DNA of 64,000 bases from Photobacterium leiognathi (lineage in GTDB: Bacteria > Pseudomonadota > Gammaproteobacteria > Enterobacterales > Vibrionaceae), in NCBI RefSeq assembly GCF_030685535.1, contig NZ_CP131601.1:2604001-2668000 (forward strand). Direction: 5' to 3'. Both the position numbers and the translations under genes were made by a program. The first letter of the stretch is position 1; each line of letters starts with the position of its first letter. The notes beneath the pieces were generated by a model. The model was not told the DNA's origin. It ran no database searches and saw only the letters and a list, made by a program, of their open reading frames with translations. Shown here in pieces: positions 1-64,000 of the stretch.

Positions 1-1136
1 TTAGTTAGATCATCAAAAAACTTCTTCACACCTTTGAAGAAACCTTCTGATTTTGGCTTATGCTTACTTGCCGCTTTGCCACCAAATGTCTCTTCAAGCT
101 CTTGAAGTAGCTCTTTTTGGCGTGAGCTTAAGTTTACTGGTGTTTCTACCACTAAACGACAAATCAGATCACCCGTCATACCACCGCGAACAGATGTCAC
201 ACCTTTACCACGCATACGGAACATACGACCGGTTTGGGTTTCAGCTGGAACTTTTAAGTTTACACGACCATCAAGGGTCGGTACTTCAACTTCACCACCT
301 AGTGCTGCCATCGTAAAGCTTACAGGCACGTCACAATGTAGGTTATTGCCATCACGTTGGAAAATGTTGTGTTCTTTCACATGTACTTGAACGTACAAGT
401 CACCTGCTGGTGCGCCAAATTCCCCAGCTTCACCTTCGCCAGTAAGACGGATGCGATCGCCAGTATCAACGCCTGCAGGAATTTTAACGGATAACGTTTT
501 GGTTTCTTCTACACGGCCTTCACCATGACATTTATCACATGGATCTTTGATGATTTGACCACGACCATGACAGTGAGGACATGTTTGCTGTACGGCAAAG
601 AAACCTTGACGCATTTGTACTTGGCCTGCGCCATGACAGGTAGTACATGTTGTTGCTGATGAACCTTTCTTCGCACCAGAGCCATCACAACTGTCACAAC
701 CAACTAATGTTGGTACACGGATTTCTTTTGAACAACCACGAACAGCTTCTTCTAACGTTAACTCCATGTTGTAACGAAGATCTGAACCGCGCTGTGCGCG
801 TTGTTGACGACGGCCACCGCCACCACCAAAGATATCGCCGAACACATCGCCAAAGATGTCGCTGAAGTCTGCACCGCCGCCGAAGCCGCCGCCACCGCCT
901 ATACCACCTTGTTCAAAGGCTGCATGACCATATTGATCGTAAGCCGCGCGCTTTTGTACATCAGTAAGAATTTCGTAAGCGTATTTCACTTCTTTGAATT
1001 TCTCTGCTGATTCCTCATCACCCTGGTTACGGTCTGGGTGGTACTTCATCGCTAAGCGCTTGTATGCCTTTTTGATGTCACGCTCATTTGCGTCACGGGC
1101 TACGCCTAGCACTTCATATAAATCACGTTTAGACAT
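1..1136 (-). CDS. dnaJ: DnaJ (Hsp40) co-chaperone, C-terminus clipped by window edge
   Basis: DnaJ stimulates the DnaK ATPase and delivers unfolded clients. The ATG is at 1134-1136 and the reading frame is still open at base 1, ending ..FFDDLT, so only the last one or two residues and the stop are missing. Visible in order: a J domain with the HPD motif (YHPDRNQGD), a Gly/Phe-rich linker, four CxxCxGxG zinc-binding repeats ([32 protein letters not shown]) and the C-terminal client-binding domains. It lies 101 bp downstream of dnaK on the same strand with no obvious terminator between, so the two are probably cotranscribed from the dnaK heat-shock promoter. Confidence 0.97.
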
Positions 1137-1237
1137 AACTTGATTGTCACCTGGCTAGATATATTTACGGGCGTTAGAGTAACCTCAAACGCCCGTAATT
1201 TAAATAAGATGTTAATTAATAAGTATTAATTACGTTC

Positions 1238-3151
1238 TTATTTGTTGTCTTTAACTTCTTCAAACTCAGCATCAACAACGTCGTCGTCTTGCTTAGCTTG
1301 TTGCTCACCTGCACCATCAGCTTGTTGAGCTTGTGCTTTCTGTTGAGCGATTTCCATTAGCTTTTGAGAAGCTGCAACTAGAGCTTGTACTTTAGCGTCG
1401 ATAGCTTCTTTATCTTCGCCTTTACGTGCTTCTTCTAGTTCAGTAACAGCTGCTTCAATTGCTGTTTTGTCGTCAGCTGGAAGTGCGTCACCCGCTTCTT
1501 CGATTTGCTTACGAGTACCGTGAATTAGCTGGTCAGCTTGGTTACGTGCAGTTACTAGCTCTTCGAACTTCTTATCAGCTTCTTTGTTAGCTTCTGCTTC
1601 TTGAACCATTTTCTCGATATCTGCATCGCTTAGACCGCCAGAAGCTTGGATAGTGATCTTCTGCTCTTTACCAGTAGTCTTATCTTTTGCAGATACGTTT
1701 AGGATACCATCAGCATCAAGGTCGAAAGTTACTTCGATTTGTGGCATACCACGAGGAGCTGCTTGAATACCTTCTAGGTTGAATTGACCTAGAGACTTGT
1801 TGTAGCTCGCTTGCTTACGCTCACCTTGAAGAACATGGATAGTTACCGCGCTTTGGTTATCTTCAGCAGTAGAGAACACTTGGTTCGCTTTTGTTGGGAT
1901 AGTTGTGTTCTTCTCGATTAGTTTAGTCATCACGCCACCCATGGTTTCGATACCAAGAGATAGTGGAGTAACGTCTAGAAGTAGAACGTCTTTAACATCA
2001 CCAGCAAGAACACCACCTTGAACAGCAGCACCTACAGCAACTGCTTCATCAGGGTTCACGTCTTTACGTGCTTCTTTACCAAAGAACTCAGCAACTTTTG
2101 CTTGAACCATTGGCATACGAGTTTGACCACCAACTAGGATAACATCAGTGATGTCACCAACAGTTAGGTCTGCATCAGCTAGTGCCACTTTTAGTGGATC
2201 TAGAGAGCGTTGAACTAGGTCTTCAACTAGAGATTCTAGTTTCGCACGCGTCACTTTGATGTTCATGTGCTTAGGACCAGTCGCATCAGCTGTGATGTAA
2301 GGTAGGTTTACATCAGTTTGCTGTGCAGAAGATAGTTCGATTTTCGCTTTTTCTGCTGCTTCTTTTAGACGCTGCATAGCAAGTGGATCGTTCTTAAGAT
2401 CGATGCCTTGCTCTTTCTTGAATTCTTCTACTAAGTAGTTGATTAGACGTGTATCGAAGTCTTCACCACCTAGGTGAGTATCACCGTTAGTTGATAGTAC
2501 TTCGAAAGTTTTCTCGCCTTCAACTTCGTCGATTTCGATGATTGAGATATCGAATGTACCACCACCAAGGTCGTAAACAGCGATAGTGCGATCACCACCT
2601 TGCTTATCAAGACCGTAAGCAAGTGCAGCTGCTGTTGGTTCGTTGATGATACGTTTAACATCTAGACCTGCGATACGGCCCGCATCTTTAGTTGCTTGAC
2701 GTTGTGCGTCGTTGAAGTAAGCAGGAACTGTGATTACCGCGCCAGTTACTGGTTCGCCTAGGAAATCTTCAGCTGTTTTCTTCATTTTTTTCAAGATTTC
2801 AGCAGATACTTGAGGAGCAGCCATTTTTTGGCCTTTTGCTTCTACCCATGCATCACCGTTGTCAGCCTTAACGATTTTGTAAGGCATGATTTCGATATCA
2901 CGCTGAACTTCTTCGTCTTCGAAACGACGACCAATTAGACGCTTGATTGCGAATAGTGTGTTTTCAGGGTTTGTTACTGCCTGACGTTTTGCTGGTTGAC
3001 CAACTAGCGTTTCACCATCTTGAGTGTATGCAACAACTGATGCTGTTGTACGCTCGCCTTCTGCGTTTTCGATTACACGTGGTTTGTCGCCGTCAAGTAC
3101 TGCTACACAAGAGTTTGTAGTACCTAAGTCAATACCAATGATTTTACCCAT
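1238..3151 (-). CDS. dnaK: DnaK (Hsp70) chaperone
   Basis: ATP-dependent cytosolic chaperone, 637 aa, the normal length for the family. The N-terminal nucleotide-binding domain starts [18 protein letters not shown] and contains the DLGGGTFD phosphate loop. The substrate-binding domain and helical lid follow, ending in an acidic tail with the DAEFEEV motif. It is preceded by a sigma-32-type promoter and followed by dnaJ. grpE lies upstream on the same strand but is separated by a terminator, so grpE and dnaK-dnaJ are separate heat-shock units. Confidence 0.99.
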
Positions 3152-3260
3152 CAGACTATCTCCGAAATTCGTTATATTTACTTGCTACACTCTAGAACGC
3201 ATTCTGAGTTAGCGGTTCGGGGGTTACCCGTGACAAATATATTTAATGTCTTATGACTAC

Positions 3261-3290
3261 TAAATAAGGTCGCTAGAATGCTTTTCAAGG
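3261..3290 (-). promoter_or_regulatory. sigma-32 (heat-shock) promoter of dnaK-dnaJ
   Basis: On the minus strand a CTTGAAA -35 element (3283-3289) is followed after 13 bp by CCTTATTTA (3261-3269), close to the CTTGAAA / CCCCATNTA pattern of sigma-32 promoters. It lies about 110 bp upstream of the dnaK ATG, in the gap between the grpE terminator and dnaK. Confidence 0.78.
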
Positions 3291-3320
3291 GCAAAACAAA
3301 AATATTTTCAAAAAAAATAA

Positions 3321-3344
3321 AAAAACCCACCGAAGTGGGCTTTT
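3321..3344 (-). terminator. Rho-independent terminator after grpE
   Basis: The minus strand reads GCCCAC-TTCG-GTGGG followed by a run of seven T. It sits 22 bp after the grpE stop and isolates grpE from dnaK. Confidence 0.85.
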
Positions 3345-3365
3345 ATACGCGAGTGATAATAACAA

Positions 3366-3980
3366 TTACGCTTGCGTATTAACGTTACCCGCTGCAGCTT
3401 TAGATACCATTACCATCGCTGGACGAATTACACGGCCATTTAGCTCGTAACCTTTCTGCATTACCATCATGACTGTGTTTGGTGCAAACTCAGTACTTTC
3501 TTGAATTGCCATTGCTTGGTGGAATTCAGGGTTGAATGCTTCACCTTGTGGGTTAATTTGCGTTAAACCAAACTTCGCCACTGTGTCTGTCATTGTTTTT
3601 AGCGTTAGCTCAACACCTTCCATCATCGCTTTTGATGATTCATCAGTCTTGTCTGCCATTTCAAGCGCACGCTCAAGGTTATCAATTACTGGCAATAATT
3701 CTTCTGCAAATTTGTTTAATGCATACTTACGTGCTTTATCAATTTCTTGCTCTGAACGACGACGTACATTCTCGCCTTCTGCACGTGCACGAAGTGCCAT
3801 GTCTTTTGCTTCGTTAGCTTGTGCTTCGCTCGCTAGTAATGCAGCTTCTAGCTCTGCAATACGCGCTGAGTATAATTCTTCTTCAGATTCAACAAACTCA
3901 CCCTCAACAGCTTCAACTTCTACAGCCTCAACTGCATCTTTAAGCTGCTCATCCTGTACATTGTGGTCTTTATTTGTCAT
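3366..3980 (-). CDS. grpE: GrpE nucleotide exchange factor
   Basis: GrpE releases ADP from DnaK and resets the chaperone cycle. The 204-aa product has an acidic, low-complexity N-terminus, a long coiled-coil helix (about residues 38-90, rich in Ala, Glu and Arg), and a C-terminal beta domain with the conserved stretch [10 protein letters not shown] and the terminal [14 protein letters not shown] motif. Length and motifs are typical. It has its own sigma-32-like promoter and its own terminator. nadK is divergent upstream, an arrangement also found in E. coli. Confidence 0.97.
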
Positions 3981-4067
3981 GCGTCATTTCTCCGCCAAGA
4001 TAATAGGGTATGAATTAATCAGTAGCGGTATATTAATATTCGCTACGTTTCAAACAGTCTTGGGCAT

Positions 4068-4098
4068 ATTATGGGGATGAAGTTCAATGATTCAACCC
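4068..4098 (-). promoter_or_regulatory. sigma-32 promoter of grpE
   Basis: The minus strand carries GGGTTGAA (4091-4098) and, 14 bp later, CCCCATAAT (4068-4076), a near-consensus heat-shock -10. It lies about 90 bp upstream of the grpE start. Confidence 0.8.
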
Positions 4099-4175
4099 AA
4101 TATTGATAACAAACAGCGACAAGTTTTTTTTTCTAAGGCTATACTGCCCTCACTATCATTTGTTGGAACAAAGAG

Positions 4176-5057
4176 ATGACGCGTATTTTTGAAACCATTG
4201 CGTTAATTGGTAAACCACGTAACCCAGATGCCCTACAAACACATATGAGTTTGTATCAATGGTTGGTGGCACAAAATTACACCGTTTTATTGGATCATCG
4301 CCTTTCCAATGATCTTGATATACCAGAAGACTGTTTCTACGATTTGCTCACACTTGGGGAAAAAGCCGATCTAGCTATTGTGGTCGGTGGTGATGGCAAC
4401 ATGCTTGGCGCTGCACGTATATTATCTCGTTTTGATATATCTGTGATTGGAGTAAACCGTGGCAACCTTGGTTTCTTAACCGATCTTGACCCTGATGATT
4501 TTGAAGCACCACTCGCACGCGTGCTAGACGGGGAATTTATTAAAGAAAATCGCTTTTTATTAGAAGCTGAAGTGCATCGTCACGGGCAAGTAAAAAGCAG
4601 AAACGCCGCATTGAACGAAGCCGTACTGCACCCAGATAAAATCGCTCACATGATTGAGTTTGAAGTTTATATTGATGATAGCTTCGCGTTCTCGCAACGC
4701 TCTGATGGTTTAATTATTGCGACACCAACAGGTTCAACAGCCTATTCGCTCTCTGGTGGTGGTCCTATTTTATCGCCAAGTTTAAATGCTATTGCGCTTG
4801 TACCCATGTTCCCACATACGCTGTCATGCCGACCATTAGTGGTAGATGGCGATCGCTGTATCAAACTGCTGGTATCACCAAATAATGGCAGCACATTAGA
4901 AGTCAGTTGTGACGGTCAGGTATCTTTACCTGTTAGCCCAGGTGATGAAATTCATATTTACCAAAGCAAAGACAGGTTACAGCTGATCCATCCAAAAGAT
5001 TACAGCTATTATAATATCTTGCGAGGAAAACTCGGTTGGTCTAGCCGCCTCTTCTAA
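4176..5057 (+). CDS. nadK: NAD kinase
   Basis: Phosphorylates NAD to NADP using ATP; cytosolic. The protein is 293 aa, like E. coli NadK. The signature GGDGN is at residues 71-75 ([15 protein letters not shown]), followed by [10 protein letters not shown] and the conserved [15 protein letters not shown] stretch that shapes the NAD pocket. The start ATG follows a purine-rich AAAGAG. It is divergent from grpE, as in E. coli. Confidence 0.98.
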
Positions 5058-5068
5058 ACAATATTCCA

Positions 5069-5098
5069 ATAAAGCTAGTTTCTACACTGGCTTTATTT
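5069..5098 (+). terminator. Probable terminator after nadK
   Basis: AATAAAGCTAG and CTGGCTTTATT pair across a short loop just after the nadK stop, ending in a T-rich tract. One G-T pair weakens the stem. Confidence 0.55.
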
Positions 5099-5162
5099 CT
5101 ATCTGCATTTCAAAAACTTAATCCAAATCATATTTTTCAGCATATTTCTTCACTCAATACTT

Positions 5163-5182
5163 TACTGGTTATAGATACAGTA
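5163..5182. promoter_or_regulatory. LexA (SOS) box 1 of recN
   Basis: TACTGGTTATAGATACAGTA fits CTG-N10-CAG. It lies 45 bp before the recN ATG and only 2 bp from a second box. Confidence 0.8.
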
Positions 5183-5184
5183 TA

Positions 5185-5204
5185 TACTGTATGAAAAAAC
5201 AGGT
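5185..5204. promoter_or_regulatory. LexA (SOS) box 2 of recN
   Basis: TACTGTATGAAAAAACAGGT fits CTG-N10-CAG. It lies next to box 1; E. coli recN also has several LexA boxes, so tandem LexA repression is expected here. Confidence 0.78.
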
Positions 5205-5226
5205 GTTGATTTAAACAGGTGAACAC

Positions 5227-6894
5227 ATGCTGGCACACATGACTATCTCTAACTTTGCCATTGTTAAAACGCTTCAATTTGAACTTAAACCGGGTATGAC
5301 CACCATTACAGGTGAAACGGGTGCAGGTAAATCTATTGCCATCGATGCACTGGGTTTATGCCTTGGTGATCGTGCAGAAGCTTCAATGGTTCGCCCTAAT
5401 GAAGACAAAGCAGAGATCTCTGCTGCTTTCTCATTAGCAAATAACCAAGCTGCACGCCGTTGGTTAGAAGATAACGATTTAATGGATGGTGAAGAGTGTA
5501 TTTTACGCCGTGTGATCACCAAAGAAGGTCGCTCTCGCGGCTTCATTAATGGCAGCCCTGTTCCTGCATCACAACAAAAAGCATTGGGACAACTACTGAT
5601 CAACATCCATGGTCAACATGCCCACCAGCAACTGATGCGTCCTGATTATCAACAGCAAATGCTCGATCAATATGCGAGTCACCACATGCTGTTGGATAAA
5701 ACACGTGAAACCTACCAACGCTGGCGCCAAGCGCACAACGAGCTAAAACGTCTAACACAAAGTCGTGAAGAGAACGAAGCGCAAAAACAATTACTTCAGT
5801 ACCAAGTTAAAGAGCTAGATGAATTAGCATTAGGCGAAGAAGAATTTACTGAGATTGAAGAAGAGCATAAACGCCTGTCAAACAGTGGTGAGCTTGCTGT
5901 AGCTAGCCAAACAGCACTTTCTGCTCTCTACGACGGTGATGATGGTAATGCATTACAGCTACTGCAAATGGCTTGTCAGCAAGTGTGCAATTTAGGTGAG
6001 TACGATAATAACCTAAACACAATCCCACAAATGTTGGAAGAAGCAATCATCCAAGTACAGGAAGCAAGCCAAGAGCTTCGTAGCTACCTTGATAACTTAG
6101 ATATGGATCCGCATCGCTTGATCTATTTAGAAGAGCGTTTATCAAAAATCATGTCGATGGCACGTAAGCACTACGTAATGCCAAACGAGCTATACCAAAA
6201 ACATCAAGACTTACTAAAAGAGCTAGAAAACCTTGATTGCAGCGATGAACGCTTAGAAGAAATGGCTGAAAACGTAGAAGCATTACGTCAAAAATGCTTC
6301 CTTGCCGCTGAGAAACTCAGTAAAAGTCGTCAGCGTTATGCCAAAGAGCTTGATCAAAAGATTTCAGAAAGTATGCATACATTAAGTATGGAGCACGGTG
6401 AGTTTTCAATTAACATCACCAGCGATCCAGACCGTATGTTAAGCCCTATTGGTTACGACAGTATCAACTTCTTAGTCTCAACCAACCCAGGTCAACCATT
6501 ACAGCCTCTAGGCAAAGTCGCATCAGGTGGTGAGCTATCACGTATTTCATTAGCGATTCAAGTGATCACGGCTCAAAAAGTAGAAACGCCAAGCCTTATT
6601 TTCGATGAAGTCGATGTAGGTATTAGTGGCCCAACAGCCGCTATCGTTGGCAAGATGTTGCGCACGCTAGGCGAATCAACCCAAGTCATGTGTGTGACTC
6701 ACTTACCGCAGGTCGCTGGCTGTGGTCATCAACAAATGTTTGTAGCAAAGAAAACGTCAGAAGGACAAACTGAAACCAATATGCGTCCGTTAACTGAAGA
6801 TGATCGTGTTGCAGAGCTTGCTCGCCTACTCGGTGGTAGTGAAATTACTGAACGCACATTGGCAAATGCAAAAGAGTTATTGATTGCGGCTTGA
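5227..6894 (+). CDS. recN: DNA repair ATPase RecN (SMC-like)
   Basis: SMC-related ATPase acting early in RecA-dependent double-strand break repair. It is 555 aa (E. coli 553). The Walker A GETGAGKS is at residues 29-36. A long coiled-coil middle follows (about 150-380). The C-terminal half holds the ABC-type signature [15 protein letters not shown] and the Walker B region [12 protein letters not shown]. The N-terminus [13 protein letters not shown] aligns with E. coli [13 protein letters not shown], which fixes the start. Two LexA boxes precede it, marking it as an SOS gene. Confidence 0.98.
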
Positions 6895-7064
6895 TTAAGC
6901 TTCGCTTATTTAGCGGTTATGAAATAAACTAAGAGACAGATGCAACTATTACGAGAAGTAATAGTCAAATATCAAAATTATTTACTTTTTTTCTTTACCG
7001 CTTTTTACTTCTGCATAGACCTTGTTTATCATCGCAGCAGTTAAAGCTAAAAAGCCAGGATGCT

Positions 7065-7421
7065 ATGACTTGGAAAAACATTGCAGCCCTAACCCTAGCG
7101 TTAGGCTTACTTAGTGGCTGTTCAATCGCAGAACGTTTGGTTTATCGCATTGATATCGACCAAGGTAACTACGTAGAACAAAAAAGTGTAGATATGCTTC
7201 GTGTCGGCATGACCAAAGCACAAGTTCAATATGTACTGGGCACTCCTATGTTAGTAGACCCAAGTTACCCTGATACATGGAACTATATCTTCTACGAACA
7301 AAACGGCCATGACAAACCGATCCAGAAGAATTTGATCTTAACATTCAATCCACAAGCACAACTTGTGAGTATGAAAGGAGATTACAAACAAAGCCCTCAA
7401 TTTTTAACACCAATTAATTAA
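7065..7421 (+). CDS. bamE: Outer-membrane assembly lipoprotein BamE (SmpA)
   Basis: Small lipoprotein subunit of the BAM complex that inserts beta-barrel proteins in the outer membrane. It is 118 aa. The signal peptide ends in a lipobox LLSGC, with the lipidated Cys near residue 19. The mature domain carries conserved stretches [28 protein letters not shown] and TWNYIFYEQ. It sits between recN and rnfH/ratA in the standard gammaproteobacterial order. Confidence 0.96.
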
Positions 7422-7442
7422 TGGTTTTGTTCTTGTCATAAC

Positions 7443-7471
7443 AAAAAAGCTCGCCAATGCGAGCTTTTTTT
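7443..7471. terminator. Bidirectional terminator between bamE and rnfH
   Basis: AAAAAAGCTCGC-CAAT-GCGAGCTTTTTTT is a strong symmetrical hairpin with A and T tracts, placed between converging bamE and rnfH. Confidence 0.9.
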
Positions 7472-7498
7472 ATATTCAAACTTTAACTGTTAGTGCTT

Positions 7499-7804
7499 CT
7501 ATTCAGCACTAAGTTTGGCTTGCTCAGCACGTTTACGACGGATCTCACGAGGATCTGCCACTAACGGACGATAGATCTCAATTCTATCCCCTTCTCTTGC
7601 TGTACTGTCTAATTTCACATTACGACTATATATCCCGACTTTATTTTTCTTTAAGTCAATCTCAGGATACATAGCTAAAATACCAGATTGTTCAATAATT
7701 TCCTGTATCGGCGTATCAGCAACAACAGCTAGCTTTAAAACTCGCTGTACATTGGGTAATGCGTAAACGACCTCAACATGGATTAGCGATTGATCAGAAT
7801 GCAT
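7499..7804 (-). CDS. rnfH: RnfH family protein (ubiquitin-like fold)
   Basis: Small 101-aa RnfH/UPF0125 protein with a beta-grasp, ubiquitin-like fold. Its biochemical role is unclear. Conserved stretches are VEVVYALPN, IDLKKNKVGIYSRNVKL, GDRIEIYRPLVADPREIRRKRAE. Its start overlaps the end of ratA by 11 bp, implying translational coupling, as in E. coli. Confidence 0.93.
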   Translation of the reverse strand: MHSDQSLIHVEVVYALPNVQRVLKLAVVADTPIQEIIEQSGILAMYPEIDLKKNKVGIYSRNVKLDSTAREGDRIEIYRPLVADPREIRRKRAEQAKLSAE

Positions 7805-8228
7805 AAATTTCTTTTGCTCGTTGAGTGAACGCCTGAACCATATTACTGGTCAAGTCGCGGAAAATCTTACCAAAAGCCGCATCAATTAAGCTGCTGGTAA
7901 ATTCAAATTCTAAATTCAATTCGATCTTACATGCCGTAGCGTCAAGCTCAGTAAAAGTCCAACCACCAACAAGTTTACGGAAAGGACCGTCTACTAGCTG
8001 CATGTTGATCTGATTAAAATCAACCAGCTTATTATGCGTCACAAATGTTTTACGGATGCCCGCTTTCGATACATCAACCGACGCCATCATATGATCTGAT
8101 GAACATTCAATAATTTTACTGCCAGCACATCCCGGTAAGAACGCAGGATAGGATTCAACATCATTAACCAATTCAAACATTTGCTGGGCACTAAACGGAA
8201 CAAGTGCAGAGCGACTAATCTGCGGCAT
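7794..8228 (-). CDS. ratA: RatA/PasT START-domain protein (Coq10-like)
   Basis: The 144-aa START/polyketide-cyclase fold protein is homologous to eukaryotic Coq10; in E. coli it has been reported to bind 50S subunits and hinder 70S formation, and it is linked to respiration and stress tolerance. I chose the ATG at 8226-8228 because MPQISRSALVPFSAQQM matches the family N-terminus and GAAGGAGAAGC gives a good ribosome site; the longer open frame up to 8291 lacks similarity. Motifs: VESYPAFLPGC, DVSKAGIRKTF, LVDGPFRKLVGGW. It overlaps rnfH downstream. Confidence 0.93.
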   Translation of the reverse strand: MPQISRSALVPFSAQQMFELVNDVESYPAFLPGCAGSKIIECSSDHMMASVDVSKAGIRKTFVTHNKLVDFNQINMQLVDGPFRKLVGGWTFTELDATACKIELNLEFEFTSSLIDAAFGKIFRDLTSNMVQAFTQRAKEIYAF

Positions 8229-8432
8229 AGCTTCTCCTTCATCGAACAGAATGCCCCTGCGACGCATTACAACTACGCAACAGAGACTCAACTATAATAC
8301 CATTAGTCATCAATCTGCCAAAATAGCTATTGTTACCGCTAACAATTATGATAAGTTCAATAACTTATTCGACCATGCACAGCATTATTTGCTGCTGACT
8401 TGGGACAGCAACACTGACTTTAAGAGGTCATC

Positions 8433-8915
8433 ATGGCTAAAAAACCAAACAAAAAGCCAGGCAGTAATACGATTGCCAAAAATAAAACTGCACGCTTTGA
8501 ATTTGCAATTAATGACGAATACGAAGCAGGTATGCAACTTCAAGGTTGGGAAGTAAAAGCGATCCGTGACGGTAAAGTAAACATGACTGAGAGTTATGTC
8601 TTCTTACGTAATGGTGAAGCTTTTATCTCTGGTTTAACCATCACTCCACTGAATGCCGCATCAACGCACGTAGTCGCTGATCCAACACGCACACGTAAAC
8701 TACTGCTTAATCGTCGTGAAATCGATAAATTAGCAGGTGCAGTAAACCGTGATGGTGAAACTATTATTGCGCTAAACATGTACTGGAAAGCATCTTTTGT
8801 GAAGATCAAAATCGGTACAGCACGTGGTAAGAAGTTGCACGACAAACGCGCCGACAGCAAAGCAAAAGATTGGCAACGCGATAAAGCACGTATACTGAAA
8901 AGTAGCAATCGCTAA
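8433..8915 (+). CDS. smpB: SsrA-binding protein SmpB
   Basis: SmpB binds tmRNA and directs it to stalled ribosomes for trans-translation. It is 160 aa, with the conserved N-terminus [33 protein letters not shown], and the basic C-terminal tail [17 protein letters not shown] that inserts in the mRNA channel. It lies directly upstream of ssrA on the same strand, its functional partner. The ribosome site is AAGAGGT. Confidence 0.98.
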
Positions 8916-9027
8916 AAATTCTTCGTAACAGCAGATTAGCATTTGATTACTAATCAATCGTTTGGCCGTTTATAGTATATATATCTATTGACCCCCTCAA
9001 AGAATCTGCTAACATCGTTCGAACTCT

Positions 9028-9397
9028 GGGGCTGATTTAGGATTCGACAGGATCACGAAGGCTTGTGGAGCATGCCGAGGTGCGGTTGGCCTCGTAAAAA
9101 AGCCGCAAAAAAATAGTCGCAAACGACGAAAACTACGCACTAGCAGCTTAATACCCTGCTAAGAGCGCTCCTGCCCTAGCTTCCGCTTGTAAGACGGGGA
9201 ATAACAGGGGTTCAAACCCAAACAAGATAGCGAGGGAACCTTTGACTAGAGAGGTGAACCGCGAAATAGAATTCTGGTATGTATTTGCATAGCGTGTCTG
9301 TTCGCAGTGCACTTACGAGATTAAAGACAGACTAAGCATGTAGCGCCATTGGTTAGACTGGTTTTGGACGCGGGTTCAAATCCCGCCAGCTCCACCA
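9028..9397 (+). ncRNA. ssrA: tmRNA (SsrA), island attachment target
   Basis: Begins GGGGCTGATTTAGGATTCGA and ends GCTCCACCA, so the tRNA-like acceptor stem pairs properly and the CCA is encoded. The T arm GGGTTCAAATCCC is intact. The resume codon and tag reading frame at 9119-9151 encode ANDENYALAA-stop, identical to the E. coli tag. The gene remains complete despite an island inserted at its 3' end, because the island supplies or restores the terminal bases and terminator. Confidence 0.97.
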
Positions 9398-9437
9398 AAT
9401 TCGTATACGAAGGCGTCCTAGGACGTCCAGAGAGCCC
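9392..9437. repeat. attL: 46-bp direct repeat at ssrA 3' end
   Basis: The exact 46-bp sequence starting CCACCAAATTCGTATACG and ending GAGAGCCC recurs at 34250-34295 in the same orientation. It covers the last six bases of ssrA plus the downstream stretch containing the first arm of the terminator. This is the classic footprint of tyrosine-integrase insertion into a tRNA or tmRNA gene. Confidence 0.93.
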
Positions 9438-9465
9438 ACTAAGACATTGTTTTAGTGGGCTTTCT
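9433..9465 (+). terminator. Terminator downstream of ssrA
   Basis: AGCCCACTAA and TTAGTGGGCT pair across a loop of about 9 nt, followed by TTCTT. The copy at the other att site (34291-34324) has compensating changes in the stem, A-T replaced by G-C. Confidence 0.85.
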
Positions 9466-9511
9466 TATTCCAGCAACATCCAAGGACATCCAGTAACATC
9501 TTTGATTTATG

Positions 9512-9530
9512 GGTACATCCTTGGGTACAC
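9512..9530 (+). repeat. Candidate integrase arm-type site, left end
   Basis: GGTACATCCTTGGGTACAC differs at 2 of 19 positions from 34161-34179. Both lie about 70-75 bp inside their att repeat and in the same orientation. Each is made of two GGTACA-like half repeats. An arm-binding role is inferred from position only. Confidence 0.5.
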
Positions 9531-9559
9531 TATTATTACTACGTTAATTTGGTGTACCC

Positions 9560-10801
9560 ATGATGGCAAAAGTAACTACCCGATTAACCGATAAAGAAAT
9601 CAAATCCGCAAAACCAAGAGACAAAGAGTACTACCTCTTTGATGGAGGTGGCCTCCGACTCAGAGTCAAACCTAACTGCTCAAAACATTGGTTATTTAAC
9701 TACTACCGCCCCAATAGCAAAAAAAGAGCTAACCTCACTTTAGGGAAATATCCCGACCTTTCTCTAGCTATTGCACGAAAACAAGCTCAAGAAGCTAAAG
9801 AGCTCATCGTTCAAGACATCGATCCGCAAGAAGATAAAAAAAGGAAACAACAAGAACACAAAGCCGTCTATCAACATACTTTCTTTAATGTCTCTAAAGA
9901 ATGGTTTGATATTAAGCAAGAGAGTGTGACACCTGACTATGCAGTAGATATATGGCGCTCACTCGAATTACATATCTTCCCCTACCTATCAACTATCCCC
10001 GTCAAAGACATAACAGCCCCTTTAGCCATCAAATTACTTAAGCCCATTGAAGCTAAAGGCAGCTTAGAAACTGTTAAACGATTAACCCAACGCCTCAACG
10101 AAATCATGGATTTTGCAACCAACTACGGTTTAGTTAATGCCAATCCATTAACAGGTATTAAAGCTGCTTTCAAAAAACCTAAAAAAGAAAACATGGCGTC
10201 GCTCAAGCCAGATGAATTACCAGAACTCATTAACGCAATTGCTAACGCTAGTATCAAACGTACAACCCGTTGTTTAATTGAATGGCAATTGCATACCATG
10301 ACCCGGCCATCTGAAGCGGCAGGTACACGTTGGGATGAAATCGATTTAGAAGCAAAAATTTGGACTATTCCACCAGCTAGGATGAAGAAAGGTCGAGAAC
10401 ATCGTATTCCTCTCACTAGCCAAACTATCGCTCTATTAGAAATAATGAAACCGATTAGTAAACAGCGAGAATTTGTTTTCACTTCTGATAGAAATCCCCT
10501 TAAACCTTGTAATAGCCAAACAGCAAATATGGCACTAAAACGTATGGGATTTGCTGGCAGATTAGTGAGTCACGGCCTCCGCTCACTGGCGAGTACAACT
10601 CTAAATGAACAAGGCTTCGAAGCTGATTTGATTGAAGCTGCTCTTGCACATATTGACGGAAACCAAGTACGGAGCGCTTATAACCGTACTGATTATTTGG
10701 AAAGGCGTATACCAATGATGATTTGGTGGAGTGGACATATAGAAGAGGCAGCGCAAGGCAGTCTATCAGTTACAGGCACTAAACAGTTAAAAGTAATCTA
10801 A
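9560..10801 (+). CDS. Tyrosine recombinase/integrase, P4 type (copy 1)
   Basis: Site-specific recombinase expected to insert and excise the island at ssrA. It is 413 aa. The N-terminal arm-binding DUF4102 domain (about 1-90) carries LTDKEIKSAKPRDKEYYLFDGGGLRLRVKP. The middle core-binding domain spans about 105-200. The catalytic domain has R in MTRPSEA, HGLR, the second H in ALAHIDGN and the nucleophile Y in RSAYNRTDY. All catalytic residues are present. The start may be this ATG or the next codon, which is also ATG. A close paralogue follows at 11092. Confidence 0.93.
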   Translation: MMAKVTTRLTDKEIKSAKPRDKEYYLFDGGGLRLRVKPNCSKHWLFNYYRPNSKKRANLTLGKYPDLSLAIARKQAQEAKELIVQDIDPQEDKKRKQQEHKAVYQHTFFNVSKEWFDIKQESVTPDYAVDIWRSLELHIFPYLSTIPVKDITAPLAIKLLKPIEAKGSLETVKRLTQRLNEIMDFATNYGLVNANPLTGIKAAFKKPKKENMASLKPDELPELINAIANASIKRTTRCLIEWQLHTMTRPSEAAGTRWDEIDLEAKIWTIPPARMKKGREHRIPLTSQTIALLEIMKPISKQREFVFTSDRNPLKPCNSQTANMALKRMGFAGRLVSHGLRSLASTTLNEQGFEADLIEAALAHIDGNQVRSAYNRTDYLERRIPMMIWWSGHIEEAAQGSLSVTGTKQLKVI

Positions 10802-10804
10802 TAG

Positions 10805-10840
10805 AATTGTTTAGTCTCACATGAGGCTAAACAATTTCTT
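10805..10840 (+). terminator. Terminator after integrase 1
   Basis: AATTGTTTAG and CTAAACAATT pair perfectly across a 12-nt loop, followed by TCTT. It starts 4 bp after the integrase stop. Confidence 0.75.
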
Positions 10841-11091
10841 AATCAACTATCCCACGATACAGAATGGCTTAAAAACAACCAAACAGTAATATTAGTCAAA
10901 AATAAATAGACTTGACTTTAATCATAAAAACAAAAAATAACTCAGTCCAATAATATTCAAGAACATCTAATAACGTCCAAACCTAATCAAAAATAACCCT
11001 TTATAAACATATACTTAATCAGAGTTACATATTGACACTTCCATTTAATGGCTTCACCATAAAATAATACTCATACAACGGTGTATCCATT

Positions 11092-12297
11092 ATGGCTAAA
11101 ATAACAACTCGATTAAGCGATAAAGAAATCAAAGCGGCAAAGCCAAGAAATAAAGAATATATACTCTCTGATGGTGGCGGATTACGCATAAGAATTAAAC
11201 CTAATGGCTCAAAGTTATGGCTGTTTAATTACACTCACCCCAAGAAAAGAAAACGCACTAATTTAGGGTTAGGCAAATACCCTGATCTATCACTGGCTAA
11301 TGCAAGAAGAATTGCTTTAGATTCAAAAGCACTTATCGCTCAAGGCATTGATCCACAAGAAAATAAAAAAAGACAACAGCAAGAGCATGAGGCAATTCAG
11401 CAAAACACTTTTTTAAAAGTATCTAAAGAGTGGTTTGCCATCAAACAAGATGACATCACAGCTAATCATGCTACCGACATATGGCGATCGCTTGAACTGC
11501 ATATCTTCCCTAACTTAAATAATACTCCTGTTACCGCTATCACAGCCCCCAAAGTCATAGAGATACTTAAACCTATTGAGGCGAGAGGTAATCTGGAAAC
11601 AGTAAAGCGCCTCATACAGCGTTTAAATGAAATTATGGATTTTGCGACCAACTATGGTTTAGTTACTGCAAACCCACTAACAGGTATTAAATCTGCATTT
11701 AAAAAGCCTAAAAAAGCAAATATAGTACCCCTACAACCTAATGAGTTACCCGAACTCATTAATGCTATTGATAACGCCAGTATAAAACATACTACTCGTT
11801 TTTTAATAGAATGGCAGTTACATACTATGACACGCCCCAGTGAAGCCGCTGGCACTCGCTGGGACGAAATAGATTTAGAAGCAAAAGTTTGGACAATTCC
11901 ACCAGCAAGAATGAAAAAACGTCGTAAACACCGTATTCCATTAACAGAACAAACTATTGCCCTATTGGAAAAAATGAAACCGATTAGTGGGTCTCGAGAG
12001 TTTGTATTCCCATCAGATAGAGACCCATTAAAGCCGTGTAATAACCAAACCGTAAATATGGCGCTTAAACGCATGGGATTTGAAGGTTGGTTGGTAAGTC
12101 ATGGGTTGCGTTCACTGGCAAGCACTACACTCAATGAACAATCTTTTGAGGCTGATTTAATCGAAGCTGCATTAGCGCATGTAGACAGTAATCAAGTACG
12201 TAGCGCTTATAACCGTACCGATTATTTAGAAAGACGTATTCCTATGATGGAATGGTGGAGTAACCATATAGTTACCGCTAGAAAAAGCATTCAATAA
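11092..12297 (+). CDS. Tyrosine recombinase/integrase, P4 type (copy 2)
   Basis: A 401-aa integrase that is clearly paralogous to the one just upstream: most residues match over the full length, including LSDKEIKAAKPRNKEYILSDGGGLRIRIKP, MTRPSEAAGTRWDEID, SHGLRSLASTTLNEQ and RSAYNRTDYLERRIPMM. All four catalytic motifs are intact, so both copies could be active. The 20 bp before each start are also similar (GGTGTAYCCATKATGGC). Two integrases suggest either a duplication or two elements that inserted in tandem at ssrA and fused. Confidence 0.92.
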   Translation: MAKITTRLSDKEIKAAKPRNKEYILSDGGGLRIRIKPNGSKLWLFNYTHPKKRKRTNLGLGKYPDLSLANARRIALDSKALIAQGIDPQENKKRQQQEHEAIQQNTFLKVSKEWFAIKQDDITANHATDIWRSLELHIFPNLNNTPVTAITAPKVIEILKPIEARGNLETVKRLIQRLNEIMDFATNYGLVTANPLTGIKSAFKKPKKANIVPLQPNELPELINAIDNASIKHTTRFLIEWQLHTMTRPSEAAGTRWDEIDLEAKVWTIPPARMKKRRKHRIPLTEQTIALLEKMKPISGSREFVFPSDRDPLKPCNNQTVNMALKRMGFEGWLVSHGLRSLASTTLNEQSFEADLIEAALAHVDSNQVRSAYNRTDYLERRIPMMEWWSNHIVTARKSIQ

Positions 12298-12530
12298 ATT
12301 ACGACTCTTAACAACATAGCATGCATCAATACATTAAAAATATTTTCATTACAATTGATCCTTAAAAATCAATTAGTTATTTTGTATTTATTAAAATATT
12401 AAAAAAGTCACTTTCTTTAATCGACACTCTTTCAACAATTAAGGTTTATACAAAATAGATTCATATTTAATAAGAAGACAAAAAACATTTTAATATAAAT
12501 GTTTTACATCCATTAAATAAAATATTAAAC

Positions 12531-14078
12531 TCATTTGTTCAATTTCAATTTAGACAACCACAAACTAAACCATTCAGGTATATCATTAACATTTAAAAGT
12601 AAGTCTTTATTTATAATCGAAATTTTTTTACCTTTAACCTGTATACCTAAACTTTCAGCGTTTTCAATTATTTTCTTTATAAAAAAAGCAAATATATTAG
12701 CTGGATTTTGGCATGTCCTAGCTGAATATTTTTCAATAATATTACGTAATGGAAGTTTAGATTTAGCCGATTGAGAAAGCTTTTGACTCAATACACCTTG
12801 TGTTATACCCGATTTATTATCACCAATTAAAACAACAATGCGCTGCATTGTTGAATAGTAAATATCAAGATCACTTGATACACTACTAACAGAATTTGCA
12901 TGATAAGTTTCAATAATGTCAGCTACGGATTTATATACAAACTCATGAGCCCAATTAACATGTGGTAACGTCAAAACAAATTGATTACCAACAGCAAGAA
13001 TACTTGCTATTTTGCTAACCATTTCGTACATCCTACAGTATATCCCACCAAATATCTCATGATTTAAAATTTCATCGTTGTCATAATACTTTTTTACTTT
13101 ATCTAACAACTCTATTGCATCTTCAGTTGGTTCAACCGCACTTTTACTGTTTTTGTTAATTTTAATAAGTTCATCTAATACATTTATATCTATATCGCGT
13201 TTATAGCTATCTCTTAACGGTGATCGCCTATCGGCTTTAATAACAATACAACGAGCCAGTAATCCAGAATCAAGGTTCTTATCATTGATAAATCCATTGA
13301 TTTCCCTTGGCGTTGATGTCGCCATTAATGATAAGTAAGGGTTTCTTATTCCTTCACATTTTAACTTTTCAAACTTTTCTTCTAATTCATTACAACAACG
13401 TTCAACCTCATCTGAGTTATTTTTAAACCGCTTAGCAATGCTTTCTTTTTCTGCTTTCAAAATATTATGTAACTCTCTAATTCGAATACCATTTAGTTTA
13501 ATAATCTTCCCTGTATAAGCAGCCAATAACTTGCTTTCAATTTCTCTAATATATGCTGGTGAGCTTTTATCTTGAATAAGCGTAAAAAAAGAATGTGCTT
13601 CATCATTGATATAAAGAGTTTTATTGTCACTTTCTAACAAATTGAGAGTTAAATCTTTTTCTGAACCAATTTTATCAAAGATATGATGGCCTAAGCCAAT
13701 AGTGGATGCGACCTCATTAACATACTCTTGATGGGCATCTTTACCTGAACCAGTATCACCAATAACAATTGAAAATAAATTGAGTTTTAGTCCTGTTGAT
13801 GTTTCCGTTTTATCAGCAACTAACGATAATAATGTCAACGCGGCTAAACATGCTAATCTAGGCTGTGGGCGCTTTTGATGAGCAAGCACATCCTCAGTGA
13901 TTATATTGGCAAAGTCAGGTAAATTTATTAAAGAAAATCCTTTATTACTAGCAAATGGACGGGCAGCTAAACCAACTCGATTTACTAATGATATTAGTTC
14001 TTGATCTCTTGTTGATAAAAGTGTTTCTTCTTTTCTTTCAGTCATCTCAATTATTTTTTCAATATGATTATTCACCAT
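12531..14078 (-). CDS. DUF3987 (YfjI-like) P-loop protein
   Basis: A 515-aa protein of the DUF3987 family, frequent in P4/CP4-type islands and satellites and exemplified by E. coli CP4-57 YfjI. It is thought to be a helicase or primase-associated ATPase for element replication; its function is not experimentally settled. A Walker A motif GDTGSGKDA is at residues 107-115. A Walker B-like stretch LYINDEAHSFF follows. An RHH-like helical tail fills the C-terminal third. It reads in the same direction as the candidate nickase 37 bp upstream, likely one operon. Confidence 0.8.
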   Translation of the reverse strand: MVNNHIEKIIEMTERKEETLLSTRDQELISLVNRVGLAARPFASNKGFSLINLPDFANIITEDVLAHQKRPQPRLACLAALTLLSLVADKTETSTGLKLNLFSIVIGDTGSGKDAHQEYVNEVASTIGLGHHIFDKIGSEKDLTLNLLESDNKTLYINDEAHSFFTLIQDKSSPAYIREIESKLLAAYTGKIIKLNGIRIRELHNILKAEKESIAKRFKNNSDEVERCCNELEEKFEKLKCEGIRNPYLSLMATSTPREINGFINDKNLDSGLLARCIVIKADRRSPLRDSYKRDIDINVLDELIKINKNSKSAVEPTEDAIELLDKVKKYYDNDEILNHEIFGGIYCRMYEMVSKIASILAVGNQFVLTLPHVNWAHEFVYKSVADIIETYHANSVSSVSSDLDIYYSTMQRIVVLIGDNKSGITQGVLSQKLSQSAKSKLPLRNIIEKYSARTCQNPANIFAFFIKKIIENAESLGIQVKGKKISIINKDLLLNVNDIPEWFSLWLSKLKLNK

Positions 14079-14115
14079 CCTTCCTATTTAGCAAGAAGTT
14101 ATTTCGTTTAATATT

Positions 14116-15153
14116 TCATTTTCGTAAATGATAATTTTTCAATTCATTTAGCGGCTTATCACATTTTGAATCAATTCGTAGTTTAATCTCATTCACTGAT
14201 TGGCTCACAGCTTTCATTAAACGAGGACTTGTTTTGGGAATTTCTTCAAGACAGTTATTTAAGTCATCTATTGTTTTATTCAAATGATGGTATTGCCTAT
14301 ATACCTGAAAATCATTTTTTTCATCATATGCTCTAAGCAATTTATTGGCCTGTGCCATAAATTTATTTATCAACTTAGATAATATAATAATTTTTTCTTT
14401 TTCATTTTTTATATTCTCCCGTAATTTAATAGTTTGATGATATTTTTCATCTATGACTTCATAAGCATGTTTAGCTTTAATCTTCCACGATGGAACTGTT
14501 TTTCTATTCCTATACTTCTGCTTTGTGAGTATAAAGTCTCTATAATATACCCAATCAATGCCACAATACTTCTTAGTTGCCATATTAAATGACTCTTTAA
14601 CAGCATTAGTTACACATTTTCTCTGTAAATTTCTCAAGTATATATTATCAACAGTCACCTTTCCGACTAATAAATGTATATGATCGCCTTTTTTTTCTTG
14701 CTGATGTAAAACTGCTCTGGATATATTGATTAATTCTTTTTTTTCAATATTACATGCATTTGCAATATCAGCTAAACAATGTTCAACAATTAATGTCCAT
14801 TGTTTAAGTGTTGGGGAGTATATTTTTGGCAGATTTAATGTAAACTCTACTGCAAATGACTCAACTTTCCTTCCTTTTTCCTGATTTAAAGTTTTACATT
14901 TATTGTATCTATATACAAAATTCGCTATATGCTCTACCGTTTTTTCACTACCTAATAGTTCTATAATTGCTGATGTATTTTTATGATTAGAATGATCTTT
15001 ATCTGTAAGATAAAACTCTCTCTTTGCTAACCCTTCAGCTTTATTTTTTACAACTTCAGTTCTTACAGTCCAACCTTTCATTTGATGTTTATTTAAATAT
15101 ACAGCAAATAAAAAGATCAACTTAAAAAACTGACGTTTTCTTGAAAAGATCAT
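14116..15153 (-). CDS. Candidate HUH endonuclease (relaxase or rolling-circle initiator-like)
   Basis: A 345-aa protein I cannot assign firmly. A His-hydrophobic-His motif sits in KKGDHIHLLVGKV (H158, H160), preceded by a beta-strand-like stretch ISRAVLHQQE, which resembles the metal-binding HUH motif of plasmid Mob and Rep proteins. Possible catalytic tyrosines follow in KKYCGIDWVYYRDF. The C-terminal third is charged and coiled-coil-like. The start could instead be the ATG at 15081 (MKGWTVRTEV), since the first 24 residues are hydrophobic and look unlike the rest. It is cotranscribed with the DUF3987 gene, suggesting a replication or mobilisation module. Confidence 0.55.
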   Translation of the reverse strand: MIFSRKRQFFKLIFLFAVYLNKHQMKGWTVRTEVVKNKAEGLAKREFYLTDKDHSNHKNTSAIIELLGSEKTVEHIANFVYRYNKCKTLNQEKGRKVESFAVEFTLNLPKIYSPTLKQWTLIVEHCLADIANACNIEKKELINISRAVLHQQEKKGDHIHLLVGKVTVDNIYLRNLQRKCVTNAVKESFNMATKKYCGIDWVYYRDFILTKQKYRNRKTVPSWKIKAKHAYEVIDEKYHQTIKLRENIKNEKEKIIILSKLINKFMAQANKLLRAYDEKNDFQVYRQYHHLNKTIDDLNNCLEEIPKTSPRLMKAVSQSVNEIKLRIDSKCDKPLNELKNYHLRK

Positions 15154-15500
15154 AAAAGAACTCTAGATAGGCATTTGATAAATCTTTCCATACCTTTTTC
15201 GTATCTTTTTAATTATCTAATTCATAATCAGTCGGATTGAAATTAATAGATTCCATTTCGGTTACGATTGATCCTTTCTATAGTTACTAATTCAATCCTC
15301 CAGTAAATGCAATGAATCAGTCATAGTTCAATTATTTATTTAGCTTTAATCTATAACTTTTATACTCAAAAAACATTCCTCCAATAAAAATACCAAAATG
15401 GAATTTTTAAATGTTTAATTATTACACTTAACAGAAAATATTCTATTCGAATTTACAACAATTAGATATAAGATAAAAGTTTTATTATAAGGGTGTCACA
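15154..15500. other. Gene-free AT-rich gap between divergent genes
   Basis: Separates the minus-strand HUH gene from the plus-strand mini-pilin gene. Both promoters must lie here. No operator, repeat or RNA gene could be recognised. Confidence 0.4.
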
Positions 15501-15743
15501 ATGAAATATATGACAATGACAATAATAATATTATTATTATCATCTCCAACTTATTCAGCAAGTTTAATATTGAAAGGTGAAATAACAAATCCAACATGTA
15601 ACATCGCATTGGAAAAACTAATCCTGACCTCAAATAAAATTATAAACAATTGTTCTAAAGATTTTTCAAAAAAAGAAAAACACATCTATACTAAAGAAAA
15701 TAAAATTATAAAAAGAAAGATAATAACCATAACTTATTTATAG
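15501..15743 (+). CDS. Small secreted pilin-like protein
   Basis: An 80-aa product. Residues 1-20 form a signal peptide (MKYMTMTIIILLLSSPTYSA). The mature part begins SLILKGEITNPTCNIAL, the typical start of a type 1-family pilin with its first disulphide Cys, has a second Cys at NNCSKDF, and ends RKIITITYL, like the closing beta strand of pilins. The central pilin body is missing, so this is either a natural mini-pilin or an internally deleted pilin gene. The ribosome site AAGGGTG precedes the ATG. It stands alone, 7 kb from the pilus operon. Confidence 0.6.
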   Translation: MKYMTMTIIILLLSSPTYSASLILKGEITNPTCNIALEKLILTSNKIINNCSKDFSKKEKHIYTKENKIIKRKIITITYL

Positions 15744-15827
15744 CAGTTACATAAGAGCTATAATTATATAGATCTATAATTATAGCTTCTGGTTTAAAAT
15801 AAAATTAGAATAATAATAAGTATTGAA

Positions 15828-16559
15828 CTAATCTTGGCTCCAAATTATTTCACTTATATTTAATAACCAACCAGGGTTATCTAACGCAATATCATGACCA
15901 TCAAATTTATTTATTATAACAGGAATATTCCATTTTTCAGCAATAGCTTTTGTTGCTTTAAAATTAACTAAATTGTCATTTTTCGAAGCTATAAAGAATA
16001 ATTCACATTTTGGTTTTGATATAGAGAAATTCTTTGCTGCTAATAATTGGCGAAAAAAATTAGATATACTTATAGGAAAGCATTTACTATAATTAGACCA
16101 TTCATCTATAATTTTTTTGTTTAATGGCTTATTAGATACCATCTTATAAATAACTTCTTCTCTTTTTATTGACGGATAATAAAAAATAGCTTTTATTATT
16201 CTAAAGTAATTTTTGGGTCTTAATCTATGATAAAAACGACTAAAACTACTAGCACTAGTATTGATACATATTATTGACTGAACTTCTTCTGGATAAATCT
16301 CAGCCCATTTTAACCCCACCATTCCTCCCATTGAAATACCAAATATATAAGCTTTACCTTTGCCTTTTCTTTGTTTTCTAATATTTTCAACCATATTAGA
16401 AATAGAGTAAGGAGATACTTCACGAAATAAAAAACCATTTCCAGGTATATCAACACAAGTAATTATGGAATTTGGGAAAATATTTTGCATTTGTTGAGGG
16501 AAAGAGCCCCAATGCTCTTTACTTCTAAATAAGCCTCTTATTAATATTATTTCATTCAT
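15828..16559 (-). CDS. Alpha/beta hydrolase
   Basis: A 243-aa alpha/beta-hydrolase fold protein. The nucleophile elbow is GISMGG with Ser76; acid Asp195 is in SKNDNLV and His222 in GHDIALDNP, a complete triad. The N-terminal EIILIRGLFRSKEHWG forms the oxyanion-hole strand. No signal peptide, so cytosolic. The substrate is unknown; carboxylesterase, thioesterase or lipase-like activity is possible. It is an island cargo gene with the same AT-rich codon use as its neighbours and no evident operon partner. Confidence 0.75.
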   Translation of the reverse strand: MNEIILIRGLFRSKEHWGSFPQQMQNIFPNSIITCVDIPGNGFLFREVSPYSISNMVENIRKQRKGKGKAYIFGISMGGMVGLKWAEIYPEEVQSIICINTSASSFSRFYHRLRPKNYFRIIKAIFYYPSIKREEVIYKMVSNKPLNKKIIDEWSNYSKCFPISISNFFRQLLAAKNFSISKPKCELFFIASKNDNLVNFKATKAIAEKWNIPVIINKFDGHDIALDNPGWLLNISEIIWSQD

Positions 16560-16841
16560 GATCGTCTTACCTATTACTTAACTGTTAATTTAAATAAAAA
16601 TAGTAATTTAATAAAAACGATTACAACTATATTTTTCTATAAATACATTATATTTTATTACTTCTATAAACAATAAAATTAAAAGCATCAATCAAGTATG
16701 TTTATATTTATAATATCAAACACGGTTAAGACCTTATTTAATAAACCCAGATTAATTACACAATCTAAACATTAACTTTATAGTGTTAATTATAGATTTA
16801 TTATTATATTTATTAAGCAAAAAACATGGTATTAAAGATTA

Positions 16842-17060
16842 CTATTTATTGATATTGTTTATTTTAAATGGTTCAGGTATAGGATTAACTTTTTTTTTAA
16901 TTTTTTGAATGGAATTTATTCTTTTCAATTTAAGAGTATTATAGCTTTTATGTTTTAGTTGACTATTAACAATAGCTTCTAAGGATATGTACCCAAATAT
17001 ATTCTTAGTAACTTTCAACCTAAAAACAAACCAGCTTTCAACTGAATATTTATTTTTCAT
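16842..17060 (-). CDS. Hypothetical 72-aa basic protein
   Basis: An open frame rich in Lys, Ile and Asn with no recognised domain and no clear ribosome site. It is flanked by gaps of 282 and 136 bp. In DNA this AT-rich a 72-codon frame could be chance, so it is offered only as a possible gene. Confidence 0.25.
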   Translation of the reverse strand: MKNKYSVESWFVFRLKVTKNIFGYISLEAIVNSQLKHKSYNTLKLKRINSIQKIKKKVNPIPEPFKINNINK

Positions 17061-17196
17061 ATCACAATAAAGCTAATTTTATTAATAGTAAGATTAATAA
17101 ACCAATCATTTCAACATTAAACCAAATAGAAATTATTATTCAGTTATAATACCTTTACATAAAAAATTATATAAAGGTATCAATATTAAAAAATAC

Positions 17197-20100
17197 TTAA
17201 CTAATTATATTAGTTAATGGATAACCATTAACAGATGGAATTAAAATCGTATTTGGTTTTGAAACTGGTTTGGTTGATAATATTTTATCATCACACACTA
17301 CCGTTGCATTAACAGGGTTATCAGACTCTGCAACATTAACATGAAACTTATTCATGAATTTTTCGGATAAACGTTGACCGGGCAACAAAAATTGCTTCAT
17401 TTGACCACTTTCTAATTCAACATCCAAATGACAACTATTCGACTGAATATATTCGCTATCATCTGCATAGGTATAACCTCGGGAGCCATGCAATGCCGGA
17501 TATATATAGCTTGTTAGCTTTTCTTCCGGATCGTAATACCCTACTAATGTTGTCACTGGCACACCAAATTTTTCTGGTTTTTTGGCAAAAGTCTTTGTCA
17601 TATCGCGCACCCATTTTATACCATCAGAGTGATAAACATACCTATCTGGACTAGCAACCATTTGACCATTTACATAGAAGAATAGCTCATATCCTGATTC
17701 ATGATTAATCATTAATTCACTTCCAGCTGGAACATCTTTAGCTTCAGGCATCGTAGAATCGGTTAAATAATCATTTTGTTTAGAAACAACAGCAATTGAC
17801 TTATGAGTTTCAAACATTTTTGCAATATATGAAATAGGATCTTTAACCTTATTCAAGTCATTTTGATCAATTTTGAAAAAATAATCGACTGCATTGCTGT
17901 AACTGAATGGTTCCATTTGATGAGTCATATTATTCCACTTTAAATAGCCAGTCGGTGAATCCTCAGAAAATACCATACGATCTTCCATTACTCGCTGCAT
18001 CTTTGTGCTTGAGAATGGGGTATACATGGTATAACGATTATCAGGATACATACTGCCTTCACCACCGTACATAGCATCAGTACCAAACTGGAAACCATGC
18101 CATGGCTGAACACAAATCTTCACTTCTGCTGGGTTTTTCTTCGGATCACCGATACACGATGGCTGATTCGACGGGTTCTTATAGAAGTTAGGAATAAATA
18201 CATTTTTATCGCTATCCCATCCCCATGTCGAATCTTGTTGATCTGCAGGATGGTGTATACTCATGTCATAGCCTTCACTATGACTCAGTTCGATACCATG
18301 CCCCGCTTCGTGGCTCATTTCATTACCGATAGTATCAGTTAAGGTAACAATACCACCACCGCCAGAGCCACCATGATCTTGATTCCATGGTCCTTCAACG
18401 ATTTTGTCACCTTCCCTTTTATAAAGATAACGACCAATCGATGTATGTGCCGTTAACATTAGCGCAAGATTTGAATGAGCATCTTGACCAGGACCATCAG
18501 AAGCATTGAAACCAAAGTTAGCACTATCAATACCAATTGAAATCAGTGATTTAGCAATATCACTACGCATATCACCTTCTTGCCAACCACCAATACCTGG
18601 TGAGTAATCCTTATAAAGCTGACCATTTGGCATCATGATTTCATCGAAGGTGATGCCTTGATAGCGACTGACAACAAGACGACTAATAGGTAATGTTTGA
18701 TAATATTCTCGTGGCAGTTCAAGATCTTTGGCAAACTCCATTGTATCTTGTCGCTGCGTCAGCATACCAATATCAATCGTGTTCATATACAACACCGTTG
18801 GCGCACCCACGTTGATGTTATCTAGTGTTCCCGTCTTACCATCATGAGAAAAATCCAAACGTAAACCGTAATGCATCCATGATGCTGGAATTTTTGCCGT
18901 CCAGTAACCATGTCCATAGGTCACTTTAGAGATAGCTAAATCTCCAGCAGTAAACCACTGACCACCGACGTTATAAAACACAACCGTCTGACCAATATTG
19001 ATCCCCATATATGCATTACGCTCACCTTTGGAGACACTATTGGCATATCGCACATCGGTTGTATATGGGCTATCTGCTTTTAAAATCAGATATTTACCAT
19101 CAAACTTTGGATTAAAATCAAGATATAGTTTATGCAAACGCAACCACCGGGTCGAATGCAGAAACACACCGTCTTTACTTTCAATAAGTTGTTGGTCTAA
19201 ATATTCTGTATTGCCTTTTTCACCTTCACTAGCAACTTTTGCTGTATCAATTGCAGTTAGCTTTGAAGGATCAAGATTGAAATCAACCTTGGTTAAATCC
19301 ACTTCAGTGTTGACCCCCGAAATAGGCGGGATCTTATATGGGCGCTCCAATACTAATGTACCGAGCTTCGAACCATTAGCGTCATAACCTTCCACTTTCA
19401 CCGGTAAGGTTTCATCAAAATCAGCATCTTTTGCTTTAAACATCACTAAAGCACTACGTTCACCAATAAGATGCTGAGTCGACTCCGCTGGTGTATGAGT
19501 GATCTCACTACCATTCACATTATGCAGATGCACAATATCTGCTTTATGGTTTTCTGATGGGATCACATGGTTCTGTGCAAACAACACGGTTGCTTCTAAG
19601 TTACCATCAAGATCGCTTGGGTAATTATTGGTATTAAAAGCAAGAGGCGGAATAGAACCTACATCTTCATAGTTAACTTGGATCTGGCAATCGGCATACA
19701 CATCACTCACAAGGTATTTATTTTCAACCAGTGAACCATCACAACCTGTAATACTTTTTAGCTTGTTTTTCGAGTCAAACTTAATGGTAAATTCACCATT
19801 ATCACCAGCATCAACCGTCATTTTTTCAGGGCTGATCGTACCAATGCCATTCACATGGGTTGTGATCTCAAACAGCCCTTTATTAACATGGATTTTCAGT
19901 GTGGTATCAGAAGAAAGCTTACCATCACTGGCTGTCACGGTTGCGGTAAAATCTCCCACCAGCTCGATATCAGGCGTTGCAGTGATCACACCTGTTTTAC
20001 TATCAATCATTAACCATGCTGGAGCATTTGAAAGGCTGTAAGTCAGCGGATCATTATCTTCATCACTTGCTGTCGCTGTAATATCCATCGTATTACCAGC

Positions 20101-21093
20101 CGTCATGGTTTGAAGTGCAAAAGGCGTCCACGTTGGGGCTTTATTCACATCCTCAACAACGATCTGAGCGGTCGATGTTACCTGTTGTTGACCATTTGAT
20201 GCCGTTATCGTGAACGTAAAATCACCGTTATCATCACGACCTGGCGTACCAGATATAACACCTGTTTGAGGGTTAATCTGCATCCAACTTGGCTGTCCTG
20301 ATAGTGTGAAATGCAATGGCTTACCGTTGGGATCTTTCGCTGAAATTTGTGCAACGAAAGGTTGGCGCGTACGTGCAGTCATCTTACCTGCAATAGTAAC
20401 AACAGGAGTTGGGTTGACTACTGTGTTAATCATCACAGATGTAAAGGCTTTAGCTTTACCATCAGAGACTTCAATTTTCAAAGCATGCTTGCCAACAACC
20501 GTTGGCTTACCCGTAATAATACCTGTTACAGCATCTATTTTTGCCCAAACAGGCGCGTTAATAAGACGATAAGTTAAACGGTTATTGTCTTTATCGTTAG
20601 CCGATACAGCAACAGTAAATGGCGTATTAACTACAACATTCTGAGTAGTTACAGGCAAGATAGTTGGTGCGTGGTTACTATCACCAATGACAACGCTAAC
20701 TTGAATACTATTGGTTTGTTTACCGTTAGTTGCCGTTACCGTGATCGTGTAATCACCGTTGTCGTTTTGATGTGGCGTACCTGATAACTCACCCGTATTA
20801 GGATCAATCGTTAACCAACTTGGGTTATTTGAAATCGAGTAAGTTATTACGGCACCTTTATTGGCGGACGCCTTAATTTGACCACGTACAGGCTGTCCTG
20901 TCATGCCCGTTACAATACCCAATGAACCAAAAATAGGTTTTGACGGCGTAACGTCAATAATAGGTTTTTTGTTATCAGTACTAGAATCAGAAATATCAGG
21001 TTTTAAATTTGTTATATTAGATTCAGTATTATCATGGCAACCAGAAATATTTATTAATATTATTGAAGCTAATAGTGTTTTTTTTAGTGCCAT
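17197..21093 (-). CDS. TagA/StcE-like M66 zinc metalloprotease lipoprotein with Ig-like repeats
   Basis: A 1298-aa exported protein. The signal peptide ends in the lipobox ISGC, so Cys19 should be lipidated. Four Ig/cadherin-like repeats of the putative-Ig (He_PIG) type span about residues 54-410, each with a TYS/RLxNAPxWxxIDxxTGxIxGxP pattern. A linker domain is followed by the M66 peptidase. The zinc site HEAGHGIELSH starts at H928. Downstream, ADQQDSTWGWDSDKN and FIPNFY are strongly StcE-like, as are NRYTMYTPFSS and TGYLKWNNMTHQMEP. StcE and V. cholerae TagA cleave mucin-type glycoproteins, so a surface mucinase is the likely role. The Ig repeats distinguish it from StcE. Confidence 0.9.
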   Translation of the reverse strand: MALKKTLLASIILINISGCHDNTESNITNLKPDISDSSTDNKKPIIDVTPSKPIFGSLGIVTGMTGQPVRGQIKASANKGAVITYSISNNPSWLTIDPNTGELSGTPHQNDNGDYTITVTATNGKQTNSIQVSVVIGDSNHAPTILPVTTQNVVVNTPFTVAVSANDKDNNRLTYRLINAPVWAKIDAVTGIITGKPTVVGKHALKIEVSDGKAKAFTSVMINTVVNPTPVVTIAGKMTARTRQPFVAQISAKDPNGKPLHFTLSGQPSWMQINPQTGVISGTPGRDDNGDFTFTITASNGQQQVTSTAQIVVEDVNKAPTWTPFALQTMTAGNTMDITATASDEDNDPLTYSLSNAPAWLMIDSKTGVITATPDIELVGDFTATVTASDGKLSSDTTLKIHVNKGLFEITTHVNGIGTISPEKMTVDAGDNGEFTIKFDSKNKLKSITGCDGSLVENKYLVSDVYADCQIQVNYEDVGSIPPLAFNTNNYPSDLDGNLEATVLFAQNHVIPSENHKADIVHLHNVNGSEITHTPAESTQHLIGERSALVMFKAKDADFDETLPVKVEGYDANGSKLGTLVLERPYKIPPISGVNTEVDLTKVDFNLDPSKLTAIDTAKVASEGEKGNTEYLDQQLIESKDGVFLHSTRWLRLHKLYLDFNPKFDGKYLILKADSPYTTDVRYANSVSKGERNAYMGINIGQTVVFYNVGGQWFTAGDLAISKVTYGHGYWTAKIPASWMHYGLRLDFSHDGKTGTLDNINVGAPTVLYMNTIDIGMLTQRQDTMEFAKDLELPREYYQTLPISRLVVSRYQGITFDEIMMPNGQLYKDYSPGIGGWQEGDMRSDIAKSLISIGIDSANFGFNASDGPGQDAHSNLALMLTAHTSIGRYLYKREGDKIVEGPWNQDHGGSGGGGIVTLTDTIGNEMSHEAGHGIELSHSEGYDMSIHHPADQQDSTWGWDSDKNVFIPNFYKNPSNQPSCIGDPKKNPAEVKICVQPWHGFQFGTDAMYGGEGSMYPDNRYTMYTPFSSTKMQRVMEDRMVFSEDSPTGYLKWNNMTHQMEPFSYSNAVDYFFKIDQNDLNKVKDPISYIAKMFETHKSIAVVSKQNDYLTDSTMPEAKDVPAGSELMINHESGYELFFYVNGQMVASPDRYVYHSDGIKWVRDMTKTFAKKPEKFGVPVTTLVGYYDPEEKLTSYIYPALHGSRGYTYADDSEYIQSNSCHLDVELESGQMKQFLLPGQRLSEKFMNKFHVNVAESDNPVNATVVCDDKILSTKPVSKPNTILIPSVNGYPLTNIIS

Positions 21094-21263
21094 AAAATTC
21101 TCTTAACAATCAAGCAAATGAATATGTCCAACAAAATAGCTTTATTATTGGATATTTTATTAATTTTGATTAACTATATAATAATCAAGTACTTATCAAA
21201 TAAATAGATATAATAAAAAACAAGGTAAGATTAGCCTCCTCTTTGATATTTATTTAAACCGAG

Positions 21264-22161
21264 TTACTCAGCTTTATTTTTAAGTTTATTTTTATACTCT
21301 TTAATTGTTAAGTTTTTTACTTGCTTAAATTGAATGTCGGCATTAGTTCTAGAATTAAAACCACTTTCATAACATAACTCTATTATTGTTTTGCTAACAT
21401 TATTTTTTATCTTTTCAGCTAGTAAATTAACTCGTAAGACTTTTACTACTTCATTGTATTTTTTACCATTATCATGAAAAATTTTCTGGATTTTACTTTT
21501 AGACATAAATAGTTGATTAGACAGTAAATCCAAGTTCAAACTATTATTCATGATATTTTTTTCAATAAATTCATAAATCTTTTTTTAACTCATATTCTGA
21601 ACGAGTTTCGACCTTCTTTTTCAACGATTTAATTTTCATTAAGTTGATTATCGCATTAATCTTATATTCTAAGTCTTCATCACTAACTGATATGTTCAAA
21701 GCGATATCTACAATAACAGGATTATCAATAACTACCACATCATTAATCATATAGACATTTTTATTAAAAAAAATCTTAGGAATTAAAATTAAATATTTTT
21801 CTTTTTCGTCAGAAAACTTCAATGATAATTCAGATGTTGGGTTAATTAAAATAGCACCACCATATGATAATTTCCCTTCACTCGAATTACTATTCCATGA
21901 GATGGAACTATAAGAAGCAATAATCATATAGTAATCATTAGGAAACAATTTATGAGAATCTCCTGACAAAGTTATTACTTTATAACCTTCAGTAAAAGAT
22001 AATGAGCTCATAGTTGTATATGAATAATTATTTACTATATTAGATTCATATTTATAGCTAAAATTTTGATTACTATTCCATTTATCTGATGAATAAAAGA
22101 AAGCATTTTCTGTTAAAAGATAATGTTGATAAAACATGTTATTGGCTAAAGTACTTAACAT
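21264..22161 (-). pseudogene. AraC-family transcriptional regulator, split by a frameshift in A7
   Basis: Two open frames make one regulator. 21571-22161 encodes about 190 aa of N-terminal sensor-like domain. 21264-21551 encodes an AraC-type helix-turn-helix domain (LDLLSNQLFMSKSKIQKIFHDNGKKYNEVVKVLRVNLLAEKI, with a second helix pair in ELCYESGFNS). The N-terminal frame stops just after a run of seven A (21580-21586 on the minus strand). Removing one A gives ELKKIYEFIEKNIMNNSLNL and joins both parts seamlessly. It lies between the tagA-like gene and the divergent pilus operon, so it probably regulates one or both when in frame. Alternatives: inactivation, slippage or a sequencing error. Confidence 0.8.
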
Positions 22162-22718
22162 AATAATTAACCTTACACGATAATAACTTCATGAATTAAA
22201 AAATAATTCTCGATTTAAAGATGACTTAAGAGTAATAGCTTTATTTTGCTACTTATTTGTATTAGTTTTGAATCTAATTATACTTATTATTTTTGTCTAT
22301 ATTTTTATTGTTATTTACGCAATTTTAGATTTATCTTGTTTGTTTTTTATTATTATCAATTTATCACTAACAAAAAAAAAGTAAACTTAAAAGTTTAACT
22401 TTATTTAAAAACATAATTGAAAATTATGTTACCAATAACGATACCATTTCTGAATAAAATCCAAACGAGACACAGTATCAATATAGATTAAAGCTCAATA
22501 AGTATTGCTTAATAACCAAAAAAAGAAAAAACACGTAAAAAAAAACAAATAACACCCACTTCAAAACTTTTAATTAGACAATGTTCATTTTCTCAAGTTA
22601 AATAAAAAAGGATTTAAAAATCCTCTTATAATAAATAAGAAATAAGAAATAACACGAAGAAATATCATTAAATTTCTTTTAAAAAATTTAATTTATTGAA
22701 AATCATAATGGATAAAAA
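22162..22718. promoter_or_regulatory. Intergenic control region of the pilus operon
   Basis: 557 bp of very AT-rich DNA between the minus-strand AraC gene and the major pilin. It must contain the pilus promoter and probably AraC-regulator sites. Short A and T tracts and a tandem AATAAG/AAATAAG stretch near 22633-22650 are visible; no specific operator could be identified. Confidence 0.5.
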
Positions 22719-23258
22719 ATGAATAAAAAAATCACTGCTTTAGCTTTAGTATTAGGTGCTTGTATTTCAACTTCAGCAATGGCAGACGCAAACACAGGTA
22801 CAATTAATTTTATTGGTTCTGTTTCCGATACAACTTGTGATTTTATTGGTGAACAAAATGGTGCACAAACTACTACTATTGATTTAGGTGCTGAAACCGT
22901 AGCAAATGTAAATGCAGGTTCAACTTCTATTGTTGATTTTTCACTAGTAGGTAAACAAGCAGATGGTACTGCTTGTACTGTTGAAGCTGGAAAATCAGTA
23001 GATATTTCTTGGATTCCAGCATCAGGTACATGGGACTCTAATGGCTTACAAAATACAGGTACTGCAACAAATACAGCTATTAAATTAATGGATAAAGATA
23101 GTAAACCTTTTTCAGCTTTACGCACTACTGTTAATTATTTAGCCGCCGATGTAACAGATGGAGCTTTACCTTTTAAAGGTCAATTAGTTAAAACTGGTGC
23201 AGCAGCAACAGCTGGTACAGTAGTTTCAGCAGTAAAATTTGCAGTTTCTTATAAATAA
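22719..23258 (+). CDS. Major fimbrial subunit (type 1-like pilin)
   Basis: A 179-aa exported pilin of the chaperone-usher class. The signal peptide MNKKITALALVLGACISTSAMA is followed by DANTGTINFIGSVSDTTCDF, the usual beta strand with the first Cys; the second Cys is in GTACTVEAG. The C-terminus ends VVSAVKFAVSYK, like donor-strand-accepting pilins. Codon use is smoother than in later operon genes (many GGT, GCA), consistent with high expression. A terminator hairpin follows, so most transcripts should stop here, favouring the major subunit over the assembly genes. Confidence 0.92.
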   Translation: MNKKITALALVLGACISTSAMADANTGTINFIGSVSDTTCDFIGEQNGAQTTTIDLGAETVANVNAGSTSIVDFSLVGKQADGTACTVEAGKSVDISWIPASGTWDSNGLQNTGTATNTAIKLMDKDSKPFSALRTTVNYLAADVTDGALPFKGQLVKTGAAATAGTVVSAVKFAVSYK

Positions 23259-23273
23259 TTATAATTAGGTACA

Positions 23274-23295
23274 AAAGGCCTCATTAGAGGCCTTT
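23274..23295 (+). terminator. Intra-operon terminator after the major pilin
   Basis: AAAGGCCTC-ATTA-GAGGCCTTT is a perfect 9-bp stem just after the pilin stop, followed only by a short AT stretch. It probably attenuates transcription into the usher gene. Confidence 0.75.
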
Positions 23296-23307
23296 AATAT
23301 AAATCAG

Positions 23308-25701
23308 ATGAATAAAAAAAACAGATCACTTAAGTTAAATAAAATCACCTATTCTTTTTCATTGATTTTTGCCTCTTTATTCTATGGTAATGTTAAAGCC
23401 GAAACTGAGTTAGATTTTTCTTTTATTCAAGGTAAAAACACTCAAATTCCTGAGGTATTAAAAAAATCACCAGGCAATGTTCCTGGGAATTATTTACTAG
23501 ATATAATTTTTAATAACAAAAGAATAGGTAAGAAAAGTTTAACAATTACAAAAGATGAAATTCAAAATCTATGTTTATCTTCAGATTGGATAACGTCATT
23601 AGATCTGCCAATAAATTTTAGTAAAATAAAAAAATCTTATGATAAAAACAAAGGTTGTTATAATTTATCATTAAATAAAGGTTCAACCGTACAATTTAAC
23701 TATAATAAGCAAGAATTAAAAATAAACATACCTCAATATTATATGTTAAATAATTCTCATTTAGAAAAGTGGGATTATGGTTCCACTGGATTTCGGTTGA
23801 ACTATGCACTAAATGCAAATAAAAGTTTCAACAAATCAACATCAGATATTAGTAGTTTATACGGTAATTTTGATCTTAACGCTAATTACGGAGAATGGGT
23901 TTTTAATACAAAAGTTAGTGCTCTTAGTAATGAAGGGATAGAAAGTCCAGATCTTACTTTATCTAAAGCTATAAAATCAGTTCATGGTGATTTTATTATT
24001 GGTAAAAGTATAACTCAATCAGCCATTATTTCTGATTTTTCATTTTATGGTGCATCTCTACGTTCTAATGCATCAATGCAACCATGGCTAAACAGAGGAT
24101 ATGCTCCTGTTATTAATGGTGTATTAAATTCAAATGCTTTGGTTACAATTAAACAAGGGGAGTATATTTTATATTCAAAAAATCTTCCTGCTGGCCCTTA
24201 TTCTATTACAGATTTAGCACCTGTCTCAAATGGTGATCTTACTGTTAATGTTGAAGAAAATAATGGTAATAAATCAAGTACAACTTATCCCGTAACAACA
24301 TTACCAACATTGCTGAGAACTGGGGATTTTAATTATAACTTTGCAACAGGTATTAGAAGTAATAGCATTAACAATGACGGTATTTTTGGTTTAGCTTCAT
24401 TAGATTATGGCTTTAATTTTGGCACTGCAAATATAGCAACTATTATACATCCTAAATATCAGAGTATTGGTTCAGGATTATCTATACCAATTAATAATTT
24501 AGGTGCTATTTCAGCTAGTATAAATATGGCTTTAAGTCACTATGATCAATCAATTGATGGAGATCAAACAGGGGTTAGTGCAACTTTAAAATATGCTAAA
24601 GATTTCGGTGAAAACACAAATTTACAATTACTTTCTTATCGATACACAGGTAAAGGTTACACTGATTTTAGTGATTTTAATGCTAAAAATATTGTTGATA
24701 TAAATGAAAATAAAAGTAGTCGTTACGAAATACAGCTAAATCAAAATTTAGGTTCATCATATTTAAATATGTCAGGTTGGAGACAAGATTATCGTAATGG
24801 TGGTAATGATATCGGTGTGAATTTATCACTATCAGGTACAGTCAAAGGTGTTTCTATTGGTTTCAATAACTCATATTCTAAAACAAGAGATAAAAATTAT
24901 GAGTATAACTCTTCATTAAATGTAAATATTCCATTTAATTTATTTGAAAAAAACCAAGTTCTTAACAGTAGCGTAAATTACAATTCAAATAGTGGAACAT
25001 CATTTAACAATGGTACATCATTAATTATGAATGATAATTTATCAACCACAGCTAACTTAAATGTTGCTAAGAATCAAAATACTGCATCTATTTATACTAG
25101 TGTTAAATTTAATAATGTACAAACGAATTTTTCAGTGTCTCAAAGTAACAATAGTACAACTATTGCAACTAGTGCATCAGGTACTGTTGCTGGAACGAAA
25201 AAAACAGGACTTGTTTTTTCTAACGAACAACAAAACACTATTGCTATTGCCCATATAAAAGATATGAAAGGTATTAGATTTAATAATTCATCAAAGACAA
25301 ATGACAATGGTAATACTATTATACCTTTGAGTAGTTATCAAAAAAACAATATAGCTATTGACACTAATAATATCCCAGAGGATATTGAACTATTAAATAC
25401 CAATTATAGTATCACTCCAACCAATAAAGCTATAATTGTTAGAGATTATAATTATATAAAAGTTTCAAGATATTTATTACGCATTTTATCTAAGAATGGT
25501 GAACCAATACCAATGGGGACTGAAATAACTACGGATAAAGATTTAACTGTAGGTGTTGTAGCAAATAATGGTGTAGTTCTTATTAGTTTATTTGGTAAAA
25601 ATAATAACCTTAAACTTAAGATAAATAAGGACGTATTTAATATTGACCTAAAAAATATTAACCCAGGTATAGAAAAAGTAAAAAACATCAAGTTGAAATA
25701 A
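23308..25701 (+). CDS. Fimbrial outer-membrane usher
   Basis: A 797-aa FimD/PapC-family usher that forms the outer-membrane pore for pilus assembly. Signal peptide at about 1-31 (cleavage near VKA-ETELDFSF). The N-terminal chaperone-binding domain opens ETELDFSFIQGKNTQIPEVL and contains PGNYLLDIIFNNKRIG. The beta-barrel and plug region has GYAPVINGVLNSNALVTIKQ and LPAGPYSITDLAP, classic usher motifs. It is slightly shorter than E. coli FimD. It starts 12 bp after the attenuator hairpin. Confidence 0.93.
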   Translation: MNKKNRSLKLNKITYSFSLIFASLFYGNVKAETELDFSFIQGKNTQIPEVLKKSPGNVPGNYLLDIIFNNKRIGKKSLTITKDEIQNLCLSSDWITSLDLPINFSKIKKSYDKNKGCYNLSLNKGSTVQFNYNKQELKINIPQYYMLNNSHLEKWDYGSTGFRLNYALNANKSFNKSTSDISSLYGNFDLNANYGEWVFNTKVSALSNEGIESPDLTLSKAIKSVHGDFIIGKSITQSAIISDFSFYGASLRSNASMQPWLNRGYAPVINGVLNSNALVTIKQGEYILYSKNLPAGPYSITDLAPVSNGDLTVNVEENNGNKSSTTYPVTTLPTLLRTGDFNYNFATGIRSNSINNDGIFGLASLDYGFNFGTANIATIIHPKYQSIGSGLSIPINNLGAISASINMALSHYDQSIDGDQTGVSATLKYAKDFGENTNLQLLSYRYTGKGYTDFSDFNAKNIVDINENKSSRYEIQLNQNLGSSYLNMSGWRQDYRNGGNDIGVNLSLSGTVKGVSIGFNNSYSKTRDKNYEYNSSLNVNIPFNLFEKNQVLNSSVNYNSNSGTSFNNGTSLIMNDNLSTTANLNVAKNQNTASIYTSVKFNNVQTNFSVSQSNNSTTIATSASGTVAGTKKTGLVFSNEQQNTIAIAHIKDMKGIRFNNSSKTNDNGNTIIPLSSYQKNNIAIDTNNIPEDIELLNTNYSITPTNKAIIVRDYNYIKVSRYLLRILSKNGEPIPMGTEITTDKDLTVGVVANNGVVLISLFGKNNNLKLKINKDVFNIDLKNINPGIEKVKNIKLK

Positions 25702-25712
25702 GAGATTTATTA

Positions 25713-26405
25713 ATGAAAAAAACTATTTTTGCTCTATTATTTATGAGTGTTTTTATATCTTACCCATCATTTGCTGCATTTATCTTAAATGGAACTAGGT
25801 ATATCTATAATGAAAATGATAAAAACATATCAATAACAATAAGTAACGAATCAAAAGAAACATATGGTGGACAAGTTTGGGTCGACAATATAAATGAATC
25901 AGATAATAGTGTTAGCTTTATTGCAATACCTTCATTTTTCAAGGTTGATGGAAATGATAATCAAATAATTAGAATAATGAAAACATCTGAAGCATTACCA
26001 AAAGATAGAGAATCTATTTTTTGGTTGAATGTGCAAGAAATACCTCCCAAAAGTAAAGATAAAAAAAGTAATATAATTGTTGTTGCAATCAATACTAAGG
26101 TTAAACTCATTTATCGACCTGATAACCTATCAATAAAAAGATTAAATGCAGAGAAAAGAATAAAACTTATCAACGATAATGGGAATTATTATTTAGAAAA
26201 CCCTACACCTTATTACTTTGCAATAACAAAAATTATTGTTAATGAAAAAACAATCTCTTTAAAAAATAAAGTTAGTAATAAACTTGCTATTTTCGCACCA
26301 AAAACTAAAGTGAAACTGACAAGTATCAACTTAAATTCAAAATCAAAAATCAAAATTGATGCAATTGATGATTATGGTGCAACTAACCAATACGAGATAA
26401 ATTAA
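25713..26405 (+). CDS. Periplasmic pilus chaperone (PapD/FimC family)
   Basis: A 230-aa boomerang-shaped Ig-fold chaperone that caps pilins in the periplasm. Signal peptide at about 1-21 (ends SFAAFILN). Conserved stretches: GTRYIYNENDKNISITISN, GGQVWVD, FIAIPSFFKVDGNDNQIIRI, ESIFWLNVQEIPP and NTKVKLIYRPDNL, the last carrying the subunit-anchoring Lys. It follows the usher by 11 bp, in one operon. Confidence 0.92.
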   Translation: MKKTIFALLFMSVFISYPSFAAFILNGTRYIYNENDKNISITISNESKETYGGQVWVDNINESDNSVSFIAIPSFFKVDGNDNQIIRIMKTSEALPKDRESIFWLNVQEIPPKSKDKKSNIIVVAINTKVKLIYRPDNLSIKRLNAEKRIKLINDNGNYYLENPTPYYFAITKIIVNEKTISLKNKVSNKLAIFAPKTKVKLTSINLNSKSKIKIDAIDDYGATNQYEIN

Positions 26406-26406
26406 A

Positions 26407-26899
26407 ATAGAAAAAATTCTAATTTTTTTTAATTATAATTAGTTCAAATTCATTTGCCTCTCCTATTAGTTTTAATACTAATGAATCAGGTATAATAAAT
26501 AATGCAACCATACCAATAACAATAAATATTGTTAAAGCTACATGTACTATTAATAATGGTTTAGGTATACCAACTTTAATTGATTTAGGGACAGTAGGAA
26601 TTAATAATAATAAAAAGATTGATATACCTATTGAATTTTCAAACTGTAATAATGTAAATAATATAGAATATAATTTTAATTCCATATTAAATTATAGTTT
26701 TTTAGGAGCAGGTAAATTCAAAACATCTAATTCAAACATAACTCTAACATTATATAATGGAGATAGTGTAATTAATAATTATAAAGGTACATTAAGCACA
26801 GTTAATGGAAACGTATTATTCCCATTAAAGATTAATGTTTTAGGAACAAAAGCAGGTGCTTATCAGAGTGCAATTAATTTATCACTTATATACACATAA
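26407..26899 (+). pseudogene. Minor pilin gene, out of frame at a T8 tract in its signal peptide
   Basis: No ATG-initiated frame covers this stretch, but 26462-26899 translates as a clean pilin: PISFNTNESGIINNATIPI, a Cys in VKATCTINNG, a second Cys in FSNCNNVNN, and the closing strand KAGAYQSAINLSLIYT-stop. Upstream, the frame reads FFLIIISSNSFAS, a signal-peptide core and cleavage site. Deleting one T from the run of eight (26423-26430) joins it to ATA-GAA-AAA-ATT-CTA, giving a proper signal peptide but with an ATA first codon. So the gene is frameshifted, with an unusual or lost start. It sits exactly between chaperone and adhesin, where a minor subunit is expected. Confidence 0.75.
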
Positions 26900-26903
26900 T
26901 ATT

Positions 26904-27890
26904 ATGAAATTAAAAATATTAATAATACTTTTAGCTTTTCCTTTCTATAGTTATGCTTTCCAACCCATTAAATGGGCAAGTTCTAATCCTACAATTGAAG
27001 CATTTCCAGGATTAAATACAGTAAATAATTTTAATCAGAATATTGGTTTTTGGAGTGCAGGTTCGTATACAGCTTTAGGCGTTTCTTCACATTTAGAAAA
27101 TTTACCACTTCGTATTGTAAAAACAGAAACATCAGGTTTAACAAATGGGTTAGCTTACTATGGTGATACTTCGATTTGGAACTTTGATGGTTATTTAACG
27201 CAACCATTAAATCAATTTAATATAACAACACCAAGTATTAAATTATATAAATTAAATAATCAAATAGCTATAGGGTTTGTTGTTTTTATAAGAAGTTTTA
27301 ATAGTCAATATGCAGCTGATGCATCCATACCTATTAGTTATAATATTCCAGAAACATATGCTAAAGTTTTAGCCATAAATGCAATCCCAATAAAAATAGG
27401 AGATATACCATTACAAGATCAATTTAAGCCTTATGTTTTTAATAAAACTATAAATGGTGTTTTAAAATTTTCAGGAAATGGTTCAGTAATAACATCTCCT
27501 CCGATAACATTTAATGTTAATATTAATCTTCTTCCCCAAGTATGTAATGTTACATTTGACTCAAATAAAATTGACTTTGGTACCATTACTGACTCTGAGC
27601 TATCAACGGGGAGAATAATTAAACAATTAAATTTACAATCAAGTTGTGATAATATTTATATAAATAATGTTGATATGAAGATACAGAATTTAAACAATGG
27701 AATGATTTTTTCAAATGATAAATCTATTGGATTTAGACTTACAGATAAAAATAACAACCCATTGACAAATAATCAAACTTTATCTTCCAATGTGGATAAC
27801 TATGAAATCAATATCACACCATTTAAAAATAATGATAAATTATATGGAAATCATAATGCATCATTAAATTTAATGTTTACTTATAAATGA
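26904..27890 (+). CDS. Fimbrial tip adhesin-like protein
   Basis: A 328-aa two-domain FimH-like protein. I chose the ATG at 26904 because it opens a signal peptide (MKLKILIILLAFPFYSYA) and lies 4 bp after the minor pilin stop; the longer frame from 26856 overlaps that gene. The N-terminal about 190 residues form the putative receptor-binding domain (FQPIKWASSNPTIEAFPG); no sugar specificity can be read. The C-terminal pilin domain has Cys in LPQVCNVTFDSNKIDFGTI and LQSSCDN and ends ASLNLMFTYK. Confidence 0.85.
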   Translation: MKLKILIILLAFPFYSYAFQPIKWASSNPTIEAFPGLNTVNNFNQNIGFWSAGSYTALGVSSHLENLPLRIVKTETSGLTNGLAYYGDTSIWNFDGYLTQPLNQFNITTPSIKLYKLNNQIAIGFVVFIRSFNSQYAADASIPISYNIPETYAKVLAINAIPIKIGDIPLQDQFKPYVFNKTINGVLKFSGNGSVITSPPITFNVNINLLPQVCNVTFDSNKIDFGTITDSELSTGRIIKQLNLQSSCDNIYINNVDMKIQNLNNGMIFSNDKSIGFRLTDKNNNPLTNNQTLSSNVDNYEINITPFKNNDKLYGNHNASLNLMFTYK

Positions 27891-28081
27891 TAATTTTAAA
27901 CATGTTTTTTTTAATATTGATGATTGTAATTATAATTTTATCCGGAGGACATCTAATAGTAAACAAATACATTCAAAAGTCAATATTTCTTATTATTTTG
28001 ACTTTTTTGTATGTTATTTTATCTGGTTTTTTATTTGGTATCTTACTATCAGAATATTTGACGTTTTTTGTACTAAAATAA
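27887..28081 (+). CDS. Small two-helix membrane protein at the end of the pilus operon
   Basis: A 64-aa product with two hydrophobic segments (about 2-21 and 31-60) and little else. Its ATG overlaps the adhesin stop in an ATGA junction, implying translational coupling, and a strong terminator follows 2 bp after its stop. This placement supports a real gene although no family is recognised. A role in pilus assembly or retention is only an inference. Confidence 0.6.
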   Translation: MIILNMFFLILMIVIIILSGGHLIVNKYIQKSIFLIILTFLYVILSGFLFGILLSEYLTFFVLK

Positions 28082-28083
28082 TC

Positions 28084-28109
28084 AAATGCCCTTAATTTTA
28101 AGGGCATTT
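28084..28109. terminator. Terminator ending the pilus operon
   Basis: AAATGCCCTTAA-TT-TTAAGGGCATTT is a perfect 12-bp stem. It can serve both the plus-strand pilus operon and the minus-strand gene ending at 28112. Confidence 0.85.
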
Positions 28110-28111
28110 AT

Positions 28112-28366
28112 TTAACTATTTTTTTTATCATTTAAAATTATTTCATATATATAATCAAATTGCTCTAACAACGAGTAATACTCAAGAATCTTATCATTAA
28201 CATTACACTCACTTACTATTGATTCTATAATTTCCTTTCTTTTCATTTTTAACTTTTTTTTAATCACTTGAATCTTAAATTTATTAATTTCCTTATTTTT
28301 TTTACTTAAAAAGTAGTTATATAATTTTTTCTTTTTTTCATTTTCAGCAAATTCTAAAATGTTCAT
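28112..28366 (-). CDS. Hypothetical 84-aa lysine-rich helical protein
   Basis: MNILEFAENEKKKKLYNYFLSKK and the rest look mostly helical and strongly charged, with a coiled-coil-like pattern. No family recognised. Its stop is only 2 bp from a symmetrical terminator, which favours a genuine gene. Confidence 0.45.
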   Translation of the reverse strand: MNILEFAENEKKKKLYNYFLSKKNKEINKFKIQVIKKKLKMKRKEIIESIVSECNVNDKILEYYSLLEQFDYIYEIILNDKKNS

Positions 28367-28530
28367 ATACTATATATCCATATTAAACATATGAATATAT
28401 ATATTACAATGATAAATTAAAAAATATTTCAAAATGAAAATTACATAATATATGCTTTTATTTACTGTTTTTTTTATATTAATGGCTCAAATATGATTGT
28501 ATTCTAATAAAAAACAAATGAGAGAAAATA

Positions 28531-29046
28531 ATGAAAATATCAAAAATTTTATTATGTTTAAGCCTTTTAACCAGCTGTCAAACATTTGCCGATCAATTAG
28601 ATATAAATATTAAAGATTTAAAAACAGGGAAATCTATTGGATATGTAAATGTCAAAGAAAATGTTTATGGTTTGATCTTTACACCTCACCTTAAAGATTT
28701 AAAACCAGGTATTCATGGTTTTCATATCCATCAAAATGGAAGCTGCCAAGCAATTGAAAAAAATGGGAACGTTATTTTAGGTGGTGCTGCAGGTGGTCAC
28801 TATGACCCATTTAATACTCACAAGCATGGTTTTCCATGGGGTCGCGATAATCACAGAGGTGATTTACCTGCTCTTTATGTTAATAATGATGGTATAGCTA
28901 ATATGCCAGTTATTGCTCAGCGATTAACATTAGATGAATTGAAAGGTCATGCTATAATGATTCACCAAAACGGTGACAATTATTCTGATTCACCCAAACC
29001 GTTAGGTGGCGGTGGCCCTCGTGAAGCTTGTGGTGTTATTAAATAA
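28531..29046 (+). CDS. sodC: Periplasmic Cu,Zn superoxide dismutase
   Basis: Dismutates superoxide in the periplasm. 171 aa with a signal peptide ending near FA-DQ (a Cys at position 16 could also be read as a weak lipobox). Copper ligands H65, H67, H90, H145 and zinc ligands H90, H99, H108, D111 are present in GFHIHQNGSC, GGHYDP, HKHGFPW, NHRGDLPAL and MIHQNGDNYSD; disulphide Cys72-Cys167. The loop organisation matches the bacterial (P. leiognathi, Haemophilus) branch. The ribosome site is GAGAGA. Island-borne SodC would protect against host oxidative burst. Confidence 0.96.
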   Translation: MKISKILLCLSLLTSCQTFADQLDINIKDLKTGKSIGYVNVKENVYGLIFTPHLKDLKPGIHGFHIHQNGSCQAIEKNGNVILGGAAGGHYDPFNTHKHGFPWGRDNHRGDLPALYVNNDGIANMPVIAQRLTLDELKGHAIMIHQNGDNYSDSPKPLGGGGPREACGVIK

Positions 29047-29049
29047 TTT

Positions 29050-29107
29050 AATAATGAACTTTTTTTATTTTTCTCTTAATAAGAATTATTTATAAAAGTT
29101 CATTATT
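29050..29107 (+). terminator. Long-loop inverted repeat after sodC
   Basis: AATAATGAACTTTT and AAAAGTTCATTATT form a perfect 14-bp inverted repeat with a 30-nt AT-rich loop, starting 4 bp after the sodC stop. A terminator is likely, though the loop is long. Confidence 0.55.
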
Positions 29108-29451
29108 CTTATAATTACTATGATTAAATTTCTTGTGATAATTTATACTTTATCATTAATAATAATTTTATTTTTTTTATTATTTCCTTATCCGTATTAT
29201 TTTTTTCTATATTAACAACCATATTAACCACTAAATATAATTACTTATATGTTTAATATAACATCTATTTAAAAAACACCAATATTAATATAAAAAACAG
29301 ATTTTCATTCCAATTGACACCAGGTAAAAATAATGTATTTCAAGATACTGGTAACAATATAATTAACATTTTAATTTAACGACTAAAGATAGATTAAAAA
29401 TCATTTAGTACATCATTACTATTAATTTCAATATCTTATTTATCTTTTGCT
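29108..29451. other. AT-rich non-coding gap between sodC and the IS30 remnant
   Basis: Only a 31-codon hydrophobic frame from about 29120 was seen, too short to support. No promoter or repeat recognised. Confidence 0.35.
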
Positions 29452-30284
29452 ATTTTCATTAAGACCACGCTCCCACGATGAATAAGGATGGGCAAAGTAA
29501 GCCTTTGCATCTAAATGCTCTCGTGCCCAGCAAATTCTCCTCCATTGTCGAACGTAATCGTATGAACATACGCTTTGTAAGGCATGAGCATTTCGATGAT
29601 TGCGTCTTTGACGACATCAGCTTCCTTACTATGTACTCGCTTCACTAAATAGAGCTTACTCTTTCGCTCCGCAAGTGTGACCAAAACGCCTGTACCTTGT
29701 TTACCCAGAACAGTGTCAGCTTCCCAGTCCCCCAGACGCTCTCGGGTGTCAACGATAGCGGGTCGTTCATCAATCGATACACTGTTAACTATCGGTTTTC
29801 TAAGCGTATGTTTGCCCCTGCGATAACGCTTATGGCCTTGCCGTAGATGTTTGTATAACAGACCACCTTGTGCTTTGTTTCGGGCGATGTGCTGATAAAT
29901 CCATTCGGGGCTCCAATCCCAACCCAGAACCATCTCAACAAACCAAATAGTATCTTGTGAAATTCGATATTTAGATGCCTGACTGCGCCGTTGGTAACTT
30001 AACATATTGTCTCTGTCAGGCCAGTAGTGACTGTTGTCGCTGTTACGCTTTAATGCGCGGCAAATGGTTGAACGATGAACACTTAGTCTCTTTGCTATCG
30101 CTGACTGCGAATAACCTTCGGCAAGAAGAGTAAAAATCTGGTATCTTTGACCTTCGGTCAGTTGCTGGTAGTTCATGGTAATACTGCTTTGATTTTGGCG
30201 ATGAGAAGCATACCACTATCAGCAGCTGTCCTTCTCCCACCTTTTCAACCATGAGTGTTGCACTTATTATCTGAATTCAAGAAC
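29452..30284 (-). pseudogene. Truncated and frameshifted IS30-family transposase
   Basis: The ORF at 29511-30176 starts MNYQQLTEGQRYQIFTLLAEGYSQSAIAKRLSVHRSTICR, the IS30 helix-turn-helix, and runs into the DDE domain with DWEADTVLGKQG and TFDNGGEFAGHE. A 2-base insertion then breaks the frame; the shifted frame continues HLDAKAYFAHPYSSWERGLNEN to 29452 and similarity ends. About the last quarter of the gene, including the catalytic Glu region, is missing or scrambled, so it is inactive. At 30253-30284 TTGAATTCAGATAATAAGTG (minus strand) looks like the IS30-type terminal repeat; the other end is gone. Confidence 0.85.
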
Positions 30285-31024
30285 ATCAGAAAAGATATGA
30301 TTTATAGTTTTGAAATTACACTAAATAAATATAGAGACTTTGAATTTTTTATCAAGCTCACTAAATAATGGTAACGGTTTAACAGGTTGGACAGTTACGA
30401 TTTCCAGAACAGAAAACGTAACTGTTATTATCTATTAACTGTTAACAGTTAGAGCCAATGCAAGCAAGAAGAGACTTTTCGAAGATTTTACTTAAAAAAA
30501 ATTGCTTTTTTTGGTTCGAATTATAATAACAAAATTTACAATTTGTTTTTTAGATAGATAATTCCTCAGATATAAAGCAAAAAATCAGAATTTAAATCGA
30601 TAATTAGGGAAATTTTCAGACCTATAATTTAAAAACACACCCATTCCATTACCATCCTATTAAAATCAACACCTTAAGAGCAAAATTAAGAATTGATAAA
30701 AATACGAAGCAGTAAATAACAATAAGCTATCAATTTAAAGTATAAAAATCACAAATTAGAAATAAAGAGGAATAATACTCCAAAACCATTGATAAAAACA
30801 ATAACCACATGATTTAAAACATTAAATTATAAATTTTGCATTTCTATAGTGTCTATATTCAAAACTAGACACTATATATAGTGTACTAAATTTCAAATTT
30901 AGTTATAACATATACCTAATTATTCTATAGGTTTTTTACTCTCTTATTTTGTTTATATCATAAACAAAAAAATTAATAAGAATAATACCTCTTCCTTCAT
31001 AACTAAAATTAATGACACTTTAGA
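30285..31024. other. Gene-free AT-rich stretch with palindromes
   Basis: No convincing gene. It contains a 16-bp perfect palindrome TAACTGTTAACAGTTA at 30436-30451 and a 9-bp inverted repeat at 30847-30874. A short frame near 30367 (GLTGWTVTISRTENVTV then stop) could be the tail of a gene destroyed by the IS30, but this is weak. Confidence 0.35.
30847..30874. promoter_or_regulatory. Operator-like inverted repeat
   Basis: TAGTGTCTA and TAGACACTA are perfect inverse copies separated by 10 bp, followed 7 bp later by a third, partial TAGTGTACT. It looks like a regulator-binding site, but no adjacent gene start explains it. Confidence 0.35.
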
Positions 31025-31045
31025 TAATAAAATGTATGGTCCGCC

Positions 31046-31257
31046 CCGTTATTGCAACTACAATATTAGTAATAACGGAGTTGCGCTAATGTATTCGGAG
31101 TCAAAATTAGGCATATTAATGTCCTAGCTCCACGATGATATCCGCGCCAGATTATCCTTAAAAAGCGAAAAGCATTTATTGCTGTTTTTATTATCAGGTT
31201 ATTAATCTGGCCGATTTACCGTTAATGTCATCACTTGCATTGTCGTTGCAAACTCGG
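31046..31257 (-). ncRNA. Candidate bridge/seekRNA region of IS110 copy 1
   Basis: Non-coding end downstream of the transposase, the place where IS1111-group elements encode the RNA that guides the recombinase. Stems visible: CCAGATTA/TAATCTGG and CCGTTATT/AATAACGG. One base is deleted relative to copy 2, which might alter folding. The exact RNA ends cannot be read. Confidence 0.4.
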
Positions 31258-32283
31258 TTATGACTGCGATGCAGTCTTAAACGCTTGGCGGTGGTATAAC
31301 ACCGCCCAAGCTATTCTTGCTAATTTGTTAGCCAATGCGACAACAACCACATTGAATGGCTTACTGGCTCTTAAATCTACCAGCCATTGTCCGAAGACTT
31401 TACCCGTTGTCTCTAACCTTGATAATACAGCTCTTGCGCCATGAATGAATAATGTCCGGAGATGTTTATTTCCTCGTTTACTCACCCCAAGTAACTTTGT
31501 TTTACCTCCCGTAGAGTATTGTCGAGGCACTAACCCTAACCAAGCAGCCATATTCCTTCCATTTGAAAAGTTACTGGCGGCACTAACATCTGCCACACAT
31601 AGGGTTGCTGTTAAATCACCGATGCCAGGCACAGTTTTTAATAACTTAGCCAATTCATGTTGCTCAGCTAGCTGTTTCAACTTCGTATCTTGTATTTTTA
31701 TCTGCTCATTAAGATACAAATAATGTGCGTGAATTAAGCTTAATTCGTACATAAGACTTTGTGGAAGAGTTTGATATTTTTGGTCTGCTATCCACTGAAA
31801 AAGCATCTTCATTTTCGCATGTCCTGTAGGCAAGCTCAGTCCAAACTCTAACAATATCGCTCCGATACGAGACATACAGGCTGTTCGCTCCTTAATAAAA
31901 CCATCACGGATACGATGAATGACAGCAATGACTTGTGCTTCTTCTGATTTAACAGCAACAAAGCGCATGGAAGGTCGACTTGCTGCTTCAGCGATAGCTG
32001 CAGCATCAATGAAGTCATTTTTATTGCCTTTCACATAAGGTTTTACATACTGAGGAGGAATGAGTTGAACTTGATGCCCAAAATCAGCACATTTACGGGC
32101 TAACCAATGTGCACCACCACATGCTTCAAATGCGATAGTGGTGGTTTCTAAATTTGAGAGAAACTTTAGAAGTTGGCTTCGATTATATTTCTTACGTAGC
32201 ACCTCTTTACCTGCGTAATTGTGTGCGACAGCATGAAAGCAGTGTTTACCTAAATCGATACCTAAGATGTGGATAGTAGACAT
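31258..32283 (-). CDS. IS110-family transposase (DEDD recombinase), copy 1
   Basis: 341 aa from the ATG at 32281-32283, chosen over a GTG nine bases upstream because GAGGTG sits at proper distance. N-terminal DEDD RuvC-like domain: HILGIDLGKHCFH (first Asp), TTIAFEACGGAHWLA (Glu) and GNKNDFIDAAAIAEAA (two Asp). C-terminal transposase_20 domain: VPGIGDLTATLCVADV, AAWLGLVPRQYSTGGK and the serine-containing GVSKRGNKHLRTL. The protein is identical to copy 2, so transposition was recent. Confidence 0.95.
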   Translation of the reverse strand: MSTIHILGIDLGKHCFHAVAHNYAGKEVLRKKYNRSQLLKFLSNLETTTIAFEACGGAHWLARKCADFGHQVQLIPPQYVKPYVKGNKNDFIDAAAIAEAASRPSMRFVAVKSEEAQVIAVIHRIRDGFIKERTACMSRIGAILLEFGLSLPTGHAKMKMLFQWIADQKYQTLPQSLMYELSLIHAHYLYLNEQIKIQDTKLKQLAEQHELAKLLKTVPGIGDLTATLCVADVSAASNFSNGRNMAAWLGLVPRQYSTGGKTKLLGVSKRGNKHLRTLFIHGARAVLSRLETTGKVFGQWLVDLRASKPFNVVVVALANKLARIAWAVLYHRQAFKTASQS

Positions 32284-32403
32284 ATGGTTCACCTCTTTGA
32301 AAGCCTACCCTAAGCCTAACGGCTTAGGATGAGGCGGACCATATAATTAAGCCTTTGAAGTAAAGTCCAAAGGCTTTTAAAATTTAGACAGAACAAATAC
32401 ATA

Positions 32404-32610
32404 TTATTTATTCTTTCTTTTATTTTCTCGCTCTAATAACCACTGATCAATTTTATCTTCAAACCAACCGACTGATCGCTCGCCCAGAGGAACTGATCGT
32501 GGAAAGTCACCTTTGGTCATTAATGCATAAATACTACTTCTAGATAGGCCAACTCGATCTTTGACATCTGGTAGTCGTAAAATCTTTGATGGTTTCTGAT
32601 TTATCATCAT
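32404..32610 (-). CDS. alpA: AlpA-family excisionase/regulator
   Basis: A 68-aa winged-helix protein with the AlpA pattern ILRLPDVKDRVGLSRSSIYALMTKGDFPRSVPLGERSVGWFEDKIDQWLLER. AlpA activates integrase expression or acts as an excision factor; in E. coli CP4-57, inserted at the same tmRNA gene, it controls excision. The first Met may be skipped in favour of the second. Here it lies near the right end of the island, divergent from a small broken gene. Confidence 0.9.
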   Translation of the reverse strand: MMINQKPSKILRLPDVKDRVGLSRSSIYALMTKGDFPRSVPLGERSVGWFEDKIDQWLLERENKRKNK

Positions 32611-32794
32611 ACTTATATTCCTTGTGATAAATTAAATATATCGGATTAGCTAGTTCAAATTAACATCTAAAAGAACGGAATATTTGCGCTTTTTTTTTGA
32701 GAGCAAAAAAAAATTACACTAGCTAATAAAGTTAAATATCCTAAACTGAATTTTAGTTATTCCAGTTTAAAAATTACTTTAATAAGAGGGTATT

Positions 32795-32967
32795 ATGAAA
32801 AAAATATAGTAAATAAAGTTGCATCGACACCATTATCTAACTTTGTAAAAAATACGTCTCAAGAAGAAAAAGAGAAAATATATAAAGATATAATGATAAA
32901 AGTTTGTGATATTCAAAATAAAATTATCGCTAAAGCCAAAAAAATTTCCAACCAGAGTGCTCAATAG
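32795..32967 (+). pseudogene. Small gene broken in an A7 tract directly after its start codon
   Basis: A good ribosome site (AAGAGGG) and ATG at 32795 lead into seven A and then an immediate stop (M-K-K-I-stop). Adding one A gives a 57-aa frame, MKKNIVNKVASTPLSNFVKN continuing to NQSAQ-stop at 32967, with charged helical composition and no stop. Family not recognised. It is divergent from alpA across a 184-bp region with TAAACTG/CAGTTTA inverse repeats. Confidence 0.55.
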
Positions 32968-33080
32968 TAAATTATCCCACTTAATTTAGTCAGTGATTTT
33001 GGATTGGTACTTGGAACTAAATCTCAGGAAATCAAACACAAAGTCAACCTAATATCATGTTTTAGTTAACTTTTAATTTT

Positions 33081-34005
33081 ATAAGTACTTACGGTGAGTA
33101 ACACTTACAGTTGAGATCGCCTAAAACATACAGAGTTTAGGTTGGTACTTGATGGTAAATGTCATGGCTTCAACTACCAACCCAACTTAACGTATTGTTT
33201 CTATTGGTTTTAATTTTTATAAGTACATAGAGTTTGAGTAACACTTGCAGTTGAGATCGCCTAAAACAAACAGAATTTGTGTTGGTACTTGATAGTAAAT
33301 GTCACGGCTTCAACTACCAACCCAACTTAACGTATTGTTTCTATTGGTTTTAATTTTTATAAGTACATAGAGTTTGAGTAACACTTGCAGTTGAGATCGC
33401 CTAAAACAAACAGAATTTGTGTTGGTACTTGATAGTAAATGTCACGGCTTCAACTACCAACCCAACTTAACGTATTGTTTCTATTAATTTTAATTTTTAT
33501 AAGTACATAGAGTTTGAGTAACACTTGCAGTTGAGATCGCCTAAAACAAACAGAGTTTGGGTTGGTACTTGATAGTAAATATCACGGCTTCAACTACCAA
33601 CCCAACTTAACGTATTGTTTCTATTAGTTTTAATTTTTATAAGTACATAGAGTTTGAGTAACACTTGCAGTTGAGATCGCCTAAAACATATAGAGTTTTG
33701 GTTGATACTTGATAGTAAATGTCACGGCTTCAACTACCAACCCAACTTAACGTATTGTTTCTATTAGTTTTATTTTTTATAAGTACATAGAGTTTAAGTA
33801 ACACTTGCAGTTGAGATCGCCTAAAACAAACAGAGTTTGGGTTGGGACTTGATAGTAAATGTCACGGCTTCAACTACCAACCCAACTTAACGTATTGTTT
33901 CTATATGTTTTATTTTTTATAAGTACATAGATTTTGAGTAACACTTGCAGTTGAGATCGCCTAAAACAAACAGAGTTTGGGTTGGTACTTGGTAGTCAAC
34001 CTTTG
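33081..34005. repeat. Tandem array, about 6.6 copies of an exact 140-bp unit
   Basis: The landmark CAGTTGAGATCGCC occurs at 33108, 33248, 33388, 33528, 33668, 33808 and 33948, always exactly 140 bp apart. Units differ by a few substitutions but not in length. No open frame runs through. Each unit holds an inverted repeat TTGGGTTGGTA / TACCAACCCAA (11 bp, 27-nt loop, left arm mutated in some units) and a promoter-like TTGTTT-N17-TATAAG. Degenerate partial units flank the array. Function unknown. Confidence 0.93.
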
Positions 34006-34160
34006 GGTTAGTATTTAGTAGAAAAGATCATTTCTTTAAACCTTCGCAGGATAGCAGCCAATAATAACCTCTCATTTTGAGCTACTAAGGTACCCATGCA
34101 GAAGCATTTATTTCCGTAACACTACTTTTTAAAGATAATTTCCGACAACAGAAATAAATA

Positions 34161-34179
34161 GGTACATCTTAGGGTACAC
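34161..34179 (+). repeat. Candidate integrase arm-type site, right end
   Basis: GGTACATCTTAGGGTACAC matches the left-end site at 9512-9530 in 17 of 19 positions, at a similar distance from its att repeat. Confidence 0.5.
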
Positions 34180-34249
34180 CAGTGAAAATCAAACTGAGAT
34201 AAGTTATATAAAAACAAAAAGATAAAAACCAAATTCAGATGACGCCAGC

Positions 34250-34295
34250 CCACCAAATTCGTATACGAAGGCGTCCTAGGACGTCCAGAGAGCCC
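34250..34295. repeat. attR: 46-bp direct repeat
   Basis: Exact copy of 9392-9437. Partial ssrA identity extends a little to the left (GCCAGC, then one base missing relative to ssrA), marking it as a duplicated ssrA 3' end without the rest of the gene. Confidence 0.93.
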
Positions 34296-34324
34296 GCTAG
34301 GTTACTGACTTAGCGGGCTTTCTT
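34291..34324 (+). terminator. Second copy of the ssrA terminator at attR
   Basis: AGCCCGCTA and TAGCGGGCT with a short loop and TTCTTGT tail. The stem differs from the left copy by paired substitutions, so it came from a different ssrA allele. Confidence 0.7.
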
Positions 34325-35116
34325 GTATCTGTAATGTACAAAAGTACCTAGTAATATCCATCTATTTGCTATGCGGCTCGGTATTCCAAGAAATTAGAAG
34401 TGCCGATTAAAGCTAATTCTAGTAATAAGACTTCCATCAATGATATCTAGAAATATAGGCACAACCATTATCTTCGAACTACCATTCACAAACTCTTTAT
34501 TGCCTGTTTGAGGCTAAAAAATAAAGAGGCTCTACGCTTCATTTATGCAGACTTATAAACGTTTAAGAAAAGCTAGCACGTCATCAATATCACTTGAGAT
34601 TGGTCCCAATTTTAATTAATTCGTTTTTGTATTAGTTATTCCAAATTAGAATTAATATATAATTAACTACTTCAATAATAAGCCATTATTGTTAAGTAGA
34701 TTGATACATTATTAAATACCTCAGAACATTAAGTCATTCTATTATTGTAGTCTGACTGTAATAGCTTAGATGGTAAGAATCATACACCCGAACCATGAAT
34801 GCACTACAATCAATAAACTACAGACATGTATAACCTCTTCTTAATCATGGCTTTACAAACATTTCTCGCATTTAATATTAATGTAACAGATATAAGTTAA
34901 TGCTATCCCCGGATTTAAAACTGAAAACTTATTTTTTATTGCGTATTTTGTACCTTTTTTTACCCATCTTGCCCTGAGGGTATATTTCTTTACGCTGTTC
35001 AATCGCACTTTTGTTTTCTTAGTGATTCCTTTATTACAATTATTAGTAAACTCAATTATGACTTTTAAGAATGCCTTTTTGCATTCTCCCTTTTTTCAAG
35101 CAGGAAGCTAATTGTT
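34325..35116. other. Gene-free gap between the island and the XRE regulator
   Basis: About 790 bp without a supportable gene on either strand; the promoter of the XRE gene must lie in the last part. The stretch is less repetitive than the island but still AT-rich and may contain remnants of earlier insertions at ssrA. No specific site recognised. Confidence 0.4.
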
Positions 35117-35758
35117 ATGGAATATTTAGAGAGAATTAAGCGTTTGGCGAAGGTACAAGGTATCAGCCAGAAGCAACTTGGCGAAGCTCTAGATCTTCAA
35201 CAAGGTACGATGAGCCGCAAACTGTCCGGTAAATACGGCATTGAGGTTCGTGAATTAGAAAAAATTGCAGAAACCTTAAATACTTCTATCGGTTATATCC
35301 TAACAGGACAAGTAGATACAGGTACGCAAGCGACAACAACAATCAGTACTGAACTGGATAATGCTGCGACATGTACTTACATCCCAGTGATCCATCGTAA
35401 AGATTTTTCAGCATACACTGATGGCAGTTCTGTTGAAGTGATCAGCAAACGTGCAATTCCTCAACACCTTGAGCGTGAAGAGTGTTTAGGTCTTTTAATT
35501 GACAATGAAAACATTGCTCAATGTGCGCCTGTTGGTAGCTATGCGCTAGCAACGAAAAAAGCGGAATACCGTCCTAAACAACCAGTATTTGCATCTGTTC
35601 GTGGTAGTGAGCCTGACTTTTACCACATGACACAACTTGCTGATGGTGTTGTATTTTCAACATCACAACCGGATTTCCCGAATTTATTCGTGAACAACGA
35701 TGAGTTCCAAATTCACGGTTACATCATCCAATCTGACTGGGCTTACGATCGCGTATAA
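35117..35758 (+). CDS. XRE-family transcriptional regulator with S24-like C-terminal region
   Basis: 213 aa. An N-terminal Cro/CI helix-turn-helix (about 5-62; ISQKQLGEALDLQQGTMSRKLSGKYGIEVRELEKIAETLNTS) is joined to a C-terminal domain (about 85-213) with QPVFASVRGSEPDF and VNNDEFQIHGYIIQ, resembling the LexA/CI-type fold, but I do not see a clear Ala-Gly cleavage site. Regulated genes unknown. It is the first core gene after the island and is followed by its own terminator. Confidence 0.78.
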   Translation: MEYLERIKRLAKVQGISQKQLGEALDLQQGTMSRKLSGKYGIEVRELEKIAETLNTSIGYILTGQVDTGTQATTTISTELDNAATCTYIPVIHRKDFSAYTDGSSVEVISKRAIPQHLEREECLGLLIDNENIAQCAPVGSYALATKKAEYRPKQPVFASVRGSEPDFYHMTQLADGVVFSTSQPDFPNLFVNNDEFQIHGYIIQSDWAYDRV

Positions 35759-35782
35759 TCATCAGAGATTAATGAATAAAAG

Positions 35783-35812
35783 AAAGCCTGCGAGAAATCG
35801 CGGGCTTTTTTA
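35783..35812 (+). terminator. Terminator after the XRE regulator
   Basis: AAAGCCTGCGA-GAAA-TCGCGGGCTTTTTT forms a stable GC-rich stem with a T tail. Confidence 0.88.
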
Positions 35813-35892
35813 TTTTGTCACTATCACGTACTTTGGCTCTCGCTTACTTTTCAGTACACTGGGCACGCATTCAACAATTTAGGGATCTATAC

Positions 35893-36408
35893 ATGCAAAC
35901 AGTCATGGTTGCTTCAACCAATCCAGCCAAAATTGCCGCTGTGCGTGATGCATTTACGCTCGTTTTTCCAGAACAAGTATTCACTGTTGAAGGTATTGCA
36001 GCATTAAGTGGTGTAAGGGATCAGCCGCTAACTTGTGATGAGACACTACTCGGTGCAAAAAATCGTGTTCGTCATTGTCGAGAGCAATGCCCTAATGCTG
36101 ATTTTATTGTGGGCTTAGAAGCTGGAATAGATGAAAAGTTTACGTTTGCGTGGATGGTGATAGAACATCAAGGAAAAATGAGTGAATCACGTTCAGCCTC
36201 TTTACCTTTGCCACCGCTCGCACTGGAGAAAATCCATCAAGGTATGGAGCTCGGTGACATTATGGATGAGATGTTTAACCAACAGAATGTGAAGCAAAAA
36301 GGCGGCGCGATTGCGATGCTGACTAATCATCTATTAACGCGAAGCTCGGTTTATCAGCAAGCGTTAATTCTAGCACTGATCCCATTTATTAAGCCTGAGT
36401 TATTCTAA
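35893..36408 (+). CDS. yjjX: Inosine/xanthosine triphosphatase (YjjX)
   Basis: House-cleaning enzyme hydrolysing ITP and XTP. 171 aa from the ATG at 35893, chosen because MQTVMVASTNPAKIAAVRDAF is the family start and the longer frame overlaps the preceding terminator. Conserved: GVRDQPLTCDETLLGAKNR, ADFIVGLEAGID, QKGGAIAMLTNHLLTRSSVYQQAL. Convergent with trpR; slt, trpR and yjjX are also neighbours in E. coli. Confidence 0.93.
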   Translation: MQTVMVASTNPAKIAAVRDAFTLVFPEQVFTVEGIAALSGVRDQPLTCDETLLGAKNRVRHCREQCPNADFIVGLEAGIDEKFTFAWMVIEHQGKMSESRSASLPLPPLALEKIHQGMELGDIMDEMFNQQNVKQKGGAIAMLTNHLLTRSSVYQQALILALIPFIKPELF

Positions 36409-36410
36409 TA

Positions 36411-36447
36411 AAAAATGGGATATTGTTAGTGTAGCAATATCCCATTT
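36411..36447. terminator. Bidirectional terminator between yjjX and trpR
   Basis: AAATGGGATATTG and CAATATCCCATTT pair perfectly across a 9-nt loop between converging genes. Confidence 0.8.
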
Positions 36448-36452
36448 AAACA

Positions 36453-36770
36453 TTATTGATTTGGCTTATTCTGAGCAAGAAAGTTCGCTAACCAAGCTTT
36501 AGTGTCATCATCTTGATGTTTTAGCTCGTTAGAGCCTCGAGTGATCGTTGCGACACCTACACCTAATAATTCACTGATCTTACGCTGACTACGCTCACCA
36601 TTAAGTAGTTCATGCACAATATTAACCCGAGCAATAAGTGCTTCTCGCTCATCATGGGTTAATAACACTTGGAATAACAACTCATCACGTTGTTCCGCAG
36701 ACGCATGGCGGATCAAATCGAGTACATTCTGCCACTCGGTAAAATCAGGGCTATCGGTCGTTGTTGTCAT
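36453..36770 (-). CDS. trpR: Trp operon repressor
   Basis: Tryptophan-responsive repressor, 105 aa from the ATG at 36768-36770. This start gives the usual TrpR length; an open frame extends upstream to 36860 but overlaps the slt terminator region. Conserved helices: LTHDEREALIARVNIVHELLNGERSQRKISELLGVGVATITRGSNELK, containing the DNA-reading helix-turn-helix. It lies downstream of slt on the same strand but is separated by a terminator. Confidence 0.93.
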   Translation of the reverse strand: MTTTTDSPDFTEWQNVLDLIRHASAEQRDELLFQVLLTHDEREALIARVNIVHELLNGERSQRKISELLGVGVATITRGSNELKHQDDDTKAWLANFLAQNKPNQ

Positions 36771-36865
36771 GGTGATCTCATCAGGAATTTTATCTTGTTG
36801 CAGTGTACCTTGATAATCATCAGACACCAAATGGTCCCCTTGTAAAACCCTGCCTTCCAAATATA

Positions 36866-36896
36866 AAAAAGCCGAGTTATGAAAAACTCGGCTTTG
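36866..36896 (-). terminator. Terminator after slt
   Basis: The minus strand reads AAAGCCGAGTT-loop-AACTCGGCTTTTTT, a strong stem with a T tail, 32 bp after the slt stop. Confidence 0.85.
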
Positions 36897-36928
36897 ACTT
36901 GCTAAATAGCTAAAGTTGTTCAGTAATA

Positions 36929-38878
36929 CTAATAACGAGCTTTTAGCTCACTCGGCTTAAACAACGGCGCTTTTTTGCCCATGAGTTCGTTATAGTACAC
37001 ATCGAACATCAGTACGTTTTGGACATAACCACGGGTCTCGTTAAATGGGATCTGCTCAATAAAGCTGTACACATCTAATTTGCCATCGGTGACTTTCTTC
37101 CATTGCTTAACACGACCGGGACCCGCGTTATAAGATGCGAAAGAATAAATACGGTTTTCATCGTTATTATCCAGCATCATTTTTAAGTAACCACTACCTA
37201 AGCGAATGTTCACACCTGGATCAAACAAGCTTGCTTTACCTGCGTACTTATAATCCAATTTCTTCGCGGTATGTGCTGCGGTTGCAGGCATTAACTGCAT
37301 TAAGCCTCGCGCACCTACATGTGATTGAGCGTGAATATTTAACGCACTTTCCTGACGGGCTAATGCCATCATGGTTGACGTTGGAATGCCACGCTTTTTA
37401 CTAAAGAAATCAAACCACCATTTATGCGCTAATGGGAAACGTAATTCCATATGATCCCAAAGCTTACCGGAGATCGTTGCTTGTACCGCAAGGTGATGCC
37501 ACTTGTGTTTTTCCGCATAAACCGCTAACTGACGCTTAGTTTGTACACCTTGAATATGCGATAACAAATAGCCCCATTCACGATTAGCAGCAATCAACCT
37601 ATCAGTATCAATCAACTCACCAATACGCTTTAATGTCGTCATATATGGTTGGATCAGCTTGGTTGATGTTGGTCCTTTTTGATTAGGATATACAATCGGC
37701 TTGTGTAAGATTGTGGCAGCAGCTGCACTGTAAAAATCACGCTCACCTAATAGTGATTGGTAAATCTTATCTGCTTGCTTTTTCTGACCTTTCTTTGCTA
37801 ATAGCTGAGCTTGCCAGAACTTCCAACGTAGGCTGTCTTTCGCTTCTTTTGGTAAGCGATTGATCCACGTTTGTACGCCGCTCCAATCCGCTTCACGGAT
37901 CGAATTACGAATACGACGTTCTAAAATGCTCACGTTCTGGCTCGTCTTTAATTTGCTATCACGCCATTTTGCTAACACAGGATCACTGGTTGACATAAGT
38001 CGTGATGCCACCGCATCAGCCAATGCTTGCTTAGTTGCTTTATCAAAATGCTGACCTGAAACCACCTGATTATATGAAGCCACCGCTTGTTTAACATCAG
38101 CGCGAGCTAAACGGTAATATGCTGCCTCGGTTAGCGCTTGGTTAAACTTGGTCACCTTACTTTGTTTAGCAAAATCTGCCACGCCCTGCGGCTTATCTAA
38201 TAACGCGAGGATCTTATCCCCTGTTGCTTGTGCACTACCCGATAATTGCTTATCAAGGTAAGTCGCTAAACTCTTGTTGCCCTTTTTAAACGCCAACAAC
38301 ATGCGATCAAGGATCAAAGTATTAGTTCGTTTACCTGCAGCAGTCCATGCATCTAATAAAGGATCACAAACGGCTGGTAATGAGCTACCCGTCTCCCACA
38401 ATTTCTCAGCTCCCGCCCACGCTTGGCTTGCATGACCGGTTTGGCTCTTCGCATAGAAGTAAGAACATTTTAGCGATGTGCGACTAGGCTCTGTCGGTTG
38501 CACCGATAGGAAATCGCGCCATCTGTCAGCCCCTGCAAGATATGACAAGTAATTACGCTGAATGGTTTGGCTAAAAGGTAATGCTTTGTATTTATTAACA
38601 AAGGTTTTTACTTGGCTAGGTGTTTTATTATCTAAGTCTTTATTAAATAGACGGTATTCCAAGTAAGGGTATAGCGGATACCCACCTAATTTACTTTTGT
38701 TGGCGTTAAATACCGCCATATTATTGTTATCAAACGCTGTTTGCGCTTGATCATACCAAGTGCGCTGTTGCTCTAACGAGGCTGCATGCACACTAAAGGT
38801 ACTTGCTATGCCTAGTGATAACAGCGCAATGGAAAAAAACTTATGAGACGTTGGAATGCGTGGCACTAGAAGCTCCAT
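36929..38878 (-). CDS. slt: Soluble lytic murein transglycosylase (Slt70)
   Basis: Periplasmic enzyme that cleaves glycan strands with 1,6-anhydromuramic acid formation. 649 aa. Signal peptide at about 1-32 (ends VHA-ASLEQQR). A long alpha-superhelical U and L domain (about 35-480) precedes the catalytic domain with MMALARQESALNIHAQSHVGARGLMQLMPATA, where the Glu in RQESA is the catalytic acid, and SYNAGPGRVKQW. Length matches E. coli Slt70. Confidence 0.96.
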   Translation of the reverse strand: MELLVPRIPTSHKFFSIALLSLGIASTFSVHAASLEQQRTWYDQAQTAFDNNNMAVFNANKSKLGGYPLYPYLEYRLFNKDLDNKTPSQVKTFVNKYKALPFSQTIQRNYLSYLAGADRWRDFLSVQPTEPSRTSLKCSYFYAKSQTGHASQAWAGAEKLWETGSSLPAVCDPLLDAWTAAGKRTNTLILDRMLLAFKKGNKSLATYLDKQLSGSAQATGDKILALLDKPQGVADFAKQSKVTKFNQALTEAAYYRLARADVKQAVASYNQVVSGQHFDKATKQALADAVASRLMSTSDPVLAKWRDSKLKTSQNVSILERRIRNSIREADWSGVQTWINRLPKEAKDSLRWKFWQAQLLAKKGQKKQADKIYQSLLGERDFYSAAAATILHKPIVYPNQKGPTSTKLIQPYMTTLKRIGELIDTDRLIAANREWGYLLSHIQGVQTKRQLAVYAEKHKWHHLAVQATISGKLWDHMELRFPLAHKWWFDFFSKKRGIPTSTMMALARQESALNIHAQSHVGARGLMQLMPATAAHTAKKLDYKYAGKASLFDPGVNIRLGSGYLKMMLDNNDENRIYSFASYNAGPGRVKQWKKVTDGKLDVYSFIEQIPFNETRGYVQNVLMFDVYYNELMGKKAPLFKPSELKARY

Positions 38879-39143
38879 ATCGAGATCGTAAAAATAAATT
38901 CCCTGTTGTCATAGTAATCAATGGGTAATGGCAACTACATTTGAGACAATCATAATAGCAAATAATTCATGACCTCATTCTCATCAATGAGCAGGTATCC
39001 GTAACATTTCTAGGAAATGAGCCCATTTTTTTCGCTGCGTTTTTTGTTGTCTTCACCACCAAATATAAACAATTCTGTTAAACTTCAGTCCAGAACAGGT
39101 AAAATATTCCCTTTCATTTTTTAAGTAGAGATCACACACGGAT

Positions 39144-40811
39144 ATGGCTGATTACGTCTATACCATGTCGCGAGTGGGAAAAATCGTCCCACCTAAGCGT
39201 CAAATTCTAAAAGATATTTCACTGAGCTTTTTCCCTGGCGCTAAGATCGGTGTCCTAGGTCTAAACGGTGCAGGTAAATCAACATTACTACGCATCATGG
39301 CAGGTATCGATACTGATATCGAAGGTGAAGCACGTCCACAAGCAGGTCTAAAAATTGGTTACCTACCACAGGAGCCAATCCTAGACGAAAGCAAAACTGT
39401 ACGTGAAGTGGTTGAAGAATCTGTATCAGATGTGAAAGAAGCACTGATCCGTCTTGACCAAGTATACGCAGCTTACGCAGAACCTGATGCAGACTTCGAT
39501 GCACTTGCTAAAGAGCAAGGTGAACTTGAAGCGTTGATCGAAACCAAAGATGGTCACAACCTAGGTATGCAACTTGAACGTGCCGCTGATGCGCTTCGTC
39601 TTCCTGAGTGGGATGCGGTTGTTAAAAACCTATCTGGTGGTGAGCGTCGTCGTGTTGCTATCTGTCGTCTACTGTTAGATAAGCCAGACATGCTACTGCT
39701 TGACGAACCAACCAACCACTTAGATGCTGAATCTGTGGCATGGCTTGAGCACTTCCTCGTCGATTACAGCGGCACTGTTGTGGCTATCACGCACGACCGT
39801 TACTTCCTAGATAACGCTGCGGGCTGGATCTTAGAACTTGACCGTGGTGAAGGTATTCCATGGCAAGGTAACTACTCTTCATGGCTAGAGCAAAAAGATG
39901 CACGTTTAAAACAAGAAGCATCTCAAGAGCGCGCGCTACAGAAGACTATTGAGAAAGAACTTGAGTGGGTACGTCAGAACCCTAAAGGTCGCCAAGCGAA
40001 ATCTAAAGCACGTATGGCGCGCTTTGAAGAGCTACAAAGCAACGATCACCAAAAGCGTAATGAAACAAACGAACTGTTCATTCCGCCAGGTGAGCGTCTA
40101 GGTGACAAAGTTATCGAAGTGAATAACCTAACTAAATCGTTCGGTGATCGCGTACTTATCGATGACTTATCATTCAGCATTCCTAAGGGTGCTATCGTTG
40201 GTATCATTGGTGCTAACGGTGCAGGTAAATCTACCCTATTTAAGATGCTAAGTGGTACAGAGCAACCTGACGCAGGTACGATCGAGCTAGGTGATACTGT
40301 GAAACTGGCATCGGTTGAGCAGTTCCGCGATAGCATGAACGACAACAACACTGTGTACCAAGAGATTTCTGAAGGCGCTGATATCATCAAGATCAACAGC
40401 TTTGAAATCCCTGCGCGTGCATACGTGTCTCGCTTTAACTTCAAAGGTAGTGATCAACAAAAACGCATTGGTGATCTATCTGGTGGTGAGCGTAACCGTG
40501 TCCACCTTGCGAAACTACTTAAAGCGGGCGGTAACGTATTACTACTCGATGAGCCAACCAACGACCTTGACGTTGAAACCCTACGTGCACTAGAAGAAGC
40601 ACTACTAGAGTTCCCTGGCTGTGCTATGGTTATCTCGCACGACCGTTGGTTCCTAGACCGTATCGCAACTCACATCCTAGACTACCGTGACGAAGGTCAA
40701 GTGAACTTCTTTGAAGGTAACTTCACTGAATACGCTGATTGGCTGAAGAAAACGCTAGGCTCAGATGCGACAGAACCACACCGTATCAAATACAAGCGTA
40801 TTGCTAAATAA
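39144..40811 (+). CDS. ettA: Energy-dependent translational throttle EttA (ABC-F)
   Basis: Ribosome-binding ABC-F ATPase that gates the first peptide bond according to energy status. 555 aa, as in E. coli. Two ABC domains: Walker A GLNGAGKST and GANGAGKST, signatures LSGGERRR and LSGGERNR, Walker B LLLDEPTNHLD and LLLDEPTNDLD. The interdomain linker with KGRQAKSKARMARFEEL is the P-site tRNA interaction motif. Not membrane-bound. Confidence 0.98.
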   Translation: MADYVYTMSRVGKIVPPKRQILKDISLSFFPGAKIGVLGLNGAGKSTLLRIMAGIDTDIEGEARPQAGLKIGYLPQEPILDESKTVREVVEESVSDVKEALIRLDQVYAAYAEPDADFDALAKEQGELEALIETKDGHNLGMQLERAADALRLPEWDAVVKNLSGGERRRVAICRLLLDKPDMLLLDEPTNHLDAESVAWLEHFLVDYSGTVVAITHDRYFLDNAAGWILELDRGEGIPWQGNYSSWLEQKDARLKQEASQERALQKTIEKELEWVRQNPKGRQAKSKARMARFEELQSNDHQKRNETNELFIPPGERLGDKVIEVNNLTKSFGDRVLIDDLSFSIPKGAIVGIIGANGAGKSTLFKMLSGTEQPDAGTIELGDTVKLASVEQFRDSMNDNNTVYQEISEGADIIKINSFEIPARAYVSRFNFKGSDQQKRIGDLSGGERNRVHLAKLLKAGGNVLLLDEPTNDLDVETLRALEEALLEFPGCAMVISHDRWFLDRIATHILDYRDEGQVNFFEGNFTEYADWLKKTLGSDATEPHRIKYKRIAK

Positions 40812-40832
40812 GCAATTCACTCGTGATAAATG

Positions 40833-40866
40833 AAAAAGAGCGGCTTCGGTCGCTCTTTTTATTTTT
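40833..40866 (+). terminator. Terminator after ettA
   Basis: AAAAAGAGCG-GCTTCGGT-CGCTCTTTTTATTTTT. Confidence 0.88.
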
Positions 40867-40994
40867 GATGAAAAATCAGCAATATTACTAACAAAACTCA
40901 TTAAAACGTTGCATAAATGAGATGTAATAAACTAGCAATAATCCTATCCAACACATAAACTCTAGCTTCAGAAATAGCTCAACCTGTCGTACGC

Positions 40995-41978
40995 ATGATG
41001 TTTAATCCAAAGAACGTAACCACAAAACTTCGCAGCGGTGATATAAAAGCACTCACTGCTAATGTTGCTCGATATACTGGGCTCTTCATTGTTTGTGGAT
41101 TAGTCACTTATGGTACGAATGCCATAGTTGAGTTGTATACCTCAGCACAAAACTCCCATCAGCAAGTCTCTAAATTGCGCAATAAAGCGTTAGAACTGAG
41201 TGCATCACTATCAGAAGAGACAGCACTTAACAAAACCCTGAATGATTCCTTAGAGAAAAAAACACAATCGCTAGAAAAGTTAAATCAGCGTATTGATGAT
41301 ATGGAAAACATTCTAGGATTGAGTGATGAAAATCCACCTCAAACGATCAAACAACGGGTTGATACTGCCGCTATTAATTCTGCAGTCAAAGCAACGCTAT
41401 TTCAACTTATCCCTAATGGTAAGCCAACACCAGATGCACCATTAACGTCAGGCTTTGGTACTCGTGTTCATCCCATTACCAAGCAACGTAAAAACCATGA
41501 TGGATTAGACTTCGGTGCAAGTAAGGGGACACCTATTTATGCGCCAGCAGATGCGGTGATCGAAAAGGTTAACGCCAGTAAATACGGCTATGGTAATCAG
41601 CTAACACTTAATCACACTATGGGGTTTGTCTCTACCTATTCACACATGAGTAAATTCAATGTGAAGCAAGGACAGTTCGTTAACAAAGGGGAACTGATTG
41701 GCTGGACGGGTAACTCTGGGCTATCGACAGGGCCTCATCTGCATTATGAGATCCATTTTTTAGGTAAGCCGCTTAACCCACGTCCGTTTGTTAATTGGAA
41801 TATCGAGAATTTCGACACGCTATTTGAAAAAGAGCCAAATGTTGAATGGACATCACTGCTCAATACCGTCGGCAGTATGGTGGAAATGCAAGTACAGTTA
41901 GCATCAGATCATAGCCAAGATATATTCAATACAGCGAATCATCCCAAGCCTAAAGTGACTTTTGATACTCACAAGTAG
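40995..41978 (+). CDS. M23-family peptidoglycan endopeptidase
   Basis: 327 aa. A transmembrane or signal-anchor helix at about 28-50 is followed by a coiled coil (about 55-110) and an LytM/M23 domain (about 145-265). Zinc-site residues are in NHDGLDFG (H-x3-D) and HLHYEIHF (HxH); GFGTRVHPI opens the domain. All metal ligands are present, so it is probably an active D,D-endopeptidase or an amidase activator tethered at the inner membrane. The IS110 copy inserted 44 bp after its stop. Confidence 0.88.
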   Translation: MMFNPKNVTTKLRSGDIKALTANVARYTGLFIVCGLVTYGTNAIVELYTSAQNSHQQVSKLRNKALELSASLSEETALNKTLNDSLEKKTQSLEKLNQRIDDMENILGLSDENPPQTIKQRVDTAAINSAVKATLFQLIPNGKPTPDAPLTSGFGTRVHPITKQRKNHDGLDFGASKGTPIYAPADAVIEKVNASKYGYGNQLTLNHTMGFVSTYSHMSKFNVKQGQFVNKGELIGWTGNSGLSTGPHLHYEIHFLGKPLNPRPFVNWNIENFDTLFEKEPNVEWTSLLNTVGSMVEMQVQLASDHSQDIFNTANHPKPKVTFDTHK

Positions 41979-42089
41979 ATGAGAAAGAAGCGAGAGGCAT
42001 ATGCGATACAGCGGCCTCTCACTTAATTATATGGTCCGCCTCATCCTAAGCCGTTAGGCTTAGGGTAGGCTTTCAAAGAGGTGAACCAT

Positions 42090-43115
42090 ATGTCTACTAT
42101 CCACATCTTAGGTATCGATTTAGGTAAACACTGCTTTCATGCTGTCGCACACAATTACGCAGGTAAAGAGGTGCTACGTAAGAAATATAATCGAAGCCAA
42201 CTTCTAAAGTTTCTCTCAAATTTAGAAACCACCACTATCGCATTTGAAGCATGTGGTGGTGCACATTGGTTAGCCCGTAAATGTGCTGATTTTGGGCATC
42301 AAGTTCAACTCATTCCTCCTCAGTATGTAAAACCTTATGTGAAAGGCAATAAAAATGACTTCATTGATGCTGCAGCTATCGCTGAAGCAGCAAGTCGACC
42401 TTCCATGCGCTTTGTTGCTGTTAAATCAGAAGAAGCACAAGTCATTGCTGTCATTCATCGTATCCGTGATGGTTTTATTAAGGAGCGAACAGCCTGTATG
42501 TCTCGTATCGGAGCGATATTGTTAGAGTTTGGACTGAGCTTGCCTACAGGACATGCGAAAATGAAGATGCTTTTTCAGTGGATAGCAGACCAAAAATATC
42601 AAACTCTTCCACAAAGTCTTATGTACGAATTAAGCTTAATTCACGCACATTATTTGTATCTTAATGAGCAGATAAAAATACAAGATACGAAGTTGAAACA
42701 GCTAGCTGAGCAACATGAATTGGCTAAGTTATTAAAAACTGTGCCTGGCATCGGTGATTTAACAGCAACCCTATGTGTGGCAGATGTTAGTGCCGCCAGT
42801 AACTTTTCAAATGGAAGGAATATGGCTGCTTGGTTAGGGTTAGTGCCTCGACAATACTCTACGGGAGGTAAAACAAAGTTACTTGGGGTGAGTAAACGAG
42901 GAAATAAACATCTCCGGACATTATTCATTCATGGCGCAAGAGCTGTATTATCAAGGTTAGAGACAACGGGTAAAGTCTTCGGACAATGGCTGGTAGATTT
43001 AAGAGCCAGTAAGCCATTCAATGTGGTTGTTGTCGCATTGGCTAACAAATTAGCAAGAATAGCTTGGGCGGTGTTATACCACCGCCAAGCGTTTAAGACT
43101 GCATCGCAGTCATAA
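42090..43115 (+). CDS. IS110-family transposase (DEDD recombinase), copy 2
   Basis: Same 341-aa protein as copy 1, residue for residue. AAGAGGTGAACC precedes the ATG at 42090; a GTG at 42081 is within the ribosome site and less likely. DEDD residues and the C-terminal transposase_20 motifs are complete. Confidence 0.95.
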   Translation: MSTIHILGIDLGKHCFHAVAHNYAGKEVLRKKYNRSQLLKFLSNLETTTIAFEACGGAHWLARKCADFGHQVQLIPPQYVKPYVKGNKNDFIDAAAIAEAASRPSMRFVAVKSEEAQVIAVIHRIRDGFIKERTACMSRIGAILLEFGLSLPTGHAKMKMLFQWIADQKYQTLPQSLMYELSLIHAHYLYLNEQIKIQDTKLKQLAEQHELAKLLKTVPGIGDLTATLCVADVSAASNFSNGRNMAAWLGLVPRQYSTGGKTKLLGVSKRGNKHLRTLFIHGARAVLSRLETTGKVFGQWLVDLRASKPFNVVVVALANKLARIAWAVLYHRQAFKTASQS

Positions 43116-43327
43116 CCGAGTTTGCAACGACAATGCAAGTGATGACATTAACGGTAAATCGGCCAGATTAATAACCTGATAATAAAAACAGCAATAAATG
43201 CTTTTCGCTTTTTAAGGATAATCTGGCGCGGATATCATCGTGGAGCTAGGACATTAATATGCCTAATTTTGACTCCGAATACATTAGCGCCAACTCCGTT
43301 ATTACTAATATTGTAGTTGCAATAACG
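43116..43327 (+). ncRNA. Candidate bridge/seekRNA region of IS110 copy 2
   Basis: The 212 bp after the transposase hold several inverted repeats: GCCAGATTA.../...TAATCTGGC around 43162-43229, TAGG...CCTA around 43246-43266, and CCGTTATT/AATAACGG at about 43297-43329. Position downstream of the gene fits the guide RNA of IS1111-group elements. RNA ends and guide loops are not determined. Confidence 0.45.
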
Positions 43328-43346
43328 GGGCGGACCATACATTTTA

Positions 43347-44741
43347 TTAGTTGATCAAATCCAGTAACTCATGAATGGTTTTCACTGGCGTGATTTTCGC
43401 GCCTAACCCTTCCATTGATTTATGATAGTTACGGTAAGGAATAAAGATCTCGGTAAAACCATGTTGCGCCGCTTCTTTCACACGAGGCACACCGCTATCA
43501 ATCGGGCGAACATCACCGTTTAGGCTCAACTCTCCCATGATGCACGTAGTACGAGGCACCACGAACTCATTTAAGCTACTCAATAGTGCAGCCACCAGCG
43601 CCAAGTCGATGCAGGTTTCTGACTCATCAATTTTCAAGCCGCCAACGATATTGAAAAAGGTATCGTGGTAGATCTTCGTTTTCGCATGCTTACGTAAAAT
43701 ACCCGTCAGCATTTTGATACGGTTCATATTTAGACCGACACACACGCGCTGTGGGAACTCACCTTCGGTTTCCGTGGTTAAACACTGGATCTCCAACAAG
43801 ATATTACGGTTACCTTTACGAATACAGGTAATGGCAGAGCCCGATGATTCTGTTGTTGAACCCGATAAGAAGATCTCACTTGGGTTATCAACACTGAGCA
43901 TACCGCGTTCAGTCATGCGGAAAATACCAACGGTATCGACATCACCAAAACGGTTTTTATTGGCGCGCAGGGTACGTACTTGACCATCATTGGTATCAAT
44001 GTGCAGTAAGGAGTCAACGATATGAACAAGCGTTTGTGGGCCTGCAATTTCATTGTTTTTGTTTACGTGAGCAATCAAAAACATCGTTACGTTATTTTGC
44101 TTACAATACTGGGTTAACGCTTGTGCTGCTGCTTTTACTTGTGATGGTGAACCAGGGCTACCATTGGCAAGCTCTGTTGATACCGCCTGAATAGAGTCAA
44201 TAACCGCAAACTTGATTTGTTTAACTTCAAGCTCTGCAATGATCGCTTCCACACTGGTTTCCGCCATCAGATATAAATTATCTTCATTACAATTAAGCTT
44301 GAGGCGGTTCACACGGTTCTTAAACTGCGACAGTGACTCTTCTGCAGTACAGTAAAGTGACGGCATTAACTGAGACATACGCGCAACTAAGTCGGAAAGC
44401 AGCGTTGTTTTACCTGCACCGGGATCGCCTGAAATAATATTGACAGATCCGGTCGTTAAGCCGCCACAAAGTACGCGATCAAGCTCACCAATGCCTGTTA
44501 GCATCTTCTCAGCTTCTACCGCTTCAACTTCGTTCAGTTTTTTCGAGCCGCCACCCACAACACCTGCGTAACCACCAACACTTGCGCGTGCAGAACTGCT
44601 GGTTAATCCAGATTTGGTATTAGGGATCGTAAATTCAGTGATCGTATTCCACGCTTTACATCCAGAGCACTGACCTTGCCAACGAGCAAAGTCCATCCCA
44701 CAATCACTACAAACATATGCACGTTTTGCTGCTTTCGCCAT
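43347..44741 (-). CDS. radA: DNA repair protein RadA (Sms)
   Basis: RecA-like helicase promoting branch migration in recombination. 464 aa. N-terminal zinc finger CSDCGMDFARWQGQCSGCKAW; Walker A GDPGAGKTT; the RadA-specific KNRFG motif in RANKNRFGDVDTVGIF; C-terminal Lon-like domain with GELSLNGDVRPI. The stop codon coincides with the end of the IS110 copy. A PilZ gene is divergent upstream. Confidence 0.97.
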   Translation of the reverse strand: MAKAAKRAYVCSDCGMDFARWQGQCSGCKAWNTITEFTIPNTKSGLTSSSARASVGGYAGVVGGGSKKLNEVEAVEAEKMLTGIGELDRVLCGGLTTGSVNIISGDPGAGKTTLLSDLVARMSQLMPSLYCTAEESLSQFKNRVNRLKLNCNEDNLYLMAETSVEAIIAELEVKQIKFAVIDSIQAVSTELANGSPGSPSQVKAAAQALTQYCKQNNVTMFLIAHVNKNNEIAGPQTLVHIVDSLLHIDTNDGQVRTLRANKNRFGDVDTVGIFRMTERGMLSVDNPSEIFLSGSTTESSGSAITCIRKGNRNILLEIQCLTTETEGEFPQRVCVGLNMNRIKMLTGILRKHAKTKIYHDTFFNIVGGLKIDESETCIDLALVAALLSSLNEFVVPRTTCIMGELSLNGDVRPIDSGVPRVKEAAQHGFTEIFIPYRNYHKSMEGLGAKITPVKTIHELLDLIN

Positions 44742-44888
44742 TCTTTACCCTAAATGTCTAATCCATCGAATAAACCGATATTATTCAATGTAAACCTCAA
44801 CTTAAATGTCAGTTTTTATCACTTTACATTAAACTTTTGTCACTCTAAGCAGATAATACTAACAGCGAATCTTTTCTCAGAAAATAAA

Positions 44889-47240
44889 ATGCAGTTGGAC
44901 GATTACAAAGCACTCATAGAACAACTATTACCTGTATACGGAAGCGAAGATTTCCAACAGGTATTTGATAGTTTAACCAGTAGCGAATCCGGGCCGATCA
45001 AACTCCGTATAAAAATGGAAATTAATCGGTTAATGACCCCGTGTAAAAAAATCATTGATTTACGTGGTCGAGTAAAGGGGCAATGTCGCCCATATACTTT
45101 TAACGATCAAACACACTGGCTTGATGATGTAGCCATCAATATTTTACATCGCCGTAGTAAAGTCTTTAATAATCAATACTGTACTGGTTTGTATGAGGCA
45201 TTAGTTAATACGCATAATGATTTTCGTGAGCTCCACCAGCAAGGTGAACGCTCAACACTTGTGACGCAGAAAAGTAATCTTGAACTCTTTACCGCTAATT
45301 TGATCCGCTTTGGTCATTATCTCCACCGAGAAGAAAATCGCCTACAAATCAGCACCCCAGTAACTATTAATTTCCCGCTTAATCAACAGATTTGGGGAAT
45401 GACCGCTGATCTATCTTTTTCCGGTGCCAAATTTAAAGTCCCAGCAGCATTTAACTATCGTCTTGGGCAAACCATCGATGCCACTTTCCCGCAATTAGCA
45501 ATAACACACGATGAGCCGTGCTTTGAGCAACCTCACCGTTACCGCATTTTAGGTATTGATGACAACCCAGAAGACAACAGCTTTAAATGGTTACGACTGA
45601 TCGCATTAAGTGACAATGAAGCCTTAAAAACCATGATCGTCGAGAGTCAAAACAAAGGCACATTACGACATCGCCATAACCATGAAGATAAAATCATTCA
45701 GGCACGCACCCAAGGCTATGAGCATTGTTTTCTCAAACATACCGTGGGGATCCCTCTGTTCTTCTCAGGCACTGAGCTGAAATACGCCTTATTGACCGAT
45801 CACAACCGTTATTTATGGCAATACTGGCATGATGAGCGTAATCAACCCGTGATCAATCAGCTACTCTCCGAGCAACGTATCGCATCATTGGGGCGTAAGG
45901 GACTCAAGCAATCTAGTACCCTCATTTATTGTTTCCATCATGATCACCAAGGCTCACGCTATTTCTACTCCGCTGCTTTGCCTGAAATGGATCAAGAGCA
46001 GCGTCGTCTATTCTGGCTGCTTGGTGCACACCGTGACAGCTGGCGTGTGATGCGATTAACGGTATACCCTTTGCGCCAACAAGAGCTAGAAAAGCTCAAT
46101 GATGTCGCCCCTGAAATGCTAGAGAAATTCCAAGATCTCACTCATGTTGGTGTACTACAAGACATTACTCACAAGGCGACACAGCCAGATTATCGTGCAG
46201 CCCATAAATCAAGCTTAGATAGCAAAGCGATCAACCCATTTAGACACCCGAAAAACCCAATTTGTCTGGCGGAAGCGATCCATTTCGATCCCAAGCCGCA
46301 ACGTAGTGAATCTCGCTTTGCTTATAAAACCCCGATCTCTTTATATCAACAAGGGCAATTGATCAGCGTCAGTCACTCTATTGATTTCTCCAGTAAAGGG
46401 CTGAACATCAATCTCGATACCCCTTTTCGTTGTAAGAAAGACGATCCTGTGATCATTAAATTTGATCAGCTTCAGCGATTAGCCAAAATAGATATTCTCA
46501 ATCGTATGCCTTATCGGGTGATCCGTACTAGCCCTAACGGCAAGAATATCCAGCTAATCACCGAGGGAAGTAAAGAATCAGCCGCTAGTGAGCAATTCTT
46601 ACGTAACTTAATTAAGAGTAACCAAGAAAAACTTGCGCTGTGTGAAGAGCAACTTTCGTCACCTGCGATGTTGCTGGCGATGCACCAAATGCTGCTTACT
46701 CGTTTAAATAGCATTCCGTATTTTGCCGAAAAGATTGACCATAAAATCAAAGTGAAAACTGTCGGTTCAAACTTCCCATTAACACCACTTGCCGATATTT
46801 TTTATCAGTTAGGCGAGCATAAACACTTTGATCTCAGTCTACTGTTTAAGCGTCGGGTTAAAGAAATGCTAGCCTACCCAATGCGTCCAATTGAAAACGT
46901 ACGCGAACCTTATGTTCATGAACTGTATATTGCTTTCCAGCAACAAGACGGAGAAATAAAAAAAATCGCGGTCAAAGCGAGCTATGAGTTTGAAACCTTA
47001 GAAGATCGCATTCGCTTTATTACCTTTGCTCGTAAAAATGGTAGTTTTCTTGCCATCCGTGTGACTGCATTACCGATTTTTAATCCGCTAACTGCATTAA
47101 TTGGTGAGAAGCTCAGTGAATTGGCTCGTTTAACACTCCATAGAGCAAGAGCACTTGAAGCGGAATTTATTTCGCTGATTGGTTGTGGTGAGATCTTCGA
47201 TATTACTGACGAAGTATTAGTTCGATTAGAGATCAGCTAA
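44889..47240 (+). CDS. Large PilZ-domain protein (c-di-GMP effector; PlzC-like by context)
   Basis: 783 aa from the ATG at 44889, preferred to the frame start at 44754 because the first 45 residues of the long form look non-coding and lie only 12 bp from radA. Two PilZ-like segments: R-EENRLQISTPVTI...ADLSFSGAKFKV (about 150-200) and ESRFAYKTPISL...SIDFSSKGLNI (about 475-510), the second having the better RxxxR / DxSxxG pattern. The remainder is a PilZ-type N-terminal and flagellar-brake-like architecture seen only in gammaproteobacteria. In V. cholerae the gene between radA and serB is the PilZ protein PlzC, which fits this position. Confidence 0.8.
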   Translation: MQLDDYKALIEQLLPVYGSEDFQQVFDSLTSSESGPIKLRIKMEINRLMTPCKKIIDLRGRVKGQCRPYTFNDQTHWLDDVAINILHRRSKVFNNQYCTGLYEALVNTHNDFRELHQQGERSTLVTQKSNLELFTANLIRFGHYLHREENRLQISTPVTINFPLNQQIWGMTADLSFSGAKFKVPAAFNYRLGQTIDATFPQLAITHDEPCFEQPHRYRILGIDDNPEDNSFKWLRLIALSDNEALKTMIVESQNKGTLRHRHNHEDKIIQARTQGYEHCFLKHTVGIPLFFSGTELKYALLTDHNRYLWQYWHDERNQPVINQLLSEQRIASLGRKGLKQSSTLIYCFHHDHQGSRYFYSAALPEMDQEQRRLFWLLGAHRDSWRVMRLTVYPLRQQELEKLNDVAPEMLEKFQDLTHVGVLQDITHKATQPDYRAAHKSSLDSKAINPFRHPKNPICLAEAIHFDPKPQRSESRFAYKTPISLYQQGQLISVSHSIDFSSKGLNINLDTPFRCKKDDPVIIKFDQLQRLAKIDILNRMPYRVIRTSPNGKNIQLITEGSKESAASEQFLRNLIKSNQEKLALCEEQLSSPAMLLAMHQMLLTRLNSIPYFAEKIDHKIKVKTVGSNFPLTPLADIFYQLGEHKHFDLSLLFKRRVKEMLAYPMRPIENVREPYVHELYIAFQQQDGEIKKIAVKASYEFETLEDRIRFITFARKNGSFLAIRVTALPIFNPLTALIGEKLSELARLTLHRARALEAEFISLIGCGEIFDITDEVLVRLEIS

Positions 47241-47263
47241 CGCGCTATTTTCACCATACAAAC

Positions 47264-47314
47264 AAAAAGCCGCTGATGATGGCTTTATAACAAAGCGAAC
47301 ATCAGCGGCTTTTC
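47264..47314. terminator. Bidirectional terminator between the PilZ gene and serB
   Basis: AAAAAGCCGCTGATG and CATCAGCGGCTTTT pair across a 21-nt loop; the genes converge on it. Confidence 0.8.
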
Positions 47315-47343
47315 TTATCTCTCTTTTATGCTCTAATTATGGC

Positions 47344-48318
47344 TTACCAGCTTAAACGCTGCGGCACTAAAGATGCCGACAAGATACACAAAATACCGCC
47401 TAAATCAGCATAACGGATCACCGCTGGCGCTTGCTGCTCAACTTTCGGTTTAGCATGATAAGCAATACCTAAACCTGCCGCTTTCATCATTACCAGATCA
47501 TTTGCGCCATCGCCCACAGCAACAGTATTATGCGGTTCAATATCATATTGCTCGGCAAGCCCTTGCAAGATATTCGCTTTAGCTTGGGCATCAACGACAT
47601 CTCCAAGCACCTTGCCTGTTAATTTACCGTCAATGATTTCTAATTGGTTAGAAAAAGCAGCTGTAAGATCCAACTCTTGTTTTAGGTGATCAGAAAAGTA
47701 AGTAAAACCACCAGAAGCAATCGCGACTTTCCAGCCTCGTGAATGCAAGCTGGCAACAACCTCTCTTAACTCAGGCATAAACGGCAGTGTTGCTTTTACT
47801 TCGGCTAAGATAGATTCATCAGCCCCTGCTAGCGTACCTACACGCTGGCGCAAACTTTGTTCAAAGTCCAACTCACCTTGCATCGCGCGTTCAGTGACTT
47901 CTGCAACTTGCTCGCCAACACCTGCTAGTTTTGCTATTTCATCAATACATTCAATTTCAATTGCGGTTGAATCCATATCAAACACCACCAACCCCGGCTC
48001 AGTAAGATCAGGTAGTTCTGATAAATGGTAATAATCCAATGCTAGTGAACGGAATGCTTGCTCTAGCTCTTCAGTAAGATCATTGGCGATCAAAAACACA
48101 TCGTAAGATCCAACTTTCCAGCCAGCTAACAATACTAAATCGTCATCAAGCACTGCTGCTAATGATTCAATGTCATAGTGGCTGATCGCTTTACCATAAA
48201 ACATGGCGCGGGCTTGTCGCTTATCACTGTTAGTAACAGATAATAATTGCGGGAAACGTTTATAAAGCGTGGGGTGTTTTTTAATTTTAAGCACGTGCTC
48301 AACATCCATATTATTCAT
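47344..48318 (-). CDS. serB: Phosphoserine phosphatase
   Basis: Last step of serine synthesis. 324 aa: an N-terminal ACT-like region (about 1-105) and a HAD domain with DMDSTAIEIECIDEIAKLAG (nucleophile Asp), a Ser in AIASGGFTYF, and VGDGANDLVMMKAAGLGIAYHAKP. Length and motif order are normal. Divergent from ytjB, as in E. coli. Confidence 0.97.
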   Translation of the reverse strand: MNNMDVEHVLKIKKHPTLYKRFPQLLSVTNSDKRQARAMFYGKAISHYDIESLAAVLDDDLVLLAGWKVGSYDVFLIANDLTEELEQAFRSLALDYYHLSELPDLTEPGLVVFDMDSTAIEIECIDEIAKLAGVGEQVAEVTERAMQGELDFEQSLRQRVGTLAGADESILAEVKATLPFMPELREVVASLHSRGWKVAIASGGFTYFSDHLKQELDLTAAFSNQLEIIDGKLTGKVLGDVVDAQAKANILQGLAEQYDIEPHNTVAVGDGANDLVMMKAAGLGIAYHAKPKVEQQAPAVIRYADLGGILCILSASLVPQRLSW

Positions 48319-48673
48319 CCTGAAGGTAGCTTATTGCTATACCTAAGTCATCTCAAGATACTTAGGTATAGAGTATGATTATTAAAACCCTAACATCGTG
48401 ACAATTCAGCCACTTTATCGCTACTTCTTTACAAACTACCGATCCTGCCCGTGAAGAGCAACCCAATTTGTTACAAAGCTGTAATAAAAGATAGCTATTT
48501 CTCTTTTCTTTTACCTATAAAAACACCAATAGAAATGTGATTTTTTATCAGAGCTCATTAATAATAGACTCAAGGCTATGTTTTAAAACAAGATAATTAC
48601 AGTGAATAGTAAGATTCTTAATCTCATAGATTATCGTGTAAAATAGCACCAGCGAAGAAGAAAGGTTAACTCG
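48319..48673. promoter_or_regulatory. serB-ytjB divergent intergenic region
   Basis: 355 bp containing both promoters and a small palindromic repeat at 48337-48371. No operator could be named. Confidence 0.4.
48337..48371. repeat. Small palindromic repeat (REP-like)
   Basis: CTATACCTAAGT and ACTTAGGTATAG are perfect 12-bp inverse copies around CATCTCAAGAT. The pattern ACC(C/T)AAGT-CATCT-CAAGAT resembles short dispersed palindromes common in Vibrionaceae intergenic DNA. Only one copy was seen here. Confidence 0.5.
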
Positions 48674-49288
48674 ATGATAAAATGGAAAAATAAGCGCTGG
48701 CAAAGCTTAGGACGACTTTCAGTACTGTTATTATGTGCTCTTGCCTTAATTGGTATGCTGGAATATGGCGCCCTGTTAACACAGCGTAATTATCAAATGC
48801 TAAGTGAGCAAACACAGACGTTATCGCGCATGCTTGTTCGCCAAACAGCAGAAAGTGCAGCATCTGAAATTACCGATAATGATCAAGATAAATTACAGCA
48901 ACTCGTCAATCAGCTTTCTGATGAGCCTCTTATTTTAGATGCATCTATTTATAATATTGACGGGGTAACACTAGCAAAAACAGATCAATCAATGCCATTA
49001 GAACAATTAACCGGGCTATCTACCCCATTGGCGATGGCGAGCATTGGACGCCAACAAATTGTTCAACCGATTTTTGCTAATAATCACGTGATTGGTTTTG
49101 TTCGTATTACGCTTGAGCACAATAAACTATTAGCGCATGCAAAAAGCCAAATTGAATACATGACCAGCATTATTCGTGGCTTGATCCTCGTTGCATTAAT
49201 GATTGGCTTACTATTGGCTTTTACCTTTGGTCGTCGAAAAGATATTTGGCATTTCCCTTTCTTACTTACCGCTAATGCCAAAGACTAA
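48674..49288 (+). CDS. ytjB: YtjB/Smp (AhpA-like) membrane protein
   Basis: 204 aa with two membrane segments (about 15-33 and 165-187) flanking a periplasmic domain with a sensor-like helical start (YQMLSEQTQTLSRMLVRQTAESAASEI). Precise function unknown; the family sits next to serB in E. coli as well, where it was called Smp. The gene is divergent from serB, and the terminator after it is shared with deoD. Confidence 0.87.
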   Translation: MIKWKNKRWQSLGRLSVLLLCALALIGMLEYGALLTQRNYQMLSEQTQTLSRMLVRQTAESAASEITDNDQDKLQQLVNQLSDEPLILDASIYNIDGVTLAKTDQSMPLEQLTGLSTPLAMASIGRQQIVQPIFANNHVIGFVRITLEHNKLLAHAKSQIEYMTSIIRGLILVALMIGLLLAFTFGRRKDIWHFPFLLTANAKD

Positions 49289-49315
49289 ACGCGAGATCTA
49301 TCGAATTGACACATA

Positions 49316-49352
49316 AAAAAACGGAAACAGCTTATCAACTGTTTCCGTTTTT
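49316..49352. terminator. Bidirectional terminator between ytjB and deoD
   Basis: AAAAACGGAAACAG and CTGTTTCCGTTTTT pair perfectly across 8 nt; ends of converging genes. Confidence 0.9.
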
Positions 49353-49376
49353 ATTTATCTGTTTAATCAAGAATGA

Positions 49377-50102
49377 TTAAGCTTCTTCTGCATCACCTAA
49401 GATCACAGAATCTAGTGCGATTTCAATCATCTCGTTGAACGTTAGCTGACGCTCTTCAGACGTTGTCGCTTCACCACGTAAGATGTGATCAGATACAGTA
49501 CAGATAGTTAGCGCTTTTGCACCAAACTCAGCAGCAACACCGTAGATACCCGCCGCTTCCATTTCAACACCAACGATGCCGTACTTATCCATGGTTTTGA
49601 AGAATTCAAAATCTGGGTTGTAGAACAGATCAGCAGAGAAGATGTTACCTACTTTTACAGGAATACCTTTCGCTTTTGCTGCTTCTACTGCGTTTTGTAC
49701 CATACCGAAATCAGCAATCGCTGCGAAATCGTGACCGCCAAAACGAATACGGTTTACTTTAGAATCTGTTGATGCACCCATACCGATAACAACGTCGCGT
49801 AGCTTAACGTCGTCACGTACTGCACCACAACTACCCACACGAATGATCTTCTTCACACCAAAATCTTTAATTAATTCTGTTGCGTAGATAGAACATGATG
49901 GAATACCCATACCGTGACCCATAACAGAGATCTTGCGACCTTTGTAAGTGCCCGTGAAGCCTAACATACTACGTACATTACATACTTCTTTTGCGTCTTC
50001 TAGGAAAGTTTCAGCAATGTACTTAGCACGTAGCGGATCGCCCGGCATTAGCACTACATCTGCAAAATCGCCCATTTCAGCATTAATATGTGGAGTAGCC
50101 AT
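49377..50102 (-). CDS. deoD: Purine nucleoside phosphorylase DeoD
   Basis: Phosphorolysis of purine (deoxy)nucleosides to base and (deoxy)ribose-1-phosphate. 241 aa, the trimeric-of-dimers DeoD type: [85 protein letters not shown] (catalytic Asp). Last gene of the deoC-A-B-D series, 184 bp after deoB. Confidence 0.98.
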
Positions 50103-50286
50103 AGTTGTATCCTTTTCCTATTTTTAGTTAGCTGTCAGTGTTGAATTACGCTCAACGTTAAAGGCTGACATTTCGCTAAACACGCTGTGACTGTCTCGCA
50201 TTATAAAGTGGAAAATACTAAACAATCATGTCTTTTTTATAATAAATAAGGGTAAATAAGATTTACCCTTATAAGAAATTTTTCAA

Positions 50287-51507
50287 TTATAGGAATGACT
50301 TACCGTATTCCATATCAGAAGTACCAAAGTACTCTGCTAGACTTTGACCGATATCGGCAAATGTCTCACGGCGACCTAGTGAGCCAGGCTTGATATTAGG
50401 ACCTGCAACCAATACTGGAATGTGCTCACGAGTATGATCAGTACCCGGCCATGTTGGATCACAACCGTGATCGGCTGTAATGATCATGACATCCTCACCT
50501 TGAAGTAGCTCTAAGATCTCAGGTAGACGACGATCAAAGTATTCAAGCGCTGCCGCATAACCTGCCACATTACGACGGTGACCATAAGCAGAATCGAAAT
50601 CAACAAAGTTAGTGAACACAATGGTGTTATCACCCGCTTCTTTAATTTGCGCTAACGTTGCGTCAAACAAAGCAGGAATGCCAGTTGCTTTTACTTTGCT
50701 CGTAATACCGCAACCTGCGTAGATATCAGAAATCTTACCGATGGATACCACTTCACCTTGTTTCTCATCCACTAGCTTTTGTAAAATCGTTGCTGCTGGC
50801 GGCTCAAGCGACAAATCACGGCGGTTACCCGTACGCTCAAACTGACCTTTACCTGCACCGATAAATGGACGCGCGATAACACGGCCAATGTTGTAATCTT
50901 CTAGCTCTTCACGGGCAATTTGGCAAAGCTCTAATAGACGATCTAAACCAAATGTCTCTTCATGACAGGCAATCTGAAATACTGAGTCAGCAGAAGTGTA
51001 GAAGATTGGTTGACCCGTTCTCATGTGCTCTTCGCCTAGATCATCCAGTACTTGTGTACCCGATGCATGGCAGTTACCAAGGAAGCCATCTAAACCTGCG
51101 CGAGCTAGAATGCGATCAGTAAGCTCTTTCGGGAAGCTATTTGCTTTATCGTCAAAGTAGCCCCAATCAAACAACACAGGCACACCAGCAATTTCCCAGT
51201 GACCAGATGGCGTATCTTTACCAGAAGATAGCTCTTGTGCATGGGCGTAAGCGCCTGTGATCTCTGAATTTGGATCCATGCCTTCAGGGAAGCTACCGCA
51301 TGATTCTTCACACGCTTTCGCTAAACCTAATTTTGTTAAGTTTGGTAAGTGTAATGGACCGTTGCGATCGCCATTATTAGCTTCGCCGCGCGCACACGCC
51401 TGTGCAATATGACCCAATGTATTTGCACCTACATCACCAAATTTATCAGCGTCTGCAGAGGCACCAATACCAAAAGAATCTAGCACTAAAATAATTGAAC
51501 GTTTCAT
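50287..51507 (-). CDS. deoB: Phosphopentomutase DeoB
   Basis: Converts (deoxy)ribose-1-phosphate to the 5-phosphate, feeding DeoC. 406 aa from the ATG at 51505-51507, which has ATGGAGTAACT as ribosome site and gives the family start [16 protein letters not shown]; a longer frame reaching 51579 would overlap deoA. Alkaline-phosphatase superfamily metal ligands are visible in [39 protein letters not shown]. 10 bp after deoA. Confidence 0.97.
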
Positions 51508-51517
51508 AGTTACTCCA

Positions 51518-52849
51518 TTACACATCTTGCTTGCTGACACGACGGTATACTTCAGGGGTTGCTTCAGGTTTATTGTCACTCACGGTGATGTTGCTACGAA
51601 CTGCTTTTGCTGCTTCTTCCCATTGTGCTTCAGTACGTGCATGTACCATAGCTAATGGGGTATCAGCATACACTTCATCACCTAAACGGATCATGTCGCT
51701 AAAGCCTACTGCGTAATCAATCTTATCGCTTGCTACGCGGCGACCACCGCCCATACCCACCACAGCCATACCTAAACCACGAGTATCCATGGCATGAGCA
51801 AAACCTGTCGTTTCAGCAAATACTGGCTTCACGATTTCAGCTTTTTCTAAATAGTTGTCATAGTTTTCGATGAAATCTGTAGGGCCACCTAAACCTGCCA
51901 CCATTTTGCCAAATCGCTCTGCCGCTTGACCGTTATCTAATACTGCTTGCAGCTTAGTACGTGCTTGTTGTGTATCAGTAGCTAACTTACTGATCACTAA
52001 CATTTCAGCACACAATGCCATAGTTACTTCAAACAAACGAGGGTTACGGTATTCGTCAGTTAAGAACTGTACCGCTTCACGTACTTCTAGTGCATTACCC
52101 GCGCTCGATGCTAATACTTGGTTCATGTCTGTTAGCAATGCAGATGTACACGTACCCGCACCATTTGCCACTGCGACGATTGATTTCGCTAGATCTTCAG
52201 AGGCTTGGTAAGTTGGCATAAATGCACCAGAGCCCACTTTCACATCCATCACTAAGTAATCTAAGCCAGCTGCTAATTTCTTCGATAAAATCGAGGCGGT
52301 AATTAGTGAGATGTTATCAACCGTTGCAGTCACGTCACGGGTCGCGTACACACGCTTATCCGCTGGCGCTAAATCACCAGTTTGACCAATGATCGCCACA
52401 CCCGCCTCTTTCGTCACACTACCGAACACTTCGTTGGTTGGAGTGATGTTATAACCTGGGATTGATTCCAGCTTATCGAGCGTACCGCCTGTGTGGCCCA
52501 AACCACGACCAGAGATCATTGGTACGTAACCACCACATGCCGCCACCATTGCGCCTAGCATTAATGAAGTCACATCACCCACACCACCGGTTGAGTGTTT
52601 ATCTACAACAGGACCATCAAAGTGCATGTATCCCCAATCAATCACCATGCCTGAATCACGCATTGCACATGTTAGTGCCACACGCTCGTCCATGGTCATA
52701 TCGTTAAAGTAAATTGCCATTGCGAATGCCGCAATTTGACCTTCAGAGACAGTATCTTTCGCTACGCCTTGAATGAAGAAATTAATTTCATCGGCAGTTA
52801 ATTCAATATTGTCACGCTTTTTACGAATGATTTCTTGAGGTAAGTACAT
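51518..52849 (-). CDS. deoA: Thymidine phosphorylase DeoA
   Basis: Phosphorolysis of thymidine and deoxyuridine. 443 aa. The phosphate-binding loop [16 protein letters not shown], the substrate residues in [23 protein letters not shown] and [13 protein letters not shown] are all present. Second gene of the deo operon, 211 bp after deoC with a hairpin between. Confidence 0.98.
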
Positions 52850-53022
52850 GCTGATCCTCTTATTTTTTGTTCAGCTAAGTAGGGAGTACTAACGCTTTAA
52901 TTTATGGTGTTTTGCTTTATTTTCTAAATTTTAGGTGCAAAAAAGGCAACAACCACGAAAACGTAGTGCTGATATACAAATTAAAGTATTAGTTACGACG
53001 TTAATAACGTCGCCAAAGAATT

Positions 53023-53053
53023 TAAACAAGGTGGCGATTCACCACCTTGTTTA
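53023..53053 (-). terminator. Hairpin between deoC and deoA
   Basis: TAAACAAGGTGG and CCACCTTGTTTA form a perfect 12-bp stem 8 bp after deoC, but without a proper T run on the minus strand. It may attenuate or stabilise the deoC message, not stop it fully. A second stem, CGACGTTA/TAACGTCG, follows at about 52997-53013. Confidence 0.5.
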
Positions 53054-53060
53054 CAAAAGA

Positions 53061-53837
53061 TTAGTAGCCGCCTTGCGCCGCTTCTTCACCTTCGCCTAAT
53101 GTGTGTAGCAAGTTAGCCAGTAGGCTTGATGCACCAAAACGGTAGTGGCGGCTATCCGCCCACTCAGCACCTAGAGTTTCATCAGCCATCGCTAGATACT
53201 GTTGCGCATCTTCAGCTGTACGCACACCACCAGCAGGCTTAAAGCCAACTGTTTTTTCTACGCCCATGTCTTTAATCACATTAAGCATGATTTGTGCATA
53301 TTCTGGTGTTGCGTTTACAGGCACTTTACCTGTTGATGTTTTGATGAAATCTGCACCAGCATTGATTGAGATTTCAGATGCTTGCTTGATAAGTGCTTCT
53401 GTTTTTAGCTCACCCGTTTCGATGATAACTTTTAGTAGTACGTTGTCGCCACATGCCGCTTTACATTGCTTCACAAGCTCAAAACCAACTTCTGCATTAC
53501 CAGCCATTAGTGCGCGGTATGGGAATACTACGTCGACTTCGTCAGCACCGTAAGCAACCGCCGCTTTTGTTTCAGCAACAGCGATTTCGATATCATCGTT
53601 ACCGTGTGGGAAGTTAGTTACTGTTGCAATGCGTACTTCTGGCGTACCTTGCTCACGTAGTTGCTTCTTCGCTACTGGGATAAAGCGAGGGTAAATGCAC
53701 ACTGCTGCCGTGTTACCAACAACTGTTTTAGCGTTCTTACAAAGCTCGATCACTTTTGCATCAGTGTCGTCGTCATTCAGTGTTGTTAAATCCATTAATT
53801 TAAGTGCACGTAGTGCAGCAGTTTTTAAATCGCTCAT
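53061..53837 (-). CDS. deoC: Deoxyribose-phosphate aldolase DeoC
   Basis: Cleaves deoxyribose-5-phosphate to acetaldehyde and glyceraldehyde-3-phosphate. 258 aa. Schiff-base Lys in [13 protein letters not shown], further active-site residues in [39 protein letters not shown] and [15 protein letters not shown]. First gene of the deo operon; ribosome site GGAGATAG. Confidence 0.98.
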
Positions 53838-54383
53838 GACTATCTCCAGTCGTAATATTTAATTCAAAGCTGATCAAATGAAGCTGTGAATATCAGTATA
53901 AACGAAGGTAAAGCTCTCATGGTTTTCCATCAGGCTACCGAATGCAGTATCAAATACTGCAACAAATGAGCGGACTTGATTCCTTGAAGTTTTCAGTAAG
54001 TAAATACTTACCAAATGACTTATCCATATTCCCGCGCAAGAGCAGCAGCACACTGTGCTCCCCTTGCAAAATCGCTTTATTTGTTGGGCTCAATCATAAC
54101 AACTCGACCGTCATTCGACTATCAAACTTATGTTTCCACCCGTGGATAATGTGTTTACTAAAATAATAAATCAGAAACAGTAACAGCGTTATTCTGCCTA
54201 ACCTTATTGACTTTAAATAAGTGGCATTTGCTCGTCACATTACCCTTTTTGAATGGCGTAAGAATAGCAGAGTGAAAATATAGAAAAGGGAACGCAATCG
54301 ATTTTATGCAAGTTAATTTCGAACTATCGCCATAATGTTTACTTATGCTGTTGATTATCGCTGAACATTTCCAGTGCAAACAT
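53838..54383. promoter_or_regulatory. deo operon upstream region
   Basis: About 550 bp between deoC and the nupC terminator, no supportable gene. It must carry the deo promoter(s). A perfect inverted repeat TGCAGTAT-CAA-ATACTGCA lies at 53943-53961 and could be an operator (not the E. coli DeoR palindrome). A weak CRP-like half TGTGAATATCA occurs at 53885-53895. Confidence 0.45.
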
Positions 54384-54417
54384 AAAAAAACGCCCCGACT
54401 TTCGTCAGGGCGTTTTT
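54384..54417 (-). terminator. Terminator after nupC
   Basis: Minus strand: AAAAACGCCCTGACGAAAGTCGGGGCGTTTTTTT, a GC-rich stem with long T tail, just after the nupC stop. Confidence 0.9.
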
Positions 54418-54440
54418 ATGAGATTTGGTTATCTTAGCAA

Positions 54441-55730
54441 TTACATCGCTAGAGAGATAAACAGACCAGCAATTGTTGCAGACATTAGGTTCGATAACGT
54501 ACCTGCTGCTACCGCCTTCATACCGAAGCGAGCGATTTCTGCACGGCGGCTTGGAGCAAGGCCACCTAGACCACCTAGTAGGATTGCAACCGATGAAAGG
54601 TTTGCGAAACCACATAGTGCGAATGAGATAATTGCTTTTGTCTTCTCAGACATTGCTGCGCCAGTTTGAGCTACAAGCATACCGCCATCTGCCACGTCTT
54701 TTAGGTACGGTGCAAAGTTTAGGTAAGCAACGAATTCGTTAACAACAATCTTCTGACCGATGAATGAACCAGCGATTTGTGCTTCACCCCATGGCACGCC
54801 GATTAGGTAAGCAAGTGGTGCGAAGATGTAACCTAGGATTAGTTCTAGTGTTAGCTCAGGCATACCGAACCAACCACCGATACCACCTAGCATACCGTTG
54901 ATTAGGGCGATTAGACCGATGAATGCTAGTAGCATCGCACCTACGTTTAGCGCAAGTTGCATACCAGATGAAGCACCTGCTGCTGCTGCGTCGATAACGT
55001 TAGCTGGTTTTTCAACACTTTCATCTTCGTTACCAGCAAGCTGCTCAATAGGCTGCTCAGTTTCTGGCTTGATGATTTTAGCAAACAGTAGACCACCAGG
55101 TGCTGCCATGAATGATGCTGCAATTAGGTACTCTAGCGGTACACCCATTGATGCGTAACCTGCTAGTACACCACCAGCAACTGACGCCAAACCACCACAC
55201 ATTACTGCGAATAGCTCAGATTGCGTCATCTTAGGAATGAATGGACGAACAACTAATGGTGCTTCTGTTTGACCAACGAAAATGTTCGCTGTTGCTGACA
55301 TAGATTCGGCGTGAGAAGTACCCAATACTTTGCGTAGACCGCCACCAAGAATGTTGATAACAATTTGCATCACACCCAAGTAGTAAAGAACACTAATCAA
55401 CGCAGAGAAGAAGACAATAACAGGAAGAACGCGTAGGGCGAATACAAAGCCACCACCACCGAATACTTCAAACATTTTATCCGATGTTAGGCCACCAAAT
55501 AGGAAGTTGATACCGTCATTACCGTAAGCGATAACGTTAGCAACAGCTTGAGACATGCCATACAGCACATCACGACCAACTGGCACATACAGTACGAATG
55601 CACCTAATAAGAATTGGATAGCAAATGCGCCACCAACAGTACGTAAGTTAATTGCTTTACGGTTATCAGAAAGTAGTACTGCGATTAATAGCAGAACAAC
55701 CATCCCAACCAGGCTCATAAACATGCTCAT
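54441..55730 (-). CDS. nupC: Concentrative nucleoside transporter NupC family
   Basis: Proton- or sodium-coupled nucleoside importer of the inner membrane, 429 aa with about 8-10 hydrophobic segments. Conserved CNT motifs: [106 protein letters not shown]. The insertion with acidic [11 protein letters not shown] near residue 225 is a loop variant of the Vibrio-type protein. It lies upstream of and codirectional with deoC and supplies its substrates. Confidence 0.93.
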
Positions 55731-55878
55731 GGTTTATGTATATCCTATTAAGTTAAATTTGGCGTCTCAACAATTCGGCTCTCTATAAGAGTCGTGCGCA
55801 TTATACGCATGCAGCCCGTAACAAAGTAATGCCACCATCACAGTTTTAGAGCTGTAAACATGCAAGAGTTACCCACTC

Positions 55879-55894
55879 TGTGAACGCAATCACA
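55879..55894. promoter_or_regulatory. CRP-binding site upstream of nupC
   Basis: TGTGAACGCAATCACA is a perfect TGTGA-N6-TCACA, about 150 bp upstream of the nupC start. It implies cAMP-CRP activation of nucleoside uptake. Confidence 0.8.
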
Positions 55895-55910
55895 AAAAAT
55901 TATAACCAAA

Positions 55911-55939
55911 AAGCAAACGTTTTACGCAATCGTTTGTCT
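55911..55939. promoter_or_regulatory. Overlapping LacI-family (CytR/PurR-like) operators upstream of nupC
   Basis: AAGCAAACGTTTTACG (55911-55926) and ACGCAATCGTTTGTCT (55924-55939) both approximate ANGCAANCGNTTNCNT. They sit next to the CRP site, the typical CytR/CRP arrangement; which LacI-family protein binds cannot be told. Confidence 0.55.
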
Positions 55940-55951
55940 TTTGTACCAAGA

Positions 55952-56734
55952 TCACGAGGGAATTTTAAATAGTTCATATGCAGTTAAGGTTGTAGCACCG
56001 ATAACATCCGCTATTTCTATCCCTTTAAGCAGTGCAACTGACTGCGCAATATGGGTTAAACGTTCAGGACGATTTGGTTCTCCTTGAAAACCACAAACAG
56101 GCATATCAGGCGCATCGGTCTCTAACACGATCGCTGACAATGGCAATTTTCTAATGGTCTCTCGGGTCTTTTTCGCCCGTTCATACGTGATTGTGCCACC
56201 GACGCCAATTTTGATCCCCAAATCCAACAATTGAGATGCTTGCTGATAACTACCACTAAAACCATGATAAACCCCACCTTGAGAAGGCATATCCGTTTTA
56301 ATGGCTCGCAATAATTCAGGAAAGGCTTTACGACAATGTAATATAACAGGAAGGTGGTAAGTATTAGCTAACTTTAATTGTTCAGTGAGCCACGATAATT
56401 GCTGCTGACGATCAAACTCTGCTATCGCAAAATCCAATCCGCACTCACCTACAGCAACACACTTTGTATTAGGCTGTTTTAACGCCGTTGCTAATGCATT
56501 GGCCAATTGAGTACATACATCATCAGTATGTTCGGTGCTAAAGAAAGGATGAATACCCAAACCGTAATAAAGCTCATGATGGTGTTGGCATAACTGCTCA
56601 ATACTATGCCAATTAGATTGCCCAACAGAGGGAATGACTATTTGCTTAACTCCAGCCGCTTTTGCCAAGGTTAACGCACGCTCTGGATCATCACTAAATG
56701 GGGGATAATCAAAGTGGCAATGGGTATCTATCAT
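55952..56734 (-). CDS. yjjV: TatD-family metal-dependent hydrolase YjjV
   Basis: 260-aa TIM-barrel deoxyribonuclease-like hydrolase. Metal-binding MIDTHCHFDYPPF (HxH), Glu in GECGLDFA, His in ILHCRKA and VYHGFSG, Asp in LETDAPDMPVCG. YjjV occupies the same neighbourhood near deo in E. coli. Substrate in vivo unproven; 3'-5' nuclease activity is known for relatives. Confidence 0.9.
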   Translation of the reverse strand: MIDTHCHFDYPPFSDDPERALTLAKAAGVKQIVIPSVGQSNWHSIEQLCQHHHELYYGLGIHPFFSTEHTDDVCTQLANALATALKQPNTKCVAVGECGLDFAIAEFDRQQQLSWLTEQLKLANTYHLPVILHCRKAFPELLRAIKTDMPSQGGVYHGFSGSYQQASQLLDLGIKIGVGGTITYERAKKTRETIRKLPLSAIVLETDAPDMPVCGFQGEPNRPERLTHIAQSVALLKGIEIADVIGATTLTAYELFKIPS

Positions 56735-56970
56735 CTATAATCCCTTTCATTACAAATCTCTTGTTATGAAGAGATACCTTATCGCTCTCTTCTATTTGGT
56801 TAAGAATACTTTATTTCACTATGCTCAATTAAGGATTCTTATACGCCTAGATTGAGTCTCACGCTAAAATCAGCGACAATAATAGACAACTTACCATTCA
56901 TTTTGTTCTGTTGCTTTGCTTGATGTAATACAGCGGCAACGGAGTACTTTTATTTAAAAAGAACACGCTA

Positions 56971-58560
56971 ATGTCGCAAACTCAGTTTCAGGGCGAAGTA
57001 TCTAAACGTCGTACTTTCGCTATCATCTCTCACCCCGATGCGGGTAAAACAACCATTACCGAAAAAGTACTGTTATTCGGAAACGCTATCCAAAAAGCAG
57101 GTACGGTAAAAGGTCGTGGTTCTAACCAACACGCAAAATCAGACTGGATGGAGATGGAAAAAGAGCGTGGTATCTCTGTTACTACCTCTGTAATGCAATT
57201 TCCATACAACGAATGCCTGGTAAACCTACTAGATACTCCAGGACACGAAGATTTCTCGGAAGATACCTACCGTACTCTAACCGCTGTTGACTCATGTCTA
57301 ATGGTTATCGATGCAGCAAAAGGTGTCGAAGATCGTACCCGTAAGCTAATGGAAGTAACGCGTCTGCGTGATACGCCTATCGTTACCTTCATGAACAAAT
57401 TGGACCGTGATATCCGTGATCCAATGGAGCTACTAGACGAAGTTGAAAATGAACTAGGTATGGCATGTGCTCCTATTTCATGGCCGATCGGTTGTGGTAA
57501 AGAGTTCAAAGGTGTGTACCACATTCACCGTGACGAAACGATCCTATACAGCACAGGTCAAGGTCATACGATCCAAGAACAACGTATCGTTAAGGGCATT
57601 GATAACCCTGAGCTTGATGAAGCTGTAGGTAGCGATCTAGCTGAACAACTTCGTGAAGAGCTTGAGCTTGTACTGGGCGCTTCAAACGAGTTTGATGAAG
57701 AGCTATTTTTAGCTGGCGAACTAACACCAGTATTTTTTGGTACTGCACTAGGTAACTTTGGTGTTGACCACATGCTTGATGGCTTAACCGCATGGGCACC
57801 AGCGCCACTACCTCGCCAAGCCAACGAGCGTGAAGTAGTAGCAACGGAAGATAAGTTCTCTGGCTTCGTATTTAAGATCCAAGCCAACATGGATCCTAAG
57901 CACCGTGACCGTATCGCATTCATGCGTATTGTATCGGGTACTTACACTCAAGGTATGAAGATGAACCATGTTCGTACCGGTAAAAACGTTAGTATCTCTG
58001 ATGCGGTAACGTTCATGGCGGGTGATCGTTCTCGTGCTGAAACCGCTTATGCTGGTGACATCATTGGTCTACACAACCACGGTACAATCCAAATCGGTGA
58101 TACTTTCACTCAAGGTGAAAGCTTGAAGTTCTCTGGTATTCCAAACTTCGCACCAGAATTGTTCCGCCGTATTCGCCTAAAAGATCCACTAAAGCAAAAG
58201 CAGCTACTAAAAGGTCTGGTACAGCTTTCTGAAGAAGGTGCGGTACAGGTATTCCGTCCACTGCAAAACAACGATTTGATCGTAGGTGCGGTCGGTGTGC
58301 TTCAGTTTGATGTGGTTGTTGCACGTCTAAAAGCAGAGTACAACGTTGAAGCGATTTACGAAGGTGTTAACGTGGCAACTGCACGTTGGGTTGAGTGTGA
58401 TGACGTGAAGAAACTCGAAGAGTTTAAGCGTAAGAACCAAGCAAACCTTGCACTTGATGGTGGCGATAACTTGTCTTACATCGCACCAACGATGGTTAAC
58501 CTAAACCTTGCGAAAGAGCGTTTCCCTGAAGTTGATTTCCGTGCAACACGTGAACACTAA
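56971..58560 (+). CDS. prfC: Peptide chain release factor RF3
   Basis: GTPase that recycles RF1/RF2 after termination. 529 aa as in E. coli. G motifs: [13 protein letters not shown], the switch region [35 protein letters not shown]3-specific C-terminal domain with [20 protein letters not shown]. The codon pattern is that of a highly expressed gene. Confidence 0.98.
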
Positions 58561-58593
58561 TCAGCGCTATTAGATTTAACCAATAGATATAAC

Positions 58594-58620
58594 AAAGCCG
58601 AGCATGATGCTCGGCTTTTT
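58594..58620. terminator. Bidirectional terminator between prfC and rimI
   Basis: AAAGCCGAGCA-TGA-TGCTCGGCTTTTT. Confidence 0.9.
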
Positions 58621-58653
58621 CATGTTTATCACTCATCAAATAACAACAGTAAA

Positions 58654-59109
58654 TTAACCAAATGGCATGAACATGTACGCCATGATCAAGGCATCTTCAC
58701 GACCTGTTGCTGTTGGGTAGTAATCCACACGACGGTTAGTTTCATTAAATCCTGTCGCTTCATAAAGCTTATAGGCACCAGTGTTACTTTCGCGCACTTC
58801 TAACCAAATTTCTTCTGCTTGTTTCGCTTCTAGCGCATCAATAAAACCATTTAATAAGATTTTACCGTAGCCCTTGCGTTGGTGTGCAGGATCAATGGCA
58901 ATATTAAGTAACGTACCTTCACCTGCCACCAGCTGCCCATAACAGTAGCCAACAACTTGATCATCAGCGATTAAAACGTAGTTTGCCGCAATACGATTGG
59001 GCTCTTTACGGATCATTGATTCAGCCCAAGGAAAAGCATGAGCTGCTTGCTCAATGCGCCATACCTCATCACAATGCTGTGCTTCTAGGGGAATAATTTT
59101 ATGCGTCAT
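58654..59109 (-). CDS. rimI: Ribosomal protein S18-alanine N-acetyltransferase RimI
   Basis: Acetylates the N-terminus of S18. 151 aa from the ATG at 59107-59109; the longer frame to 59154 overlaps holD and lacks similarity. GNAT acetyl-CoA motif with LLNIAIDPAHQRKGYGKILLNGFI, plus IWLEVRESNTGAYKLYEATGFNETNRRVDYYP, which is characteristic of RimI. The start overlaps the holD stop by 11 bp. Confidence 0.94.
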   Translation of the reverse strand: MTHKIIPLEAQHCDEVWRIEQAAHAFPWAESMIRKEPNRIAANYVLIADDQVVGYCYGQLVAGEGTLLNIAIDPAHQRKGYGKILLNGFIDALEAKQAEEIWLEVRESNTGAYKLYEATGFNETNRRVDYYPTATGREDALIMAYMFMPFG

Positions 59110-59500
59110 AACTACAGATCTGTTGCCATAATGTTTTCTTCGCAGAAGGATCATTATGCATTAACGGTAAAGATACGGAATTAAGTACCTGACATCCGGT
59201 TGGATGAGCGCCTTGGCAACCAGCAAACCAACACCACGTTAAATGGTGTTCACCCACTTGCTCTAAGGCTTCAAGCGGCAGAGATAACGCCTGTTCAGGT
59301 TGTAATTTCATACTACTGAGAATACGCCCAAACAACCATGCATCATGCTCATTGAGTTCATCATTGGTAACTAACAGTAGTTTGCAACTTTCAGGGAGAT
59401 CAATCACGGGAATGACTTGATCAGGAAAGATTTCAGGCTTTCTCACCTGCCAATAGGTTAACCCCATTTCTTGGAGCACCTGAATATCACGCTGTTTCAT
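59099..59500 (-). CDS. holD: DNA polymerase III psi subunit
   Basis: Bridges the clamp loader to SSB through chi. 133 aa from the ATG at 59498-59500 (MKQRDIQVLQEMGLTYWQVRKPEIF); ten more residues are possible upstream. Sequence is divergent as usual for psi, but LPESCKLLLVTND and the ending KKTLWQQICSYDA align with the E. coli tail ALWQQICTYE. Position before rimI is conserved. Confidence 0.88.
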   Translation of the reverse strand: MKQRDIQVLQEMGLTYWQVRKPEIFPDQVIPVIDLPESCKLLLVTNDELNEHDAWLFGRILSSMKLQPEQALSLPLEALEQVGEHHLTWCWFAGCQGAHPTGCQVLNSVSLPLMHNDPSAKKTLWQQICSYDA

Positions 59501-59614
59501 TCCGTACCTGCTATCTAACTTCCACAACACTATTAGCTATGCTATGGCAATTCATGGCGCTGATCCTACCAAATTACGCTTCAATTGTACTTATAAACCC
59601 AATGAAATAATGGA

Positions 59615-59642
59615 TAAAAAAATACCGACAATAACGTCGGCA
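59615..59642 (-). terminator. Terminator after gldA
   Basis: Minus strand GCCGAC-GTTATT-GTCGGTATTTTTTT, 22 bp after the restored gldA stop codon. Confidence 0.75.
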
Positions 59643-59664
59643 CTTTCCTTACATCAGCATTAAA

Positions 59665-60763
59665 TTAATCGTGATAGCGCTGCGCCAGCTTATTTGCTTC
59701 AATGATCGCTTGGTACACCTGATTAGCACTGACTTTCACCAAGCATGTTGCCCATTGAGTTTGCTGGAGAGCAGGCTATATCAACCACTTCTCGCCAGTC
59801 AGATTCCACAAACTCATCAATACCGAAATCAGCTAATGTTAGTAGCAGCCCTGCTGTTTTGATCACGTAAATCACATTCTCAATTTCTTCAATATCGGCT
59901 TTCTCTAACACCAATTGTACTAGCAGACCAAATGCGACTTTCTCGCCGTGTTGAATGTGATTAAATTTCTCGAGCGATGACATACCATTACAGATAGCAT
60001 GTGCACACGCGATACCGCCAGACTCAGCAGCGACACCACTTAAGTACACAATGGCTTCCACCATCTCTTCTAAAGCAGGAGTCACTTCCTGACGACGTAC
60101 CGCTTCCATTGCCATTTCAACATTATCGACAATTAACTCGTAGCACATCAACGCCATACCAAGCCCAGTGCGTGACACACGGGTTTTCACCAAATTTAAA
60201 CTGGCCGCATAACAACAAGCCCGAGTTTCAAAAAAGGTCGCTAACGCATCACCAATACCCGCAGCAAAATATTTTTCCGGCGCTTGAGCAATAAGGCGTG
60301 TATCTGCCAACACCACATCGGGGTTTTGTGGTAAAACTAGGTAACGATCGAATTCGCCATTCTCGTTATAAATAACAGAGACAGCAGTACAAGGTGCATC
60401 ACTTGATGCAATGGTTGGGAAGATCACCACTGAAGCATGGCTATAATGAGCAACAGCTTTCGCTACATCTAAGGTTTTACCACCACCGATACCGACAACA
60501 ATATTAGCACCTTGTGTTTCCACTACCAGACGTAAGCGCTCAATTTCATTGTCTGTACATTCACCCTGAAATTTTTCAGCACATGCTGTGATCCCTGCTT
60601 GCTCTAAACACGGCATCGCCTGTTGTTGAACACGTTCGAGAATGAACTCATCACAAATAAGCAATGCATTATTGCCAAAGTCTTTAATAAAGCTATCAAG
60701 TTGTGCCAATAAGTCTTGACCAATAATGAATTTTTTTGGAGATGTAATGCTACGCGGGATCAT
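59665..60763 (-). pseudogene. gldA: Glycerol dehydrogenase GldA, frameshifted near its C-terminus
   Basis: Zn-dependent NAD glycerol dehydrogenase (iron-containing ADH fold). The continuous frame 59723-60763 gives 346 aa with VVGIGGGKTLDVAKAVA, PTIASSDAPCTAVSVIY, the metal Asp in GIGDALATFFETRACC, His in AHAICNG and QHGEKVAFGLLVQL. It then ends in an abnormal NMLGESQC-stop. In the next frame the missing tail appears: VKVSANQVYQAIIEANKLAQRYHD-stop at 59665. So one base too many (or two missing) lies near 59741. All active-site residues precede the break, so the product might still fold; sequencing error is possible. Confidence 0.85.
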
Positions 60764-60886
60764 CGTCGATAGTCCTAATCATTATATTTATACGACAATT
60801 AAGTTAGCACGGCGAAGAAGCAAGACATAATAAGAAATTAGATATCTTACATCCCAATAGTAAAATGAATGAATAAATGAAAAATA

Positions 60887-60917
60887 AAAAAGCACAGCAT
60901 TAACAGCTGTGCTTTTA
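60887..60917. terminator. Terminator after yhbS
   Basis: AAAAGCACAGC-ATTAACA-GCTGTGCTTTT, perfect 11-bp stem between yhbS and the gldA upstream region. Confidence 0.85.
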
Positions 60918-60949
60918 AAAATAACGAATAACAACATCACTATATGTGA

Positions 60950-61453
60950 TTAAAGCGCATCAAACTCTGGGCTGTACTTCACCATACCTTGGTGCTGAGC
61001 AACGGTACCTGAAAAAACATCACATACCATGAATGCTTCTTCCGTATTCGGCCATGGACAAGTCAATTGGTGATCCAATGCTTTTTCAAAGCCCGCTTTT
61101 GAGTAATAAGCAGGCTCACCTAATACTACGATCGCAGGGTAGCCAAAATCACCCAATACGCTTTTCGCTTCTTCAATCAGTGCAAGACCAATACCTTGAC
61201 CTTGATAGTCTTCACGCACAGCTAAAGGCGCTAAGCCTTGCCAATTATGATCTTCACCATCAATGGTCACTGGGCTAAAAAAGGCATTACCTACCACTTC
61301 ACCCTCGTCATTGCATGCCACCAGCGATAAGGTTCGACAACCATTTTCGCGTAATGTCATCACAAGGTTCGCTTCCGCTTCCGACGGAAAAACAGCTTTG
61401 AGTAGGGTATCTATTGGTAAGATATCAGCAGGAGCTTCAGATCTAATGAGCAT
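60950..61453 (-). CDS. yhbS: GNAT-family acetyltransferase YhbS
   Basis: 167 aa, same length as E. coli YhbS. Conserved: IRSEAPADILPIDTLLKAVFPSEAEANLV, LAPLAVREDYQGQGIGLALIEEAKS (acetyl-CoA loop), VVLGEPAYYSKAGFEKA. Substrate unknown. Its start overlaps the end of ubiT by 11 bp; yhbT-yhbS are adjacent in E. coli too. Confidence 0.92.
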   Translation of the reverse strand: MLIRSEAPADILPIDTLLKAVFPSEAEANLVMTLRENGCRTLSLVACNDEGEVVGNAFFSPVTIDGEDHNWQGLAPLAVREDYQGQGIGLALIEEAKSVLGDFGYPAIVVLGEPAYYSKAGFEKALDHQLTCPWPNTEEAFMVCDVFSGTVAQHQGMVKYSPEFDAL

Positions 61454-61964
61454 TTAAGGCCTCTTGGGCAGCACTGCGCTCATGCATACCTTGATGAATG
61501 AACTCAGCTGATTGCTGCAATATAAACTTCACAGGAGCAGGTAGAGAATCAAGATCGATACTATCCATCAAGTTTTTCACTTCTAGACCTAACTCAGTAT
61601 CCCCTTCGATACGAAGACGACGTTGGAAGAACAGTGTATCAGGATCTTCTTTACGTGCAGCAATAAGTACTAAATCATTACACTCACCGCTGAAACTGAC
61701 ATCTTCTTGTTCGCAGTGCTCTGCAACCACTAGCTTTTCATCTTCATAACTAATGAACCATTGCAGACCTAAATCACGTACTTCCACTTTTAGCCAACGA
61801 TCTTCTAAGAACTCAAAATCGCCGTCCTCTAGCGCTTCTTTGAAAACCATAGCTAAGCCTTCTAACATCACTTTCTTTTGTACAGAGAAAGGCGTTAATT
61901 TCGCAGGTACGCGTAGTAATGAAGGAGCATGTTGAACTATTTGTTTTCGAAGTTGAGCAATCAC
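61443..61964 (-). CDS. ubiT: SCP2-domain lipid-binding protein UbiT (YhbT)
   Basis: 173-aa SCP2/sterol-carrier fold protein. E. coli UbiT is needed for oxygen-independent ubiquinone synthesis with UbiU/UbiV, which are not in this window. Visible: LRKQIVQHAPSLLRVPAKLTPFSVQKKVMLEGLAMVFKEALEDGDFEFLEDRWLKVEVRDLGLQWFISY and FFQRRLRIEGDTELGLEVKNLMDSID, typical of the family. Confidence 0.92.
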   Translation of the reverse strand: MIAQLRKQIVQHAPSLLRVPAKLTPFSVQKKVMLEGLAMVFKEALEDGDFEFLEDRWLKVEVRDLGLQWFISYEDEKLVVAEHCEQEDVSFSGECNDLVLIAARKEDPDTLFFQRRLRIEGDTELGLEVKNLMDSIDLDSLPAPVKFILQQSAEFIHQGMHERSAAQEALNAH

Positions 61965-62195
61965 TATGATTTATTCCTGTTTAAAATCGCACTTAGATCC
62001 CGATTGTATGGCAAGATAGCAGTTTCGTTTTATGCCTTGAGTCAAAAAAAACGCTTCTGTTTTGGCAAAGTTAATAATAATTTTCGCCACGAGCTGTATA
62101 TTAAGACTAGAGTACATTCATAACATTTATATATACGCTACTTGGTACATACGTAGCGCATTAAATATAACACCGACATGGAGAATGGTGACTAA

Positions 62196-64000
62196 ATGCC
62201 AACAGAGCAACTAGACTATTGGTTTCCTTTGCTGACTGATAATAGCCCCTTCTTTTTTGCCATCCTTGATCGCCAACATAACTATCACGCGGTAAATAAT
62301 CGCTTTTGTGAAATCAGTGGGCTTGAACGTGAAGCGCTGCTCGGTAATAACGATACTAATGTATTAGGCGATCATTACTACCAATCTCTTAAACCCTATT
62401 ACGAGCGAGCATTTCGTGGTGAAAGTGTTGAAGCAGAGGTCGTACTCAATGACAGTCGCCACGAATCAAGCTTGCACTTTAGCCTTGCCCCTCTTTGCGA
62501 TCTTGAAGGCAATATTCAACATATTATTCTGCACTCAATTGATACCTCTGAGCGCCAAATTCTTATTCATTCGCTGGAAGAAACTGAGCATCAACTCAAT
62601 CAGTTAAATAACCTGATCACTGAGGGGATCTGCTTAATTGAAAATAATGTGGTGATCAACGCCAATGATCAGGCAGCGATTCAACTTGGCTTTCCTACAA
62701 AAAAAGAATTACTAGGACGCTCACTGGATCAATTACTGCTAGATAGCAACAATCAACCTTGTACGGGTGAAAGACTAAAAAGTGACGACAGTAAGTCACC
62801 CGCTTGCTACACCCCAATTAATAAAAATGAACAAACAAAACCAGTAAAGCTCAGCATATCCCCAGTGAAACAAATGGGCTCTGAAGCGCTATTGGTAAAA
62901 ATTGAAACCACGCAAGAGGTCAAACGCCAGCAAGGGCACATTGAACAACTGGTACAAATGGACCCACTTACAGGCTTGCTCAATCGCCATGGTTTTACGC
63001 GCCAACTTGAGCAGTTAATGAAAGCTGAAGTGCCGGTGGTGATGTTGTATATCGACATTGATAATTTCAAGAATATCAATGATTCGTTAGGTCATCATAT
63101 TGGCGATAAAGTACTGCAAGAAATCGCCCAACGTCTGCGTCGTTTATTACCCGAAACCGCGATCATCGGTTATTTAAGCGGTGATGAATTTGCCATATTA
63201 CTGCCAAACCCAGAGCATGAACGTACAGGCGAAATTATCTCAGAGCAAATCATTGCACTAGTTAATCAACCATTTGAACTACGTCATTTTAGAAAACACT
63301 TAGCTTGTTCAATTGGTATGGTGACATCACCGGGACACGGTAGCGATGCCCGAATGATGCTACAAAATGCCGATACTGCCATGTATGAAGCCAAGCACCG
63401 TGGTCGTAACCTGTTAGTTGAATTTAATGATTCTATGAGTAAAGAAGCTCGTATGCGCTTGTGGCTTGAAATTGAGCTGCAAAAAGCGCTGCAAAATAAC
63501 GGCTTAGAAGTATGGTATCAACCCAAAGTGAATGCCCGTGATTTTGCCATTGATGGCGCAGAAGCACTCGTGCGTTGGAAACACCCTGTTGAAGGCTATA
63601 TTAGCCCAGCTCAGTTTATTCCAGTCGCGGAAAGCTCTGGCTTAATTGAACAGCTCGGTTGCGTTGTGATGCGTGAAGTCTTTACTACCGTTAGCCAATG
63701 GAAAAAACGTAAACTGCTGACAGGACGTGTTGCGATTAACTTATCACCACAGCAATTTGGTAATTCGGGCTTAATTAGTTTTGTTGATAAGCTACGTCTA
63801 TCCACCGATATTAACCCTGCTGACATTACGTTTGAGCTAACCGAGAGTGCAGTAATGAGTGACGGCGAGCATACCGTTCAGATGCTAAATTCGATCAAGC
63901 AACTGGGCTTTGCCCTTTCTATTGATGATTTTGGTACTGGTTATTCATCGCTATCGTATCTCGCTCGTTTCCCGCTTGATGAACTAAAAGTGGATCGTGC
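62196..64000 (+). CDS. PAS-GGDEF-EAL c-di-GMP protein (RocS-like), right end clipped
   Basis: Open from the ATG at 62196 to the window edge, 601 codons so far. PAS-type sensor at about 10-125 (FFFAILDRQHNYHAVNNRFCEISGLEREALLG), a second PAS-like part (about 145-250), a GGDEF domain with DPLTGLLNRHGF, DIDNFKNINDSLGHHIGDKVL and the signature SGDEF (residues 328-332, first Gly replaced by Ser), then an EAL domain with EALVRWKHP at about 456, NLSPQQF, ELTES and IDDFGTGYSSL. The EAL motifs seen are intact, so phosphodiesterase activity is likely; cyclase activity is uncertain. A GGDEF/EAL gene (rocS) sits near ubiT/yhbS homologues in Vibrio as far as I recall. Confidence 0.9.
   Translation, partial: MPTEQLDYWFPLLTDNSPFFFAILDRQHNYHAVNNRFCEISGLEREALLGNNDTNVLGDHYYQSLKPYYERAFRGESVEAEVVLNDSRHESSLHFSLAPLCDLEGNIQHIILHSIDTSERQILIHSLEETEHQLNQLNNLITEGICLIENNVVINANDQAAIQLGFPTKKELLGRSLDQLLLDSNNQPCTGERLKSDDSKSPACYTPINKNEQTKPVKLSISPVKQMGSEALLVKIETTQEVKRQQGHIEQLVQMDPLTGLLNRHGFTRQLEQLMKAEVPVVMLYIDIDNFKNINDSLGHHIGDKVLQEIAQRLRRLLPETAIIGYLSGDEFAILLPNPEHERTGEIISEQIIALVNQPFELRHFRKHLACSIGMVTSPGHGSDARMMLQNADTAMYEAKHRGRNLLVEFNDSMSKEARMRLWLEIELQKALQNNGLEVWYQPKVNARDFAIDGAEALVRWKHPVEGYISPAQFIPVAESSGLIEQLGCVVMREVFTTVSQWKKRKLLTGRVAINLSPQQFGNSGLISFVDKLRLSTDINPADITFELTESAVMSDGEHTVQMLNSIKQLGFALSIDDFGTGYSSLSYLARFPLDELKVDR

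Follow-up and report, generated by a model that had tools for sequence, protein, structure and literature searches.

An ssrA-integrated island in Photobacterium leiognathi carries an M66 protease, an AraC-family gene, a chaperone–usher pilus and SodC

Vibrio pathogenicity island 1 (VPI-1) of V. cholerae lies downstream of the tmRNA gene between 30–31-bp repeats, and carries an integrase together with TagA, ToxT and a pilus (PMC7574455). V. cholerae TagA is an M66 peptidase, and StcE and TagA are reported to cleave mucin-type O-glycoproteins and to be exported by type II secretion (PMC7542363). Pef is classed as a kappa fimbria (PMC9238391). Here we describe an island of P. leiognathi that resembles VPI-1 in its layout; we found no prior description of this ssrA island in the literature searched.

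The window, a 64,000-nucleotide stretch of P. leiognathi DNA in which all positions below are counted, contains a 24.86-kb island downstream of ssrA, between 46-bp exact repeats that begin at 9392 and 34250. The features of its site, ends and general cargo are as follows.

9028–9397, plus strand: ssrA (tmRNA), the integration target (ARAGORN; Rfam RF00023)
9392–9437, plus strand: attL, 46-bp exact direct repeat (repeat comparison, blastn)
9560–10801, plus strand: tyrosine integrase 1, with Arm-DNA-bind_3, Phage_int_M and Phage_integrase domains (Pfam)
11092–12297, plus strand: tyrosine integrase 2, in tandem and with the same domain set (Pfam)
12531–14078, minus strand: DUF3987, phage-primase-like protein (Pfam; PHROG primase, E 3e-45)
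14116–15153, minus strand: 345-aa protein in which an HxH motif is visible by eye (HIHLL)
15828–16559, minus strand: alpha/beta hydrolase (Pfam Abhydrolase_1, E 5e-12)
28531–29046, plus strand: SodC, Cu/Zn superoxide dismutase
32404–32610, minus strand: excisionase/regulator-like protein (PHROG, E 4e-11)
34250–34295, plus strand: attR, 46-bp exact direct repeat

Consistent with the earlier note, which had placed an island at ssrA, attL begins within the final bases of this gene, two integrase genes follow, and the repeat recurs at the far end. Because the alignment around the repeats reaches E 8e-27 (blastn), the match is not due to chance. We take 'P4-type' to be the label for the domain set of both integrases, and the excisionase/regulator-like protein to be AlpA-like. 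GC content falls to 0.24 within the island and is 0.37–0.41 across the protease gene and 0.39–0.45 in the flanks. Integrases, att repeats, atypical composition and a sporadic distribution thus mark a genomic island integrated at ssrA, and insertion at this gene with direct repeats is of the VPI-1 type. The 345-aa protein, which may act in replication or mobilisation, matched no Pfam or PHROG family at E 0.01 (a single weak match had E 0.04) and has a 35% identical relative at another locus (L056). None of the five island proteins searched matched a defence family. SodC, which the earlier note had counted as cargo, lies between the att repeats but beyond the end given there; a second SodC, 64.5% identical, is encoded on chromosome 2. 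These results confirm an ssrA-integrated island with an M66 protease, an AraC-family gene, a chaperone–usher pilus and SodC.

One of these genes encodes the TagA-type protease that the earlier note had recognised.

17197–21093, minus strand: M66/TagA-domain protease, 1,298 aa (Pfam; StcE 3ujz, E 2e-157)
17293–17580, minus strand: TagA domain (PF12561; Pfam)
17599–17916, minus strand: slot B, residues 1060–1165
17974–18927, minus strand: M66 catalytic domain, with HEAGHGIELSH from residue 928
18979–19281, minus strand: slot A, residues 605–705, exchanged in some relatives (identity matrix)

Pfam assigned the protein to PF10462 (E 2e-60; 204.6 bits against a cut-off of 20.6) and PF12561 (E 3e-33), and its HExxH zinc motif is HEAGH at 928. 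The start of the protein is lipobox-like, by eye, and its stalk is Ig-like. The nearest protease compared is a copy on chromosome 2, with 88.8% DNA identity that stops at the gene edges; the same strain has three M66 genes besides the island copy. At the protein level, the island protease shares 88.1% with the chromosome-2 copy and 87.2% with the P. lucens protease, whereas the latter two share 91.7%. This pattern does not favour a recent duplication of the entire chromosome-2 gene, since the chromosome-2 and P. lucens copies are closer to each other than either is to the island copy. An M66 tree had unsettled bootstrap values and was left out of the inference of branching order. Some stretches reach 95–100% DNA identity, which may reflect gene conversion.

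Judged from sequence comparison, the M66 copies of this group look modular, with two slots of about 100 aa replaced between otherwise near-identical proteins; slot B of the island copy had no match above 47% among the copies compared. It is conceivable, but in our view rather improbable, that slots A and B are beta-sandwich modules swapped like cassettes between gene copies and strains, altering the grip on host glycoproteins, on a symbiosis-colonisation island convergent with the VPI-1 layout. The beta-sandwich model of StcE did not match the island protease. By exchanging modules, M66 proteases would have a concrete way to alter their mucus specificity while retaining catalysis.

Divergent from the protease lies the pilus operon.

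22719–23258, plus strand: major pilin, PefA-like (NCBIfam PefA, E 4e-16, below cut-off)
23308–25701, plus strand: usher, PefC/AfrB family (NCBIfam NF011760)
25713–26405, plus strand: periplasmic chaperone (PF00345, PF02753)
26423–26899, plus strand: minor-pilin-like open stretch (tblastn, E 5e-8, the minor pilin of a relative matching at 34% across 93 residues)
26904–27890, plus strand: large last fimbrial subunit (frame from 26856; ATG by eye; PF00419, E 3e-5)

As the earlier note had proposed, the pilus is of the chaperone–usher type: usher and chaperone exceed their Pfam cut-offs, and the usher scores 787.9 bits against the PefC/AfrB equivalog cut-off of 752 (NCBIfam). No type IV pilin family, such as the TCP operon of VPI-1 would contribute, was found among the 18 proteins searched with Pfam. 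The sole Pfam match of the major pilin is sub-threshold and to an unrelated family; its relatives, 58–71% identical, adjoin related ushers. Neither M66 nor this regulator was found near the closest usher relatives. The last subunit is likely to be the tip adhesin; its PF00419 score is 24.6 bits, below the cut-off of 25.6, its predicted structure has a mean pLDDT of 39, and it had no significant match to the last subunits of the two nearest relatives.

Between the protease and the pilus operon lies the AraC-family gene, in two pieces.

21264–21551, minus strand: C-terminal half, AraC DNA-binding (PF12833)
21571–22161, minus strand: N-terminal half, in its own frame in another phase, 94% identical to an intact relative (P0002)

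The AraC-type DNA-binding domain that the earlier note had named is present (PF12833, E 1e-7; 32.5 bits, under the cut-off of 33.6), but the split of the gene into two frames had been missed. Regulator and protease are co-stranded and 170 bp apart, and the pilus operon diverges across 557 bp. With the halves searched separately against the PDB, so that weak kinship could escape, the N half had no match at E 1 and the C half matched ToxT at E 0.03. By sequence, the regulator thus shows no kinship to ToxT beyond the AraC domain. ToxT-type TTTTGAT boxes, whose counts are no guide to co-regulation here, numbered none across the 557 bp (0.57 expected) and one across the 170 bp (0.14 expected). The predicted structure of P0002 has a mean pLDDT of 37.

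One possible explanation for the split regulator is that the island is a decaying remnant, with regulator and minor pilin both genuinely disrupted and control of the pilus lost. The minor-pilin-like frame is also interrupted, near its expected signal peptide, and an IS110 insertion and a 221-aa transposase-like gene with an HTH domain only are also in favour. However, the assembly is nanopore-only and both interruptions lie near single-base runs, a related strain has the intact regulator (298 aa; P0002), and the large genes are open. We consider decay very unlikely.

To place the cargo among relatives, we used 329 Vibrionaceae genomes, one per species. M66 and a Pef-type usher occurred together in 12 of them at the thresholds used, and close together on one contig only in P. 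leiognathi, the next closest pair being 48 kb apart. Seven of the other 11 genomes have the two on different contigs. In G020, both the usher and an M66 gene sit close to contig ends, so the two may be near each other there. Ushers were counted at E 1e-100 (22, of which 6 exceed the family cut-off). In 14 control genomes, M66 searches were positive in 2 at the default threshold and in none at E 1e-20; the usher family was positive in 1, not over the cut-off, LuxC in 9 and SodC in 4.

At sister ssrA sites, a related integrase was found in 27 of 49, which makes ssrA an integration hotspot, and the island cargo in none within the stretch read (49 of 51 sites, G042 and G046 left out; 6 under 18 kb, including the 2.8 kb of the nearest relative, P. 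lucens, G022; 20 reaching the right-hand flank). Similarly, 80 M66 neighbourhoods (of 106 loci; 19 shorter than 15 kb) had no usher or regulator match at E 1e-3 and one chaperone-like match. The protease, pilus and regulator set is thus not a conserved unit, contrary to what the term VPI-1-like might imply. Composition points the same way: third-position GC is 0.31 in the island protease, 0.33 in the chromosome-2 copy and 0.08–0.21 in regulator and pilus. Given the core-like composition of the protease and its resemblance to a chromosome-2 gene, against a far higher AT content in pilus and regulator, the cargo is, on sequence grounds, of at least two sources.

These observations also fit protease, pilus operon, SodC and hydrolase having gathered at the ssrA hotspot as chance neighbours, with no shared function or regulator; the single close linkage, the mosaic composition, the lack of the cargo at sister sites as far as read, and the M66 neighbourhoods all lean that way. 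By contrast, the surface-colonisation genes span no more than 12 kb with a regulator between them, and of the 11 Photobacterium genomes in which a Pef-type usher occurs, 10 also encode an M66 protein somewhere (4.2 expected, P 1e-4, relatedness uncorrected). We regard chance assembly as possible, though unlikely. Whether protease and pilus come and go independently, a point raised earlier, is accordingly answered in part: linkage seen only here and differing composition and relatives speak for it, and the co-occurrence in Photobacterium against it.

We favour, with moderate confidence, a reading in which the island entered chromosome 1 through integrase-type recombination at the ssrA 3' end, drew its cargo from separate sources and helps a light-organ symbiont to colonise host surfaces. 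The protease, which carries its own slot-B module and is probably a diverged sister of the chromosomal gene, would be exported and cut O-glycosylated host mucins; the pilus, apparently from a Photobacterium group of Pef-like operons found also on a plasmid-like contig, would attach cells to the host surface; and SodC would further guard against oxidants. If produced intact, the AraC-family protein could control both the divergent pilus operon and the co-stranded downstream protease gene. Counting against this reading, the frames of regulator and minor pilin are interrupted in the present assembly. The island may also contribute little, given three further M66 genes in this strain and its second SodC. 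Since P. leiognathi is a luminous ponyfish light-organ symbiont, the term 'pathogenicity' does not suit it. If the cargo acts jointly, host-surface colonisation becomes testable in a fish light-organ system, and a mutualist and a pathogen of one family would have brought three shared functions together at one gene, each by its own route.

Similar to StcE/TagA mucinases, the island protease has catalytic and TagA domains and keeps the zinc motif, its StcE match spanning residues 484–1293; unlike them, it has a long Ig-like N-terminal stalk and a slot B with no match above 47% among the copies compared. Its usher and PefA-like pilin ally the pilus with Pef/Afr (kappa-class) fimbriae, but the usher is 39–42% identical to Salmonella PefC and sits on a chromosomal island. 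Like VPI-1, the island combines insertion downstream of tmRNA, direct repeats, an integrase, a TagA-type protease and a pilus. The trio proposed in the earlier note is therefore present at ssrA as protease, AraC-family gene and pilus, but with no ToxT detected and not as a conserved unit. The pilus is chaperone–usher where VPI-1 has a type IV pilus, the regulator is not detectably ToxT, SodC and a hydrolase are added, and the host is a mutualist. VPI-1 is an analogy only: the layout is similar and the parts are largely different.

The island is bounded by two exact repeats whose starts lie 24,858 bases apart:

9392-9437, exact 46-bp repeat, beginning within the final bases of ssrA
34250-34295, exact 46-bp repeat, the right-hand island end

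Between them are two tandem integrases, a phage-primase-like DUF3987 protein, an excisionase-like protein and an IS110 element, together with AT-rich cargo. ssrA is an integration hotspot across the genus Photobacterium, with a related integrase at 27 of the 49 sister ssrA sites examined and the same right-hand flank reached, within the fetched stretch, at 20 of the 49. The tandem integrases (9560-12297) belong to one family, and a similar series lies 3' of ssrA in P. phosphoreum; such series suggest stacked islands. The IS110 transposase genes at 31258-32292, in the island, and 42081-43115, outside it, are identical at 1,035 of 1,035 bases. A stretch of about 720 bp (30310-31032) is 75% alike to positions 4797-5515 of L052, another ssrA element, where it adjoins the excisionase-like gene; neither version has long open frames, and the island IS110 copy separates halves that are contiguous in L052. 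Just inside the right-hand end, a 140-bp unit is repeated 6.6 times with 95% matches (33071-33996). This array occupies a single place in the genome and had no match in the other loci compared.

We asked how the cargo is distributed across 329 Vibrionaceae genomes, counting M66 at E 1e-20 and the Pef-type usher at E 1e-100. M66 occurred in 78 genomes, the usher in 22 (6 above the family cut-off) and both in 12. In the island, the two genes are 2.2 kb apart, with 5.4 kb between matched starts. In the other 11 genomes, they share a contig in four, at 48, 176, 333 and 339 kb, and lie on separate contigs in seven. Thus, among these 329 genomes, M66 and the usher were seen close together in this island alone, and a unit conserved across Vibrionaceae is not supported. 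The pattern that the earlier note named as refuting its reading, protease and pilus coming and going independently, fits in that close linkage was not seen elsewhere, but not within the genus, where M66 and the usher tend to share genomes (10 observed versus 4.2 expected, P 1e-4, relatedness uncorrected). Outside Photobacterium, co-occurrence was not above chance (2 versus 2.3 expected).

In the protease (17197-21093, minus strand; 1,298 amino acids), an M66 catalytic domain carrying HEAGHGIELSH and a TagA domain are accompanied by four Ig-like repeats; the protein aligns with StcE over residues 484 to 1293. Judged by eye, its start resembles a lipoprotein signal. Close relatives (52-88%) occur on contig C1 of the same genome (taken as chromosome 2), in P. 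lucens, in P. phosphoreum and in an uncultured Photobacterium, with no pilus or regulator matches beside them, the P. lucens contigs being just 4 kb. On C1, M66 adjoins ATP synthase genes, as two neighbouring copies 3' of these (L045, 7818-16565); the second is widely different in stalk and slots. DNA likeness between the island and chromosome-2 proteases spans the gene and ends at its edges, and their GC3 is 0.31 and 0.33, compared with 0.08-0.21 for the regulator and pilus genes. Gene-end likeness and GC3 point to separate origins for the protease and the pilus and regulator.

The island and chromosome-2 proteases differ at 22 of 316 catalytic and 12 of 96 TagA residues, but at 58 of 106 in slot B, residues 1060-1165 (P 4e-24). 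Slot B is not simply fast-evolving, because the chromosome-2 and P. lucens copies differ there at only 7 of 108. When compared with chromosome 2, P0073 (P. leiognathi) has 73 changes among 107 slot B residues; P0076 (P. leiognathi subsp. mandapamensis) has 1 among 108 there but 64 among 87 in slot A (residues 605-705). The simplest reading is slot replacement by recombination, which, we infer, could affect mucin binding. In several M66 copies, one or other of the two slots gives a match to the StcE beta-sandwich model. Since the island protease did not match this model, even at E 5, its slot B fold is predicted from the StcE alignment. The first 50 residues of P0073 are 96% alike to the island copy and 78% to chromosome 2, so an island-type protease lineage may exist in another strain.

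The regulator as assembled comprises two open frames in different phases. An intact 298-aa relative, 94% alike over the N half, occurs in a record named P. leiognathi (strain taken as Mot.1.1, Siphamia light organ). Searched against the 329 genomes, the N half matched its own genome and, very weakly, two further places (E 3e-4, 6e-4); the plasmid collection gave no match. The assembly of ATCC 25521T, taken as the strain here, rests on nanopore reads, with polishing by Medaka and Homopolish, and the study behind it names short reads for two other strains only (PMC10763503); in a nanopore-based assembly, single-base frame errors are to be expected.

The pilus operon encodes a pilin, an usher above the PefC/AfrB cut-off, a chaperone and a large last subunit, and includes a minor-pilin-like stretch that is interrupted; Pef is classed among kappa fimbriae (PMC9238391). 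Within the genus, the closest relatives of this usher (57%) occur in G029 and G010 (taken as P. damselae ATCC 33539), with neither M66 nor the island regulator within the 18-20 kb read; by eye, the usher contig of G010 carries a ParA-like gene. An 80-aa secreted-looking protein (15501-15743) resembles a shortened fimbrial subunit and has a 35% relative near the G020 usher. A similar-looking 89-aa protein lies 3' of the P. damselae pilus operon, with no significant match between the two (tblastn). SodC has a second copy (64.5%) on C1.

The genome (4,750,881 bases, 3,269,131 of them in contig C3) is that of a luminous mutualist. ATCC 25521T is a symbiont from the light organ of the ponyfish Eubleekeria splendens (PMC10763503), and C1 has a strong LuxC match (388 bits), a family that also matches 9 of 14 control genomes. 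The main text of PMC10763503 makes no mention of pili, fimbria, genomic island, M66 or metalloprotease, and a search of the open-access literature gave no description of this island.

VPI-1 is described as lying 3' of tmRNA, having 30-31-bp repeats and carrying TagA, ToxT and TCP, with TagA reported to be co-regulated with TCP (PMC7574455). The VPI-1-like logic first proposed for the island stands for the layout, which is alike; pilus class and regulator differ. By analogy, rather than as a demonstrated member, the island may work like VPI-1.
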